Part shown: positions 1 to 64,000 of the stretch, piece by piece
Position numbering within the stretch: position 1 is the first letter of the stretch
How the letters are laid out: each line of letters starts with the position of its first letter
Origin: Pelobates cultripes
Lineage: Eukaryota; Chordata; Amphibia; Anura; Pelobatidae
NCBI GenBank assembly: GCA_933207985.1
Contig: OW240921.1
Location: 89,261,162-89,325,161, forward strand
Direction of reading: 5' to 3'
DNA: 64,000 nt
Position numbers and translations under genes: made by a program
The notes under the pieces: generated by a model
What the model was told of the DNA's origin: nothing
The model's input: only the letters and a program-made list of their open reading frames with translations
Database searches by the model: none

Positions 1-1
1 T

Positions 2-2773
2 ACCAAGTTAGATTTGAGGGGAGCTTATAACTTGGTGAGAATTCAGCAGGGAGACGAATGGAAAACAGCTTTCAATACCCGTTATGGCCACTATGAATAC
101 ACGGTAATGCCCTTCGGGCTTTGCAATGCACCTGCAGTATTCCAGGACCTTATTAATGAGGTTCTTAGGGAATTTCAGCATGAATGCGTTATAGTATATT
201 TGGATGATATACTAATACACTCTAGAGAGATTGAGACTCACCACAGACAAGTCAGAAGGGTACTGCGCAAACTGTTACAACATGGATTGTACTGCAAATT
301 GGAAAAGTGTAGCTTCGACCAATCTCAGATAAACTTTCTTGGCTACGTTATTTCTGGAGACGGATTTAGGATGGACCCCATTAAACTCCAATCGATTTTA
401 GATTGGCCATTGCCCAGGGGACTCAAGGCCATTCAGAGATTTATCGGATTCTCCAATTATTATAGGCGCTTCATTAAAGGTTACTCTTCTATTATTGCTC
501 CTATTACCAATATGACTAGACAGGGTGCTGATACCAAGACTTGGTCTACAGAGGCTCTCTCTGCTTTCAAAACACTCAAAGAACATTTTGCCTCAGCACC
601 GATATTAGTTCATCCTGACACATCTTTGCCTTTTCTACTCGAGGTAGACGCCTCGGAGACAGGTATAGGCGCTATCTTGTCCCAAAGGCTAGGTTTGGAT
701 AAACCGTTACATCCATGTGGGTTTTTTTCCAAGAAATTATCTGGGCCTGAAAGTAGATATGACATTGGTGATAGGGAACTGTTAGCGGTCATTATGGCTT
801 TAAAGGAATGGAGACATTTGTTGGAGGGGACATTATACCCGGTTACTATTTTGACGGATCACAAGAATTTGTCCTACATAGGGGAGGCCAAGCGCTTGTC
901 CGCCAGGCAAGCTCGTTGGTCCTTGTTTCTGACACATTTCAATTACGTGCTCACTTATAGACCTGGTTCTAAGAACTCTAAGGCAGATGCATTGTCCCGT
1001 CAACATGAACCTTCTACGGTGTCTGAAGCAGCTTTGTCTTCTATCGTTCCCAAGTGTAATATTATTGCCAACACATGTGTCAGGATACACTCGCCGTTGC
1101 TTGCTGAGATCAAGAAAGTACAACATCTAGCTCCCAAACCTGTTCCTGGGGATCGATACTTCGTTCCTCCTGAGCTCCAAGTGGAACTGCTGCATTGCTT
1201 TCATGACAGTAAAATTGCTGGGCACCCCGGCATACGCAAAACGTGTTCCCTGATTTCTAAAGATTTCTGGTGGCCTTCCCTTCGTAAGGATATAAGGGAT
1301 TTCGTCAGGGCATGTGCTGTCTGTATGAAGACTAAGCAACCTCACGCGCTCCCTTGTGGACTTTTGCACCCCTTAGAAATTCCCGAGAGACCATGGTCGT
1401 GTTTGGCTATGGACTTCATTGTCGATTTGCCTGTTTCTAAAAAACATACTGTTATTCTCACGGTGATTGACAGGTTTACTAAAATGGCTCATTTCGTGCC
1501 CTTGCCTAAACTGCCCTCGTCTCCCGAATTAGCTGAGATATTCGCGAGGGAGATTTTTCGTTTACATGGTATTCCCTCTGAAATTGTTTCTGATAGAGGT
1601 TCCCAATTTGTTTCCCGCTTTTGGAAGTCTTTCTGTTCTCACTTAGGCATCAAGTTGAATTTCTCATCTGCCTATCATCCCCAGTCCAACGGAGCTGCCG
1701 AACGCACCAACCAAAAGATTGAACAATATTTGCGTTGTTTTGTTTCTGAACACCAGGACGATTGGGTTGGTCTGATTCCTTGGGCAGAGTTTGCACACAA
1801 CAATCTCGTTTGTGATTCTACTCGTTCTAGCCCCTTTTTCTTGAATTATGGCTTTCATCCTTCCATTCTTCCGTCGGTTTCCCCTTCCCAAGGGGTTCCG
1901 TCGGTTGATGTTCATGTCGCCAATCTGAGAAAGTTGTGGGATCAGACTCGACGAATTCTTCTTCAGAATTCCATGGTGTTCAAACGACACGCTGACAAAC
2001 GGAGACGGGTGGCTCCGGTTTTTGCCCCGGGTGATAGGGTGTGGTTGAGTACCAGAAACATCCGCTTGAAGGTTCCTTCCATGAAATTTGCCCCTCGTTA
2101 CATAGGCCCTTACAAGGTTCTGTGTCGGATTAACCCGGTTGCGTATCGTCTTGCCCTTCCGCCTGCCCTGCGCATCCCTAACTCTTTTCATGTTTCTTTG
2201 TTGAAGCCTTTGGTTTGCAACAGATTTTCCTCCGCTGAGTCCTCCCCTCTCTCTGTCCAGGTTGAGGGTCAGGAGGAATATGAAATCAAATCCATTCTCG
2301 ATTCTCGTATTTCTCGGGGGAGGTTGCAATATCTTGTTGACTGGAAGGGGTATGGGCCTGAAGAAAGGTCTTGGGTGGTCCATGAAAATGTGCATGCCCC
2401 TCGTCTCCTCCGGGCATTTCATGCTCGTTTTCCGTCTCGCCCCGGTTCCTTCCGCCCGGTGGGCGTTTCTGAGAGGGGGGGTACTGTCAGGTTACCTTTG
2501 GTGTCTACCTCGGAGGAGGTTAGACACCTAGACGTCCATCCTCCCAGGGGGGCTGACTCACCCGATCCTTGCACTCCTCCCGGTCGTTTACACGCCGGCC
2601 GCGATAGCTCCGCCTCCTTTTATGACGCGGCGCTCAGTAGCCGACGTCATGACGGCAATCACGTTCCGACCCGTCAATCACGGCAACCAAGTGCCGAACA
2701 ACGAATCAGGACTCGTTGGGGGCGGAGCCAACAGTTAAAGAGCCAAGGTATAAAAAAGGGTTCTGTGGAATGA
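2..2773 (+). CDS. pol: Pol polyprotein (RT-RNaseH-integrase-chromodomain), 5' truncated by window edge
   Basis: This is the open C-terminal three quarters of a gypsy Pol; it entered the window already in frame, so no true start is visible. Counting from the Leu codon at 14, the RT box YLDD is near residue 62, then RNase H (EVDAS, DRELL, TDHKN, ADALSR), the integrase zinc finger (H-x6-H ... C-x2-C), the integrase triad D467, D527, E563 (D-x59-D-x35-E), a GPY/F motif and a chromodomain near 752-802. About 13 residues differ from the copy on the other strand and there is no stop or frameshift. The frame does not end at the polypurine tract but continues through U3 of the LTR to a TGA just after the TATA box. 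Chromodomain integrases of this group are thought to guide insertion to marked chromatin. Confidence 0.95.
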   Translation, partial: TKLDLRGAYNLVRIQQGDEWKTAFNTRYGHYEYTVMPFGLCNAPAVFQDLINEVLREFQHECVIVYLDDILIHSREIETHHRQVRRVLRKLLQHGLYCKLEKCSFDQSQINFLGYVISGDGFRMDPIKLQSILDWPLPRGLKAIQRFIGFSNYYRRFIKGYSSIIAPITNMTRQGADTKTWSTEALSAFKTLKEHFASAPILVHPDTSLPFLLEVDASETGIGAILSQRLGLDKPLHPCGFFSKKLSGPESRYDIGDRELLAVIMALKEWRHLLEGTLYPVTILTDHKNLSYIGEAKRLSARQARWSLFLTHFNYVLTYRPGSKNSKADALSRQHEPSTVSEAALSSIVPKCNIIANTCVRIHSPLLAEIKKVQHLAPKPVPGDRYFVPPELQVELLHCFHDSKIAGHPGIRKTCSLISKDFWWPSLRKDIRDFVRACAVCMKTKQPHALPCGLLHPLEIPERPWSCLAMDFIVDLPVSKKHTVILTVIDRFTKMAHFVPLPKLPSSPELAEIFAREIFRLHGIPSEIVSDRGSQFVSRFWKSFCSHLGIKLNFSSAYHPQSNGAAERTNQKIEQYLRCFVSEHQDDWVGLIPWAEFAHNNLVCDSTRSSPFFLNYGFHPSILPSVSPSQGVPSVDVHVANLRKLWDQTRRILLQNSMVFKRHADKRRRVAPVFAPGDRVWLSTRNIRLKVPSMKFAPRYIGPYKVLCRINPVAYRLALPPALRIPNSFHVSLLKPLVCNRFSSAESSPLSVQVEGQEEYEIKSILDSRISRGRLQYLVDWKGYGPEERSWVVHENVHAPRLLRAFHARFPSRPGSFRPVGVSERGGTVRLPLVSTSEEVRHLDVHPPRGADSPDPCTPPGRLHAGRDSSASFYDAALSSRRHDGNHVPTRQSRQPSAEQRIRTRWGRSQQLKSQGIKKGSVE

Positions 2774-3056
2774 TTCATTGCCCTGTCGTGGTTCTAGCTA
2801 GTCTGGTCACTCAGTGCAATTACCTCTATTGTCTTTTGGTTCCTGACTCGGCTTGTATTTTGACCCTGCTTTCCTCTCTTGTCCTTTTGACTCGGCTTGT
2901 CTCTCGCTTACCTGATCTCTCGTTCCCTCGACCTCGGCTTGTCTCTGACCATTCTTTTGCTTTCTCCTTACGTTAGTCCGGCCATTCTAAGGTCCGGTAT
3001 ACGTACCTATCTCCTGTTTGTATTCTGCGTGTTGGATCCCTGTCACGATCCTGACA
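2485..3056 (+). repeat. 3' LTR of the partial gypsy element
   Basis: It is bounded by TGTCAGG and CCTGACA and is 572 bp long, matching both LTRs of the complete copy. It holds a GACGTCATGACG CRE-like palindrome in U3 (about 2643-2654), a TATA box TATAAAAAA at 2749-2757 and the predicted transcript start GCCCTGTCGT at 2780-2789, about 31 bp after the TATA box. Confidence 0.93.
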
Positions 3057-3258
3057 GTGATGACAGATAGGTGGTACCATTACATCCCATTAACAGGAGG
3101 TGGATACCAGAAAAATGTAGAAGAAGTCAAGAAGATCTAGTTTTGCAATAGTTTTTTCAGCTTTCATGACTGAGACAGAAGTAGCTAAGTAGCTAGACAC
3201 AGCAAGTCCATTTAGAGAGAATATTGGGAATCCAAGCCTTAGCAAACATGTAAAGAAC

Positions 3259-3291
3259 ATAGATAGATAGATACATAGATAGATAGATATA
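3259..3291 (+). repeat. (GATA)n microsatellite
   Basis: Imperfect AGAT/GATA tetranucleotide run. Confidence 0.85.
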
Positions 3292-3721
3292 GACGTCTTT
3301 GTTGTGTGAATCATTGTCTTACCATCCTTAGCATTATTTTATTTATATATTTCTTTCTGTACCTATCTTGCCTCAGGTGGGCAGACAGTATTTATTTCCC
3401 AGCAGACCTCCTGAAGCTAATACAAGTTCCAGCACTGAAATTCCTATTCGTATAACTTGGGTTTACTTTCCAGCAGCTAATTCACTACACATCCTACAGA
3501 AAAAATAACTGTTAGCTATTGGTCATTACATGGAAAGCCTAAATCACATGTTAAACTATATCAAACCGTAATAAAATCAAAGCATAGGCTAGACACGTGA
3601 TATAAAAGAAATATATTCTTTCTGTGAGTAAGGTGTCAATTAAATAAACAAAATACAAAGCAGAAATTAGCCTAAAAAATTACACAGATATGTATCTACA
3701 TAGCGCAAAGTCATAGTTTAA

Positions 3722-4515
3722 TATAGAAACCTAGCAACATAGAATGTAATGGCAGATAAGAACCATTCGGCCCATCTAGTCTGCCCAATTGTCTAAATAC
3801 TTTTATTAGTCCCTGACTTTATCTTAAATCTAGTCTATCCAATGCATGCTTAAACTCCCTTATTGCGTTAAAGGATCAGTATAGGGTCAGGAACACAAAC
3901 ATGTATTCCTAACTTTATAGTGTTAAAACCACCATCTAGCACCCGTGGGCCCCCCATTCCTCCATAAATATAGCAAAATCTTACTGTATTCAAGCCAGAA
4001 GCTGTAGATCTTCATGCTGTTTGCCTAAAAAAAAAAACAAGCAGTCTGCTGACATCATCAGAAGTGGTGGCCTGATCGAATCACAATGCTTCCCCATAGA
4101 ATTGGCTGAGACTGACAAGGAGGCAGAGCCAGCATGATCCAAACACAGCCCTGGCCAATCAGCATCTCCTCATAGAGATGAATTGAATCAATGAATCTCT
4201 ATGAGGAAAGTTTAGCGTCTGCATGCAGAGGGAGGGGACACTGAATGTTTGGATGCATTTTAGGCAGCCATGAACCAGGAAGGATCTCTAACAGCTATCT
4301 GAGGAGTGGCCAGTGAAGTTATCACTAGGCTGTAATGTAAACACTGCATTTTCTCTAAAAAGATAGAGTTTACAGCAAAAAGCCTGAAGGTAATGATTCT
4401 ACTCACCAGAACAAATTCAATAAGCTGAAGTTGTTCTGGTGACTATAGTGTCACTTTAACCTCTTCCACTTCAACTGGAGGGCTATTCCATGCATTCACT
4501 AGCCTAATATATATA
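3722..4515. repeat. Dispersed repeat (probable LINE/SINE-type), interrupted by a MITE
   Basis: The first part (3727-3871) carries a block including GAACCATTCGGCCCATCTAG that recurs at about 22664-22725. The repeat resumes at 4460 (CCTCTTCCACTTCAACTGG...) directly after the MITE at 3868-4459. Joining the halves across a single TTAA restores one continuous sequence. The family is not identified from coding sequence; dispersed copies suggest a LINE 3' region or SINE. Confidence 0.6.
3868..4459. mobile_element. T2/Kolobok-type MITE, 592 bp
   Basis: It is flanked by TTAA on both sides (3868-3871, 4456-4459). The ends are inverted: TTAAAGGATCAGTATAG at the left and the complement of TTAAAGTGACACTATAG at the right. 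There is no coding capacity. TTAA target duplication and TTAAAGG termini match the T2 MITE class known from Xenopus (Kolobok superfamily). Confidence 0.8.
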
Positions 4516-4688
4516 CTATATAAAAATAATATATACTAATATATTGTATTACGTTATGTTTCTGTGCTTTACCAGTGACTAGCTAATCTGTGAGTGGTCA
4601 ATGTTCACCATAGAGATGCATTGATTGCGTTGATTGGCGTTTTGTGGTGTATGCGCAGTAGCTTCCTAATGCTCTCCTATGGGAAAGC

Positions 4689-4760
4689 ATTGGATTGGCT
4701 GAGATTATCAAGATTGGAATGTCTGAGATTATCAAGATTGGATTGGCTGAGATTATCAAG
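4689..4760. repeat. Three tandem 24-bp repeats
   Basis: The unit ATTGGATTGGCTGAGATTATCAAG (here quoted only as a 24-mer class beginning ATTGGATTGG) occurs at 4689, 4713 and 4737; the middle copy has three changes. Confidence 0.85.
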
Positions 4761-4816
4761 ATTTTGGCTTCTAGCTAATTCAATTCTACTATGGCCTTGT
4801 GTTTGGTAAAATGCAC

Positions 4817-4979
4817 AGTTATTCACCAAAGTAAGAATTGTCAGGAATTTGAAGTGTATCTCAAATTTAAGGCTAAAATAGCCAAACTGGACAAATTATC
4901 CAAGTTAGCAATGGCTATTTTACCCTTAAATTTGAAATTTACTCTGAATTCCCAACAATTCTCACTTTAGTGAATAACT
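4817..4979. repeat. Hairpin MITE, 163 bp inverted repeat
   Basis: The ends AGTTATTCACCAAAGTAAGA and the complement of the segment ending TGAATAACT pair over most of the element, with a short central loop. No clear target duplication was found and no superfamily is assigned. Confidence 0.65.
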
Positions 4980-6010
4980 AAAGCATTTTTCCTAACACTG
5001 AGCCTGGAACACTCTCATATGTTGGGATAAACTCTAGACACTCTCTCAGGTGATACTTTTTAATGAATGGCTTCTCTCTGCCACAAAAGTCCACCATATT
5101 TAATGATGTCATGAAACATCATCGCTATAGAAGTAGTATAGTTCTATCTATGTGCCTACTTTGACCGTAACTACATATTTCCCATTCTAACTGTGCATTA
5201 AATGGTCTGAGAACATTATTCTCCTTTCCATGTGTGCCTTGTCCAGCATCATTTCATCTTATCACAATTGAAGACTAAATATTACAAATATCACATTTTC
5301 TGCACTTTGATTGACAGAGGAATGCTTTGTGCACTAATGTAACCAATGGCTTTAATTATTGGTAATCATTTTAAATATTTTCTCCTATTTTTTTTCAGCT
5401 ATAAATACTCCTCAGGCTAATATCGTGCTGTAACAACTATATCTTAATACATCCATGTATTTACAGAAGCCGTAGATTCCTCCTTATTCTGCTGCCAAGA
5501 TCCCTTAATAGATTTTCCAGAAGACCTTGGCAGGCTAAGTCCCAAGGGGACATTTTCAAAAGGCCAAGGAAGCAGGTGCTAGATTACTTTCACCTCTTAA
5601 GTAAGTAGTAGATTCGCCTAAATTACGGCATATTACAGAGAGTACAGAGAATGCATTATTCACCCTCTTAGCAAAATGCTCTTAGACCATTTATATGAAA
5701 AAGTACATTAAACACTTATACCTGTCCTGTTCCAAAAGGGATACTTAAGGAGTAAAGTACAAATTCATTACTGTGTTGGAATCATTCAATTATTGGCATC
5801 AATCTGCTTTTCTAACCAGCACTCGTTCTATTGCATTTTTATACATGACTGCTATTTATGTAAATAATGCATTGAGAAAACCATTGCTGCAAAATGATAC
5901 TTACATATCAGATTGCAAGCTTACTTAATACATCCTCGAAAAGAGGTAAACATCATGTTCTGTGTGACACCCAAATTTCCCCTATTTCATGTATTCATCA
6001 TAAATACATA
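4980..6010. other. No recognisable feature
   Basis: AT-rich non-coding sequence; I see no gene, repeat family or RNA. Confidence 0.5.
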
Positions 6011-6050
6011 TATCTTGATAAAGACCCAGGAGGGTCGAAACGTTGATTCA
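6011..6050 (+). other. Degenerate hammerhead-like motif
   Basis: A TTGATAA segment, a 5-bp stem (GACCC 6023-6027 with GGGTC 6032-6036) and GAAAC (6037-6041) follow the order of a hammerhead core, but the CUGAUGA box is mutated and no good stem III or cleavage site is present. It may be the remnant of a Penelope-like or retrozyme-like repeat. Confidence 0.3.
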
Positions 6051-6109
6051 TTCTTTGATTTTGTGAATACACTTTTTTGCTGGAAATCCTGAAAGTGCTC
6101 CTTTATTTA

Positions 6110-7013
6110 CCTTATATAATTTGCGCTTGGAAGCACCCAGGTTAATTCTGTGGATTACATATACATTTTGTCGGGGGAGTGCCAGTTCCTTGACTTATAT
6201 ATATACTGGTCCCTTCTCTCCATAGAACCCCCATGATTCTTCAAGTTTAAGGTCTTATCTGCACACCAAACAGAGAGATTGTCACCTCTTCTGACTACTC
6301 TGTCTTCCAGACAGCTCCAGACACTGTCTTTGCAAAGTCCCTTTTGGATCACAGACCCAAGTGATTATTCTTTAAGCACATGGATCCACAGAATCTGTCA
6401 CCATGCCCCCCTGAAAAAAATGTCAACACTCACGATGCAAGAAAACACAATAAATTTTATCCACCACAGATCTAGCCTCCAGCAACAGAACATTCAACTT
6501 AAGGCAACACAAACAATAGATGCAAATATGTGCAAATTACCCAGCTTACAGTAAATATTCTCACAACAAAGGACATAGGGAATAACTTCAAAGACAGTCA
6601 TACTGTTAGATAGAGATTCCTTTACAATATATGATATACAGTAACTAATACTACTACTACATGCAGCACATATCACAGCTATGAAAAGTAAAATGCCCAT
6701 TTGGAGCTTATATATAAAGAATTAATGATATCTGTAATACTAATAGGGCCACAAACATAAAGTTCCCACAGGGTGCACCAGGCGTCCTCTCATCGGGCCA
6801 TCCGCGCCAAACACTTTGCGCAGCTGTACCCCTCCACACCTCAAACAGAGAATGTTGTTTACTTACCATTCGGACCCATGAATAGCTCCTTCTGCTGGTT
6901 CGCGTGTGTTGAAATTTATGGTTCCTGCTTCCCTGAAATAGTAATAGTTGCTGCCTGCTATTTTGCCGAATCTTTTATAAATTTAAATCTTGTGACTTCA
7001 CGGCGCCCTTAAA
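6110..7013. other. No recognisable gene
   Basis: Only short chance frames are open. The last part (about 6770-7013) may be outer sequence of the old LTR element that follows, but I cannot show it. Confidence 0.4.
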
Positions 7014-7469
7014 GTGACAATGTCATGTAGATGACCCCATATACTATTAACTTTGAGTTACAGAGATGATGTGGACCAATCAGAAAGTGTGTTAGCCTAT
7101 ATAAAGTAAATTTAAGCACTTGTTCATTGCCCTATCATGGTTTCTGTCCTGATACACGTTAGTGCTTGTAGTAAGTTTCTTGTTATTTTGATATTGACCT
7201 TGGCTTGTATATGACTTAGTGTATTTCTGGTATCCTGACTCGGCTTGTTTCTGACTTTGAGTATTTCTGGTATCCTGACACAGCTTGTTATTCCGTCTTT
7301 CTGTATTTCTATATCCCTGACCTTGGCTATTCATGACTTTGTCTTTTTCTGTATTAACTTTAAGTCCAGCCTCTCTAAAGCCCAAATAATACATCTGTCT
7401 AGTACCTCTGTTAGAAGAATTCTCCATTCCTGCAAGTGAAAGTACGACCCTGTGACACTAATCATAACA
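7014..7469 (+). repeat. Old, diverged gypsy-type LTR
   Basis: A TATATAAAG box (7098-7106) is followed by TTCATTGCCCTATCATGG, close to TTCATTGCCCTGTCGTGG of the young gypsy LTR, and by repeated CCTGACTCGGCTTGT-type segments also found in that LTR. The similarity is patchy, so this is an older relative. Ends are approximate. An L1 inserted just downstream. Confidence 0.6.
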
Positions 7470-7539
7470 ATTATGGGGATCCAGTAGATGAGTCAGTAGA
7501 GGTGGAGAGTCAGAGAGAGGAACAGCTTACGATAGCTAA

Positions 7540-8262
7540 CATGAAAGAAGTAATGATTGATTTATTGAAAGATTTAAAGAGCTCAACTGTACAGGAATTC
7601 ACAAAGGAGATTGCTAAAAATACCAAAGATCTTAATACCTTATCAAAGAAAGTAGTAGAGTTGGGTACCCAACAGGACTCCCTAATAAAATCACAGAATC
7701 ACTCTAATTTGAAAATACAGAAATTGAAAGATGAACTCTTGGACCTGAAAGAGAAATACAGTAGATTGGAGAACTTCTCTAGACAAAATATAAGAGGGAT
7801 ACCTGAAACAGTGGGGCAGGCGGAACTCCCTAATTACGTGATAACATTTTTGAATTCTCTGGTTAACCCAGAGTTTGAGAGGGCCCATATGCTAGACAGA
7901 GTCCACAGATTACCTCTTTCACGTAATGCTCCAAGGGAATTGCCTCGAGATGCGATAGTGAAAATACTTTTTTTTATTTACAGTTAAACATAAAATACTA
8001 CAGAAGGCCTTTGAAAGTAAAATCTTTGACACTCCATATGAGCAACTGAAAATCTTTCCGGATATATCAGGTGAAGTGATTATGGAACGTAGAGAATTTA
8101 GAATGATAACCAAAGTATTAAGGGATAAAAATATTTCTTATAAATGGGGCTTTCCAACTAAACTACTTATTAAAAATGGAACAGAGATTAAAGTAATTAA
8201 CTCCCTGCAAGAGGGGGAAAGGGAGAAAATAGGGAGAGGGGACAGAATTAGAGGGCCATAAT
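7540..8262 (+). pseudogene. L1 ORF1 protein relic
   Basis: ORF1p of L1-clade LINEs is a trimeric RNA-binding chaperone that coats the element RNA. The reading frame has a Lys/Glu/Leu-rich heptad region (coiled coil) followed by LENFSRQNIRGIPE, the start of the RRM-like domain, then FERAHMLDRVHRLP and RDAIVKILFF, all paralleled in the intact ORF1 at 42540. A frame break lies in the T-rich run near 7970-7985. The C-terminal domain is found in another frame at 8076-8261 (ISYKWGFPTKLLI). The true start is uncertain: the first Met of the L1-like part is at about 7541, since upstream codons belong to the older LTR sequence and target duplication. Confidence 0.8.
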
Positions 8263-8529
8263 CAGTATAGAGTTCGGTCAAGATGTCTATCCTGAAGGAG
8301 GTGTAACTGGGGTTAAGATGTAGAACACTTTGGTTATTTCGTTAGAAAGTGAAATATTATGGGTAGAATGAATCCACTTACATGTAGATAACACTGGTGA
8401 ATGGGTATTCTTTTATATTAGGCATCTTTTCCAGTAATAACTAATTTTTTATAAAGTAGCCCTAGATGATTTTTATGGGTAAAAATGTTAGGTCATTTAT
8501 TATAACGGGATAATCTCATGTGTTATAAT

Positions 8530-8888
8530 TAGTGATATCCCGAACGGTTCGCCGAACGGTTCGCTACGAACGGTTCGCCACGGACTCATCATTGAGTAAA
8601 CTTTGACCCTGTACCTCACAGTCAGCAGACACATTCCAGCCAATCAGCAATAGACCATCCCTTCCAGACCCTCCCACCTCCTGGACAGCTCACTAAGAAT
8701 GCAGCTTCAAAATGGATGCTGTCCAGGAGGTGGGAGAGTCTGGGAGGGAGGGTCTGCTGCTGATTGGCTGGAATGTGTCTGCTGACTGTGAGGTACAGGG
8801 TCAAAGTTTACTCAATGATGAGTCCGCGGCGAACCGTTCGTGGCGAGCCGTCGGCGAACCGTTGGGCGAACCGTTCGGGACATCACTA
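8530..8888. mobile_element. Fold-back hAT-like MITE, 359 bp
   Basis: An exact 8-bp duplication GTTATAAT flanks it (8522-8529, 8889-8896). The termini TAGTGATRTCCCGAACGG are inverted, and the two halves pair over nearly their whole length, including GAACGGTTCGCC repeats and the TTTGACCCTGTACCTCACAG block. It carries no gene. The 8-bp duplication points to hAT mobilisation. Confidence 0.85.
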
Positions 8889-9147
8889 GTTATAATACAT
8901 CTGGAGGATCGCACAAAATGAGTTAGTGTTATTGGATAAACGCTTATTTAAATTAAAAGGGTCGGTATTGGATAGGATTAAGTCACTTTATTATGAGTTT
9001 AGCACTGGTTAATATGTAAATTGTTGTGGTCAAAGTTGCACTATGTTTGAAATAAGTGTTAATGGAATGGCCCTAAAGGGCCGTTATCGGTATAATGCTA
9101 ACGTCATGTTTAATTTTGGTGATAACATTATTTGTTATATTAAAAAA

Positions 9148-9420
9148 TGCACAAAATAGGATATTTTCACTGGATAAACACTCACTGTAACCAAAAGGAG
9201 ATACTACAGAGGGTTTTTGAGTAATGAAGACATAATTGATAAAATGCACAAAATAGGAAATCCTCACTGGACAAACATTTACGGTAATAAAAAGGGGATA
9301 TCATAGAATGTTCTTAAGTAATGAAGATATACCCGATACATTTCACAAAATAAGCAACAGTAAACGGGAAACTGCACAAAATAGGATATCCTCATAGGAC
9401 AAATGTTTATGATATTTAAC
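9148..9420. repeat. Degenerate tandem repeat of about 95 bp in the L1 spacer
   Basis: The motif TGCACAAAATAGGA(T/A)AT..TCA..GGA.AAA recurs at about 9148, 9244 and 9375, each followed by a related AGTAATGAAGA(C/T)ATA segment in the first two. It lies in the spacer between L1 ORF1 and ORF2. Confidence 0.6.
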
Positions 9421-9618
9421 AGGGCTTATTGTATTATAGAAGGGATTCAGGCAATATAGGTAATTCATATATCTTGACACACTGAATCAAGAGTTCAGAA
9501 TTGAGAGGTTAACAATTATAATGTATTCTCTCCTATTTCCAATTGTTTTCTCTGTTTAAAATAGTAACAGGGCCTATAAGATTGGGAAAGTCAAGTGGAG
9601 GCGATGAAACGGACCTAC

Positions 9619-10190
9619 TGTCAGGATCGTGACAGGGATCCAACACGCAGAATACAAACAGGGGATAGGTACGTATACCGGACCTTAGAATGGCCGGACT
9701 AACGTAAGGAGAAAGCAAAAGAATAGTCAGAGACAAGCCGAGGACGAGGGAACGAGAGATCAGGTAAGCGAGAGACAAGCCGAGTCAAAAGGACAAGAGA
9801 GGAAAGCAGGGTCAAAATACAAGCCGAGTCAAGAACCAAAAGACAATAGAGGTAAGTGCACTGAGTGACCAGACTAGCTAGAACCACGACAGGGCAATGA
9901 ATCATTCCACAGAACCCTTTTTTATACCTTGGCTCTTTAACTGTTGGCTCCGCCCCCAACGAGTCCTGATTCGTTGTTCGGCACTTGGTTGCCGTGATTG
10001 ACGGGTCGGAACGTGATTGCCGTCATGACGTCGGCTACTGGGCGCCGCGTCATAAAAGGAGGCGGAGCTATCGCGGCCGGCGTGTAAACGACCGGGAGGA
10101 GTGCAAGGATCGGGTGAGTCAGCCCCCCTGGGAGGATGGACGTCTAGGTGTCTAACCTCCTCCGAGGTAGACACCAAAGGTACCCTGACA
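9619..10190 (-). repeat. 3' LTR of the complete gypsy element
   Basis: 572 bp with TGTCAG/CTGACA ends. The pol frame continues into it and stops at 9902, just downstream of the TATA box on the minus strand. The opposite edge gives the CCTAC duplication. Confidence 0.95.
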
Positions 10191-13100
10191 GTACCCCCCC
10201 TCTCAGAAACGCCCACCGGGCGGAAGGAACCGGAGCGGAACGGAAAACGAGCATGAAATGCCCGGAGGAGACGAGGGGCATGCACATTTTCATGAACCAC
10301 CCAAGACCTTTCTTCAGGCCCATACCCCTTCCAGTCAACAAGATATTGCAACTTCCCCCGAGAAATACGAGAATCGAGAATGGATTTGATTTCATATTCC
10401 TCCTGACCCTCAACCTGGACAGCGAGAGGGGAGGACTCAGGGGAGGAAAATCTGTTGCAAACCAAAGGCTTCAATAAAGAAACATGAAAAGAGATAGGGA
10501 TGCGCAGGGCAGGCGGAAGGGCAAGACGATATGCAACCGGGTTAATCCGACACAGAACCTTGTAAGGGCCTATGTAACGAGGGGCAAATTTCATGGAAGG
10601 AACCTTCAAGCGGATGTTTCTGGTACTCAACCACACCCTATCACCCGGGGCAAAACCCGGAGCCACCCGTCTCCGTTTGTCAGCGTGTCGTTTGAACACC
10701 ATGGAATTCTGAAGAAGAATTCGTCGAGTCTGATCCCACAACTTTCTCAGATTGGCGACATGAACATCAACCGGCGGAACCCCTTGGGAAGGGGAAACCG
10801 ACGGAAGAATGGAAGGATGAAAGCCATAATTCAAGAAAAAGGGGCTAGAACGAGTAGAATCACAAACGAGATTGTTGTGTGCAAACTCTGCCCAAGGAAT
10901 CAGACCAACCCATTCGTCCTGGTGTTCAGAAACAAAACAACGCAAATATTGTTCAATCTTTTGGTTGGTGCGTTCGGCAGCTCCGTTGGACTGGGGATGA
11001 TAGGCAGAGGAGAAGTTCAACTTGATGCCTAAGTGAGCACAGAAAGACTTCCAAAAGCGGGAAACAAATTGGGAACCTCTATCAGAAACAATTTCAGAGG
11101 GAATACCATGTAGACGAAAAATCTCCCTCGCGAATATCTCAGCTAATTCGTGAGACGAGGGCAGTTTAGGCAAGGGCACGAAATGAGCCATTTTAGTAAA
11201 CCTGTCAATCACCGTGAGAATAACAGTATGTTTTTTAGAAACAGGCAAATCGACAATGAAGTCCATAGCCAAACACGACCATGGTCTCTCGGGAATTTCT
11301 AAGGGATGCAAAAGTCCACAAGGGAGCGTGTGAGGTTGCTTAGTCTTCATACAGACAGCACATGCCCTGACGAAATCCCTTATATCCTTACGAAGGGAAG
11401 GCCACCAGAAATCTTTAGAAATCAGGGAACACGTTTTGCGTATGCCGGGGTGCCCAGCAATTTTACTGTCATGAAAGCAATGCAGCAGTTCCACTTGGAG
11501 CTCAGGAGGAACGAAGTACCGAGCCCCAGGAACAGGTTTGGGAGCTAGATGTTGTACTTTCTTGATCTCAGCAAGCAACGGCGAGTGTATCCTGACACAA
11601 GTGTTGGCAATAATATTACACTTGGGAACGATAGAAGACAAAGCTGCTTCAGACACCGTAGAAGGTTCATGTTGACGGGACAATGCATCTGCCTTAGAGT
11701 TCTTAGAACCAGGTCTATAAGTGAGCACGTAATTGAAATGTGTCAGAAACAAGGACCAACGAGCTTGCCTGGCGGACAAGCGCTTGGCCTCCCCTATGTA
11801 GGACAAATTCTTGTGATCTGTCAAAATAGTAACCGGGTATAATGTCCCCTCCAACAAATGTCTCCATTCCTTTAAAGCCATAATGACCGCTAACAGTTCC
11901 CTATCACCAATGTCATATCTACTTTCAGGCCCAGATAATTTCTTGGAAAAAAACCCACAAGGATGTAACGGTTTATCCAAACCTAGCCTTTGGGACAAGA
12001 TAGCGCCTATACCTGTCTCCGAGGCGTCAACCTCGAGTAGAAAAGGCAAAGATGTGTCAGGATGAACTAATATCGGTGCTGAGGCAAAATGTTCCTTGAG
12101 AGTTTTGAAAGCAGAGAGAGCCTCTGTGGACCAAGTCTTGGTATCAGCCCCCTGTCTAGTCATATTAGTAATAGGAGCAATAATAGAAGAGTAACCTTTA
12201 ATGAAGCGCCTATAATAATTGGAAAATCCGATAAATCTCTGAATGGCCTTGAGTCCCCTGGGCAATGGCCAATCTAAAATCGATTGGAGTTTAATGGGGT
12301 CCATCCTAAATCCGTCTCCAGAAATAACGTAGCCAAGAAAGTTTATCTGAGATTGGTCGAAGCTACACTTTTCCAATTTGCAGTACAATCCATGTTGTAA
12401 CAGTTTGCGCAGTACCCTTCTGACTTGTCTGTGGTGAGTCTCAATCTCTCTAGAGTGTATTAGTATATCATCCAAATATACTATAACACATTCATGCTGA
12501 AATTCCCTAAGAACCTCATTAATAAGGTCCTGGAATACTGCAGGTGCATTGCAAAGCCCGAAGGGCATTACCGTGTATTCATAGTGGCCATAACGGGTAT
12601 TGAAAGCTGTTTTCCATTCGTCTCCCTGCTGAATTCTCACCAAGTTATAAGCTCCCCTCAAATCTAACTTGGTAAAAATCTTGGAGCCTTTCAGTCGATC
12701 AAAGAGCTCAGTAATTAAAGGAATAGGATAAGCATTTCTAACAGTTATCTTATTCAAGCCCCGATAATCAATGCAAGGCCGTAGAGTGCCGTCTTTTTTA
12801 TCTACAAAAAAGAAACCGGCCCCGGCCGGAGAAGATGATCTCCTAATAAAACCTTTGTCTAGGTTTTCACGTATGTACTCCTCTAGGACTAAGTTTTCCT
12901 TAGTGGATAAAGGATATACCGTACCCCTCGGAGGCATAGTACCAGGTAGGAGTCTAATTTTACAGTCGAAAGACCTATGTGGAGGTAAAGTATCAGCCCT
13001 CTTTTTGTCAAAGACTGCCTTTAAATCCTGGTACTGTGATGGTATCTGTAAATCTGTAGGTTGGGAAGAGTTAACCGGGGCGTCAACCCTGCAAATTGGT

Positions 13101-13576
13101 GAGACTTTCTGCACACATCCTCTCTGGCAACCCTGACCCCAGGAGACTATCTCACCCAGTTCCCAGTCAATGATAGGGTTATGCTTCTTAAGCCAGGGAT
13201 ACCCCAAGACTATAGGAACTGAAGGAGATGAGATCAGCATGAGGGATATTCTTTCCTCGTGAAGGATACCAGTGGTTAACTTAATTGGTATGGTTTCACG
13301 AAAAATCACAGGTTCAGATAATGGTCTACCATCTATGGCCTCAACGGCCAAGGGTGTATCCCTTAGCTGAGATGGGATAGAATGGTTAGTGACAAAGGCT
13401 TGGTCAATAAAGCTTTCAGCTGCTCCGGAATCTATCAAAGCCATAGCATTAAGTACTCCCTTTTCCCAAGCTAAAGAAACAGGTATCAGAAGCCTATGAT
13501 CTTTATAATCATAAATAGAGGACAAGATAGAAACACCCAAGGCCTGTCCTCTTGAGAAACTTAGGTGCGAGCGTTT
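9902..13576 (-). CDS. pol: Pol polyprotein (PR-RT-RNaseH-integrase-chromodomain), -1 frame to gag
   Basis: Pol makes the enzymes for reverse transcription and integration. There is no ATG near the start; the frame is entered from gag by -1 slippage at 13573-13579 (the next in-frame start-like codon is only a TTG at 13540). Counting from that TTG: aspartic protease DSGA at 37-40, RT with YLDD at 355-358, RNase H with D505, E548, D575 and D618, integrase zinc finger (H690, H697, C727, C730), integrase triad D760, D820, E856, GPY/F near 991 and a chromodomain near 1045-1095. All key residues are present. The frame passes through the polypurine tract (about residues 1112-1117) and adds roughly 95 residues encoded by U3 of the LTR. 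This extension is shared with the copy at 2-2773, so it is a family trait, though it may be removed or tolerated. Confidence 0.95.
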   Translation of the reverse strand, partial: KRSHLSFSRGQALGVSILSSIYDYKDHRLLIPVSLAWEKGVLNAMALIDSGAAESFIDQAFVTNHSIPSQLRDTPLAVEAIDGRPLSEPVIFRETIPIKLTTGILHEERISLMLISSPSVPIVLGYPWLKKHNPIIDWELGEIVSWGQGCQRGCVQKVSPICRVDAPVNSSQPTDLQIPSQYQDLKAVFDKKRADTLPPHRSFDCKIRLLPGTMPPRGTVYPLSTKENLVLEEYIRENLDKGFIRRSSSPAGAGFFFVDKKDGTLRPCIDYRGLNKITVRNAYPIPLITELFDRLKGSKIFTKLDLRGAYNLVRIQQGDEWKTAFNTRYGHYEYTVMPFGLCNAPAVFQDLINEVLREFQHECVIVYLDDILIHSREIETHHRQVRRVLRKLLQHGLYCKLEKCSFDQSQINFLGYVISGDGFRMDPIKLQSILDWPLPRGLKAIQRFIGFSNYYRRFIKGYSSIIAPITNMTRQGADTKTWSTEALSAFKTLKEHFASAPILVHPDTSLPFLLEVDASETGIGAILSQRLGLDKPLHPCGFFSKKLSGPESRYDIGDRELLAVIMALKEWRHLLEGTLYPVTILTDHKNLSYIGEAKRLSARQARWSLFLTHFNYVLTYRPGSKNSKADALSRQHEPSTVSEAALSSIVPKCNIIANTCVRIHSPLLAEIKKVQHLAPKPVPGARYFVPPELQVELLHCFHDSKIAGHPGIRKTCSLISKDFWWPSLRKDIRDFVRACAVCMKTKQPHTLPCGLLHPLEIPERPWSCLAMDFIVDLPVSKKHTVILTVIDRFTKMAHFVPLPKLPSSHELAEIFAREIFRLHGIPSEIVSDRGSQFVSRFWKSFCAHLGIKLNFSSAYHPQSNGAAERTNQKIEQYLRCFVSEHQDEWVGLIPWAEFAHNNLVCDSTRSSPFFLNYGFHPSILPSVSPSQGVPPVDVHVANLRKLWDQTRRILLQNSMVFKRHADKRRRVAPGFAPGDRVWLSTRNIRLKVPSMKFAPRYIGPYKVLCRINPVAYRLALPPALRIPISFHVSLLKPLVCNRFSSPESSPLAVQVEGQEEYEIKSILDSRISRGKLQYLVDWKGYGPEERSWVVHENVHAPRLLRAFHARFPFRSGSFRPVGVSERGGTVRVPLVSTSEEVRHLDVHPPRGADSPDPCTPPGRLHAGRDSSASFYDAAPSSRRHDGNHVPTRQSRQPSAEQRIRTRWGRSQQLKSQGIKKGSVE
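10194..10204 (-). other. Polypurine tract of the gypsy element
   Basis: On the minus strand GAGAGGGGGGG lies three bases before the 3' LTR; it would prime plus-strand DNA synthesis. It sits inside the open pol frame. Confidence 0.85.
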
Positions 13577-13579
13577 CCC
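13517..13579 (-). promoter_or_regulatory. -1 ribosomal frameshift signal: GGGAAAC plus H-type pseudoknot
   Basis: On the minus strand the heptamer G GGA AAC (13579-13573) is in the gag frame and lies four codons before the gag stop. After a 5-nt spacer comes stem 1, CACCTAAG (13567-13560) with CTTGGGTG (13541-13534), 8 bp with one G-U. Loop bases AGAGGACA (13552-13545) pair perfectly with TGTCCTCT (13524-13517) as stem 2. Loops are about 7, 3 and 9 nt, workable for an H-type pseudoknot. The pol frame is closed just upstream by a TAA and opens over exactly this overlap. GGGAAAC is the heptamer known in PEG10 and some retroviruses. The fold was found by eye. Confidence 0.88.
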
Positions 13580-14484
13580 GGCCGGTTAGGGCAATTTAGG
13601 CGGAGGTGACCTCTAATTCCGCAATACATACAAAGACCCTCCCTTCTCCTGTACTGTCTTTCCTCTTCTGAGAGTCGAGTATTACCTATTTGCATAGGTT
13701 CTGGGAGAGCTAAAGTAGTAGAATCAGAAGTCTGAAATGAGGGAGCTAGTCTTATGGAGGATCTGCGGGTTCTATCCCGAATATTCTGCCTCTGTCTCAT
13801 ACGTTCATCTATTCGGGAAATAAATGAAATCAGATCCTCCAAATTTTCAGGAAGATCTCTTGTGGCCACCTCATCTAAAATCTCATCAGATAACCCGTTC
13901 ATAAATACGTCCATATAAGCCTGTTCATTCCACTTGACCTCTGCCGCCAAGGATCTGAACTCCAAGGCATAATCCACTAGGGTTCGGTTATACTGTCTAA
14001 GACGTAACAGTAGTCTAGCTGCATTGGCCTTTCTTCCTGGAGGGTCAAAAGCTCTCCTAAATGCAGCGACAAAAGCATTATAATTATAAACTAACGGGTT
14101 ATCATTTTCCCACAGGGGGTTAGCCCATCTAAGTGCCTTGTCAATGAGCAAGGTAATTATAAATCCAACCTTTGCCCTGTCAGTGGGGTAGGCGTGGGGT
14201 TGTAATTCAAAATGAATACCTATCTGGTTTAAAAAACCTCGACAAGTGTCAGGAGCGCCGCCATAGCGTGACGGGGACGTAACACGGGAAGAAGTAGCCA
14301 CTGTGGCTACCTCTAGACCTGTACTTATAGGAGAGATAGATGGGGTACGCATCTCCTCTGAGTGACTACTAGGACGAGATAGCAATGCTTGCAGAGCTAG
14401 AGCCATCTGGTCCATTCTATGATCCATGGCCTCAAATCTAGAGTCAGGAGAACCGACCTGAGAGTTTGTACCTGCAGGATCCAT
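13561..14484 (-). CDS. gag: Gag protein, 307 aa, with CCHC zinc knuckle
   Basis: Gag forms the particle that packages the element RNA. The start chosen is the ATG at 14484 (MDPAGT...), only 14 nt inside the 5' LTR edge; the longer open frame upstream is LTR and primer-site sequence. A capsid-like central region (FLNQIGIHFELQP..., YNRTLVDYALEFRSLA, typical of Ty3/gypsy retrotransposon Gag) is followed by a basic stretch and a single C-x2-C-x4-H-x4-C knuckle (CMYCGIRGHLRLNC) right before the stop. The slippery site lies between knuckle and stop, so Gag-Pol keeps the knuckle. No breaks are seen. Confidence 0.93.
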   Translation of the reverse strand: MDPAGTNSQVGSPDSRFEAMDHRMDQMALALQALLSRPSSHSEEMRTPSISPISTGLEVATVATSSRVTSPSRYGGAPDTCRGFLNQIGIHFELQPHAYPTDRAKVGFIITLLIDKALRWANPLWENDNPLVYNYNAFVAAFRRAFDPPGRKANAARLLLRLRQYNRTLVDYALEFRSLAAEVKWNEQAYMDVFMNGLSDEILDEVATRDLPENLEDLISFISRIDERMRQRQNIRDRTRRSSIRLAPSFQTSDSTTLALPEPMQIGNTRLSEEERQYRRREGLCMYCGIRGHLRLNCPNRPGNART

Positions 14485-14486
14485 TG

Positions 14487-14496
14487 GCCCTGTCGT
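14487..14496 (-). other. Self-priming primer-binding site
   Basis: Two bases inside the 5' LTR, the minus strand reads ACGACAGGGC. This is the exact complement of GCCCTGTCGT (14775-14766), the segment about 31 bp after the LTR TATA box, where the transcript should begin. No tRNA 3' end is obviously matched. This is the arrangement of the Tf1/Sushi group, which primes from a folded 5' end of its own RNA. Confidence 0.85.
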
Positions 14497-14498
14497 AA

Positions 14499-15071
14499 TG
14501 TCAGGATCGTGACAGGGATCCAACACGCAGAATACAAACAGGGGATAGGTACGTATACCGGACCTTAGAATGGCCGGACTAACGTAAGGAGAAAGCAAAA
14601 GAATAGTCAGAGACAAGCCGAGGTCGAGGGAACGAGAGATCAGGTAAGCGAGAGACAAGCCGAGTCAAAAGGACAAGAGAGGAAAGCAGGGTCAAAATAC
14701 AAGCCGAGTCAGGAACCAAAAGACAATAGAGGTAATTGCACTGAGTGACCAGACTAGCTAGAACCACGACAGGGCAATGAATCATTCCACAGAACCCTTT
14801 TTTATACCTTGGCTCTTTAACTGTTGGCTCCGCCCCCAACGAGTCCTGATTCGGTTGTTCGGCACTTGGTTGCCGTGATTGACGGGTCGGAACGTGATTG
14901 CCGTCATGACGTCGGCTACTGAGCGCCGCGTCATAAAAGGAGGCGGAGCTATCGCGGCCGGCGTGTAAACGACCGGGAGGAGTGCAAGGATCGGGTGAGT
15001 CAGCCCCCCTGGGAGGATGGACGTCTAGGTGTCTAACCTCCTCCGAGGTAGACACCAAAGGTACCCTGACA
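14499..15071 (-). repeat. 5' LTR of the complete gypsy element, with promoter
   Basis: 573 bp. On the minus strand it has the TATA box (about 14798-14806), the predicted start GCCCTGTCGT at 14775-14766 and a CRE-like GCCGTCATGACG palindrome in U3 (near 14900). Differences from the 3' LTR are few (for example one extra G near 14853). Confidence 0.93.
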
Positions 15072-15484
15072 CCTACACTTTAGGGAAGCTAAACTTAGGG
15101 ATTCTTCTCTTTTCTGGACCCTCTTCCTCCCCTGGTTCTCGGATGTTTGTTTTTATCCCCGTGGGCTGCCTTTTCTCCTTTGTGGGCCTGTATGGACTGC
15201 TCACTCAGACTATTTCATTAACTGGTTTTGTGTTATATATAAGAGAGGCCCTTTAGCCCTGGGCTTCAGGTTGTTTAACATAAAGACCATCGTCAAGCTC
15301 ATCTGGTGACCTTCGCCAGCGTCTCGAACTAAGTTAGTTCTGCGAAACTTAGTCTGATTCGCCACTTTTCGGGAGGTAGAGGGAGGAGTGGGGATCTCCT
15401 AAGTAGGTAGGCGTGGGATGGAAGGTGCCGATGAAGGTGGACCAGACGATCCTCAGAGTCGTGGCTGGATTGGTCTATGTTTTA

Positions 15485-16380
15485 TGAGGATTATTAGTCA
15501 AAATGTCAAGGGGTTAAATACAGTAGGTAGAAGGAGTATAGCATTTAAAAACCTGTTTAGGGATAGGCCGGATGTAATTTGTATCCAAGAAACTCACTGT
15601 CAGACTAACAAAATTCAATTTTTTGGTAACAGATATTATTCTAATCCCTATAGTGCTACTTATTTGAAAGGTAAAGAGGGGTTTCAATAATATTTAATAA
15701 AACAATATTAACAAAAGAAGAAATTGTTATAAAAGATAAAGAAGGATGGTATCTACTTTGGGCAGGCTTGATTAATTCTCAGAAATTTACAATTTTAAAT
15801 ATTTACGCCCCCAACAAAGGGCAAATTAAGTTTATCAGTCAGACATTGAAAACTATGAAAAAAAAGTATAGGTACTTTGGTTGTATGAGGAGATTTTAAT
15901 CTACCTCTGGATCCAACTATGGATAGAAATTCTATAGGAGAAATAAAAGCGGACCCTCAGTTAGTCCAAAACTCCAAAAAGTTTTACAAACTACTACTTA
16001 AATATAATCTTTATGATACTTGGAGAACTTTGCACCCGCTAGAGAGGGATTATTCTTTTTTTTCTCATAGACATAAAATGTATAGTAGATTGGATTATAT
16101 TTTTGTGGATGGCCAGGGCATTTCTAAAATTAAACATGTAGAAATAGGAGTGATCACCTGGTCTGATTATGGGTAGGTTGGAGTAATTCTGGGCAATGAC
16201 CTTCCCGTAAAGAATAATAGACCATGGAGAATGGAGATAGATTTACTAAAGGACCCTGAAATATTAAAAAAACTTAAAAAAATGAAAAATAACAACGGTT
16301 CTGTAAACTCGAAAGAAATGGTATGGCTTTCCTATAAAGCTTGTATAAGAGGTTTGGGGACTGCGTTTATTATAGGGGAA
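15485..16380 (+). pseudogene. L1 ORF2 relic: endonuclease domain only
   Basis: L1 ORF2p nicks target DNA with an APE-type endonuclease and copies the RNA with its RT. The ATG at 15485 begins RIISQNVKGLN, the Asn motif; ICIQETHC gives the catalytic Glu, then NIYAPN, GDFN-like sequence near 15888-15900 (in another frame), SRLDYIFV and TWSDYG, where the usual SDH has become SDY. At least two frameshifts occur (around 15690 and 15860). After a short post-EN segment (to about 16370) the sequence passes directly to the 3' untranslated region, so RT and the C-terminal zinc region are deleted. Confidence 0.85.
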
Positions 16381-16609
16381 GCCGGGTAAGAGTTGGGATG
16401 AGGACAATCTATTGAGGTAGTTTACAGACATAGGGTATTACCTGTACTGTGTTATAATAGTATAATAATATATTGTCAATTGATAGGCCGATTGTTGTTT
16501 ATGTTTTATGTAATTTGTGTCAAAGCAAGACTATTGTGAAGAAATTTGTATCTATTCGAGTTTTATGTATTTTGTGATAAAACTAATAAAAAAACTATTA
16601 TGGGGATCC

Positions 16610-17730
16610 TTGCCTCATGTCAATTGAGTATTGGTACTAGCATCTGTATGGCAAAGTCATGTATAATGGCAGGTGATGGATCTGCAAAACAAAACTGATT
16701 GATGTATTCTGAATCACCCATTCCTCATCTAAATATACTGCCGCTAACACGCATGCTCTGTTGACACTGCTTTGTGAGTCAAATTACACTTTTCTAAGAC
16801 TAGACCATACATCGCATCCACCATTGAGAGTATAACACCATAATACCAATCATTTTTCTATTAGCCAAGTCAAAAAAACTCTTCAACTCCTTGTTTTACT
16901 GACCCTATCTTGGATTTCTGTCTCATGCATTAAAATCCCTTCCTGTAACTTGACTAATATCCTTAACTGTCTTCTCTGACCTTCAGTAATGTACCTACAA
17001 GACACCCATATAGTAAACATTACCCATATTACACCTCCAAAAAAAATATTACCCGTTGCATCTTGCAATACATGCAAACCATGCATACCTAGACCTCTCC
17101 AAAGGGCCACAAAATCAAGACTGTCCAGATGAATGTGAGACAGTTGGAATGTATGAATAACCATTCTAACCCCCGTATACGCAGCGTATAGGTGAATGTT
17201 GTTCTATATGCACAAATTATCTTTTTGCTCTAGCAGTAGTTGCCTGACAAGAGGAAGAATCAATATCGAATGGAAAAAGCAAACAATTAAATATCTGCTA
17301 GTCCCATATCTTGCCGTTTGTCCCTCAAAGCTGCTGTTCACGATCCACGTTTAATGTGTGGATAACATACAGCCATATGAACAAGTGTTTTATTTATTTT
17401 TAATGAACCAGTGTTTTATTTATTTTCTTGAAAGCAAAATCTGGTCGTCAGGCGCTAACCTCTGTTGCAGTAGTGACCTGTTACCTGGGTTTTGTCAAGG
17501 AGTTTGTGCTACAGGTAAATGCCGTTAATAAATCACATCATCAGTAGTGTCTTTATATTAACATTTCTGGGAATTTACCAAGGAGGTTATATTAGTGGGA
17601 ACATAGAATCTTGTTAGCAAAGAGATCTTATTAAACCATAGTTAGATAATTATTGTCACTTATTAACTCATGCATCCTTCTGCTGTATTTAGATGGCGAA
17701 ATGGTTTGGGGAGTTTTTGAACCCTTGGTA
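16610..17730. other. No recognisable gene
   Basis: Non-coding; by position this is the older sequence into which the L1 relic inserted. Nothing identifiable. Confidence 0.4.
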
Positions 17731-19355
17731 CAGTCAGGTCCATAAATATTTGGACATTGACACAATTCTAATCGTTTTGGCTCTATACACCACCACAATG
17801 GATTTGCAATTAAATGAACAAGGTGTCCTTTAACTGCAGACTTTCAGCTTTAATTTGAGGGTATTTACATTCAAATCAGGTGAACGGTGTAGGAATTACA
17901 ACAGTTTGTATATGTGCCTCCCCCTTTTCAAGGGACCAAAAGTAATGGGACAATTGGCTGCTCAGCTGTTCCATTGCAAGGTGTGTGTTATTTCCTCATT
18001 ATCCCATTTACAAGGAGCAGGTAAAAGGTCCAGAGTTCATTTCAAGTGTGCTATTTGCATTTGGAATCTGTTGCTGTCAACTCTCAATATGAGATCCAAA
18101 GAGCTGTCACTATCAGTGAAGCAAGCCATCATTAGGCTGAAAAACAAAACAAACCCATCGGAGAGTTAGCAAAAACATTAGGTGTAGCCAAATCAACTGT
18201 TTGAAACATCCTTAAAAAGAAAGAACGCACCGGTGAGCTCAGCAACACCAAAAGACTCGGAAGACCACAGAAAACAACTGTGGTGGATGACCGAAGAATT
18301 CTTTCCCTGGTGAAGAAAACACCCTTCACAACAGTTGGCCAGATCAAGAACACTCTCCAGGAGGTAGGTGTATGTGTGTCAAAGTCAGAGTGAATACAGA
18401 GAGTTCACCACAAGATGTAAACCATTGGTGAGCCTCAAAAACAGGAAGGCCAGATTAGAGTTTGCCAAACAACATCTAAAGATGCCTTCACAGTACTGGA
18501 ACAACTTCCTATGGACAGATGAGACCAAGATCAACTTGTACCAGAGTGATGGGAAGAGAAGAGTATGGAGAAGGAAAGGAACTGCTCATGAGCCAAAGCA
18601 TACCACCTCATCAGTGAAGCATGGTGGTGGTAGTGTCATGGCGTGGGTATGTATGGCTGCCAATGGAACTGGTTCTCTTGTATTTATTGATGATGTGACT
18701 GCTGGCAAAAGCAGCAGGATGAATTCTAAAGTGTTTCGGGCAATATTATCTGCTCATATTCAGCCAAATGCTTCAGAACTCATTGGACGGCGCTTCACAG
18801 TGCAGATGAACAATGAACTGAAGCATATTGCAAAAGCAACCAAAGAGTTTTTTAAGGGAAAGAAGTGGAATGTTATTCAATGGCCAAGTCAATCACCTGA
18901 CCTGAATCCGATTGAGCATGCATTTCAATTGATGAAGACAAAACTGAAGGGAAAATGCCCCAAGAACAAGCAGGAACTGAAGACAGTTGCAGTAGAGGCC
19001 TGGCAGAGCATCACCAGGGATGAAACCCAGCGTCTGGTGATGTCTATGCGTTCCAGACTTCAGGCTGTAATTGACTGCAAAGGATTTGCAACCATGTATT
19101 AAAAAGTCAAAGTTTGATTTATGACTGTTAATCTGTCCCATTACTTTTGGTCCCTTAAAAAGTGGGAGGCAAATATACAAACTGTTGTAATTCCTACACC
19201 GTTCACCTGATTTGGATGTAAATACCCTTAAATTAAAGCTGAAAGTCTGCAGTTAAAGCACATCTTGTTTGTTTCATTTCAAACCCATTGTGTTGGTGTA
19301 TAGAGCCAATAAGATTAGAATTGTGTCGATGTCCCAATATTTATGGACCTGACTG
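17731..19355 (+). mobile_element. Tc1-like DNA transposon, 1,625 bp
   Basis: TA dinucleotides flank it (17729-17730, 19356-19357). The inverted repeats begin CAGTCAGGTCCATAAATATT and are about 220 bp long, as in the IR/DR subgroup; each inner end holds GGGACCAAAAGTAATGGGAC or its complement. It encodes one damaged transposase. Confidence 0.93.
18080..19102 (+). pseudogene. Tc1-like transposase, inactive
   Basis: Tc1 transposases cut and paste the element at TA sites using an N-terminal paired-like HTH pair and a DDE catalytic domain. The N-terminal part (MRSKELSLSVKQAIIRLKN from about 18089) is broken by a frameshift near 18140-18170, an in-frame TGA near 18201 (where Trp is usual) and another frame change near 18370. 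The DDE part is open from 18368 to 19102: the first Asp is in LWTDETKI and the Glu in SPDLNPIE, but the second catalytic segment, usually DND-PKH-like, reads MNNELKHIA, so the Asp is replaced by Asn. The copy cannot encode an active enzyme. Confidence 0.92.
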
Positions 19356-19357
19356 TA

Positions 19358-22133
19358 GTTGTCCTATTTGCCTTGATCACAAACTAGATGTTTTGTCAGG
19401 TTTTGTGCATTCACAAACTCTAAACACAAAGTAGTATTCACACATCTCAAGGCTTATAAAGCGAATATTCAATGTTCTTAGTGGTTTCCCTTGTGTAACG
19501 CAGACTATACAATAAACCACATACATACTGAAGAATAAATGGAACAGGATCTAATAGCTTAAAAACACGCCATACTTTATCAAACCAGAGGCATTCTGCA
19601 AATAGAACTTTGCAACAAAACTTTCTTAATAGAATAAGGCTTAGGTGATTGATTCTCTCACAGACAGGGGTCTGATCTCTGCTTCCTGGGGCAAAGAATT
19701 CCCAACAAAGATATTCATTGGAAGAGAGGTTATGTAGAGGAATCTGCATAGCTGGGATCTTTCAAACCAGTTCACTCAGAGCCTCTTATTGTTAACCCAT
19801 AAAGTGCTCCAGCAAAGAACAAACAATTCCCAATACTTTGCTAAGTGCTTTAATGGCCATTTGCTGAAATCGCATAAAGTCAGTTTTTGGATTTGTGATC
19901 AGTGGGACTACAGAGAGAGAGAAGGCCTATACCATGCTGCCAATGAATTACCTTGTGAAAGTACATACCCTCCAACCATATATTCTTTAGGTAGAGACCA
20001 ACACGGCAAGCTCAAGAAGGTTTGCTTTGGTACTGAGTGTCATCTAGGCACAAAACAGAATCTCGGCAATGACTGCTGTAGAGCTGAGCCAAAATAAAAA
20101 ATTTTACGAGGTGCTTGAATACTTAAAGAAACACTCTAACCTTAAAATCAATATTGGTATTTTAAGTTTAGAGAGTTCCTTAATTTGTTTAGATTAATGT
20201 TAATCTAGATAGATGTGCTCCCATATAAAATGAAATTTAAAAAAGCAATAAAACGTACCTTCAGTCCCGCGCACTGCCTCCAGTGAAGTTATCGGTTCTC
20301 GATTGCATATGATAGAGTACTAGTTTTGAGGATGTAGTTCAGGTGTGCTCTTAGAACAGTCCTCAATTATAATAGTCTTACATAGAAGTTCTAAATCTTT
20401 GCTATGAGAAGCACTGGGCACATGTGGCATCATGTTATGGGTGATGATGTCGAATGTCATGACCTTCGAAAATTGAAAGTCTTCCATTAGAACCCATCTC
20501 TAGTGCATGACAGTCTGATAGACACTACAGGCATATTTTTGGACAAATGTAAACATTGCTGTTTGTTGTTCTGACTTGTTTAAAAAGACGAGACAAGATT
20601 TGTTAAGATGAAGTTGTTTTGGTACTTAATGTGGCCTATGAATGTGGTCTTAAATCCACTGATACACATAAAGGCAGCATCATATCATTGATTTTCTGTG
20701 ATATATCAGTTAGTAGCCTGCTTTTGCAAGAGTTCACCAGTATTCCGCTGTTAGCATACCATCTCTCCAGAGGTATTCATGTTAATTTTATTACCTCTAA
20801 GGATCAGTAGTACACCTCTCTTTACCTTCTACCTTTTGTTATGTCTAACAAAGATTTTTGCTTGTGAAGTGACTGAGGTACTCACCCCATGAACCTTTGG
20901 CACTCCAGCTGTTTGTCGTATAACTTTCTTCAATGCTTAACGTTAAAACTGACTACACATCATAGGTAATGACGACCAAACTAGCTTCACTGCAAGACAC
21001 TAGTCATCAATACCTTGCGAACTCGTAGTTCTCCTCCATCTGCTCGAACAGATTAGAGTTCCGTTCTCATATTTCTACTAAGCATTCTTTTTAAGGAATG
21101 TTCGTCATTAAAGCTTTCTATGTGGGGTCATTAAGCTAAGTGTAATTAAACGTAAGGGATTACCTAATTATTACATCCATTTTCTAAATCTGATAAAAAG
21201 AAAATGTAATCATGCAAAATACCATAGATCACTATATAATGGAAAAGTGACCTTATACAATGGATCTTCAGTGGGATGTTCTGCAGGAAATTACAAATGT
21301 TCAAAACGATTCAGAAACCTTCACCGTGATAACCTTGCAGGTGGCTGGGTGATATTAAAAGTACAATTAAAATATTTTTTTGCACACAATACATTTAGCA
21401 TGTTTTTAGTATGTGTTCCAAAATGGGCAATAAAATATAAATGTACAATTTACTTAACTGAGTACATGATGATATATATTTAGAAACAGAAGCTGAATTT
21501 ACATTTGTATACCATTTCTTGCAATTTAATATGATAAATGCTAAAAAAAAAAAAAAAAATCACGTATCTGTACATTATTAGATTTATTAATTATATTGAT
21601 TGTCCAAACCAGCATTAAGCAATATGTGCAAGGACAATACTTACTCAATTAACCTCTGCGCTCTAAAACGCTAAGTTAATTATGACCTGGGACAAAAATT
21701 GGTTGAGAGATCTTTCAAATATCATTTAGAAAGCACCAGAACAAGGACTTATTTTTCAATAATTCATTTTATAAAGAGCTTCATTTAGAATAATTACCAT
21801 TTGTTGCACGTGTGTTGCTAGGGTCCAGAAACGCCTGGGGCTTGAGCCCAAAGGGAAATAACCCCTACTATTATTGAGAGAGATACATTATGGTATATCT
21901 CCACCTTTCTATTTTATGTCCATTCTTCTAAACCCTTGTGCAGTGTGCAACAGATGCTCTTAAAGATCTTATAACCAAAGTAAAGTCAAAAACAAGCACA
22001 TGCTGTATGGACAGGTATTCAATGCAATGACTATCCCGCTACCTAATTTATAGAGGTGTGTGCAATAAAGTTCTGTTCTAAGCAAAATGCAAGTTAGTAT
22101 TATATACAACAAGGTAATGTAAAATTTTAAACA
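19358..22133. other. Mostly unassigned non-coding sequence
   Basis: Apart from the small MITE at 20123-20183 and an A17-type run near 21543-21559, I see no gene or repeat family. Short open frames lack any recognisable motif. Confidence 0.5.
20123..20183. mobile_element. Tiny T2-type hairpin MITE, 61 bp
   Basis: TTAA at both ends; the ends TTAAAGAAACACTCTAA and the complement of TTAGAGAGTTCCTTAA pair, leaving a short centre with a second inverted pair (CTTAAAAT/ATTTTAAG). Confidence 0.6.
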
Positions 22134-22525
22134 TTAAAAAGACACCCTAGGCACCCAGACCACTTCATCTAATTGAAGTGGTATGGATGCAGCGACCCTG
22201 TACCCTTAACCCTGCAATGTAAAACATTGTCGTTTCAGAGAAACGTCAGTTTCCATTGCTGGGTTAAGACTGTCTCTAGTGACTGTCTACCAGACAGGAT
22301 AGCCAGTATAGGTGCTTCCTGCTGTTTCCAGAGTTTGACTCCATTAAATAATGCTGGACATCCTCACGCTTTTTGGGGAAGACCTAATGCATGCGTGGCG
22401 CTCACCGCATGCTCGTTCCCACCTGATGATGTTGGAGGAGTCAGAGACAGAGTCAGAGACAGAGTAAGAGACAAAGTCAGCGCCGAGGGAACTTGGCGCT
22501 GGAATAAGGTAAGTATTATAAGTGT
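22134..22525. mobile_element. T2-type MITE, truncated at right
   Basis: It starts TTAAAAAGACACCCTAGGCACCCAGA and aligns by eye with the MITE at 23856-24347, including the ...CTGCAATG/GCAGC... and GTCTCTAGTGACTGTCT segments and the AAGGTAAGT block. The second TTAA end is absent. Confidence 0.65.
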
Positions 22526-22660
22526 TTTTAACCTTTTACTACTCTATTCCTTTACTAAATCAGACATCGGCATTATGGATAACATCATATTTGGCATATA
22601 TAGTACAAACCATAGTGACATAACGTGTAAAAATAATAGCAGAATGAGGGGTATGTCTTA

Positions 22661-22730
22661 AAAACATAGAAACATAGAATGTGACAGCAGATAAGAACCA
22701 TTCGGCCCATCTAGTCTGCCCAATGAGGAG
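22661..22730. repeat. Fragment of the same dispersed repeat as 3722
   Basis: It shares the AACATAGAATGT...GCAGATAAGAACCATTCGG...CTAGTCTGCCCAAT block with 3737-3790. Confidence 0.7.
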
Positions 22731-22895
22731 AAGAAAATCGATGAGAGAAAATGATATTAATGCCTCTAAGGTCAGAGGAGATAAATATCAGAAGAAACCA
22801 AATGCAAAGTATGAGTAAATGCAGTGCTATGATGAAGGGGCCAGACACTTAGATTGTCAACTCATTTTCCAAAATTTAATGCAATGTAGATTAAA

Positions 22896-22899
<4 letters not shown>

Positions 22900-22937
<38 letters not shown>
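22900..22937. repeat. (AT)n microsatellite
   Basis: Preceded by an A-run; pure AT dinucleotides. Confidence 0.9.
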
Positions 22938-23565
22938 TGATGAATGTTTTGCTTTTAAAACTGAAATGAAACGAAAACTGAAAAGTTTTAAACTACTTTT
23001 GCTGGTAACTGCTTTCTATATACTGGATATATATATATATATCAATTTCAGTTTAGTAATGTGTTACCAGCATTAATCCATCACCTTTTGCTGTGTTCTA
23101 TCTGATGCAGTCTACGTGTCTGAAGTGAAACTTCCTGTTCTAGTCTATTAAATCCAAATAAATCCTCTAGAAAGCCGCTTATATCACTCTTATCTCACAA
23201 GTGAACATCGCTTTAAAGGGACAAAATGAAAGTGGCAAAAAAGACTACCATAACCACATCTTAAAACAAAAGGAAAAAAAGCAAACATAAAGAAAAAGAT
23301 GTCGTTTTGGAACATTATTCATATAAATTAGTGCTCCAGAGTACCAATCTTACAGAGCTGGCAGGTGCAGGATATGGGCAGATGTTTTATATCATGTTCA
23401 ATGTTTATTTTGAAATGTAGACTCTGCCCACGCCAACTGTGCAGAAAATGTACACGATTTTATTAATTATGGAAGGTTTGGTCTCTCAACTAAGAAAACA
23501 ACTAATAATTCAATGAGATCTTACAGCACCCTGTGTTTACTTTAGAAGTTCTTGACTCTCCTCTG

Positions 23566-23834
23566 TTAAAGGAACTTTAATCAGACACTAGAGGCTGCTG
23601 CAGGCTGAAGCAGGTATTTAATTGACCAGGATACAATGACTTCTAAAGTAAACACTTCATTTTCAGGAAATGTGTGAGTCACAGCCAGAGCAGGTGTGGC
23701 AAAGGCATCATAAACAATGTGATGCATCTCTTAAATGTTAGAGATTTGAGCAGTGACACTGTAGATGCGTTATCTACACAATAAAACTGCTTTAATAAGC
23801 TAGAGCTGTTTTGGTGCTTAGAGTGTCCCTTTAA
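23566..23834. mobile_element. T2-type MITE, 269 bp
   Basis: TTAAAGGAAC at the left and the complement of TTAAAGGGACACTCTAAG at the right, both on TTAA. Non-coding. Confidence 0.7.
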
Positions 23835-23855
23835 AAGAGCACTCCAATGTAAGGC

Positions 23856-24347
23856 TTAAAGGACCACTATAGGTACCCAGAGCACTTCAGCTCAATGAAA
23901 TGGTTTGGGTGCCAGGCCCCTCTAGTTTTAACCCTGCAGCTGAAAACATAGCAGTTTCATAGAAACTGCTATGTTTCACTGAGGGTTAATCTAGCCTCTA
24001 GTGGCTGTCTCATTGACAGCTGCTAGAAGCGCTTCCCCAATTCTCACTTTGAAAATCACAATGAGAAGACGCTGGATGTCCATAGGAAAGCATTGAGTAA
24101 TGCTTTCCTATGGGCGGTTTGAATGCGCGCGCGGCTCTTGCCACGCATGCGCATTCGGAGCTGACGTCAGCAGAGGGAGCAGAGTTCCCCAGTGCCAAGG
24201 GAGCCCAGCGCTGGAGAAAGGTAAGTGGCTGAAGGGGTTTTAACTCCTTCAGCCCAGCTAGAGGGGGGCCCTGAGGGTGGGGGGACCTAAGAACCCTATA
24301 GTGCCAGGAAAACAAGTTGTTTATCTGGCACTATAGTGCTCCATTAA
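23856..24347. mobile_element. T2-type MITE, 492 bp
   Basis: TTAA flanks (23856-23859, 24344-24347); left end TTAAAGGACCACTATAGG, right end the complement of a GCACTATAGTGCTCCATTAA segment. Best-preserved member of this subtype in the window. Confidence 0.8.
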
Positions 24348-25194
24348 ATACATGTATCTGTAACATTTGAGTATTTCTTTCTTATTTAAGATTTAGCCTC
24401 TCCCCCAACTGTTTGTCAAAACTATGTTATTTATCTCTAATGCAGAGGCAAGACGGTCCGGCCCTGCTTCGTGACCACATTAGCGTGTGCCTGAGCACAC
24501 CTGACACACCCCATACGCATGACTCTAGTATGTATTACAGAAATTACATGTGTCTCTCTAATTATTTACACAATAAAACAATAAGGTGTTAACAACAGAA
24601 CACTCATTTAAAAAAACAGTTATTTGTTATGTTTGGAAATGATCACCCTGTGAGATAATCCCAGAAAACATCGCTCCCTTTCGCACAGAAAGGAAGACGT
24701 TAAATGTGAATACAACGTGCACTTAAATAAAATTAGCAGAAAATATAGACGTGAGAATGTGCATTTAATACCCTGCTTTGGGTGTATTTTAAACGGCTCT
24801 GCATATGTTTTACAATGCTTGGGGCACATATTCTCAAATGTAATTGTAAAAGAAAATCCAATTAAACATAACTTAAGGATAACTGATGATTTTATTACAA
24901 GTCATGTTCATTTAATGTAGCATGACAGTCAGCGTACCATGTCAATCAGATGAAAGTATAGATAACTCGGAAATTAAATCTTATATCAGGGAAGCAAAAC
25001 TGCGCTTGCCTAGATCTTTCTGGTTTACATCCCCCATAACGAGTAGAAAGCCAATACCAGGCAAAATTATGAGAGCTCTACATCAACATAAGGGTCTGAT
25101 AGTCTGAAACTGCTGGGGCATGATCCTTGCTGAAATTTACATGCTCTCACATGTTTTTGCTAACAGAGAAATGTTAGTCGTCAAGCAGACAAAA
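24348..25194. other. No recognisable feature
   Basis: AT-rich, non-coding to my reading. Confidence 0.45.
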
Positions 25195-25927
25195 TTAAAG
25201 GGACACTGTAGGCATAGGGTTGCCACCTTTTTTGGAGAAAAAAATGCCGGCCATTCTAATTTGCATAATTAATTATATATATGTGACATCAGAGGGCACG
25301 ACGTACATAAAAGAATGAAAACATTTGGAAGGAGAAGATTCCCTAAATCACTAATAAACTACTTACAATGTTTGTACTTTATCTGACTGTGTGTATAGCA
25401 TTGTGAATGTGAGACAGTGTATGTGTGTATGTACTGTCTGTGTGAGTGTGTGTGTGTGTGTGTTTGTGTGTGTGTAGTAGTGTGTATATTAGTGTGTCAT
25501 TGTCTAAATGTGTATAACAGTGTGATGTTACTGTTGTCTGAGCCTGTGTCATTGTCTGTATACTTTGTGTGTCTACAATGTCTGTGTGTCTACAATGTCT
25601 GTGTTTGTGATTGTGTGTATATAGTATATAACAATATGTGTACATACCATTTATAATAGATTGATATTCTGGTTCTATTTCTTTCACTATTCTCCCATCT
25701 GACTGCTGAAAACATACACATGCTACTAAATACAAACACACACACAGACTGCTGTATACCCACACACACAGACTGCTAAATACAAACACATACACATACG
25801 CAGACTGCTGAATTCATACAGACTGCTAAATGCACATACACACATACTTCTGAATACACAAACAGACTGCTCAATACATACACGCAGACTGCCAAATTCT
25901 TACACACAGAGACTGTTGAATACATAC

Positions 25928-28126
25928 TGTAACGGACCGTTTTGCACACAAGGGGTAAAAACCGTTTAGGCGATCGTCCCCCTTTCCAGAGATGCAGGCA
26001 CAGCTACTGTAGAACACCAAACTCTCGAACCGCAAATAAGGGAATGCTCCAAACTCCCGAACGGCATACAATATAGCACTCCAAACACACGAACTGGAAC
26101 CATACAAATCGCTGCTAGCAGACGAATAGGAAAAGCATCCAAGAGGCTTACACTCCTAGCAATCAGTCTCTATCAGCGTTCAGTCAGTCCCCCCAAAGAC
26201 GAGACAAGGCTCCGTGTTGAGGGTCAAGCAGTGGTCTGTTTAATGAGGGCTGTAAGGAAACCAAGTACATTTAAACCTTAATCGGTAGTTTCCTCCCGAA
26301 CAGCCAGAGCCCAGTGAATATAGCCCTCCGTCCGGTAGTTATGGTAGACGAATTCCCAATTGTAAATCCAATAGTGTTCCTGGATAATTCCCACAGTAAG
26401 ACACACGAACTCCCAAACAGCATACGTAGTCAGAATAAGGGTACAAAGATGAACTGAAGGTTTAATGACAGGCATGCTCTTTTTATGGAATTCAGCCCAT
26501 GCAAGGGAGCCTCCCATATAATTAGCCATACATCCAATCCTAACAATATACATACTGTATATCTCCTCCCCTCAGATAACCATTAAATCAATTAAAACGT
26601 AACAGAAATTCCCCAAAGTTTGGATGTACCCCAAGGACTAGCTATTGTCTGGGAGACCACCATATTAAAAACTCAGTCCATTCGGTTCAGCCGTTCGGGA
26701 GATATAGGACTTAGAAGTTTTGACCGACTGCACAGGCAAAGTAGCCGAAAACAGTTCCATGAATTCTGGCCCTGCAGTCGGTCTAAGATCGCATGAAAAA
26801 CCTCCCAAACGGCCGGCCATCCAGCTACCATCCTTGGTTCGCTTGAACCCCCATCTGTTGGTAAGTCTTTCTACCGAACGCCCGGTCGTTTGGTAGTTTG
26901 GAAGGGGTTTTACCGAAGGTCTGGAGGCTTCAGCGGTGTTCGCCTGTTTGAGTGTCCATTTTCAGTTCCAGACATTCAATGGCAAACACCGCTGTTCGCG
27001 AGCTAAAATGACCGCGAACACGAGGAAGTCCCGAAATGGCGGCGACCTGCCGTTCGTGCAAAACTTCTGCCGAACGTAATCCAGCCAGCAAGGGGTACAG
27101 TCTGTATAAAGGGGTAACAGGGTGGTCTGCATTCGGTAGTTTTACCTACCGAATGCCATAGGGAAACATTGCTATGGACAAACAAATACAAGAAGTGCAT
27201 ATACATTATAAAAGGGGCATTTCTTCACAAGGGCTACCTGCCCAGTATTTATGCAGGTCTCCCACCTGATGGACACTCCCCTAGGGGACCAAATGGGAGA
27301 CTGTGACAAAAGACAGACAAGTAGACAAATAGGACACACAGTCACATTATATTCCCACAATGCATCCTGGCTTCCTCCCCTCTGCCTTGGAGATAATTGA
27401 GAAGTAATTCGATTATCTCCCAAGACAAAGGCAAATCGCCATTATGCACGTGGGGATACTAAAACAGGAATTACTATTAAAATACACCTTGTAGGACATG
27501 TTACATTAAAACTATACATATAACATATCCCAAGATAGCTCAGGTCTGAGCGCACATTATTAAGCGAATGGCGCTCAGACCACATGAATACAGTGTAATC
27601 GCAATGGAGCCAAAGTCTTTACACAGTCAGTTTCTCATGCGAATGGGCTCCATGGGATTCCTATCTGGGGTATAACATATTCAAGTAAAACTACCGAACA
27701 CCGGGCCGTTCGTACACTTTCACCGAACAAGAAGGGAGGTCGGCGGCTTCAGCGGTGTTCGCGCAAAACTGTGTCCGATTTCAGTTCCATGAATTAAGCG
27801 TCGAACACCGCTGTGCGTTCGCATGTTTAAAATGGCCGCGACCTCGTGTTCGTGATACGAATGGCGGCCACCCAGCATTCGTCAATTAAGCTGCGGTTAA
27901 CCGCAGCTTCAGGGAGGCTAATTGCCGGCACACTCCAGCTCCCAGGTGGTCTAGTCATTCGTGCGGTTGTTCGGTAGATTGAATCTACTGAACACCCGGC
28001 AGAAAAGCACCAATAAGTCTTTTCTGCAGGGAAAAATATGTCTTTTAACAGGGGGCCATAGTCCAAAGGCAGCAGGCGAGCAACCAGGCTTCTCCAATGC
28101 AATGTGGCGAGATTGCTCTCATCACA
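25928..28126 (-). repeat. Solo LTR of an unclassified LTR retroelement, 2,199 bp
   Basis: The 5-bp duplication CATAC flanks it (25923-25927, 28127-28131) and it runs TGTAACGG...ATCACA on the plus strand, so TG...CA on both strands. Orientation is set by the copy at 38863, which has TATA and polyadenylation-like signals on plus. A block with CTTCAGCGGTGTTCG and complementary CGAACACCGCTG occurs twice inside (near 26927 and 27740), an internal duplication. No gag or pol remains. Confidence 0.75.
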
Positions 28127-28246
28127 CATACACACAGAGACTCCTGAATACATACACACACACAGACTGCTAAATACACACAGAGACTACTGAATACATA
28201 CAGAGACTGCTGTGTGCACCCACAAAGACTGCTGAATACATACAGA

Positions 28247-28725
28247 CAGGAATGTATTTACCACAAGGCAAACAAGGCAATTGCCTAGGGCGGCACTTTC
28301 GGGGGAGCGCCAAAAAATGCCACCTCAAGCTCCCAGACAAATGCCTTGTTTGCCTCGTGTTCTGGGGCTGTCCACCTTACTGTGATTGAGTGAGTGAGTG
28401 TCAGCGTGTGTCTATGAGTGTTTGTCAGTGTGTGTATGTAATTTTATGTGTATCTGAGAGAGTGTGCCTGTCAGTGAGTGGGTGTGTCAGTGTGTGCCTG
28501 TCAGTGAAAGGGTGTATTGGTTAAACAGTATGTGCCCATGACTGTATTTGTGTGCCAATGACTGTGTATCTGTCAGTGAGTGTATATCAGTGCATGTATC
28601 AATGAGGGCATTTGTCTGACAGTCAAAAAAGTGGCTTTGACATGAATTGGGAGGGCAAATTTAGATTTTGGAGGTGCCCGAATTTAGTCGTGCCTAGGGC
28701 AGCACAAATCCAAAATACACCACTG
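28247..28725. mobile_element. Non-autonomous hAT-like element, 479 bp
   Basis: It has an exact 8-bp duplication CATACAGA (28239-28246, 28726-28733) and imperfect inverted ends, CAGGAATGTATTTA at the left and the complement CAGTGGTGTATTTT at the right. The GCCTAGGGCGGC / GCTGCCCTAGGC subterminal blocks are also inverted. Non-coding. Confidence 0.85.
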
Positions 28726-30268
28726 CATACAGAGACTGTTGTACACACACAGAGTGCTGAATACACATACACACAGACTGCTGAATACATATACACAGAC
28801 TGCTGAATACACACACACACACACATGCTGCTGAATACGAACACATAGACTGTTGAATACACACAGACTGCTGAATACACACAAACTGCTTAATACATAC
28901 ACACAGACTGCTGAATACACACACATGACTACTGAATACATACACACAGACTGCTGAATACATACACACACACACAGACTGCTAAGTACACACACAAGGA
29001 CTGCTGAATACATACACACACAGACTGCTGAACACACACACAGACTGATGAACACACACACACATAAACTGCTGAATGCATACACACACACACACACTGA
29101 TTGCTGAATACAGACACACACAGACTGCTATAGACACACACACAGAGATTGCTATACACACACACACACACTGCTGAATACACACACAGACTTCTGAATA
29201 TACACACAGACTGCTGAGTACATACACAGACTGCTGAATACACACACAGACTGCTAAATACAAACACAGACAGGTGAATACATACACACACACAGACTAG
29301 TAAGTACGCACAGACTGCTGAATATACATACACACCCAGACTGCCAAGTACACAAAGACTGCTGAATATAAATACACACACAGACTGCTGAATACACATA
29401 CACAAAGACTGCTGAATACATACACATACAGACTGCTGAATACGCACAGACTGCTGAATACATACACATAGACTGCTGAGTACACACAGACTGCTAAATA
29501 CATACACACAGACTGACTGATGAATACATACACACAGACTGCTTAGTACTAGTACACACACACAGACTGATGAACACACACACAGACTGATGAACACACA
29601 CACAAATATAGACCGATGTACACAAACACACAGACTGCTAAATGCATACACAGACTACTGATTACACACACACTGATTGCTGAATACAGACACACAGAGA
29701 CTGCTATAGACACACACACACAGACTGCTATACACACACACACTGCTGCATTTACACACACAAGTACCTGCTCTCAAGACTCATCTCCTGCTGCCATGCT
29801 TCCACCTCCTTAACCTGCAGCTCCTGCTCCTCCCATGCAGACTCTATTAGTGGAGAGGGCAGGGGCAAACTGAGACATCCCCATCTCAGTCCTCTCCACA
29901 CAGCTCAAGCACCAAAAAGTTTTCTTAGTACAGCCTGAGAGCACTGCACACCCTGGTGGCCGGTGCCGATATTGCAGCACATTCTCCTCGAAAAATAACG
30001 GCAACTGTATTGTCAGTATTTTTGCAATACCGCCACCGGCTACAAAGCACCAAGTAAAATACCAGCCAGGTGGCAACCCTATGTAGGCACCCAGATCACT
30101 TCAGCTTTTAGAAGTGGTCTTGGTGCAAACTCCCATCACCATTAACCCTAAGCATGTGATTATTGCAGTTTTTATATTGAATAATGCTTTCCTATGGGGA
30201 AATCCTAATGCGAGCACGACCAACTTGCAAACAAGCTTGTTTTCCTGGCACAATAGTTTTCCTTTAAA

Positions 30269-30460
30269 TTAAAGGGGCAGTGCTTTGTAGTGGTTATGGT
30301 GCTAGTAGGCCATGGACACTGTCCTCTGGTTCTATGTCAATCCTTTTTTTAAGTGCTTCTAGTCTGGAATGATGGTGGGCTGTCGAATTTGACTTGTGGC
30401 TTCCAAAGAGCTTGCTGATTAAATATCTACTCACATGTTTGCATATTCTGTTGACATTGT
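30269..30460. repeat. T2-type MITE fragment
   Basis: It starts TTAAAGGGGCAGTGCTTTGT with the GGTTATGGTGCTAGTAGG block seen again at 60355. It abuts the previous MITE (TTAAATTAA junction). No matching right end. Confidence 0.5.
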
Positions 30461-31257
30461 GGCCTAGTCTGTATTGAAAGACTGATAATGTCAGTGTTTC
30501 ACATGTCAACCCCAACTCCTCTCCCCACTCCATCCCCCCCGTTGTTAGCTTATTTTATTTTTTTATTTCAAGTAGAATTGGCTATCATGAGCCTGAGGCC
30601 AACACTTTGTACAGAACCTTACGACCAACCTGCCTGTGCCGATGGCAGGGTTTTTTGTGTATGATTTTTTGACAACTGATTTTTTGCCATTTTTGTGAGT
30701 TTTTATTCTTTTCTTGTTTCCTTTTCACTTTTTTTGTGTCCGTTGTTTTTTGTTTTTTTTTCTGTACCTTTGCCTATTATTTTAATTTCCATATGTTCTA
30801 ACAAGTTCCGGTCTTATTGCAGAGCCCACATGTCTGTCCTGTATGGTATGATATGATAGCTATCGGTCTTGCAAGCATTTTTATTTGTATTATTGTAAAT
30901 TGCAATGCTCTGTTTTCCATCTCTTATCTATAGAATGCCTCCATATGCTACAATCAGATATAGACGAGCCTTGTCCTGTGATATCATCGTCAGTTAATAT
31001 ATGCACGCCAACTTGAGTTCTCTCCACTACCACTACATTACTTCTGCAAACATAATCTCTGTGTCACAGCAATTTTACCCGTGTTACAATACTATGTATT
31101 TCACTTATGACTCTCAAAAAAAAAAGACAAAGATCATCATCTCAGACTGAGCTAATTCAAGGTTTGATAAAAAATAATCCAAAATAAATCAAGGTATGGC
31201 AAAAGTAAATGCTGACTGAAAACAATTCAAGGTGAGCAAAATGTCATCTCAACCAAA

Positions 31258-31490
31258 TTAAAGCAGTACTCTAAGCACCATAATCACTGCAGATCATTGT
31301 AGTGGTCGTGGTGTAAACCATCTGTGACCACCACCAAGTTATATAGCACAGTTCCTATTTTGGGCCCAAATCCTTCTGTCTTTTTTTGTATCCTAATGTC
31401 CCTCTTTTCTTGGAGCTCCATATTGTCGGTGTGTCTGAGTGTTTAACAGAGCTCCACCGCAATAAAACTCACAGTAATGTATCTTTAGAC
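31258..31490. repeat. T2-type MITE fragment
   Basis: Starts TTAAAGCAGTACTCTAAGCA and has the ATTGTAGTGGTCGTGGTG block typical of the family; right end not found. Confidence 0.5.
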
Positions 31491-31629
31491 TACAATAAAT
31501 GTGTATAAGAATCAGTCTGTATAAATAAGATATCTTGTTATTGTTCTAAATTGTTCGTGTTCTAAATTAGATTTTAGTTGCATACATTTACACGTTATTA
31601 GTAAGTCACCTGACATTTCTCAGAACATC

Positions 31630-32290
31630 CACCACAGCCCATATCCCCCACCACAGCCCATGCCCCCACTCTACAGTCCATGCCCCCTCTTTTACACCCC
31701 TACACAGCCCCTGTGCCCTCCATTCTACAGCCCCTTTCCACCCCTTCTATAGCCCCTGTGTCCCCACCACAAACCCCATGTCCCCCCCTCTACAACCCCT
31801 GTGTCCCCCATCTACAGCCACCGTGCCCCCCTCTTCTGCAGCCGCTGTGTCCCTACCCTCTACAGCCCTGTGTCCCTACTTTCTACAGCCCTGTGTCCCC
31901 CCCTCTACAGGCCTGTGTCCCCCCCTACAGCCCTGTGTGTCCCCCATCTACAGCCCCATGTCCCACCTACAGGCCTGTGTCCCCCTACAGCCCGATGTCC
32001 CCCCTCTGGCCCATGTTTCCCTCCTGCAGCCTGTCCCACTTCTACTTCCCTGTGTCCCCCCTCTACAGGCCCATGTCCCCCCCTTCAGCCCCATGTCCCT
32101 CCGCCTACAGCCCCGTGTCCACCCCCTACAGCCCTGTGTCCCTCCCTCTACAGCCTCGTGTCCCTCCCCTCTACAGCCCCGTGCCCCCCTCTACAGCCCT
32201 GTGCCCCCCCACACCCCCTATCCCCCACCACAGCCCCTGACCCCCTTCCAGAGCCCTTGTGCCCCCATTTGCAGCCCCTTTCCAACAGGA
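31630..32290. repeat. C-rich minisatellite
   Basis: Variants of TGTCCCCCCTCTACAGCCC, unit about 17-21 bp, for roughly 650 bp. All three forward frames are open as Pro/Ser/Cys-rich repeats, which is expected of such an array and is not evidence of a gene. Confidence 0.88.
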
Positions 32291-32299
32291 ATAAGGTGG

Positions 32300-34828
32300 T
32301 CTCAGCCCCTGTGTGGGTTGTTTTGGGAGGGGGCGACAAAATATTTGTTTGCCAGTGTAGCCAAAAATCCTTTACAGAGGCCCTGCTTATGCTGACAAGT
32401 TTGCAGTTTGTCCCAAAATGCCACAGGCTACACTCACACACTGTATTCTCTTTCAGCTGTAAGAGCACCTGTGAAGACACACTTCATATTGGGGACTCAT
32501 GAAGCCAATACCATGTTCACAAATGCTGTTTGTGTACAACCATGCATTTGCCAACTGCTATGTTCACAGTTGGTGGTTCTCTATCACGAGGGCACAGCAT
32601 TTATAAACTGGCATATTCACAGATTAAGTTACTTCTGTTTTCCCTGTTGATGCTTCTCACTTGCAGTTGCCATGTTCACAGCTGCAGATCTCCCACTATG
32701 ACATGACAGAGGGCCTAACTCCTGCCAAGTGCCATCTTTACATCAGCAGGTCTCTCGTCATCTCCTGTGCCCTCTGCAAAGCCTTTACCAAATTCCATCT
32801 ACACAGCCGCAGGTCAGGAAAAGCTTAATTCACCAACTGACACATTCACGGCAACAAGGCACTTGCTATTAACTATCCTGATTTGTGTGTATATTATATT
32901 CATTGCAGAACCTGTATAATTACAGAATTTTTTAACACACCCTGGATAGCTCTGCAATATGAGAAATGTGAATTAAATTAATTTGGAACCACACAGAGAA
33001 TCACAGGAGAAGCAAAGTATGAACAGAAATTTACATTAAATGCATTCCTGCAAATTGTTTATGTCACGTCAATAAATTAGAAACAAACAAGCTGTATAAT
33101 AAAAAATATGTATATAGCTGTATTTGTGCAGAATTGTGACCGTTTTAATCATAAATGTGCAGGTTCTAGAGACAAATTGTATGGACGGCGAGGAGAAAGC
33201 AGATCTAGTTTGCTAGATATAAGTTAATATTTCTCTTAGCAACAGCTCTATTATATACAAATTGTTATTCAACTGTTCTTGCAAAAATACAGAAAACATC
33301 ATCAAGAATCTTTTACTCACATGTAATGGAGGGGAAAAGACTGCCTTATGTGCAGTACCTTAGTATATATTTTGCTACATTTCGAACCTTTGATGGAAGG
33401 ACGAGCCCTTTCTCTCGATATACAATCTCATTATTTTTTTGATTACATCCTTTTAAAAACCGAAGCCCGAGAGCAAGAACGAACCTCCTTCTGTAGTCCA
33501 CAATTGATTTAGACAGCTCTTAAAGCTAACTGCTACTATAAGCCTGGAATTGCGGATACTTGTGTGTTCAATCAATGTGTAGATATTGAACTGTTACAAG
33601 GCTAGTTTACGCTATGGTAAGCACAGCATCTTAAAAGAAAAATAATATTATTGTCAAGAAGATAGATGATGACTGAATAAATCCCTACAGGATGTATAAT
33701 AATTTTATAATGCATAGCATCATATGCTCTTTTGCATATTACAATAATAATAAATATGTCTGCTATGACCATACGTTCTATGGCCAGACTTGACAGCTGT
33801 GGCCATGAACACCGTGTTGGATTATAATCAGTTTCATCTGCAATGCATCTGTATTCCAACATCAAGTGAAAGATGTGTATTCGTGGATTACTGTAAGGCT
33901 ATGTGATGTTTACTGTATCGATTATGGCAACAGAGTTAGATGTCAAGATTGAGGTATTTTTGACTAGTATCTTCAGTTTTGAGAAAGGGCCTGTGGATGA
34001 ACATTTTTTGAGCATGCACTACTCCTGAAAAATCCTCAAAACCGGCCTCCCCTCCACCCCCCTCACATTGGATATCACTCAAAGGGGGTGGCGAGACCAA
34101 TTATATTGATATGGAGAGTTGTCACCATCCTTAGATTTAAATTCTAATCACAACTACACCAATTTGGTCCTATTCACTTGATATGCAGAACCTTAGAAGT
34201 CCACGGCAACTGCAATACATCTCAATAACAAGTCCTTCTTAAGCACTATCAGGAGTATATACATCCAGTGTGTGATTCAATACATTACATGATGATTCCA
34301 TGTACCCTGATGCCAGTGCTCTACTTACCAAAGTTATATAAAATATAACTTTGGCTTTCTTGGCTACTGAAAGTGAATGGTGTTTCATTGTTTTGTTTGT
34401 TTGTTTTTTGCATGTGTTTTTTTTTATTCTTTATTGTATTTTACATTAAGGTATTTTACCTGATTTAATAAAATCTGAACATCTAGGAACCACATGTACC
34501 AACCTTAATGTACCCATGCACCTATGTTAGAAAATGTATCAGATACTTATTGCTATGTGTGTGTTACCTACATATTGTATCTCTGTTAATATCCCATGTA
34601 CAGTACTTAATCTGTTACTATTCTCTCTTCTACCCAGCATTAAACATTGTCTGGCCCTGTACATATTGTCTATAAACCATGTCATATCACCTGCTGCTTC
34701 TTACATCAGCACAGGTGACTCTTGTTAGCATAAGTGGGCAGCTCACAAAGAAATTTTTGACAGTGAGCAGTGCATGGTAGTTGAAATCTGTTAGTACACT
34801 TTGTAACTTCTCCACCAACCAAATCGTA
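32300..34828. other. No recognisable feature
   Basis: No gene, repeat family or RNA identified. Confidence 0.45.
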
Positions 34829-35010
34829 TTAAAAGAATACTACACGCACCATAACCACTTCAGCCAGCTATAGTGGTTATGGTGCAAGAAGTGTCCTGGC
34901 ATCCTCCCTGTGTAAGTAGTTAAGCCCTTTAAGAATTATTTGACAACTTACCTGGGTGTCGCTGATTGCCCGCCACAACCCCGTCTGAATCCGGAAGCTC
35001 CTCCATTGAG
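34829..35010. repeat. T2-type MITE fragment
   Basis: Starts TTAAAAGAATACTACACGCA, then ACCATAACCACTTCAG paired with its own complement TATAGTGGTTATGGTG nearby. Right end unclear. Confidence 0.5.
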
Positions 35011-36149
35011 CTAAACCCAACAGTTTAAATTCCTAACTACAGCGACTTGATTCTTGGATTGTTGCTTTAGCTGGAAATTAGGTAATGTTTCACTTTTAAG
35101 AAAACAAACTGTATGTTTACTGCTCTTCTCATTGTGTTTAATTTTTCTGAAACAAACTATGACGGTTCAGAGTACGCAGCAAGCCCTGCCGTTTTCTGGA
35201 GGTTACATATTTAATCATGAAGTCACTGAAGAGACCTCTGTGGGTAGCACTGCCTTTGCAGGTTATAGCCATAGGCAATGTTTCCTTATGAGCTTTCGAT
35301 AGGAATTGAATCAGGAGACATTTCTCATTGTAGTATTCAGTCTAAGCTCACAGTACATATCGTTAGCCCTGGTAGATTCTGGCCCATTTTTAATATCTGT
35401 CACTTTATGGTGGTCAGCAAAAACTCTCACAGCAAGAAAACCTTCATACACGTTTTGCTGAATTTACAGTTTGGGCAATGAAAAATTACGGCAACAGAAA
35501 ATCTTGGTGTGTTTTGTCTTTTGTTTAGAAAATTAGAGCCTAATCCATGGCATGCGTTAACGCTCTAAGTGCCACATGTAAGCCTATGACGCATTGCTCA
35601 ATCATATCAACAATTAAAATTACAAAGTAAAACATGTCTACTAATCAAAAGAGCACATAAAACAATCTGATTATGAAAATTTAACATATTTAAATTATTC
35701 TGCAGTTTTTTTTAGCAACTTTCAACCTCCACTACATTTTGTTGGTGTAAGTTACAAAAAACAATTATGCTTCAACGTAAGTTCATTTATTTAACAGAAC
35801 ACATAAAGTGAATTGAAAATATATATGTAAACATTGTGAGACATGACTATTTTATATTTATTGCTCTGGGGTGATTGTATAACATAGTGGAGAAGAGGTT
35901 TTTCTTCACTTAATACTGAATAATCTTCTCAGTGAGCGATATCATATACAACCCATTTTTCAATATGTCATTACACATTTACTTACTTGTCTAATTTTTG
36001 CACAGTTTATAAATCAAATTCTAAATACAAAAAAAATGCAAAATTAAAAAACTTAGTAGGCAAAAATCAATGCATGCTGGGAAGTATATTTCCAATCCAT
36101 AAAACAAGGAATGAAAACTAAACATATATTTATGGAACGATATAGATAT

Positions 36150-36590
36150 AGAAATAGGAATATAAACATATATTCCTAATTCTGTGTTATAGTAACTATT
36201 TAGATTATCCTAAATAAAATAAAGAGATTTTCTTATCTCATTTCCTCCAGCGTGCTGGACTCAGCACAGCTGCTTCCGGTCCGCTAGCTGAGATCATCAA
36301 ACCTGATGATTTCAGCCAATCCAATGCTTCCTGATAGGCAAATTACTGCCCAATCAGCTTATCCTCATGCAGATGCATTGACTGTAATCTTTGCAGGACC
36401 AAGCCCAAGAAGTCCCTCTAGTGGCTGTTAATCCATGTGGAGTTAGGCAGCAGTGTAAACACTGACTGTTCCCAGAAAGGGCAGTGTTTACACATCTCAG
36501 ACTAAAGGGACAGAGCCAGATTTTCCATAAGGCAAAGTAAGTAAAGTAAGTCCTGTAGAGGGTGCCTGTTTTCAACACTTATTTTTGAGC
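36150..36590. repeat. Diverged T2-type MITE, same subtype as 3868
   Basis: It shares the order CATATATTCCTAATTCTGTG..., CAGCCAATCCAATGCTTCC, AATCAGCTTATCCTCATGCAG and the GTGTAAACACTG block with the MITE at 3868-4459. Ends are eroded. Confidence 0.5.
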
Positions 36591-36859
36591 GTAACCACTT
36601 CTAACATACCTTTACCCTGCATGCATTTTCACAGCTGCATATATTCACTATACTCACAGATTAACATGCAATACATTACAAGTAGAAATATGCACATACA
36701 CTGATCAGTCATGACCACTGACAAGTGACATGAATAACATTGATTATATTGTTAAAATGGTGCCTGTCAAGGGGTAGGATATATTGGGCAGCAAGTGATC
36801 AGTCAGTGCTTGAATTTCATGTGTTGGAAGCAGAACAAATAGCAACAAAAAATATCTGA

Positions 36860-37927
36860 GTGGGGGACGTGGCCAAGCGGTTGAACTGAAAGGCCGCATT
36901 ATGTCAGAGCTCCGAGCCACTGCACTAGTTTAACCCATATTATTAGCAGCACTGCTCGATCAGGGCGACTACCGGTGCAGGAGTAGGACCCAAGACACAA
37001 AATAGGTCGAAAAACCAAAAAGCTGAAGCCAGACAAACCTTGAATGGGCCTCAACATCGGAGACCTCCTGCAGCAGGCACAAGGTGCAAGTGGGCCCAAA
37101 ATGGCAAACTATCCTGAGGCCTACTCAGACTTGTCGGACGAGCTGTCCCTCGGATAAGGAGGAGGATGCCTTGTCAGCCATACTGACCCCAACTTCCAAA
37201 TCTAGCAGCCCTGTCAAATCCCCAGTCACAGTGGCGGTGCTTAAAGACCTCCTGGCAGACTTGCCGAAAAATAGTCTGGCTGACGTGGCAAATCTGCGCG
37301 CTGATCTCCAGGGCCTAACGGGCCAGCTTGGTGCGGTGGAATCCACAACAGTAGAGCACATGCAACAGCTAGCCTCTATGCAGCAAACAATCCTGTCACC
37401 ACCTGAATCTCCTGAATCTCCTCCTCCTATATTATACCTGCTTATCTCAGCCCTACTCTGTTATGTATATATGCTTTCTCAGTTTACTACGCACAGTACG
37501 GTTAGCTCTCAACAGTAGCCACCCCTCACTTTCCATACGAGCGGTAACCCGATCGCATGCTTACACCACCCTGCCTGCGATTGTGAAACAAGCCAGATAC
37601 CGCTTGCAAATCCCTAGCCAGGCGTTAAGCCCCCAGATCCAGCAATAGACCTAATGATACCTTTGTACCCCCCTAATATAGGATTAGCAGATGGGTAGTG
37701 CGGTTTCTTACACGCTAGTCTAATATAAGTTACTTATGCTGTTAAGTCAAAATGTCTATTTGCTCCATTACGAGGCTGGATCCTTAGGTGTTCCTATCTT
37801 CATACTCTTTGTGTGTTAGACTTACTTTTTGACTATTATAAGTTCTGTTATACCACGCATACCTTCTTTGACCAATGCTATATCACTATTATTATAAAAA
37901 TGTGCAGAACCTTCACTTGCATGTTTG
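36860..37927 (+). mobile_element. L1-clade LINE, full 5' end but internally deleted
   Basis: It begins GTGGGGGACGTGGCCAAGCG, a GC-rich 5' UTR, then an ORF1 N-terminal part, then breaks near 37430 into sequence resembling 3' untranslated DNA. An imperfect 11-bp duplication, AAAATATCTGA (36849-36859) and AAAATATATGA (37928-37938), may mark the ends. Confidence 0.6.
37101..37430 (+). pseudogene. L1 ORF1 N-terminal fragment
   Basis: The ATG at 37101 starts MANYPEAYSDLSDELS; a frameshift near 37155 moves the frame to DALSAILTPTSKSSSPVKSP... followed by a heptad-like region (VANLRADLQGLTGQLGAVESTTVEHM), the coiled coil of an L1 ORF1p. It resembles residues 40-110 of the intact ORF1 at 42540 in order but is a different subfamily. 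RNA-binding and C-terminal domains are missing. Confidence 0.65.
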
Positions 37928-38629
37928 AAAATATATGACAGTATTCAGCCTGGTATTGCTGTTGTGGCAACACATGCTCGTTTGTTATAACTTGCACAAC
38001 CAAAATAATTTTTATTTTTTTCTAGTTTCCCTCCAGCACCATCTCCATCAGATACATGACGCTTAGGAGGTAGGACTGTTTTAGTGTTTTTGGTCAATAA
38101 GATCTTGTAATTAGGCTCATCATATTTCTCAGCACCCGGCCCACTGGGCTCTTAATCTGGCCCTGATTGTACAGTCCACCCATTGCCAGTACTGCAGCAG
38201 CACATAATGGTGTCTGACACTATCCCTTTAAACAGCAACACATTTCCTAGAGACAGACTTTGTATCTAAAGGTGTCAGGCCCATTGGATGTAGGAATTCT
38301 AAACTCATGGTCAGATTTCATTCAGGTGTTAGTGTAGACTGTGTGAAATGTCATTAGAGAACAAGAAGTAAAAGAAGCCAGTAAACAGGAACAGGAGTCA
38401 GGAAAGCAGGAAACATGTTTGTGAATACAGGAAGAACTCCTTTCAGTATTTTCCAGCAGGCTGGTCTTTATGTCCCCAGGCACCAGATGTACATTCACTG
38501 TTTCTAGAATCTAGTTCTGTCTCACACCAGAGTTGTCCAGGCAACATCACAGGTTTCAGAGTGTGCTTGCATCATTTATTGCATGTAAACTCAAAAGCAA
38601 TTGCATAAAAAGAACAATATATTGTGACC

Positions 38630-38709
38630 TTAACCCCTTAAGGACACATGACATGTGTGACATGTCATAATTCCCTTTTATTCCAGAAGTTTGGTCCTTA
38701 AGGGGTTAA
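38630..38709. mobile_element. 80-bp palindromic MITE on TTAA
   Basis: TTAACCCCTTAAGGACACAT at the left and its complement ...GTCCTTAAGGGGTTAA at the right, with a short loop region. Its right TTAA (38706-38709) is shared with the next MITE. Confidence 0.75.
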
Positions 38710-38862
38710 AGGAACACTATAGTGCCATGAATACAAACATGAACTCCTGTAACTATAGTGCAGGGCTGTCTGCTTTTTGGCTATCAAGGTCCCCAACCCT
38801 CCTTAAAACAAGGTGATTTTACTCACCGTTTTCCCCATGATGTGACAGTCTGGCCACGCTTC
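38706..38862. repeat. T2-type MITE, left end, cut by an LTR
   Basis: Starts TTAAAGGAACACTATAGTGC and runs in family order (CAAGGTGATTTTACTCACC) up to the LTR copy at 38863. No right piece recognised. Confidence 0.6.
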
Positions 38863-39960
38863 TGTGACGAAAGCAACTTCGCCACTGGTTTTTGGAGAAG
38901 ACTAATGGCCAGCCTGTTGCCTTGTGATTATGGTCCCTGTATTAGACTTTGGATCAGGACTATGGAAAGGCTGTTGTTCATGCCTTTTCCCTGCAATGGT
39001 TCAGTGAATGGGGCTTGCCGAATGGATTGTGATAATGGTGTTCGTTTACTGAACAAACTGATGAACAAACAGACCACCTGCAAGTGGGGTATGCTACTCG
39101 TTAACCTCCCAGAAGCTGTGGTTAACCGCAGCTTAATTGACAAACGGCTCGGTGGTCGGGGTTCGTATGCACGAACTCGTGGCTACGGCCATCTTAAACT
39201 GTCGAACCGCCAGCGGTGTTTTGTCAACGAACGTATGAAACTGTTTTCGGCCACTCGACTGCACAAACAACGCTGGGACTTCCAGACTTCCAGTCATTCA
39301 TTTCATTTTCATACTAACGCAGCAGCGTTCGGTACATTGGAGCCCACAAACTAGGGACACACATAGACTATGACCATTCACCAGTTAATTCGGTAATTCG
39401 AACAGTATTTGAACTATTGGAAATAGACCGGCCGCACAGCCTAATTCTCTGGAACTGTTTTGGGCATGAAGCCAAGCTTGCGGTTGGTCAAAAGAGACTT
39501 CCAGGAATTTCCTGAACCCCTGCTCTGATCTGGGTGATTTTTGGATATGTTGTTCACCCAGATTAGGGGATATGTGGTGTTTTGGGGTGTTTCCAGACTT
39601 TGTAAAAATGTATGTTTTTTCTGCTTAGAGTTAATTGAGTTAGTCCATTGCCTTCATTAATTGTATCACAGGCAGAGGGGAGGGATTGTGTACACTGTAT
39701 GGGAGTGTCTGAATGTAAACCTCTGTTTTTATTGGCTTGTATATTTTGTATTTAGTGCCCAACTAGGTCCACCTGGGCATCACCTTTTCTGTAAAACTTG
39801 TATAAAAGACCAGTGTGTGCCATTAAACTCTCTGATCCGGTTTGACCCTCAACACGTAGTCTTGTCTCGTGATTAAAGGGAAACTGCAATAATCACACTG
39901 GGGATTGCTATACTTTGTATACTCCCTGGGCTCTAATCACTGTTCCTGTTATGATTTGGT
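38863..39960 (+). repeat. LTR of the same family as 25928, about 1.1 kb
   Basis: It starts TGTGACGAAAGCAACTTCGC, matching the complement of the right end of 25928-28126 (TGTGATGAGAGCAATCTCGC). Downstream the order is the same: TTCTGCC, GGTTAACCGCAGCTTAATTGAC, CAGCGGTGTT, GGCAGAGGGGAGG, a TATAAAAG box (39801-39808), CATTAAA and TTGACCCTCAACACG then CTTGTCTCGT. It is about half as long, lacking parts of U3. The right edge is uncertain and the usual CCGTTACA end is not seen. Confidence 0.65.
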
Positions 39961-40353
39961 CTACATCTTTCAAATCTGGAGTTCAAATTGCACGTCACGT
40001 AATAACACATATTTCTTAAAAAAAAATTTGTTTAGTAGATAAATTCCATAACATATGAGGTCTCCCATAATCACACATATAAATATAATTTACACCCAAA
40101 ATTATTTTATTCTCTATTGTCACATTTCACACTTCAGCACCTTTCATATTTTATTGGTCTTGGGACGCTTTATTGCCCAGGTCTATTTAAGCAATTAAAA
40201 GAATTGAGCCTGAAGCACTCACAGCTGGATCCTAAAGACTACAGTATATATCAGATGACAGACCACAAAGACTATATTCTAGAAAACTAAAATGCACTGT
40301 GTACAATATTTGGACATATAATCTAACTATTTGATGTAGGTGTGTTTCATATA

Positions 40354-40718
40354 TTCTCAGAATACTCTTGCAACCCGTTTTTTGCTCGCCATAAGTTTAA
40401 AGGGTAATCCAGACGTGGAACCCTTGCTCATGGTGCCTAGAGAGATATCAGCTATGCCTCACTGATGATGCCTAACAAGGCTGAAACGATCGTCTGGGGT
40501 TGCTGTATCTCTCGTGCAGAGAGAACTTGCTGGCATTTAGGATCTGGACTGCCCGTATGGGTGGGACCAGTCTGATATGCTTCAGATATGTTCTCTCTGT
40601 AATGGCACAAGATGAGCTAAAATCAGCTTGAGTTCTGAGCGGGGACCCACCGAAGGGCATACTATTTCAGCTGCTGTCCGTTCTCAGAATACTCTTGTGA
40701 CCCGTTTTTTGCTCTCCA
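40354..40718 (+). mobile_element. Hammerhead-ribozyme retroelement insertion, 365 bp, terminally redundant
   Basis: A 13-bp target duplication TGTGTTTCATATA lies at 40341-40353 and 40719-40731. The insertion starts and ends with the same 38-bp direct repeat (40354-40391 and 40681-40718, three mismatches), so it is 1.1 copies of a 327-bp unit. A hammerhead sits at 40440-40513. No protein is encoded. Hammerheads occur in the terminal repeats of Penelope-like elements and in small non-autonomous retrozymes; either would fit. Confidence 0.75.
40440..40513 (+). ncRNA. Type I hammerhead ribozyme
   Basis: The core is CTGATGA (40462-40468), stem II GCC/GGC (40470-40472 with 40479-40481), GAAA (40483-40486), stem III ACG/CGT with a 2-nt loop, then the cleavage base C40494. 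Stem I pairs 40456-40461 with 40495-40500 and, after a small internal loop, GAGAGATATCAGC (40440-40452) with GCTGTATCTCTC (40502-40513), 12 pairs with one bulge. All invariant core bases are present. One defect is a T-T mismatch at the base of stem II (40469/40482), which probably lowers activity. The 2-3 bp stem III is typical of the Penelope/retrozyme forms, which cleave better as dimers. Confidence 0.82.
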
Positions 40719-40731
40719 TGTGTTTCATATA

Positions 40732-41937
40732 ATGCACATCGTTGCCAATTTTTGGAACTCGTACGTCTTTGGCCATAAGCATTTGATACAGAGATGTGAT
40801 AAAAATAGAGTGGGCAGTAAAGACCCTAAAACATCTCTAAATTCAACCTGTTACCCATCAGTGTTCTTCATTAATGTTTAGTTACATCATGGCAATAAAA
40901 CATTAATCAACGTATTTTGATCATTCAGTGGTAAGAGAGAAGTGCGTTTTGATGTTTCTTAGAATTATTGAGTTAGTAATAAAATGTAGGCAGCAAATTT
41001 CACAGTTCAACAATCCAATAACTTTGCAATTCTCATGATCAAGATAAAACTTAAATTTTCAAACTGGGAGGGTTGTTCAGTGATGTATTTATACACCGTG
41101 ATTAGATATACTTTAAAACTAATTTTCTGCAAGTGAAATAGCTTTGAAGTTGCAAGACCTTCATCCACTTAAATAATCTCATATTCCTTATCTGAATTAT
41201 TTCCAATTTCATGATATCGTTTTTCTAATAAGGTGATTTGAACTTTACTCTGCATTGTAAAAAATGCTTAGCTGAGACGTTGCATGGGAAGAAAGATTAT
41301 GTCAGTATTACAATTCCCATCTACGAATGGCCAAATTGGCTTATTATTCACAATGAGGTATGCTCAATGAGAGTGTTAAGCATCCAGTACAACAAGAACA
41401 GTTAAAAATAACCATCTTTCAGAAATTGCATTCATTTTTAATCATGGATAAACTAATTGGACATTTCAAAGTTAAATCATTTGGAGTTGGCTCTATTGTA
41501 TTATTGATACATATTGTCAGCTGTTACAGTAGTGATGTTGCAAGTATTTTATCAGGAATCTTAATATCTGGGGGGTTAGTGTGAATTCTTGCATTAATTA
41601 TCAAACACTCAACAAAAGCGATAAACTATGGGTAACTAACGCTATTACATTTTCCATCAAAAAGAGAGACAGATTTCGTTGTAGATATTAGACCCATAAT
41701 TGGCTACTCTTTAATTATGCAACATAGAGGGAAGACTGGTTTATTAGAATTTCAGATCACACTGCAATAATCCAATAGACAATCTCTAGATAGCAACACA
41801 TTGTTTTACATGTATTGTTACAAGCAGTAACTAAGGGTAACTAAAACTGTTTGTATTAATATTTTTAAAGTGCCCCAGACAAAACTTTGTTTTGTCTGGG
41901 GCCTTTTATGTGCACCCTCTTATTTGCGAAAAAAAAC
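40732..41937. other. No recognisable feature
   Basis: AT-rich; nothing identified. Confidence 0.45.
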
Positions 41938-42381
41938 CGACAGAGAAGTTACTACAAATAGATAAGTAAAAAAGTGGATGAAGAGAGATGGTCACATTAT
42001 AGAGATAACACTAATTACTATAATAAAACATGAATATATATATACATATATACAAAAAAATAAAAATATTTTTAAAATGCTTAGAAAAAAAAAAGAAAAA
42101 GAAATATAAAAAAAAAAACAGACAAAACTACAAAAACAAATCATACTGAAAATCAACAGTAAGACCATTAGGATGCAGCATCGTAAGCTTTTGAAGCTTA
42201 TGAATCTAGTAACCCTCTCTTTATTTCAATCTTCATCACAAAAAGAAAAATTGACGAAGAGAGACTACTGGAAATAGATAAGTACAAATTTGGATAAATG
42301 AGGAGAGATGATCACAATATAGAGATAAAACAAAGTACTATAAAAATACATAACAAATATATTTTAAAAATCAACAAAGCC
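41938..42381. repeat. Direct duplication of about 250 bp; second copy hosts the L1
   Basis: The block with ACTACAAATAGATAAGTA, GAGAGATGGTCACATTATAGAGATAA, CAAATCATACTGAAAATC and TAAGACCATTAGGATG (41938-42190) is repeated from about 42249, continuing beyond the L1 at 50820-50880 (CAAACCATATCAAAATTC, TAAGACCATTATGAT). Confidence 0.7.
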
Positions 42382-42539
42382 GGAGGCGGAGCCTAACCTC
42401 TGACCAAGATGGACGTGTGATTCCTGAGCTCCCTCACCCCTGAGCATACCATCGGCTTACATCTGCGACCAAGCCCAACCATCCACCCCTGAAAACATCC
42501 AAAATCCCCCGCTACATCAACCCTTCACATTTTCCCACC

Positions 42540-43547
42540 ATGGGAGGCAATAAAAAACGGAGGGAGCACACGCCGTCGGTGGCCACCCTGTTTCGCGCCT
42601 CTGAGCAGGGTCGGCCATCTTCGGCCCCGAACACTCAGCAATCTGGCTCCGACTCGGAGGATGGCGAGATGCCAGAGGACTCCTCCGCACCCATCACGAT
42701 GGGCAACCTGAGGAGACTCCTCAGAGAAACGTCCGCGGACATCAAAACCTACACTGCGGCGGAATTGGAGAAACAAATGGCGGGCCTTAAGGGCGACATA
42801 GACGTGCTCACAACCCGCGCAACGCAGGCCGAGCAAGACATCAGGGACCTGTCCCAAACAACGCAAGCCCAACGGCAAGAACTCCTCACCATGCAGGACA
42901 GAATAGTGCAACTGGAAGATGGCCTGGAAGATCTCAATAATCGATCTCGCCGGAAAAACATCAGGATCCGTGGTCTGCCAGAATCGGTGCCACCGGAGGC
43001 CGTCCTCACTACGGTCCAAGAGATCTTCCGCAACCTCCTCCCAGACGCAGCAGCCCATGATCTATCCATAGAACGGGCACATAGAGCATTGCGGCCCCCC
43101 ACGCCTAATCTAGCCTCACCGAGAGATATAATAGTGAAGCTGCTCCTATTCACCACCAAAGAAAAGCTGATGGCGGCGGCCCGCTCCAACCCACCGACAC
43201 ACCAAGAGCAGCAGCTGCAGTTCTTTCACGACTTGGCGCCTACAACCCTGCGAAAACGGAGGGAACTGAAACCCCTCACCGCCTCGTTGTTACAGCACGG
43301 ATGGAAATATACATGGGGCCACCCGTTCAAGTTAATGGTCCGGAAGGACAATAAAGCCTATACCCTGCACTATCCTGCTGACATGTCGGATTTTGCCAAA
43401 CATATTGGAGTCCCGCTCCTCCAAACATCCGCACCCTCAGACACAGCACCGCAACGCTCCAGCCGCACATCGCAAACGACCGACGCGACTTCCCTACGCA
43501 TACCGCAGAAGAGCAAGCTGCAGCAGACCCCGAAGAAACCAGCTTGA
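42540..43547 (+). CDS. L1 ORF1 protein, 335 aa
   Basis: ORF1p binds the element's RNA as a trimer and acts as a chaperone in the ribonucleoprotein. The start is the ATG in CCCACCATGGG, a near-ideal Kozak context. Order: a polar, Ser/Asp/Glu-rich N-terminus (1-55), a heptad-rich coiled coil (about 60-135), an RRM-type domain opening with RRKNIRIRGLPE (about 138-149) and containing IERAHR and DIIVKLLLF, and a C-terminal domain with LLQHGWKYTWGHPFKLMV (about 250-267). Length is like mammalian L1 ORF1p (about 340 aa). The tail after 290 is Ser/Thr/Lys-rich. Upstream lies only the short UTR; downstream is the unusually long spacer. Confidence 0.93.
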   Translation: MGGNKKRREHTPSVATLFRASEQGRPSSAPNTQQSGSDSEDGEMPEDSSAPITMGNLRRLLRETSADIKTYTAAELEKQMAGLKGDIDVLTTRATQAEQDIRDLSQTTQAQRQELLTMQDRIVQLEDGLEDLNNRSRRKNIRIRGLPESVPPEAVLTTVQEIFRNLLPDAAAHDLSIERAHRALRPPTPNLASPRDIIVKLLLFTTKEKLMAAARSNPPTHQEQQLQFFHDLAPTTLRKRRELKPLTASLLQHGWKYTWGHPFKLMVRKDNKAYTLHYPADMSDFAKHIGVPLLQTSAPSDTAPQRSSRTSQTTDATSLRIPQKSKLQQTPKKPA

Positions 43548-45784
43548 AGAGCTGCACACGAAGAAGAATGGAGGCGACAGATATAAGCGCAGGACTCTTT
43601 CAAATGTGAACCGGTTGATCAGGTTTTATATAGGTACTTGTGGCACCCCCCTTCGCCCCTTGGGGCTGCTGCCCCCTCCTCCCCCCCCTGTTGGCCCCGT
43701 GGGCCCACCGCGGCCTCCTTGCGGGGACGTGGGCTGCCCTCCGGGGGGGGGTGGGGCGGGGGCTGCCCCAGTGGGGTATGGTCACGCTGTTCCCCTGGGG
43801 GCCACCGGGAGACGGCCTATACTTGTCGGGGGAACCTCTACCAATGGGATAAACGGGAACAGGGGCACCCCCTGGGACCACCGGGACGGACCCAGCCCAG
43901 AAACACTCAGGGAGGCTGACGCACGGCTAGAGGCAGGGAGTAATAACTAGGACAGGCCGACCATAAGCTCCCCTGACCAAAACCGCACTAAACTAACCCA
44001 CCCTGGGTCACACTCCCCTGGCACAAAATAGACACCGTGATTCTGTTGACCCATAGGGGATAGGCACCAACCTCTTAGCGGTTAGGGACTAACGGAGGCC
44101 TTGCCGTGCGTCGGTCACCCTCGACACCCACCGTTATTAAAGGGCTGGGAGGTTAGCATTGCTCATGTGCGCACAGGCGCGGAGGTAGTGAGTCTCGTGC
44201 AAACGGGTAGCACACCAGATATAGACTCACGCAGGTCCCACCGGGGTGCCATATGCAAACCCCGCTGTGCGCCCACCCGGTCCCCCTACTGGAAACCCCC
44301 ATCGAGATTATACACTGTAAGGGGTGCGTGGGGGCCGTTGCTGTGGGCACGCTGGCGCGGGCGGCCCAGGAGGTGGTGACAATGGGTGAACCTGGGACTG
44401 CACATAACACCTACTGACTGACGGCGTCCGCGTATCGGACAGAGACGACTAGGCCCCACCCCGGACGGCCAACCCCTGACGGACGTCACTCGGGGTTAAG
44501 CACCTGGACGGAGAGGGATCCTCTCGAGAGAAACCGCAGCCACCCCCACAGCATATCAGTAACCAGACATGACACCTAAGTGCAGGATCTTGCTAGAGAC
44601 CCAAGAACATAACACCTTCACCTGGACGGACTCAGTGGGCAACTATCCCCCACCAGACCCACAGCGGCCACTTCCCTTTTCTGTTGACAGTGACATCCAG
44701 ACGGAGGGTTTTAGACACCGATGATGTACTACATTCCCATGTTGTTCCATGGTAGATACCTTGTAATATGAATGTCGATGCCAAACTGTTGCTCATTGAA
44801 GTCTGTATACTGTAATGTAATGTACTGTAATATGGTTGCCAACACAATCCTACTGCCTCAGACAGGCGCCACCCCGCAGGACCCATACATCTCCCCTGCA
44901 CCACTTCCAACATTAAGGGTACTGCGGGCATTATCGCACTCCAACACTGGAGAGGTAGGGGGAGACCCCGGCCAGGAGAAATAGGCAGACTACCATGGCA
45001 CAGCTGGAACGTGACAGACACACCACCAATGACACGGTTCACATGGCTCAGGCAGCACTCCCCAGACACTGAATGGTGGAGCGCCTCGTCAAGTCGGTAC
45101 ACCTAGGGCTGCACAGAAAACAACCCATCCCCGGGGCACCAGAGCACAACCAGGGTGGACGGGGACGCCCCGCCACATGGGGCCCGGGTTCCCCCCCCCT
45201 CCCTTCCGGTGGCGGCCCCGGGGCGCCCATATGCGCCGTCGGCGGCCGCTGGGGGGGGGAGGGGGAATCATGAACACAGGGGGCCTCAACCGGACGGCCT
45301 GCCCCATACGGGGGGTTGGCGTACAAGCGCCTGGATCTACACCGGGGGCATGAGACAGAGTCCTCGCTAACATGGGCTGACATACATCCCACACAATACA
45401 CAACACATAAGCCTACCGCAGACATACAGGAAACGCACAGGCTCAGGGGAGGGCAGGGGACACACTGGCCCTCCTGACCCCACACCCACACACCCCTATC
45501 TCTTACCCATACACTTGACCACCCTTTGCCCCCGCAGAAAAGCGAGGCAAAACTCCGCCTCTGACTATCCTGGCTCTATCCTGGTAAGACCAGGTACGAT
45601 CGACCTACCTAAAGAACCCACCAACACTTATCACCACACAACACCCGAACACTACACCTCCTTACTCTTACCCCTTCTCCCCCAGCCGACCACCCACCCA
45701 CACCCCACCCACCCACCTGGTCCCCCTCTGTTGCACCGCCCAGGGGCAAGACACCCCGGTAAGGGATAATCGGGAAAGAGATCC
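43548..45784 (+). other. 2.2-kb L1 inter-ORF spacer
   Basis: This stretch separates ORF1 and ORF2. It is GC-rich, with long C/G runs near 43650-43760 and 45180-45260. Several frames of 70-185 codons are open on both strands but show no domain and are low in complexity, as expected in GC-rich DNA. Mammalian L1 spacers are under about 100 bp. A promoter or ribosome-entry role for ORF2 is possible but not shown. Confidence 0.7.
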
Positions 45785-48700
45785 ATGGCACCCCCACTGA
45801 CGTGTCTCTCCATCAATTGTAAGGGCCTCAACAACCCCCTCAAGCGCCACCAAACCATGCGATGGGCAAACAGAACCCGCGCTCACATTATTTTCCTGCA
45901 AGAAACCCATTTCCAACACAATAGGACTTTCCCCCTCCAGAATAGAAATTACAACAGGACCTATCTTGCTAACTCACCGACAGGCAAACAAAACGGAGTG
46001 GCAATACTACTGCACAAAGCATGTCCCCTTACTGTGGAGAAAACAGAGGCAGACCCACAAGGGAGATATGTAACGGCGGCAGGGACAATAGGCACCCAAA
46101 AATACGCCTTTACCTCGATCTATGCTCCCAATGTCCCCTCCACCTCCTTCTGGCTAGCGCTACAAGCACATTTAGCATTATTCTCCTCCTACCACTTGGT
46201 ATTAGGAGGGGACTGCAACGCCACCCCATCCCCAGCGATGGATAGACACAGGGCAGGCCGCCAAGCGGCATCTCGGGGTCGCACGGCAACCTCTGACAAA
46301 CTTCTCCAAGCCTTCCTCACGCGCACACACCTTGTGGACGTGTGGAGGGCGCAACACCCGGCCGTTCGGGATTATACATTCTATTCCCACCCCCACCAAT
46401 CCCACTCACACATAGACATATTCTTGACCTCCCCATCGGTGATACCGATGATCAAATCCACGACCATAGGATCAATCACGTGGTCAGACCACGCCGAGAT
46501 ATCACTTAGCCTCGATCCACCGGCCACGACCCGCCGATGGCAGTGGCGCCTGAACCCCACACTATTGCATAACCCAGAGATCAGAGACCATATCTCTCAA
46601 GCAATCGCCGACTATTTCACATTGAACCAACACTCAGTCACCACACAGGGGACACTATGGGCGGCGCATAAGGCAGTAATTCGTGGCACCCTAATAAGTC
46701 AAGCCACCCACCACAAGAAAAAACGCCTAGCAAAACTAGAACATAACCTGAAAGAACTCCGCTCACTGGAAATCGCCTTCAAAACCCAACCCACTCCAGA
46801 CTTAACTGTTAAAATACGCCAACTTCAGACGGCCATAAAAGACTTCATGTCCACGGACACAGTCCGGGCCCTCCAATGGACCCGCCAGCTCTTTTACGAG
46901 AAGTCCAACAAAGCGGACACTTTACTTGCCCGTAAACTCAATCGCAGAACCGCACATAAACGAATCACCAAAATCCACTCTAGAGAGGGACAGCTGCAGG
47001 ACTCACCAGACCAAATAGCTAAGATATTCCAAGAATACTTCTCGGAGCTCTATGATCATAGCCCCCAACACAGACGGGACCCCACGCCACTAACCACCAA
47101 AATCAACGAATACCTCGACTCTATCACCCTACCCTCACTAACACCCGAAGGGGCTAGCCGACTGTCCGAAGAAATTACTATAGAAGAAATAGCAAAAGCA
47201 CTCAAAACACTAAAACCAAACAAATGCCCAGGCCCAGACGGATTCTCGGGGTTATATTACAAAACCTTTGCGTCGACCCTAATCCCGCAACTAAGCAAAC
47301 TCTACAACTCACTCCTACAGGGAGACCCCTTGCCCCCTGATATGCTGCAGGCAAACATCTGCCTCCTGCCGAAACCTGGCAAGACCCACCTCGAGCCCGG
47401 ACATTACAGACCAATATCCCTACTAAATGTAGACGTCAAACTATTCACGAAGGTGATGGCGGAAAGACTTAACCCCCTCCTCCCTCGACTTATCCACCCA
47501 GATCAAGTAGGCTTTATCCCACACAGACAAGCCAGTGATAACACTAGGCGCACCTTTGACCTTATCTGGTACACCAACCGCAGACGCATACCGACCTTGC
47601 TATTATCCCTAGACGCCGAAAAGGCATTTGACAGATTGCTATGGCCCTTTCTTTTCGCCACCTTACAGAAATTCGGCTTCCCCTCACCCTTCCTGGATGC
47701 ACTGAAGACCCTCTACTCTTCCCCCACGGCCACTCTTCTCCTACAATCGACGACAGCCCCTTCCTTCCAAATCAGGAATGGAACGCGACAAGGGTGCCCA
47801 CTCTCCCCCATCCTCTTCGCCATCTCTCTTGAACCACTACTCCAAGTCCTGCGTAACCACAACGAGATCCAAGGAGTGCGAATTAGGGATGAAACTTATA
47901 AAATAGCGGCATATGCAGATGATGTACTCCTGTCAATAACAGACCCTTTGAACTCCCTGCCACCCCTGTCCATGGAGCTAGCGAAATACGCACAACTTTC
48001 GGGATACAAACTCAACCTAGGAAAAACTGAGGTCCTCCCAATCCAAGTAGATCAAACCACTCTCCAAAACCTCCAAAGGAGACACCCGTTCACATATCAG
48101 ACCACAGCCCTGAAATACCTAGGTATCACGCTCCCAGCGGACCTCACACAAACCTACAGCTTAAACTTCACACCCCTGCTAGCGACGGCCACACAAGACT
48201 TAGCAAAATGGAAAAACATGTCGATCTCATGGATCGGCCGAACGACCTCGATCAAAATGAACCTCCTCCCGAGGTTCCTATACCTCTTCCAGACCCTTCC
48301 AATACCGATCCTAGCCTCTGACTTTAAAAAACTTAAAACTCAAATAGACAAGTTTATATGGGCGGGAAAAAGAGCGCGCATAGCTCGACGCACATTGTAC
48401 ATACCAAATCGGCAGGGTGGACTAGGACTTCCCAACCTTACCCACTACTTCTACGCGGCACAAATTGCACAGACAATCCAACTCCACGCGGCCCCTGGCC
48501 TTAAGAGATGGGTAGACCTAGAACATAATATATTTGGGTCAGATTTTCCCTCTCTCTATATCTGGCTCCCAAAAGACGCCAGGCCACCGATTCCCATCAC
48601 CTCCCCAGCTATTCTCACCATGATAAACATTTGGGATAAAATCACCCAAAAACATAACCTTATCTCCCAGCCCTCCCCACTAATGCCCATCCTCCAGAAC

Positions 48701-49765
48701 ACTAAATTCACGCCAGGTATGAACCCAAAGGACTTCGTCCGTTACGAAGACAACGACTTGATTCGCATTCACCAATTTTACAAAAACCAATCTATCATAC
48801 CCTTCGCAGAACTCCCACAACAGACCCCCTTCATAGCTCGCGACCTCTTCCGGTACATACAGATCCGCAGCTACATAGAAAAACCAGTCTTAGTGAAAGC
48901 GAGCAACTCCCCTCTCACACTGCTGGAAAAAGCGTGCAACACACATCCACTAGGCACGGGACAAATATCAATCTTATACTCCTTACTAAGCAGGCAACCA
49001 CGAGAGGGATCTCTGTCCTACACTGCAGCCTGGGAGAGAGACCTTGGCCCCATAGGGAATCAGAGCGATTGGGCAGACATTTGGGAAGCTACAGCAACGG
49101 TATCGATCTGTGTCAATCATAAAGAACAAGCATACAAAACCCTCCTCCGATGGTACGTCACCCCACTACGCCTGAAACAAATGAAACAAGCAGATAACGA
49201 TCTGTGCTGGAAGGGTTGCGGGAACAGAGGCACATATACTCACATGTGGTGGGAGTGCCCCCGGGTAACCACTCTGTGGCAACATATGGCACGACTCGCC
49301 ACACAGGTTCTACACACCACGATCCCGTTAGACCCCTGGCTATGGCTCCTATCCAGACCACTCAAAAACACCCCAAGGGCACAAAACAAACTACTGGCCA
49401 AGCTAGCCCTGGCCACCAGACGAGCGATAGCGGAGAAATGGGGGAGCCCAGATGTCCCGTCCACCACAACCATAACACAGAAAATTAACGATGCCATGCA
49501 AATGGACAAACTAACTGCCCTAATACACGACAATACCAAACACTTCAACAAAATATGGGAGCCATGGATCTTCGAATTCCCCACCCTGCCGAACGTCCCA
49601 TTAGGGGGGGTGGACCAGGTGGGAGGGAACACCCGAGGTCCTCCAACACGGCCGAGTGACCCACCCACACAGAGCGATGCTCGACCTCTGGCTAACACAC
49701 CTAGGACCAGACCACACTGTCCAGCAGACATCCAAAGTAGAGAGGACAAACAGTGTCACAGGTAA
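45785..49765 (+). CDS. L1 ORF2 protein, 1,326 aa (APE endonuclease + reverse transcriptase)
   Basis: ORF2p nicks the target and copies the LINE RNA there (target-primed reverse transcription). The start is the ATG in GATCCATGG. The endonuclease has all expected residues: N11 (SINCKGLN), E40 (LQETH), Y113 (YAPN), D143/N145 (GGDCNA), D211 (HIDIF) and D235/H236 (WSDHAE). The RT begins near 470 with CPGPDGFSGLYYK, then LLPKPGK, YRPISLLNVDVKLFTKV, SLDAEKAFDRL, RNGTRQGCPLSP and AYADD (709-713), the catalytic box. The C-terminus has the Cys/His motif C-x3-C-x7-H-x4-C near 1140-1156. No stop or frameshift. Length is close to mammalian L1 ORF2p (about 1,275). Confidence 0.96.
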   Translation: MAPPLTCLSINCKGLNNPLKRHQTMRWANRTRAHIIFLQETHFQHNRTFPLQNRNYNRTYLANSPTGKQNGVAILLHKACPLTVEKTEADPQGRYVTAAGTIGTQKYAFTSIYAPNVPSTSFWLALQAHLALFSSYHLVLGGDCNATPSPAMDRHRAGRQAASRGRTATSDKLLQAFLTRTHLVDVWRAQHPAVRDYTFYSHPHQSHSHIDIFLTSPSVIPMIKSTTIGSITWSDHAEISLSLDPPATTRRWQWRLNPTLLHNPEIRDHISQAIADYFTLNQHSVTTQGTLWAAHKAVIRGTLISQATHHKKKRLAKLEHNLKELRSLEIAFKTQPTPDLTVKIRQLQTAIKDFMSTDTVRALQWTRQLFYEKSNKADTLLARKLNRRTAHKRITKIHSREGQLQDSPDQIAKIFQEYFSELYDHSPQHRRDPTPLTTKINEYLDSITLPSLTPEGASRLSEEITIEEIAKALKTLKPNKCPGPDGFSGLYYKTFASTLIPQLSKLYNSLLQGDPLPPDMLQANICLLPKPGKTHLEPGHYRPISLLNVDVKLFTKVMAERLNPLLPRLIHPDQVGFIPHRQASDNTRRTFDLIWYTNRRRIPTLLLSLDAEKAFDRLLWPFLFATLQKFGFPSPFLDALKTLYSSPTATLLLQSTTAPSFQIRNGTRQGCPLSPILFAISLEPLLQVLRNHNEIQGVRIRDETYKIAAYADDVLLSITDPLNSLPPLSMELAKYAQLSGYKLNLGKTEVLPIQVDQTTLQNLQRRHPFTYQTTALKYLGITLPADLTQTYSLNFTPLLATATQDLAKWKNMSISWIGRTTSIKMNLLPRFLYLFQTLPIPILASDFKKLKTQIDKFIWAGKRARIARRTLYIPNRQGGLGLPNLTHYFYAAQIAQTIQLHAAPGLKRWVDLEHNIFGSDFPSLYIWLPKDARPPIPITSPAILTMINIWDKITQKHNLISQPSPLMPILQNTKFTPGMNPKDFVRYEDNDLIRIHQFYKNQSIIPFAELPQQTPFIARDLFRYIQIRSYIEKPVLVKASNSPLTLLEKACNTHPLGTGQISILYSLLSRQPREGSLSYTAAWERDLGPIGNQSDWADIWEATATVSICVNHKEQAYKTLLRWYVTPLRLKQMKQADNDLCWKGCGNRGTYTHMWWECPRVTTLWQHMARLATQVLHTTIPLDPWLWLLSRPLKNTPRAQNKLLAKLALATRRAIAEKWGSPDVPSTTTITQKINDAMQMDKLTALIHDNTKHFNKIWEPWIFEFPTLPNVPLGGVDQVGGNTRGPPTRPSDPPTQSDARPLANTPRTRPHCPADIQSREDKQCHR

Positions 49766-50803
49766 ACAAACCACAACCCCAACACTTTAGACACACATAA
49801 CTACTCAGGAACGAACCAAATAGACTACACATCTTAGCACCATTAGAGGTAGCCCACCAATCACGGCGGGAGGCACCCGACCTGAACAAAAACACTTGGC
49901 CCAACACTCCCCACCAGTCATCTATAACCCAAGGACGGGCACACACATAGTCCATGGACAGAGTTCTAGCCTACCCAATCGCATAACCACCCAACCCCAG
50001 AAAACTCAATCCCACGGCACATCCTAGCCTGGACAGGGGTCGCAACACATCGATAGGCCCACCACCAAGCCTCAAATACCAGCCTCACGGAGCGACAGAC
50101 CCCCCCCCTTTTTCCTGCACATACCCCAGACGGAGACTCACAAACACACACCACCCCCTATCTGGGACACTAAACGCACCACACACACACAACAACACGT
50201 CACATAAATCAAACGTAACACACGTGAAACCACGGAAAACTGTTACGCGATGTAATATAGTTCACCCCACTCCAGGAGTTACACCCTGGAGCCCCCTTCT
50301 CACTAAACACAGAGTCCAACGAAAGCGATTATGAATAGCAGCAGCAGCCAGAACCACCGCACAATCAGGCACACCACTGGGTCATAGCTCAAACATCTTG
50401 CCAGCAACAGACAAAGTAAGCAATAAACAGAAACTCTGTGTACCTGACCTTTTACCCAAGCCCCCCCTCATATGTGTACCCTACCCCGGCTAACATGAAC
50501 AAACAATGACGGAGAAACTCTATAAAAATTAGACCAGGAAGGCTACGGTGCCTGGCACACATGAGGTACAATGTTAACAACAGACTCAACCTTGTTTTGA
50601 TAACTGCCTTTGATGTACAAGATGACAGTCATATTAATCCATGTCAATGTATGATACTCTGTCACAATAATGTTCAAAAGGACGACTGGTCCTAACGCCC
50701 TGTTACCTTCCTCCCCCCACCCCTTCTTCCTTTCTGTACCCCTTTAATCCCTCCTGCTTGTTTTTGACTTAAAAACAATAAAAATCTTGAATTTCAAAAA
50801 AAA
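49766..50803 (+). other. L1 3' UTR and poly(A) tail
   Basis: About 1 kb, C-rich at first, ending with AATAAA at 50777-50782 and an A tail. Confidence 0.85.
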
Positions 50804-50879
50804 AAAAATCAACAAAGCCACAAAAAGCAAACCATATCAAAATTCACACTAAGACCATTATGATACTAGCAGTAATAAG

Positions 50880-53800
50880 GGATTTCATAAATGTGTGGGT
50901 GCACGTTTTTACCTAATAATGTTAATAGTTTCACGAGTTCAGTTCCAGGATAACAGTTTAAAATTAATGGTTTTATAAACATTGACTCCAAATTTGCTAT
51001 TTATTTATTAACTTGAGAATGTGGTATTCAATATGTTGGCCGTACCACTATGAAAGTGAAGGTACGGTTTATGGAATATCAGAATAATAAAGTTTAAGTT
51101 TAAACAACATTCCGTATCAGAACATTGCCACAAATGCCCTCATTTTTTATAAGTTCTCTTGTATCCGAATTGAATTAGTTAATGTTCATGGGCCGGGAGG
51201 TCATAGATTAATGAGATCCATGCCTGGGACACATCTTTAAGGGGTCCCCAAGAGCTAGGTGATCCCAGACAGATTAAAACAAACTTGAGGTGAGAGGATT
51301 AGGTGTAATAAGAATCAAAAGTTAAAGGGCTGATGGATAAGGACATGTGTGTACCTCAAATGAGCCCGTCCATAAGCTTATTAATGGGGTCTCCAACCAA
51401 AAATTGTGTTTTTATAAACACGACAGTGCTGGTCCACCTCCACAAATAAATAAATTTTAAAAATACAGCTAAAACTAACTTCGGTTCCAGTGGAGAGGCC
51501 AAGTTCTCCATCCAACCTGATCCTCTGCTGATGTTACTTGGAGTAAATCTCTAAGCAAAGGGCCACGCAAAATATGAATAGAAGTGGGACTTGCCATTAA
51601 ATGCTCACCCACTTAGTGCCATAAAACCACTTTGAGTAGAGATCACATCATTTACTGTAGGCTCATTCTCAAAGAGAAGATGAATATCTACATGCTCTTC
51701 AGAGGGTATCACTCAATTAAAAACGAATTGACATATTTACACTTTGTTTTCTAATTCTGGAGGTTTCAACTAAAATTCTAGCAGTAAAGATGTAATGCAT
51801 TCACAACGTTCTCACAGTGAAACAAAATGCTACTGACTAGATTGTATATTTAAAGAACATTTTGGGCACCATAACTTTAACGTGTTAAACCATTTTTTTT
51901 TTAACGATTTAACACTGATAAACATAAGTGCAGGTTTGCTGAGTCTATTCACACAATGATCTCAGCCCATCACGGGGCACCTATTAATGTAAATGTTACT
52001 TGTCATGGGAGTTAAATGATAGGAGAGTGCGTCAGCTCAAGCATTAGTGTGACCACTGGAGCAGAGGCAGCACAGCGGCACCTGATGAGACTTCTTTAGT
52101 GTTCAACTGTTCAAAAATTGATTAAACACTGGAGGAAAGATGGCACCAATGGACTATAACAACTTTATTAAACTTATGTGCTTATCATTCCCAGAGCATT
52201 CCATTAAAGTCAAACTTCAGTCTCAAAAATAATATTCTTTTTTTAGGGCTTTAAGTTCCCCACCATTACAGTGACCTCTGCCCCTCCGTTCATTCTGAAA
52301 AATTATCTGTAATATTTTTTACTTACCTTAACCTTGCCGAGACACCACCATTGCAACCATTATGCAGCTGAAGTTAAGGTGGGAAGTTGAGCCAAATCCA
52401 AATCATGTAAAAATGTCTAAGGAGATGTATCCAAGAATCTCAAATGTTAACTTGTTCTTTAATAAAGTGGCTCTACAGGCATATGTTACTTTGGCATATG
52501 TATATAACTGTGTTTATATGGTGAATGACGTATATATACATGCACAATAACAGTAAAATGTATAGAGCAGTGTGAATGTGTGATGAGTTTTCCTTTGAAC
52601 TGATGTAATCAGTGTCAGAAAAAGGTAGATCCGAAATCGATCAAAGTTTAGCAATGACAAATCTTGCCATCTCACAAAAGCTTATCTAATAACGTCAGGT
52701 TTACTTCCTTCATGGCATATAAAACGACATGCTGTTTAAGATTAATTCATGAGAAAATTTAATCATTAACTTGATATAAAATAAAGATGTTGGAAGGTAA
52801 TAGATATTGTGAAGATTTGTGACCCAGTAAGGCATCTAATTGATTTTTATTGCTCCCGTAATTTTTTGAGGAAGTTGGGGGGTGAAGTTTAGTTTCCATT
52901 TTATTGTTTTAGTGCAAACGCTCTTTGTACACTAAGAATGAAGCATGTTGAGACATTTCCTCAACCATGCACAGCTATCATGAAGAATGGATGATTAACC
53001 AAGACATTATCGGCCAGCAATATAATTCATGTACAGGAACATATGTCTGTAGGGGGTATGATTGTATCTTTAGACATTAAAGACACATTAGATATTAGAT
53101 TAAATAAAATGACAGTCATGTGGTCACGCCTAGGGATACAAAATATTGAGGAACAAGACTCGAGTATTGAGAATATCAATTTTCAATTTCCTCATCATTG
53201 AGGAGCATTCAAAGCTTGGACGTTCATGGGATTTTCTTGTCAATCTAGCCCTCAGTGGATATCATGCAACTTTAAACATGCTGATGGACTGCAATTCACA
53301 TAATGTCATAATTTCGCGCCCTCTGGGCACTAACGCATGTATTGATCTTGTGCATTATTTATGTATCACATTTGTTGCTGACAGCTCTGTGCGTACTGAC
53401 ACAGGGCAACATTCTGGCATCAAGATTGACCAATACCTGCATCATTTTTTAATGCCACGTCGGTCTGCATCAATTAAACGACTCAAGCTGTTTTGGCGTC
53501 ATTATTGCTCCCGGCCAATAATAAACAGCCTGAAGCTATATGAGGCTAGCAGGCTATACTGACCAATTCTCTTTTCCTGTTGGGGTCTTTGGTACCATTG
53601 GCAACTTGTTTTTTTTACTCGGCTTTGTTATGCAACAATTCTGACCTCTGGAATTCTTGACTTTGGTTATGTTTCACCATTATTGCACTTTTTGGTAACC
53701 CTGTTTTCTCTTGTCTGTTACCTGCAAATAGTATTCTTTGATTTCATACATTCAGCTCGTCCATCCTAAGGACCGGTAATACATTACTTCTTATAGTATA

Positions 53801-55200
53801 GGATACTCTTTGCTCTGAGGTTTGAGGATTTAGGTGGTGTCAAGCCTTTAAACATAATGCATAGGGATGTCAATCAGCACCAACAGTAGTTGCGCAACGG
53901 TTTGCAGTACTTATAGAAAAGGGGAATCATCCACTCCCAGAGGGTACAGAGGCATGGACCCATGCTTTGGCCCCAATATTGCTGAAGTAACCCTGCAACA
54001 TCAAAAATAATCCTTATTAGCAACTTCTTTAACCACCATCATGAGTGGAAATGCAATATTTCAACCATAAATGCCTGGGTCTATACAGGTAGACATACAA
54101 ATATATTAAAATCCGGAAATGTGATCTGGGAATAATTAGTGAAAGTCACCATACAAATACAATAATACAATTATGTCACCAATAGTGGGACATTGTCATA
54201 AAACCCCAACAAAATAAAAATATCCCTCATAACATGGAACTAAAGGTCAATTGTAAAGATTAATTTGGGAGTTGCTGAGTTACTTTAATTATATTGCATC
54301 TATTGAATAATTAGATACTAATATGGCATATGATTTTGTAGCAAGCCTACAATAAAGCACTATGAGCAGTGCAGTTCTCCAGCAGATGATGGGTTGGTCA
54401 TCAGTGGTCAGAACATATAAAGATAAGTTGTTTCACCTAGAATAAATGATACATGAAATACAATGACACAAGAAAACCAAGCACTTCATCAGAGGTGTCC
54501 AACCTTAGCTATCTGGCTTCTGGCTGGTTCTGGAATAGAACTCCCATTATTAACTGAATGCCCGAGGCTCTTCAGTAGAAACAGCTGTATCAAAAGATAT
54601 GTTATGAACACCAGGAAGTTTCAGAGAAAGGAGGCGATAAATTAAGTAAAGAGAGTGAGAAATGTCAGTATGGCGTTCCAGTGTCTCATTTCTGCGCCAT
54701 CGTACTCGTGCATATATGTCTTCTTGCATATTTAATTTGTTATCTTAGTTTTAAAAAGTATACTTACTAAAGGTTTGAGTAAAGGTTAGAGGAATAAAAA
54801 TGCTAAAATTAAACATTTTATTTTAGGTACAAAGGGGCACTGTAAGCACTGTATCCACAAAAGCTAAAGAAGTAGTTATGGTGCCAGGAGTTACCGGTTG
54901 CCACAAATAATCCAAGATATAAGATATCCAAGCACACTCCGGACTTGGCTTGACTCCCTACTGCTGTATAAACGCATTTTATAGATAATGTATAAAAAAA
55001 AAACCTACAGACATTCTGGTATTATTGCTGCGTCCTCTCTCCAGACAAGGTAAACACCAGACTGCTAATCTTAGGCATTCCATTAATTTCTGTGGGAAAG
55101 ATAAGCACATCCCAAACACTCTGTTCAGCTAATATGAAAGCAGTTGTGGAGTGGCTGCTACAAGGTTAAAAACGCCTTCATTCATGGATTCATGAATTGA
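50880..55200. other. Mostly unassigned non-coding sequence
   Basis: Only weak repeat remnants: T2-like segments near 51850-51890 and 54840-54890 (GGGGCACTGTAAGCAC) and the possible LTR at 53390. No gene recognised; the 138-codon frame at 53146 has no motif and runs into that LTR-like DNA. Confidence 0.45.
53390..53830 (+). repeat. Possible old gypsy-type LTR
   Basis: Segments such as TTTACTCGGCTTTGTTATG, CCCTGTTTTCTCTTGTCTGTTACCTG and TCGTCCATCCTAAGGACCGGTA follow the order and wording of R-U5 in the young gypsy LTR (CTCGGCTTGT, CCGGCCATTCTAAGGTCCGGTA). Strongly diverged and without clear ends. Confidence 0.4.
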
Positions 55201-55221
55201 ACTATTGATGCAGCTGAGTGC

Positions 55222-55300
55222 ATACTATTATTATTTTATTATTTATATAGCACCAGCAAATTCCGTAGTGCTGTACAATGAAGCAGATACTCAGAATAGT
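55222..55300. repeat. Short dispersed-repeat fragment
   Basis: A TTATTATTTATATAGCACCAGCAAATTCCG-type block, which I believe is common in frog genomes; only one copy is in this window, so this rests on general knowledge. Confidence 0.35.
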
Positions 55301-56153
55301 GGAGACTTGTATATATCCACCTGCAGGGCCGGACTGGGAAAAAAATTCGGCCTGGGCATTTTTTATCACAGCGGCCCACTAAGAAGGGGGCGGGGCTGAA
55401 AGGGTGTGTTTTGTCATCACTCATGACAAACACGCCCCCTCTCAAAGTGAGCATGTTGGTTCAATGCTCTTCCAGGGCAGACCATGCACAGAGCTCTGCT
55501 GAAGAGCTCTAGCATGAGAAAAAAAGCCCTGTATTTGTTCTGCACAGTGCAAGCAAATTTAATAACATGCTTGCACTGTGTTTCCTTGCAACTTGTCTCT
55601 GGTGTCTCTATAAATGGATACCAGGAGACAAAGGGGCCAGGAAAGAGTATTGTGCATGTGTTTGGAGCCTGCTTGTGGTATTGCGTGTGTGCAGAGTGAG
55701 CTGGTCGTGGTGTGGTATTGTGTAATAAGGTCGGTTTTAGTCGTGTTTTGTTTGTGGTGTAATGTAATGCATATGTGGCTAGGGGCTGTAGAGAATGTGT
55801 CTATAGGGGATGTAGCAAGTGTGTGTATACAGGCTATAGTGTGTGTGTGTGTGTGTGTGTGTGTATACAGGCTATAGTGTGTGTGTGTGTGTGTGTTCAG
55901 GGAATGTATGGGTTTGCTTACAATGAATCTAGTGTGCGTATAGGGGATCCAGAGTGTGTGTGTGTGTGTGTGTGAAGGACCCAGACTACGTATAGGAGAT
56001 CTAGTGAGCGTGCGTATATAACGGATTCAGAGTGTATATAGGGATCTAGTGTGTGTAGATGATTCAGAGTTGGGTAGAGGATCTAGTGTGTGTCTGGAAT
56101 GAAATGTGTTTAGGGGTGCTGTGTGTGTGTGTGTGTGGGTGTGTGAGGGGTGC

Positions 56154-56184
<31 letters not shown>

Positions 56185-56249
56185 ATATGTTTGGAAGTAT
56201 TGTGTATGTGTGTGATGCAGTGTATCGGGGGGTTGTGTGTGTATGTGAG

Positions 56250-57010
56250 GGGTGCAGTATGTGTGTGTGAGTGCTGTGTATGATGTGTGTGAGTGCTGTG
56301 TATGATGGGTGTGAGTGCTGAGTGTGCTGTGTATGATGTGTGTGAATGCTGTGTATGATGTGTGTGAGTGTTGAGTGTGATGTGTGTGAGTGCTGTGTAT
56401 GATGTGTGTGAGTGCAGTGTATGATGTGTGTGAGTGCTGAGTGTAATAGTGCTGTGTATGATGTGTGTGAGTGTTATGTATGTGTGTGAGTGCTGTGTAT
56501 GATGTGTGTGAGTGCTGTGTATGATGTGTGTGAGTGCTGAGTGTGATGTGTGTGAGTGTTGTGTATGATGTGTGTGAGTGCTGAGTGTGATGTGTGTGAG
56601 TGCTGTGTATGATGTGTGTGAGTGCTGAGTGTAATAGTGCTGTGTATGATGTGTGTGAGTGCTGTGTATGATGTGTGTGAGTGCTGAGTGTAATAGTGCT
56701 GTGTATGATGTGTGTGAGTGCTGAGTGTAATAGTGCTGTGTATGATGTGTGTGAGTGCTGAGTGTAATAGTGCTGTGTATGATGTATGTGAGTGCTGAGT
56801 GTAATAGTGCTGTGTATGATGTGAGTGCTGAGCGTAATAGTGCTGTGTATGATGTGTGTGAGTGCTGTGTATGATGTGTGTGAGTGCTGAGCGTAATAGT
56901 GCTGTGTATGATGTGTGTGAGTGCTGTGTATGATGTGTGTGAGTGCTGAGTGTAATAGTGCTGTGTATGATGTGTGTGAGTGCTGAGTGTGCTGAGTGTG
57001 AGAGTGCTGT
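56250..57010. repeat. Minisatellite in the left hAT-like copy
   Basis: Units of about 21 bp, TGTGTGAGTGCTGTGTATGA, alternate with a variant TGAGTGTAATAGTGCTGTGTA. Long open minus-strand frames rich in His/Thr/Ser are translations of the array. Confidence 0.9.
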
Positions 57011-57229
57011 GTATAAATGTTGTGTGTTAGGGGGTAAATAAACAAATAAAAACCTAAGTGGGACTAAATATACAAATAAAAAAAATAAGGGGGGTAAATA
57101 AACAAAAACACTAATCATGCATTATCCCCCCCCTCCCCTTACCTGTAGCCTGGGAGGAGGAGGGGTCCGGCACGCTGGTGAGTGGGGGGACCAGCACTCA
57201 CACACGATCCCAGGTGGTCCAATGGTGAC

Positions 57230-57278
57230 TCTCGCGAGATCGGGGCGTTGCCATGGCAACGCTCCCGATCTCGCGAGA
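57230..57278. promoter_or_regulatory. Palindrome: RFX X-box between two TCTCGCGAGA motifs (left copy)
   Basis: TCTCGCGAGA at 57230-57239 and 57269-57278 flank GTTGCCATGGCAAC (57247-57260). Each motif is itself a perfect palindrome. The central one equals the consensus X-box bound by RFX dimers; TCTCGCGAGA is a known CpG-promoter element. Function here is inference. Confidence 0.7.
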
Positions 57279-57531
57279 GGAACCCGGCTGAGCTACAAGA
57301 TAGAGCTCCGCCAGGTCCTCTCCCTCTCTCCCCAGCCGCCCCTCCATGGAAGACAGCTTTGATCTCCCCACCGGCCCTCCATGGAAGACAGCAGGGCCGG
57401 CGCTCGGATAGTGCCGGCCCTGCATAGACCGGCAGGGGATGTCCTGGGACCTCCCCTGCCGGCCTCGGCCCCACGGACACCGCGGCCCACCGGGCATTTG
57501 CCCTCTGTGCCCGATGGCCAGTCCGGGCCTG

Positions 57532-57621
57532 CTCCCTGCTCTTATTTAATTAAAAGTGCAGATATTTACAAAAATCCTTATAACTATAATCATGCCCTTT
57601 TCTCAAACCATCACAGGTGGA
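57532..57621. other. 90-bp spacer between the inverted hAT-like copies, apparently inverted
   Basis: It begins CTCCCTGC, the reverse complement of the right outer flank GCAGGGAG (59912-59919), and ends CAGGTGGA, the reverse complement of the left outer flank TCCACCTG (55316-55323). Turning this segment round restores a perfect 8-bp duplication for each element. Confidence 0.9.
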
Positions 57622-57888
57622 CAGGCCCGGACTGGCCATCGGGCACAGAGGGCAAATGCCCGGTGGGCCGCGGTGTCCGTGGGGCCGAGGCCGGCAGGGG
57701 AGGTCCCAGGACATCCCCTGCCGGTCTATGCAGGGCCGGCACTATCCGAGCGCCGGCCCTGCTGTCTTCCATGGAGGGCCGGTGGGGAGATCAAAGCTCT
57801 CCCTCACCGGCCCATTTAAACAGACCTGCGGCTGGGGAGAGAGGGAGAGGACCCGGCGGAGCTCTATCTTGTAGCTCAGCCGGGTTCC

Positions 57889-57937
57889 TCTCGCGAGATC
57901 GGGAGCGTTGCCATGGCAACGCCCCGATCTCGCGAGA
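57889..57937. promoter_or_regulatory. Palindrome: RFX X-box between two TCTCGCGAGA motifs (right copy)
   Basis: TCTCGCGAGA at 57889-57898 and 57928-57937 around GTTGCCATGGCAAC at 57907-57920; conserved unchanged between the two copies. Confidence 0.7.
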
Positions 57938-58149
57938 GTCACCATTGGACCACCTGGTATCGTGTGTGAGTGCTGGTCCCCCCCACTCACCAGCGTGCCG
58001 GACCCCTCCTCCTCCCAGGCTACAGGTAAGGGGAGGGGTGGGGGGGGGGGATAATGCATGATTAGTGTTTTTGTTTATTTACCCCCCTTATTTTTTTTTT
58101 ATTTGTATATTTAGTCCCACTTAGGTTTTTATTTGTTTATTTACCCCCT

Positions 58150-59000
58150 AACACACAACATTTATACACAGCACTCACACACATCATACACAGCACTATT
58201 ACACTCAGCACTCACACACATCATACACAGCACTATTACACTCAGCACTCACACACATCATACACAGCACTCACACACATCATACACAGCACTATTACGC
58301 TCAGCACTCACACACATCATACACAGCACTATTACACTCAGCACTCACACACATCATACACAGCACTCACACACATCATACACAGCACTCACACACATAC
58401 ACAACACTCACACACATCATACACAGCACTATTACACTCAGCACTCACACACATCATACACAGCACTATTACACTCAGCACTCACACACATCATACACAG
58501 CACTATTACACTCAGCACTCACACACATCATACACAGCACTCACACACATCATACACAGCACTTTTACACTCAGCACTCACACACATCATACACAGCACT
58601 CACACACATCATACACAGCACTATTACACTCAGCACTCACACACATCATACACAGCACTCACACACATCATACACAGCACTATTACACTCAGCACTCACA
58701 CACATCATACACAGCACTCACACACATCATACACAGCACTATTACGCTCAGCACTCACACACATCATACACAGCACTCACACACATCATACACAGCACTA
58801 TTACGCTCAGCACTCACACACATCATACACAGCACTATTACACTCAGCACTCACACACATCATACACAGCACTCACACACATCATACACAGCACTCACAC
58901 ACATCACACTCAGCACTCACACACATCATACACAGCACTCACACACATCATACACAGCACTCACACACATCATACACAGCACTCACACACACATACTGCA
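58150..59000. repeat. Minisatellite in the right hAT-like copy
   Basis: Complement of the array at 56250-57010, with more units; built of CACTCACACACATCATACACAG-type repeats and CACTATTACACTCAG variants. Confidence 0.9.
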
Positions 59001-60314
59001 CCCCTCACATACACACACAACCCCCCGATACACTGCATCACACACATACACAATACTTCCAAACATATTTATATTATATATATATATATATATATACACA
59101 CAGCACCCCTCACACACACACAGCACCCCTAAACACATTTCATTCCAGACACACACTAGATCCTCTACCCAACTCTGAATCATCTACACACACTAGATCC
59201 CTATATACACTCTGAATCCGTTATATACGCACGCTCACTAGATCTCCTATACGTAGTCTGGGTCCTTCACACACACACACACACTCTGGATCCCCTATAC
59301 GCACACTAGATTCATTGTAAGCAAACCCATACATTCCCTGAACACACACACACACACACACACACTATAGCCTGTATATATACACACACACACACACTAT
59401 AGCCTGTATACACACACTTGCTACATCCCCTATAGACACATTCTCTACAGCCCCTAGCCACATATGCATTACATTACACCACAAACACAACACGACTAAA
59501 ACCGACCTTATTACACAATACCACACCACGACCAGCTCACTCTGCACACACACAATACCCCAAGCAGGCTCCAAACACATGCACAATACTCTTTCCTGGC
59601 CCTTTTGTCTCCTGGTATCCATTTATAGAGACACCAGAGACAAGTTGCAAGGAAACACAGTGCAAGCATGTTATTAAATTTGCTTGCACTGCACAGAACA
59701 AATACAGGGCTTTTTTCTCATGCTAGAGCTCTTCAGCAGAGCTCTGTGCATGGTCTGCCCTTGAAGAGCATTGAACCAACATGCTCACTTTGAGAGGGGG
59801 CGTGTTTGTCATGAGTGATGACAAAACACACCCTTTCAGCCCCGCCCCCTTCTTAGTGGGCCGCTGTGATAAAAAATGCCCAGGCCAAATTTTTTTCCCA
59901 GTCCGGCCCTGGCAGGGAGATAGGGACATGGGACCCCTTTGCACCATAATCAATGCAGATAGTATATATTAGCAAGTATGTCAGTCTGCTATCATTTAAG
60001 CCTCAATGGACTTTGGGTGAAAAGGTTATAGATTCTCTTATATTAAAGTATTAATTTAATAGCCTCTAGAATCAATAGAAATCGCTCCAAAGCAATGCTG
60101 CTGAAGCCGACCTAAAAGAATAGTGTATATTAAAAATGAATGGGGAAAAAAATGAAAGTGCTTTTTTTTTTCTTGAGTAAAACTCTGATTCCCATAGCTG
60201 TGGGAGAACCATGGGAAATAAAATCTCAGCTATTTTGAGCAATGCTGTCCTTAAAACCCTTGACACATCCTACATAAAGCTCATGAAAGTCCAATGCAAT
60301 TCTGCTGTCTCTAA

Positions 60315-60745
60315 TTAAAGGGCAGTCTAAGCACCATAACAACTACAGCTTGTTGAAGTAGTTATGGTGCTGGTAGGCTTCTAGCACCATCCCCCATTTT
60401 GTGTTTGCGAGACACCAGCCAAGACCTACAGCCCAACCCCTCATTCTCTGTATTGCTAATGTGAAAGTTCAACTTCCACATTAGCAATGTTAGTTTTATT
60501 CAAATTTGACGTCATTGACTTCCTGAGTGGGATTGAGTGCGGCTCCTTTCTTTATTTTTGTGACTTCCTGAGTGTGTCATATGACATGTTCAGCCAATTA
60601 ATCTATTTAAATTTGGAAGACATTGCTATTGGCATTACCAATCAGCGAGCAAGGAACAACGTCATGGAAGACACTCAGTTTGTGTTGCAGTATGACGCAG
60701 AACTGTGGGATGGCACTCGATGTCTCCTAGTACCATAACTACTAC
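60315..60745. repeat. T2-type MITE, right end eroded
   Basis: Starts TTAAAGGGCAGTCTAAGCAC; the ACCATAACAACTACAGC block is mirrored by CTCCTAGTACCATAACTACT near 60724-60743. The right TTAA is not found. Confidence 0.55.
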
Positions 60746-60869
60746 AATGGGCAACACTGATCTAGCAAACCTACTTCTTGGTAAAAAGGCAGTCCATTGA
60801 TAGAATAATCCTATTTGAATAACTCTGTGGCAAGCAGCAACAGACAAAAAAAACAAAAGACAAATTTGT

Positions 60870-62967
60870 TTTAACCTTGTGTGAAGGTAGTTGGGATAGC
60901 GTAGGAAGAAACCCCTTTTACTTATAACAAGTTACCCAGAATAACTTGACGCAAGATGTAAATGGTGATAAACAGGCCACAGCTTTATTTAAAACAATAC
61001 CATTAATAACATAAAACATTAACATGACATTCATTAACCGTAACGTCCATTACCAGATCCTTGCCAACCATTTAACATAACCTGTGCGCTTGCCTCCCCC
61101 GTCGTCCATACACCACAATTGGCCTTCCCATTGGCCCTCCAATACCATCCATCCTAACCACTGGCTTTTGCTAAGTAGGCACGTTCTTCACCATGACTTA
61201 ACCATACCATCCATGCTTTGGCTCAGTGGGCACGTCCTTCATCATAACTTAATCCTGAGCCTAGGTGAGGGATCAGCCCTGAACCATTTCAACTGGACCG
61301 CTGGACTGGTGCAACCCTGACTGGCAAGGACCTTCATCCGCCACAAGCCCCCGCTGTTTTACCCCTAAAATCAGCGGAGCCACCCCACCAACACCGCAAT
61401 GGCCTCCTCCAAAGCGTCCAGCACAAGATTGAAAAGATCCAGCCCCACATCCGTGAGGTGGACCCCATCACTGCGAAAATACATGGCCGCATTTTGTTCG
61501 AAATGCGGTGCCACACTGTACAGCCCCCAATACCACGCACAAACTTCGATACCCTTTTATTCAACTTCACCCTAGTGTGCTCCTTTGCCTGCTGGTCCCT
61601 CGCACACCTCCAGTAGTTCCGTGAAACAACCTGAGATCATATCAGGTAGACGGCCGGAAGCAAAATCATAAGTTGCGCCAGGTCCCTGCGCATCATGTTT
61701 CCCAAACCTCCAACCGGGACCGCTCACCAAGACATCCAACACTCCCAGTAACGGGATAAATAAACCAGCTCTGGGAGCAGATGTACCCAGCACATATCCC
61801 CCTGGACCCGAACCATCGAACTTTCACTGCCATAGGTGACTGTTCGAGAAGAAGCCCCCAGGAATGAATACCGGCCCGCTGCCTGGCCCAGTATACACTG
61901 GAGTACCTGATTACCCACACTCGCTTCACCGGACCTACGGAGAAAACACTGCGGGGAAGAAAATCAGCCTTGAGGGGAAAATATAGGACCGAAACCTTCC
62001 CGATTCCCATCTACCGATCATCTGAATAGCCATCTCCGAGAATCCCAATCTCAGTCGCCGCCCCGATACGAAACGAGTGGCCCCCAAACTCACTGGTCGC
62101 AATACCCAAAGCTTCCAGCGACTTGCGAAAAAACCTAAATGAATTGAAATCGGGACAGGTGTCCCCCATCACGATGAACCAACGTGGGTCCCTCCCTGGG
62201 CTGACGCAAGACCCTGCACCGAAGGAAACCGACCACCGGGCACACCACCGAACCCAGTACCTTTTTCAGGGTTACCCACACACCTTTGCCACCCGTACCT
62301 ATCTTGGACCTGTGCAGCAGAATTTGTACCACTCAACCTTGGCATACAACATCCCTCACCAGGATACCCTCAGGGATCCATTTGCTGGGGCTTACAAGTT
62401 CCTCCACCCTCAGTGGCCCAAAAAACACAAAAGCAAACGCAAGCCTGAACAAGACCGCCTCAAACTCCGACGAACACACCTGAAGTAAGACTTAAAAGAT
62501 GCCCAACAGCAAAGCCCCGGAGATGGGCGTACGAGAATCAGGGACCCTAGGGCCCTTACGCCAACCCTTCATCACCTGTACAACCAGGAAATCCTTTGTA
62601 ACGTCCAGGACCATAGCCAGCTTAAACCAGAAGCTAAAGCCCGAAAGCTTGGCCGAAACAGCCGAAGGCGAGCATCCCAGTGCTTCCCAGAACCGCAGCA
62701 GACCCTGGAGCCACGCCTGGACCGAAGGAAACCCCCCGTAGGTTTGCTCAAATGCTAACCATTCCTGCCATGCCTTACCATATCAACACCGACCCGTGCA
62801 TCCACTCCATCACTCTGTCAGCCTAAGAGACCACAGCTCCACCTGGCACAGGAAATCTTATGCGTCTGCCCCGGGAGTGGCCTCCCGAAATTCCCACCAC
62901 TGTGAACGAAAAAGGGCATCTGCTGTTACATTGACCCCCCCCCCCAGGAGATGCACCACGCTACATA
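60870..62967 (-). mobile_element. Decayed DIRS/Ngaro-type (tyrosine recombinase) retroelement, 3' part
   Basis: The minus strand carries a tyrosine recombinase joined to an SGNH-hydrolase-like domain, an arrangement known from Ngaro/DIRS-like elements. Reverse transcriptase would lie upstream (higher coordinates) but is cut off by the Tc1-like element at 62968 and the window edge. 60870-61330 would be its 3' non-coding region. Terminal repeats were not located. Confidence 0.7.
61370..62900 (-). pseudogene. Tyrosine recombinase plus SGNH hydrolase-like domain, frameshifted
   Basis: YR enzymes integrate the circular DNA of these elements. On the minus strand, segments in shifting frames give: a core-binding N-terminal region (about 62900-62500); PLRVEELV (62416-62393) with the first catalytic Arg; LLHRSK; HSFRIGAATE (from 62079) with the H-x-x-R pair; and a RW-type box followed by a Tyr near 61975. 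Then VWVIRYSSVYWA (about 61926) corresponds to SGNH block I with its Gly-His-Ser altered, NYWRCARDQQAKEHTRVKLN (near 61600) is the mid-region, and SDGVHLTDVGLDLF (61472-61431) is block V with Asp and His. The block with Gly-Asn-Asp was not found, suggesting a deletion near 61700. Several frameshifts and stops; not functional. Confidence 0.7.
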
Positions 62968-63681
62968 CACCTTGTTCCAAATTATTATGCAAATTATATT
63001 TTTCTCATTTACCTAAATAATTGATGTAAATAACAGTCAGCATAATTCTTATGTTATCAACTATTAAGAGTACAATTCAAATTTAATTGAACAAACCTCC
63101 TAATGATAACAGTATTTTTTTTAAACATAACTTACAATGCACCGTTACAAATTATTACGCACAGTAAGTTTCAAAACACTTTATAGGTTGTAAAGAACTG
63201 AAAATTGTAATTTGTTGTGTTTGCAGCATATTTACTGAAATCAAAAGCTATTTCAATCAATCTTATAACAACATTTTAACTTTTTAAACATTTTAACAGG
63301 TCATGTTACATTTTAACATAGGACCCCTTATTTGATAGCAGCTTCACAAGTCTTGCATCCATTGAACTTGTGAGTTTTTGGACAGTTTCTGCTTGAATTT
63401 GTTTGCAAGATGTCAGAATAGCCTCCCAGAGCTGCTGTTTGGATGTAAGCTGCCTCCCACCCTCATAGATCTTTTGCTTGAGGATGCTCCAAAGGTTCTC
63501 AATAGGATTGAGGTCAGGGGAGGATGGAGGCCACACCATGACTTTCTCTCCTTTTATCCCCATAGCAGCCATTGATGCAGAGGTATTCTTCTCAGCATAC
63601 GATGGTGCATTGTCATGCATGAAGATGATTTTATTACGGAAGCATAGTTCTTCCTTCTGTACAAGGGAAGAAAGTGGTCAG
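62968..63681 (-). mobile_element. Second Tc1-like transposon, interrupted at right
   Basis: It begins after TA (62966-62967) with CACCTTGTTCCAAATTATTA, a Tc1/mariner-type end, and holds the C-terminal half of a transposase. At 63682 an LTR begins, so the rest of the transposon lies beyond the window. It inserted into the YR retroelement. Confidence 0.8.
63306..63681 (-). pseudogene. Tc1-like transposase, C-terminal part cut by an LTR
   Basis: The frame is open from the LTR junction to a stop at 63306, about 125 codons. It shows FMHDNAPSY with the second catalytic Asp, then PPSSPDLNPIENLW with the third acidic residue (Glu), and an ordinary Tc1 tail. Catalytic residues in this part are intact; the N-terminal DNA-binding region and first Asp are separated by the insertion. 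It is not the same subfamily as the element at 17731. Confidence 0.85.
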
Positions 63682-64000
63682 TGTAACGGATCACCTGGCA
63701 CCCCGACTGGGTACCTCCGTTGAAGGATGCTCCTAGCACTTCCTGAGGACTCCAAGCACTGCAGCAGACACCAAAAGCACCGAACCGTAGGAGCATATGA
63801 ATGCTCTCAAGCATATGAATGTTGTATACAGCTGAATAGGAAAAATCATGCGAATAGGTTTACACTCCTAGCAGTCAAACTGGAACAGCATACAATAAAT
63901 CCTCCCCCAATAATGAGACGACACTTCACTTTGAGGGTTAAGCAGGAACTGACTGTACTGGCACATACAGCCTCTTTTATTCCCAATCCACAAACTTAGT
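63682..64000 (-). repeat. LTR of the same family as 25928, cut by window edge
   Basis: It starts TGTAACGGATC, like TGTAACGGACC at 25928, and continues in the same order: ACTCCTAGCAGTCA (63867, compare ACTCCTAGCAATCA at 26150), then GAGACGACACTTC and TTGAGGGTTAAGCAGG (compare GAGACAAGGC, TTGAGGGTCAAGCAG). The next segment, CTTTTATTCCC on plus, reads as AATAAAAG on minus. GTCAG (63677-63681) would be the left target duplication. Confidence 0.7.

What the first reader, a model, noticed from the sequence alone, without database searches (positions are those of the whole stretch)
55316..59919. Swapped target duplications show that the DNA between two inverted hAT copies was flipped
Left copy: flanks TCCACCTG and CTCCCTGC. 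Right copy: flanks CAGGTGGA and GCAGGGAG. The outer left flank is the reverse complement of the inner right one, and the outer right flank that of the inner left. Two 8-bp duplications are both broken and both restored perfectly by inverting the 90 bp between the elements. The simplest history is two independent insertions in opposite orientation, then homologous recombination between the 2.2-kb arms.
Basis: partly seen in the sequence, partly recalled or inferred. Interest (0 to 1): 0.85.

Follow-up and report, generated by a model that had tools for sequence, protein, structure and literature searches.

The report
Flipped spacer between two inverted transposons
In what looks like a spadefoot toad genome, two copies of a small 'hAT'-like transposon sit head to head and the 90 letters between them appear to have been turned around, a known kind of small rearrangement that is cleanly recorded here.

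Summary
Two non-autonomous hAT-like elements (L 55324-57531, +; R 57622-59911, -) carry two 8-bp target duplications in exchanged positions. All 37 single copies elsewhere with both ends found have matching duplications; the composite L035 does not. Two diverged paralogs align without a gap across reversed spacer, one GCAGGGAG site and the outer right flank, so the spacer is inverted against the ancestral order; only the right junction could be tested so.

It predicts copies identical at birth. L and R look more like two separately transposed copies: their arrays lie within the range of separate copies, all 8 left-end substitutions between them are variants seen in other copies, and kinship varies along the element. 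Against this, they share rare left-end states and are weak sisters in a tree. I favour two insertions, then inversion by recombination or template switching (0.65). An assembly flip is not excluded. L035, 23 Mb away on the same chromosome, also has exchanged duplications. Known kind, new member.

The parts
55316..55323 (+). outer-left copy of duplication 1 (TCCACCTG)
55324..57531 (+). L element: non-autonomous hAT-like transposon, left terminus CAGGGCCGGACTGG, right terminus CCAGTCCGGGCCTG
56257..57014 (+). tandem array (periods of about 22, 37 and 59 bp) inside L
57340..57357 (+). L-private block: 18 bp, like a stretch just downstream, in place of 32 bp kept in R; its 14-bp gap is in none of the other 34 rows compared
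57532..57539 (+). inner-left copy of duplication 2 (CTCCCTGC, reverse complement of GCAGGGAG)
57540..57613 (-). 74-bp spacer, inverted against its ancestral order
57614..57621 (+). inner-right copy of duplication 1 (CAGGTGGA, reverse complement of TCCACCTG)
57622..59911 (-). R element: second copy in opposite orientation, right termini of both copies facing inward
58164..58996 (-). tandem array inside R, with a unit order different from that in L
59912..59919 (+). outer-right copy of duplication 2 (GCAGGGAG)

Best explanation
Two members of a young non-autonomous hAT-like family inserted in opposite orientation, 74 bp apart net of target duplications. Each made its own 8-bp duplication, TCCACCTG and GCAGGGAG. 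The two inverted arms of about 2.2 kb later recombined, by a crossover or by replication template switching between arms. This turned the spacer over and exchanged the inner copies of the two duplications. Parts of the arms, probably the spacer-proximal 175 bp and the outer 150 bp, were made alike by gene conversion. Shown: structure, exchange, and spacer inversion against paralogs at the right junction. Inferred: order of events, homology-dependent inversion, conversion.
For: Exact exchange of both duplications. Matching duplications in 37 of 37 single copies with both ends found. Two paralogs, C2:23515886-23515952 and C2:17273122-17273204, run ungapped across reversed spacer, one GCAGGGAG site and right flank (54 of 67 and 62 of 83 identical). 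L and R look like separate family members: their middle parts (arrays) score 0.863 against each other, a value reached by 12.7% of all 561 pairs of 34 copies, each is closer to L010 than to the other, and the segmental duplicates L040/L041 score 0.987. All 8 substitutions between L and R in the left 480 bp have both states among 55 other copies; a simple model gives 0.276 for one new substitution to do so, and 12.9% of 381 comparable pairs have it at all sites. In left 150-478 the L-R distance is 7/327, the 52nd percentile of other pairs, while the ends are closer (1/149, 10th; 0/175, 2.7th). In the composite L035, one copy shares 231G (with L033 alone of the rest) and a deletion at 352 (L033 and one more) with L033 and not with its partner.
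Against: L and R are the only places with C58+T76+A79 in the 30-mer scanned (2 of 27 within one mismatch), and they are sisters in a 57-row left-end tree (support 80/86), which would fit identity at birth. The arrays, though not outstanding, are more alike than 87% of pairs. The kinship controls are thin: the segmental duplicates L040/L041 also differ at only three left sites, and at each both states occur elsewhere. The closeness of the ends may be shared subfamily rather than conversion: L072 is as close to L in left 1-150 (1 difference), and the right-end type is common (708 places) but copies of that type were not in the comparison. Site clustering is weak if only rare shared states are used (p 0.049). 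Two random insertions so close are unlikely a priori (inference, no number). No other individual and no reads were available.
Confidence: 0.65

Rival explanations
1. Sister-chromatid hybrid element insertion. One element inserted at TCCACCTG. After replication, transposase joined the left end of one sister's copy with the right end of the other sister's copy and inserted them 74 bp away at GCAGGGAG. In one step this doubled the element in inverted orientation and inverted the intervening DNA.
For: The in-silico product equals the recombination product letter for letter and contains all four observed junctions. L and R share rare left-end states and are sisters in the left-end tree. It needs no second independent insertion nearby. 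Both compound pairs met among the scored copies are flipped. Maize Ac/Ds makes sister-chromatid and other alternative transpositions (PMC3744419, passages; that Ac is a hAT is recalled).
Against: It predicts copies identical at birth (PMC2775673, passages). The arrays of L and R differ as in separate copies, while segmental duplicates keep theirs. Differences in left 150-478 match variants in other copies.
Confidence: 0.15
2. Assembly flip. The animal carries two ordinary inverted insertions with matching duplications, and the assembler put the spacer in the wrong way round.
For: The genome matches Pelobates cultripes aPelCul1.1, a merge of MaSuRCA and Flye hybrid assemblies with about 22x Nanopore and haplotigs purged (PMC9164646, passages). 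The arms are nearly alike and contain hard tandem arrays. The composite L035 could suffer the same error.
Against: The window has no N. The L-private block lies about 175-190 bp from the spacer, within reach of read pairs (2x250 reads, trimmed to 2x150 for the assembly; a library is called PE480). Mate pairs of 3 and 8 kb and Nanopore reads were used. No read was examined here.
Confidence: 0.14
3. Local hop then flip. One copy is the daughter of the other, re-inserted 74 bp away in opposite orientation after replication; the arms then recombined.
For: Explains the shared rare left-end states and the closeness of the pair. Copies of one lineage can differ in their arrays: L018 and L046 have 0 left differences but middle parts of 1043 and 491 bp.
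Against: Differences between L and R in left 150-478 match variants in other copies.
Confidence: 0.06

Closest known systems
Galileo-made inversions of Drosophila buzzatii (PMC2775673; passages seen)
   Same: [quoted passage not shown] each target occurs once in uninverted DNA
   Different: P superfamily, 7-bp duplications, large chromosomal inversions with reciprocal chimeras shown; here a hAT-like element, a 90-bp segment, and no reciprocal chimera shown
hAT-derived MITEs at Atlantic cod inversion breakpoints (PMC12368964; passages seen)
   Same: Non-autonomous hAT elements with tandem repeats in a vertebrate, linked to inversions by ectopic recombination
   Different: Large chromosomal inversions; the terms 'exchanged' and 'target site duplication' do not occur in its main text
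Alternative transposition of maize Ac/Ds and P-element hybrid element insertion (PMC3744419; passages seen)
   Same: The sister-chromatid form would give the same letters
   Different: Predicts copies identical at birth, not favoured here
Template-switch spacer inversion between inverted repeats in yeast (PMC8604942; passages seen)
   Same: Inverts the spacer and can homogenise the arms
   Different: Arms of about 10-16 bp and spacers of a few bp in the cases seen; arms of 2.2 kb and 90 bp here

Membership tests
non-autonomous hAT element | 8-bp target duplication | tested here: met
   37 of 37 single copies with both ends found
non-autonomous hAT element | short terminal inverted repeats | tested here: met
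   CAGGGCCGGACTGG / CAGGCCCGGACTGG, 13 of 14 alike; that hAT ends often begin CAG is recalled
non-autonomous hAT element | hAT target preference (nTnnnnAn, recalled) | tested here: inconclusive
   36 distinct duplications: T at position 2 in 15, A at 7 in 12; stronger T at 3 (21) and A at 6 (19)
non-autonomous hAT element | kinship to a hAT transposase source | not tested
   Five ORFs of at least 110 aa overlap the elements, three of them array translations by eye; none was scanned against a library and no autonomous partner was sought
inversion by ectopic recombination between transposons | two copies in opposite orientation with exchanged duplications | tested here: met
inversion by ectopic recombination between transposons | ancestral order with single-copy target | tested here: inconclusive
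   met at the right junction in two diverged paralogs; left junction not covered; no allele of this locus seen
inversion by ectopic recombination between transposons | reciprocally chimeric copies | tested here: inconclusive
   kinship varies along the element, but no reciprocal parents found
hybrid element insertion | two copies identical at birth | tested here: inconclusive
   against: arrays and shared variants; for: rare shared states and sister tree
template-switch spacer inversion | spacer inverted and arms homogenised beside it | tested here: inconclusive
   spacer inverted; spacer-proximal 0/175 differences between arms, which shared subfamily or a crossover would also give

The most novel reading that the evidence does not exclude
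A vertebrate hAT-like element made an inverted duplication and a local inversion in one transposition reaction between sister chromatids. The exchanged duplications that are read as a mark of ectopic recombination would then be ambiguous in vertebrate genomes, and the L035 composite (an element with a family member inserted in itself, flipped) would be a self-insertion of the same kind.
Probability: 0.15. Interest if true: 0.6.

Novelty: new member of a known kind. Interest (0 to 1): 0.3.

Why it matters
It is a clean, small record that inverted transposon pairs can turn over the DNA between them, with both original insertion sites readable and the ancestral order checked against paralogs at one junction. 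It also shows that exchanged target duplications alone do not separate recombination from alternative transposition; kinship between the copies is needed. A young family with intact duplications could be surveyed genome-wide to measure how often such flips happen.

Tried and rejected
Chance match: rejected (4^-16). Ordinary un-exchanged pair: the inner-left and inner-right junctions do not occur in the model parent. Private right-end kinship of L and R: first read as private against 34 other rows, then rejected because the same right-end 25-mer has 708 places within one mismatch. The CA/TG dinucleotide difference in the left part as proof of separate origin: rejected, since the segmental duplicates L040/L041 also differ there. 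In the first left-end tree, of 60 rows, L and R were not sisters; the long-branch row L075 sat beside L, and I rebuilt it without L075, L053 and L054. The 24 added rows had been picked by closeness to the L/R 30-mer; L057 was dropped as too short. For the left segments I also dropped L064, L066, L068 and L070. The site lists of the clustering test were typed.

Left-end-inward pairs and wider spacings could not be surveyed: the genome search stayed busy. Paper searches gave one paper each, seen as listings only; neither title concerns alternative transposition of a vertebrate hAT element. One paper was not held.

Full report
What is there. The window lies at C10:89261162-89325161 of a 3.086-Gb genome. 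L (55324-57531, +) and R (57622-59911, -) are the only two copies of their family found in the window. They meet by their right ends across 90 bp. The family is numerous (4511 first-look candidates) and young: of 39 loci examined, 32 hold a single full-length copy and all 32 have matching 8-bp duplications; so do the 5 of 7 more in which both ends were found. The exception is the composite L035, below.

Is the spacer really inverted? I searched the genome with the predicted empty site (156 nt). Besides the window's own three pieces it found two diverged places on C2 (81% and 75%; E 3.7e-8 and 5.4e-6). Both align without a gap across the last 35-37 bp of the reversed spacer, one GCAGGGAG site (exact in one, two changes in the other) and 24-38 bp of the right flank: 54 of 67 and 62 of 83 letters. 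With the spacer in its assembled orientation only the duplication and flank align. This supports the flip independently of the duplications. The left junction is not covered by these paralogs, and they are not alleles of this locus.

Two histories give the same letters. A script built (a) two opposite insertions followed by inversion between the arms and (b) one insertion followed by joining of the left end of one sister copy and the right end of the other at a site 74 bp away, in the inverting orientation. The products are identical and contain all four observed junctions. The Galileo paper makes the same point: the outcomes differ only in that the copies are identical under hybrid insertion and chimeric under recombination (PMC2775673, passages).

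Kinship of L and R, for identity at birth. In the first 150 bp they share rare states: C58+T76+A79 together occur only in L and R (2 of 27 places within one mismatch); T76, with either state at 58 and 79, occurs at 3 exact places of 495 within one mismatch. A left-end tree of 57 rows makes them sisters with support 80/86, not decisive; in the 60-row tree before three rows were dropped they were not sisters. They are identical over the 175 right-end columns next to the spacer, although that right-end type is common (708 places).

Kinship of L and R, against identity at birth. Their middle parts (arrays) score 0.863, a value reached by 12.7% of 561 pairs of copies: fairly alike, but each is closer to L010 than to the other, whereas the segmental duplicates L040/L041 score 0.987 and have the same unit string. 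All 8 substitutions between L and R in the left 480 bp have both states among 55 other copies. A simple mutation model gives 0.276 for one new substitution to do so; two of the eight are at a dinucleotide that also differs between L040 and L041, so six remain. The control is small: the three left differences between L040 and L041 also have both states elsewhere. In left 150-478 L and R are as far apart as the median pair (7/327, 52nd percentile), in left 1-150 close (1/149), in right 55-405 close (2/310) and at the right end identical. L072 is as close to L in left 1-150 as R is, and in right 55-405 both L and R are one difference from L010, L011, L014 and L017, so part of this closeness is shared subfamily. 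The clustering of shared against differing sites has permutation p 0.005 with all shared sites and 0.049 with rare ones only. I read this as two separate copies, some of whose parts were made alike by conversion.

A second case. At C10:112397217-112400610 (L035 2233-5626) one element carries a complete copy inserted into its right end, and the end piece cut off by that insertion stands inverted on the other side. The outer flanks are GTCTCTAG on both sides, and the inner 8-mers GCCGGCAC and GTGCCGGC are reverse complements, so this too has exchanged duplications. One copy there shares two states (231G; deletion at 352) with L033 on C1 and not with its partner, and its array is closer to that of L033 (0.944) than to its partner's (0.884), which favours separate copies plus inversion. 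Both compound pairs met among the 40 scored candidates were flipped, which by itself would fit hybrid insertion as well. The numbers are too small to decide.

Genome survey. With exact ends, the window pair is the only right-end-inward pair with 48-108 bp between, and there is no direct pair at that spacing. Left-end-inward pairs and other spacings did not complete.

Mechanism. Most likely: two insertions, then homology-dependent inversion. Crossover and template switching cannot be told apart. Template switching between inverted repeats is known to invert spacers and homogenise arms in yeast, on a smaller scale (PMC8604942, passages). Shown: structure, exchange, inversion against paralogs at one junction. 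Inferred: order, process, conversion. Not excluded: hybrid insertion, assembly flip, local hop.

Noticed in passing
L035 2233-5626 (C10:112397217-112400610): Second composite of the same family with exchanged duplications: an element with a family member inserted in its right end and the interior turned over.
   Followed up: partly
window 55543-55544 (L) and the matching place in R, L035a/b, L040/L041: A CA/TG dinucleotide in the left part differs within three closely linked or duplicated pairs, though not within the fully identical pair L061/L062; GCACAGTGC is a perfect short inverted repeat, so templated switching is a likely cause (inference).
   Followed up: partly
window 57340-57357: L has 18 bp, like a stretch just downstream, in place of 32 bp kept in R (one arm of a hairpin by eye); looks like a short-range template switch private to L among the rows compared.
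   Followed up: partly
L040 (C7) and L041 (C1); L061 and L062 (both C4): Segmental duplicates: L040/L041 99.0% identical including flanks on different chromosomes; L061/L062 100% identical over 3030 bp.
   Followed up: partly
target sites of the family: Duplications prefer T at position 3 (21 of 36) and A at position 6 (19 of 36) rather than the recalled hAT pattern nTnnnnAn.
   Followed up: partly
window 14-2773 (+), 9902-14658 (-): LTR-retrotransposon frames (gag; and protease, reverse transcriptase, RNase H, integrase, chromodomain in the minus-strand set); a very similar pol frame, by eye, lies on the plus strand at the window start.
   Followed up: no
window 42540-43547 and 45785-49765 (+): LINE-like frames: a weak L1 ORF1-like match below cut-off, and an endonuclease plus reverse transcriptase frame of 1326 aa.
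   Followed up: no
window 18368-19102 (+): Tc1/mariner-type transposase frame (DDE_3).
   Followed up: no
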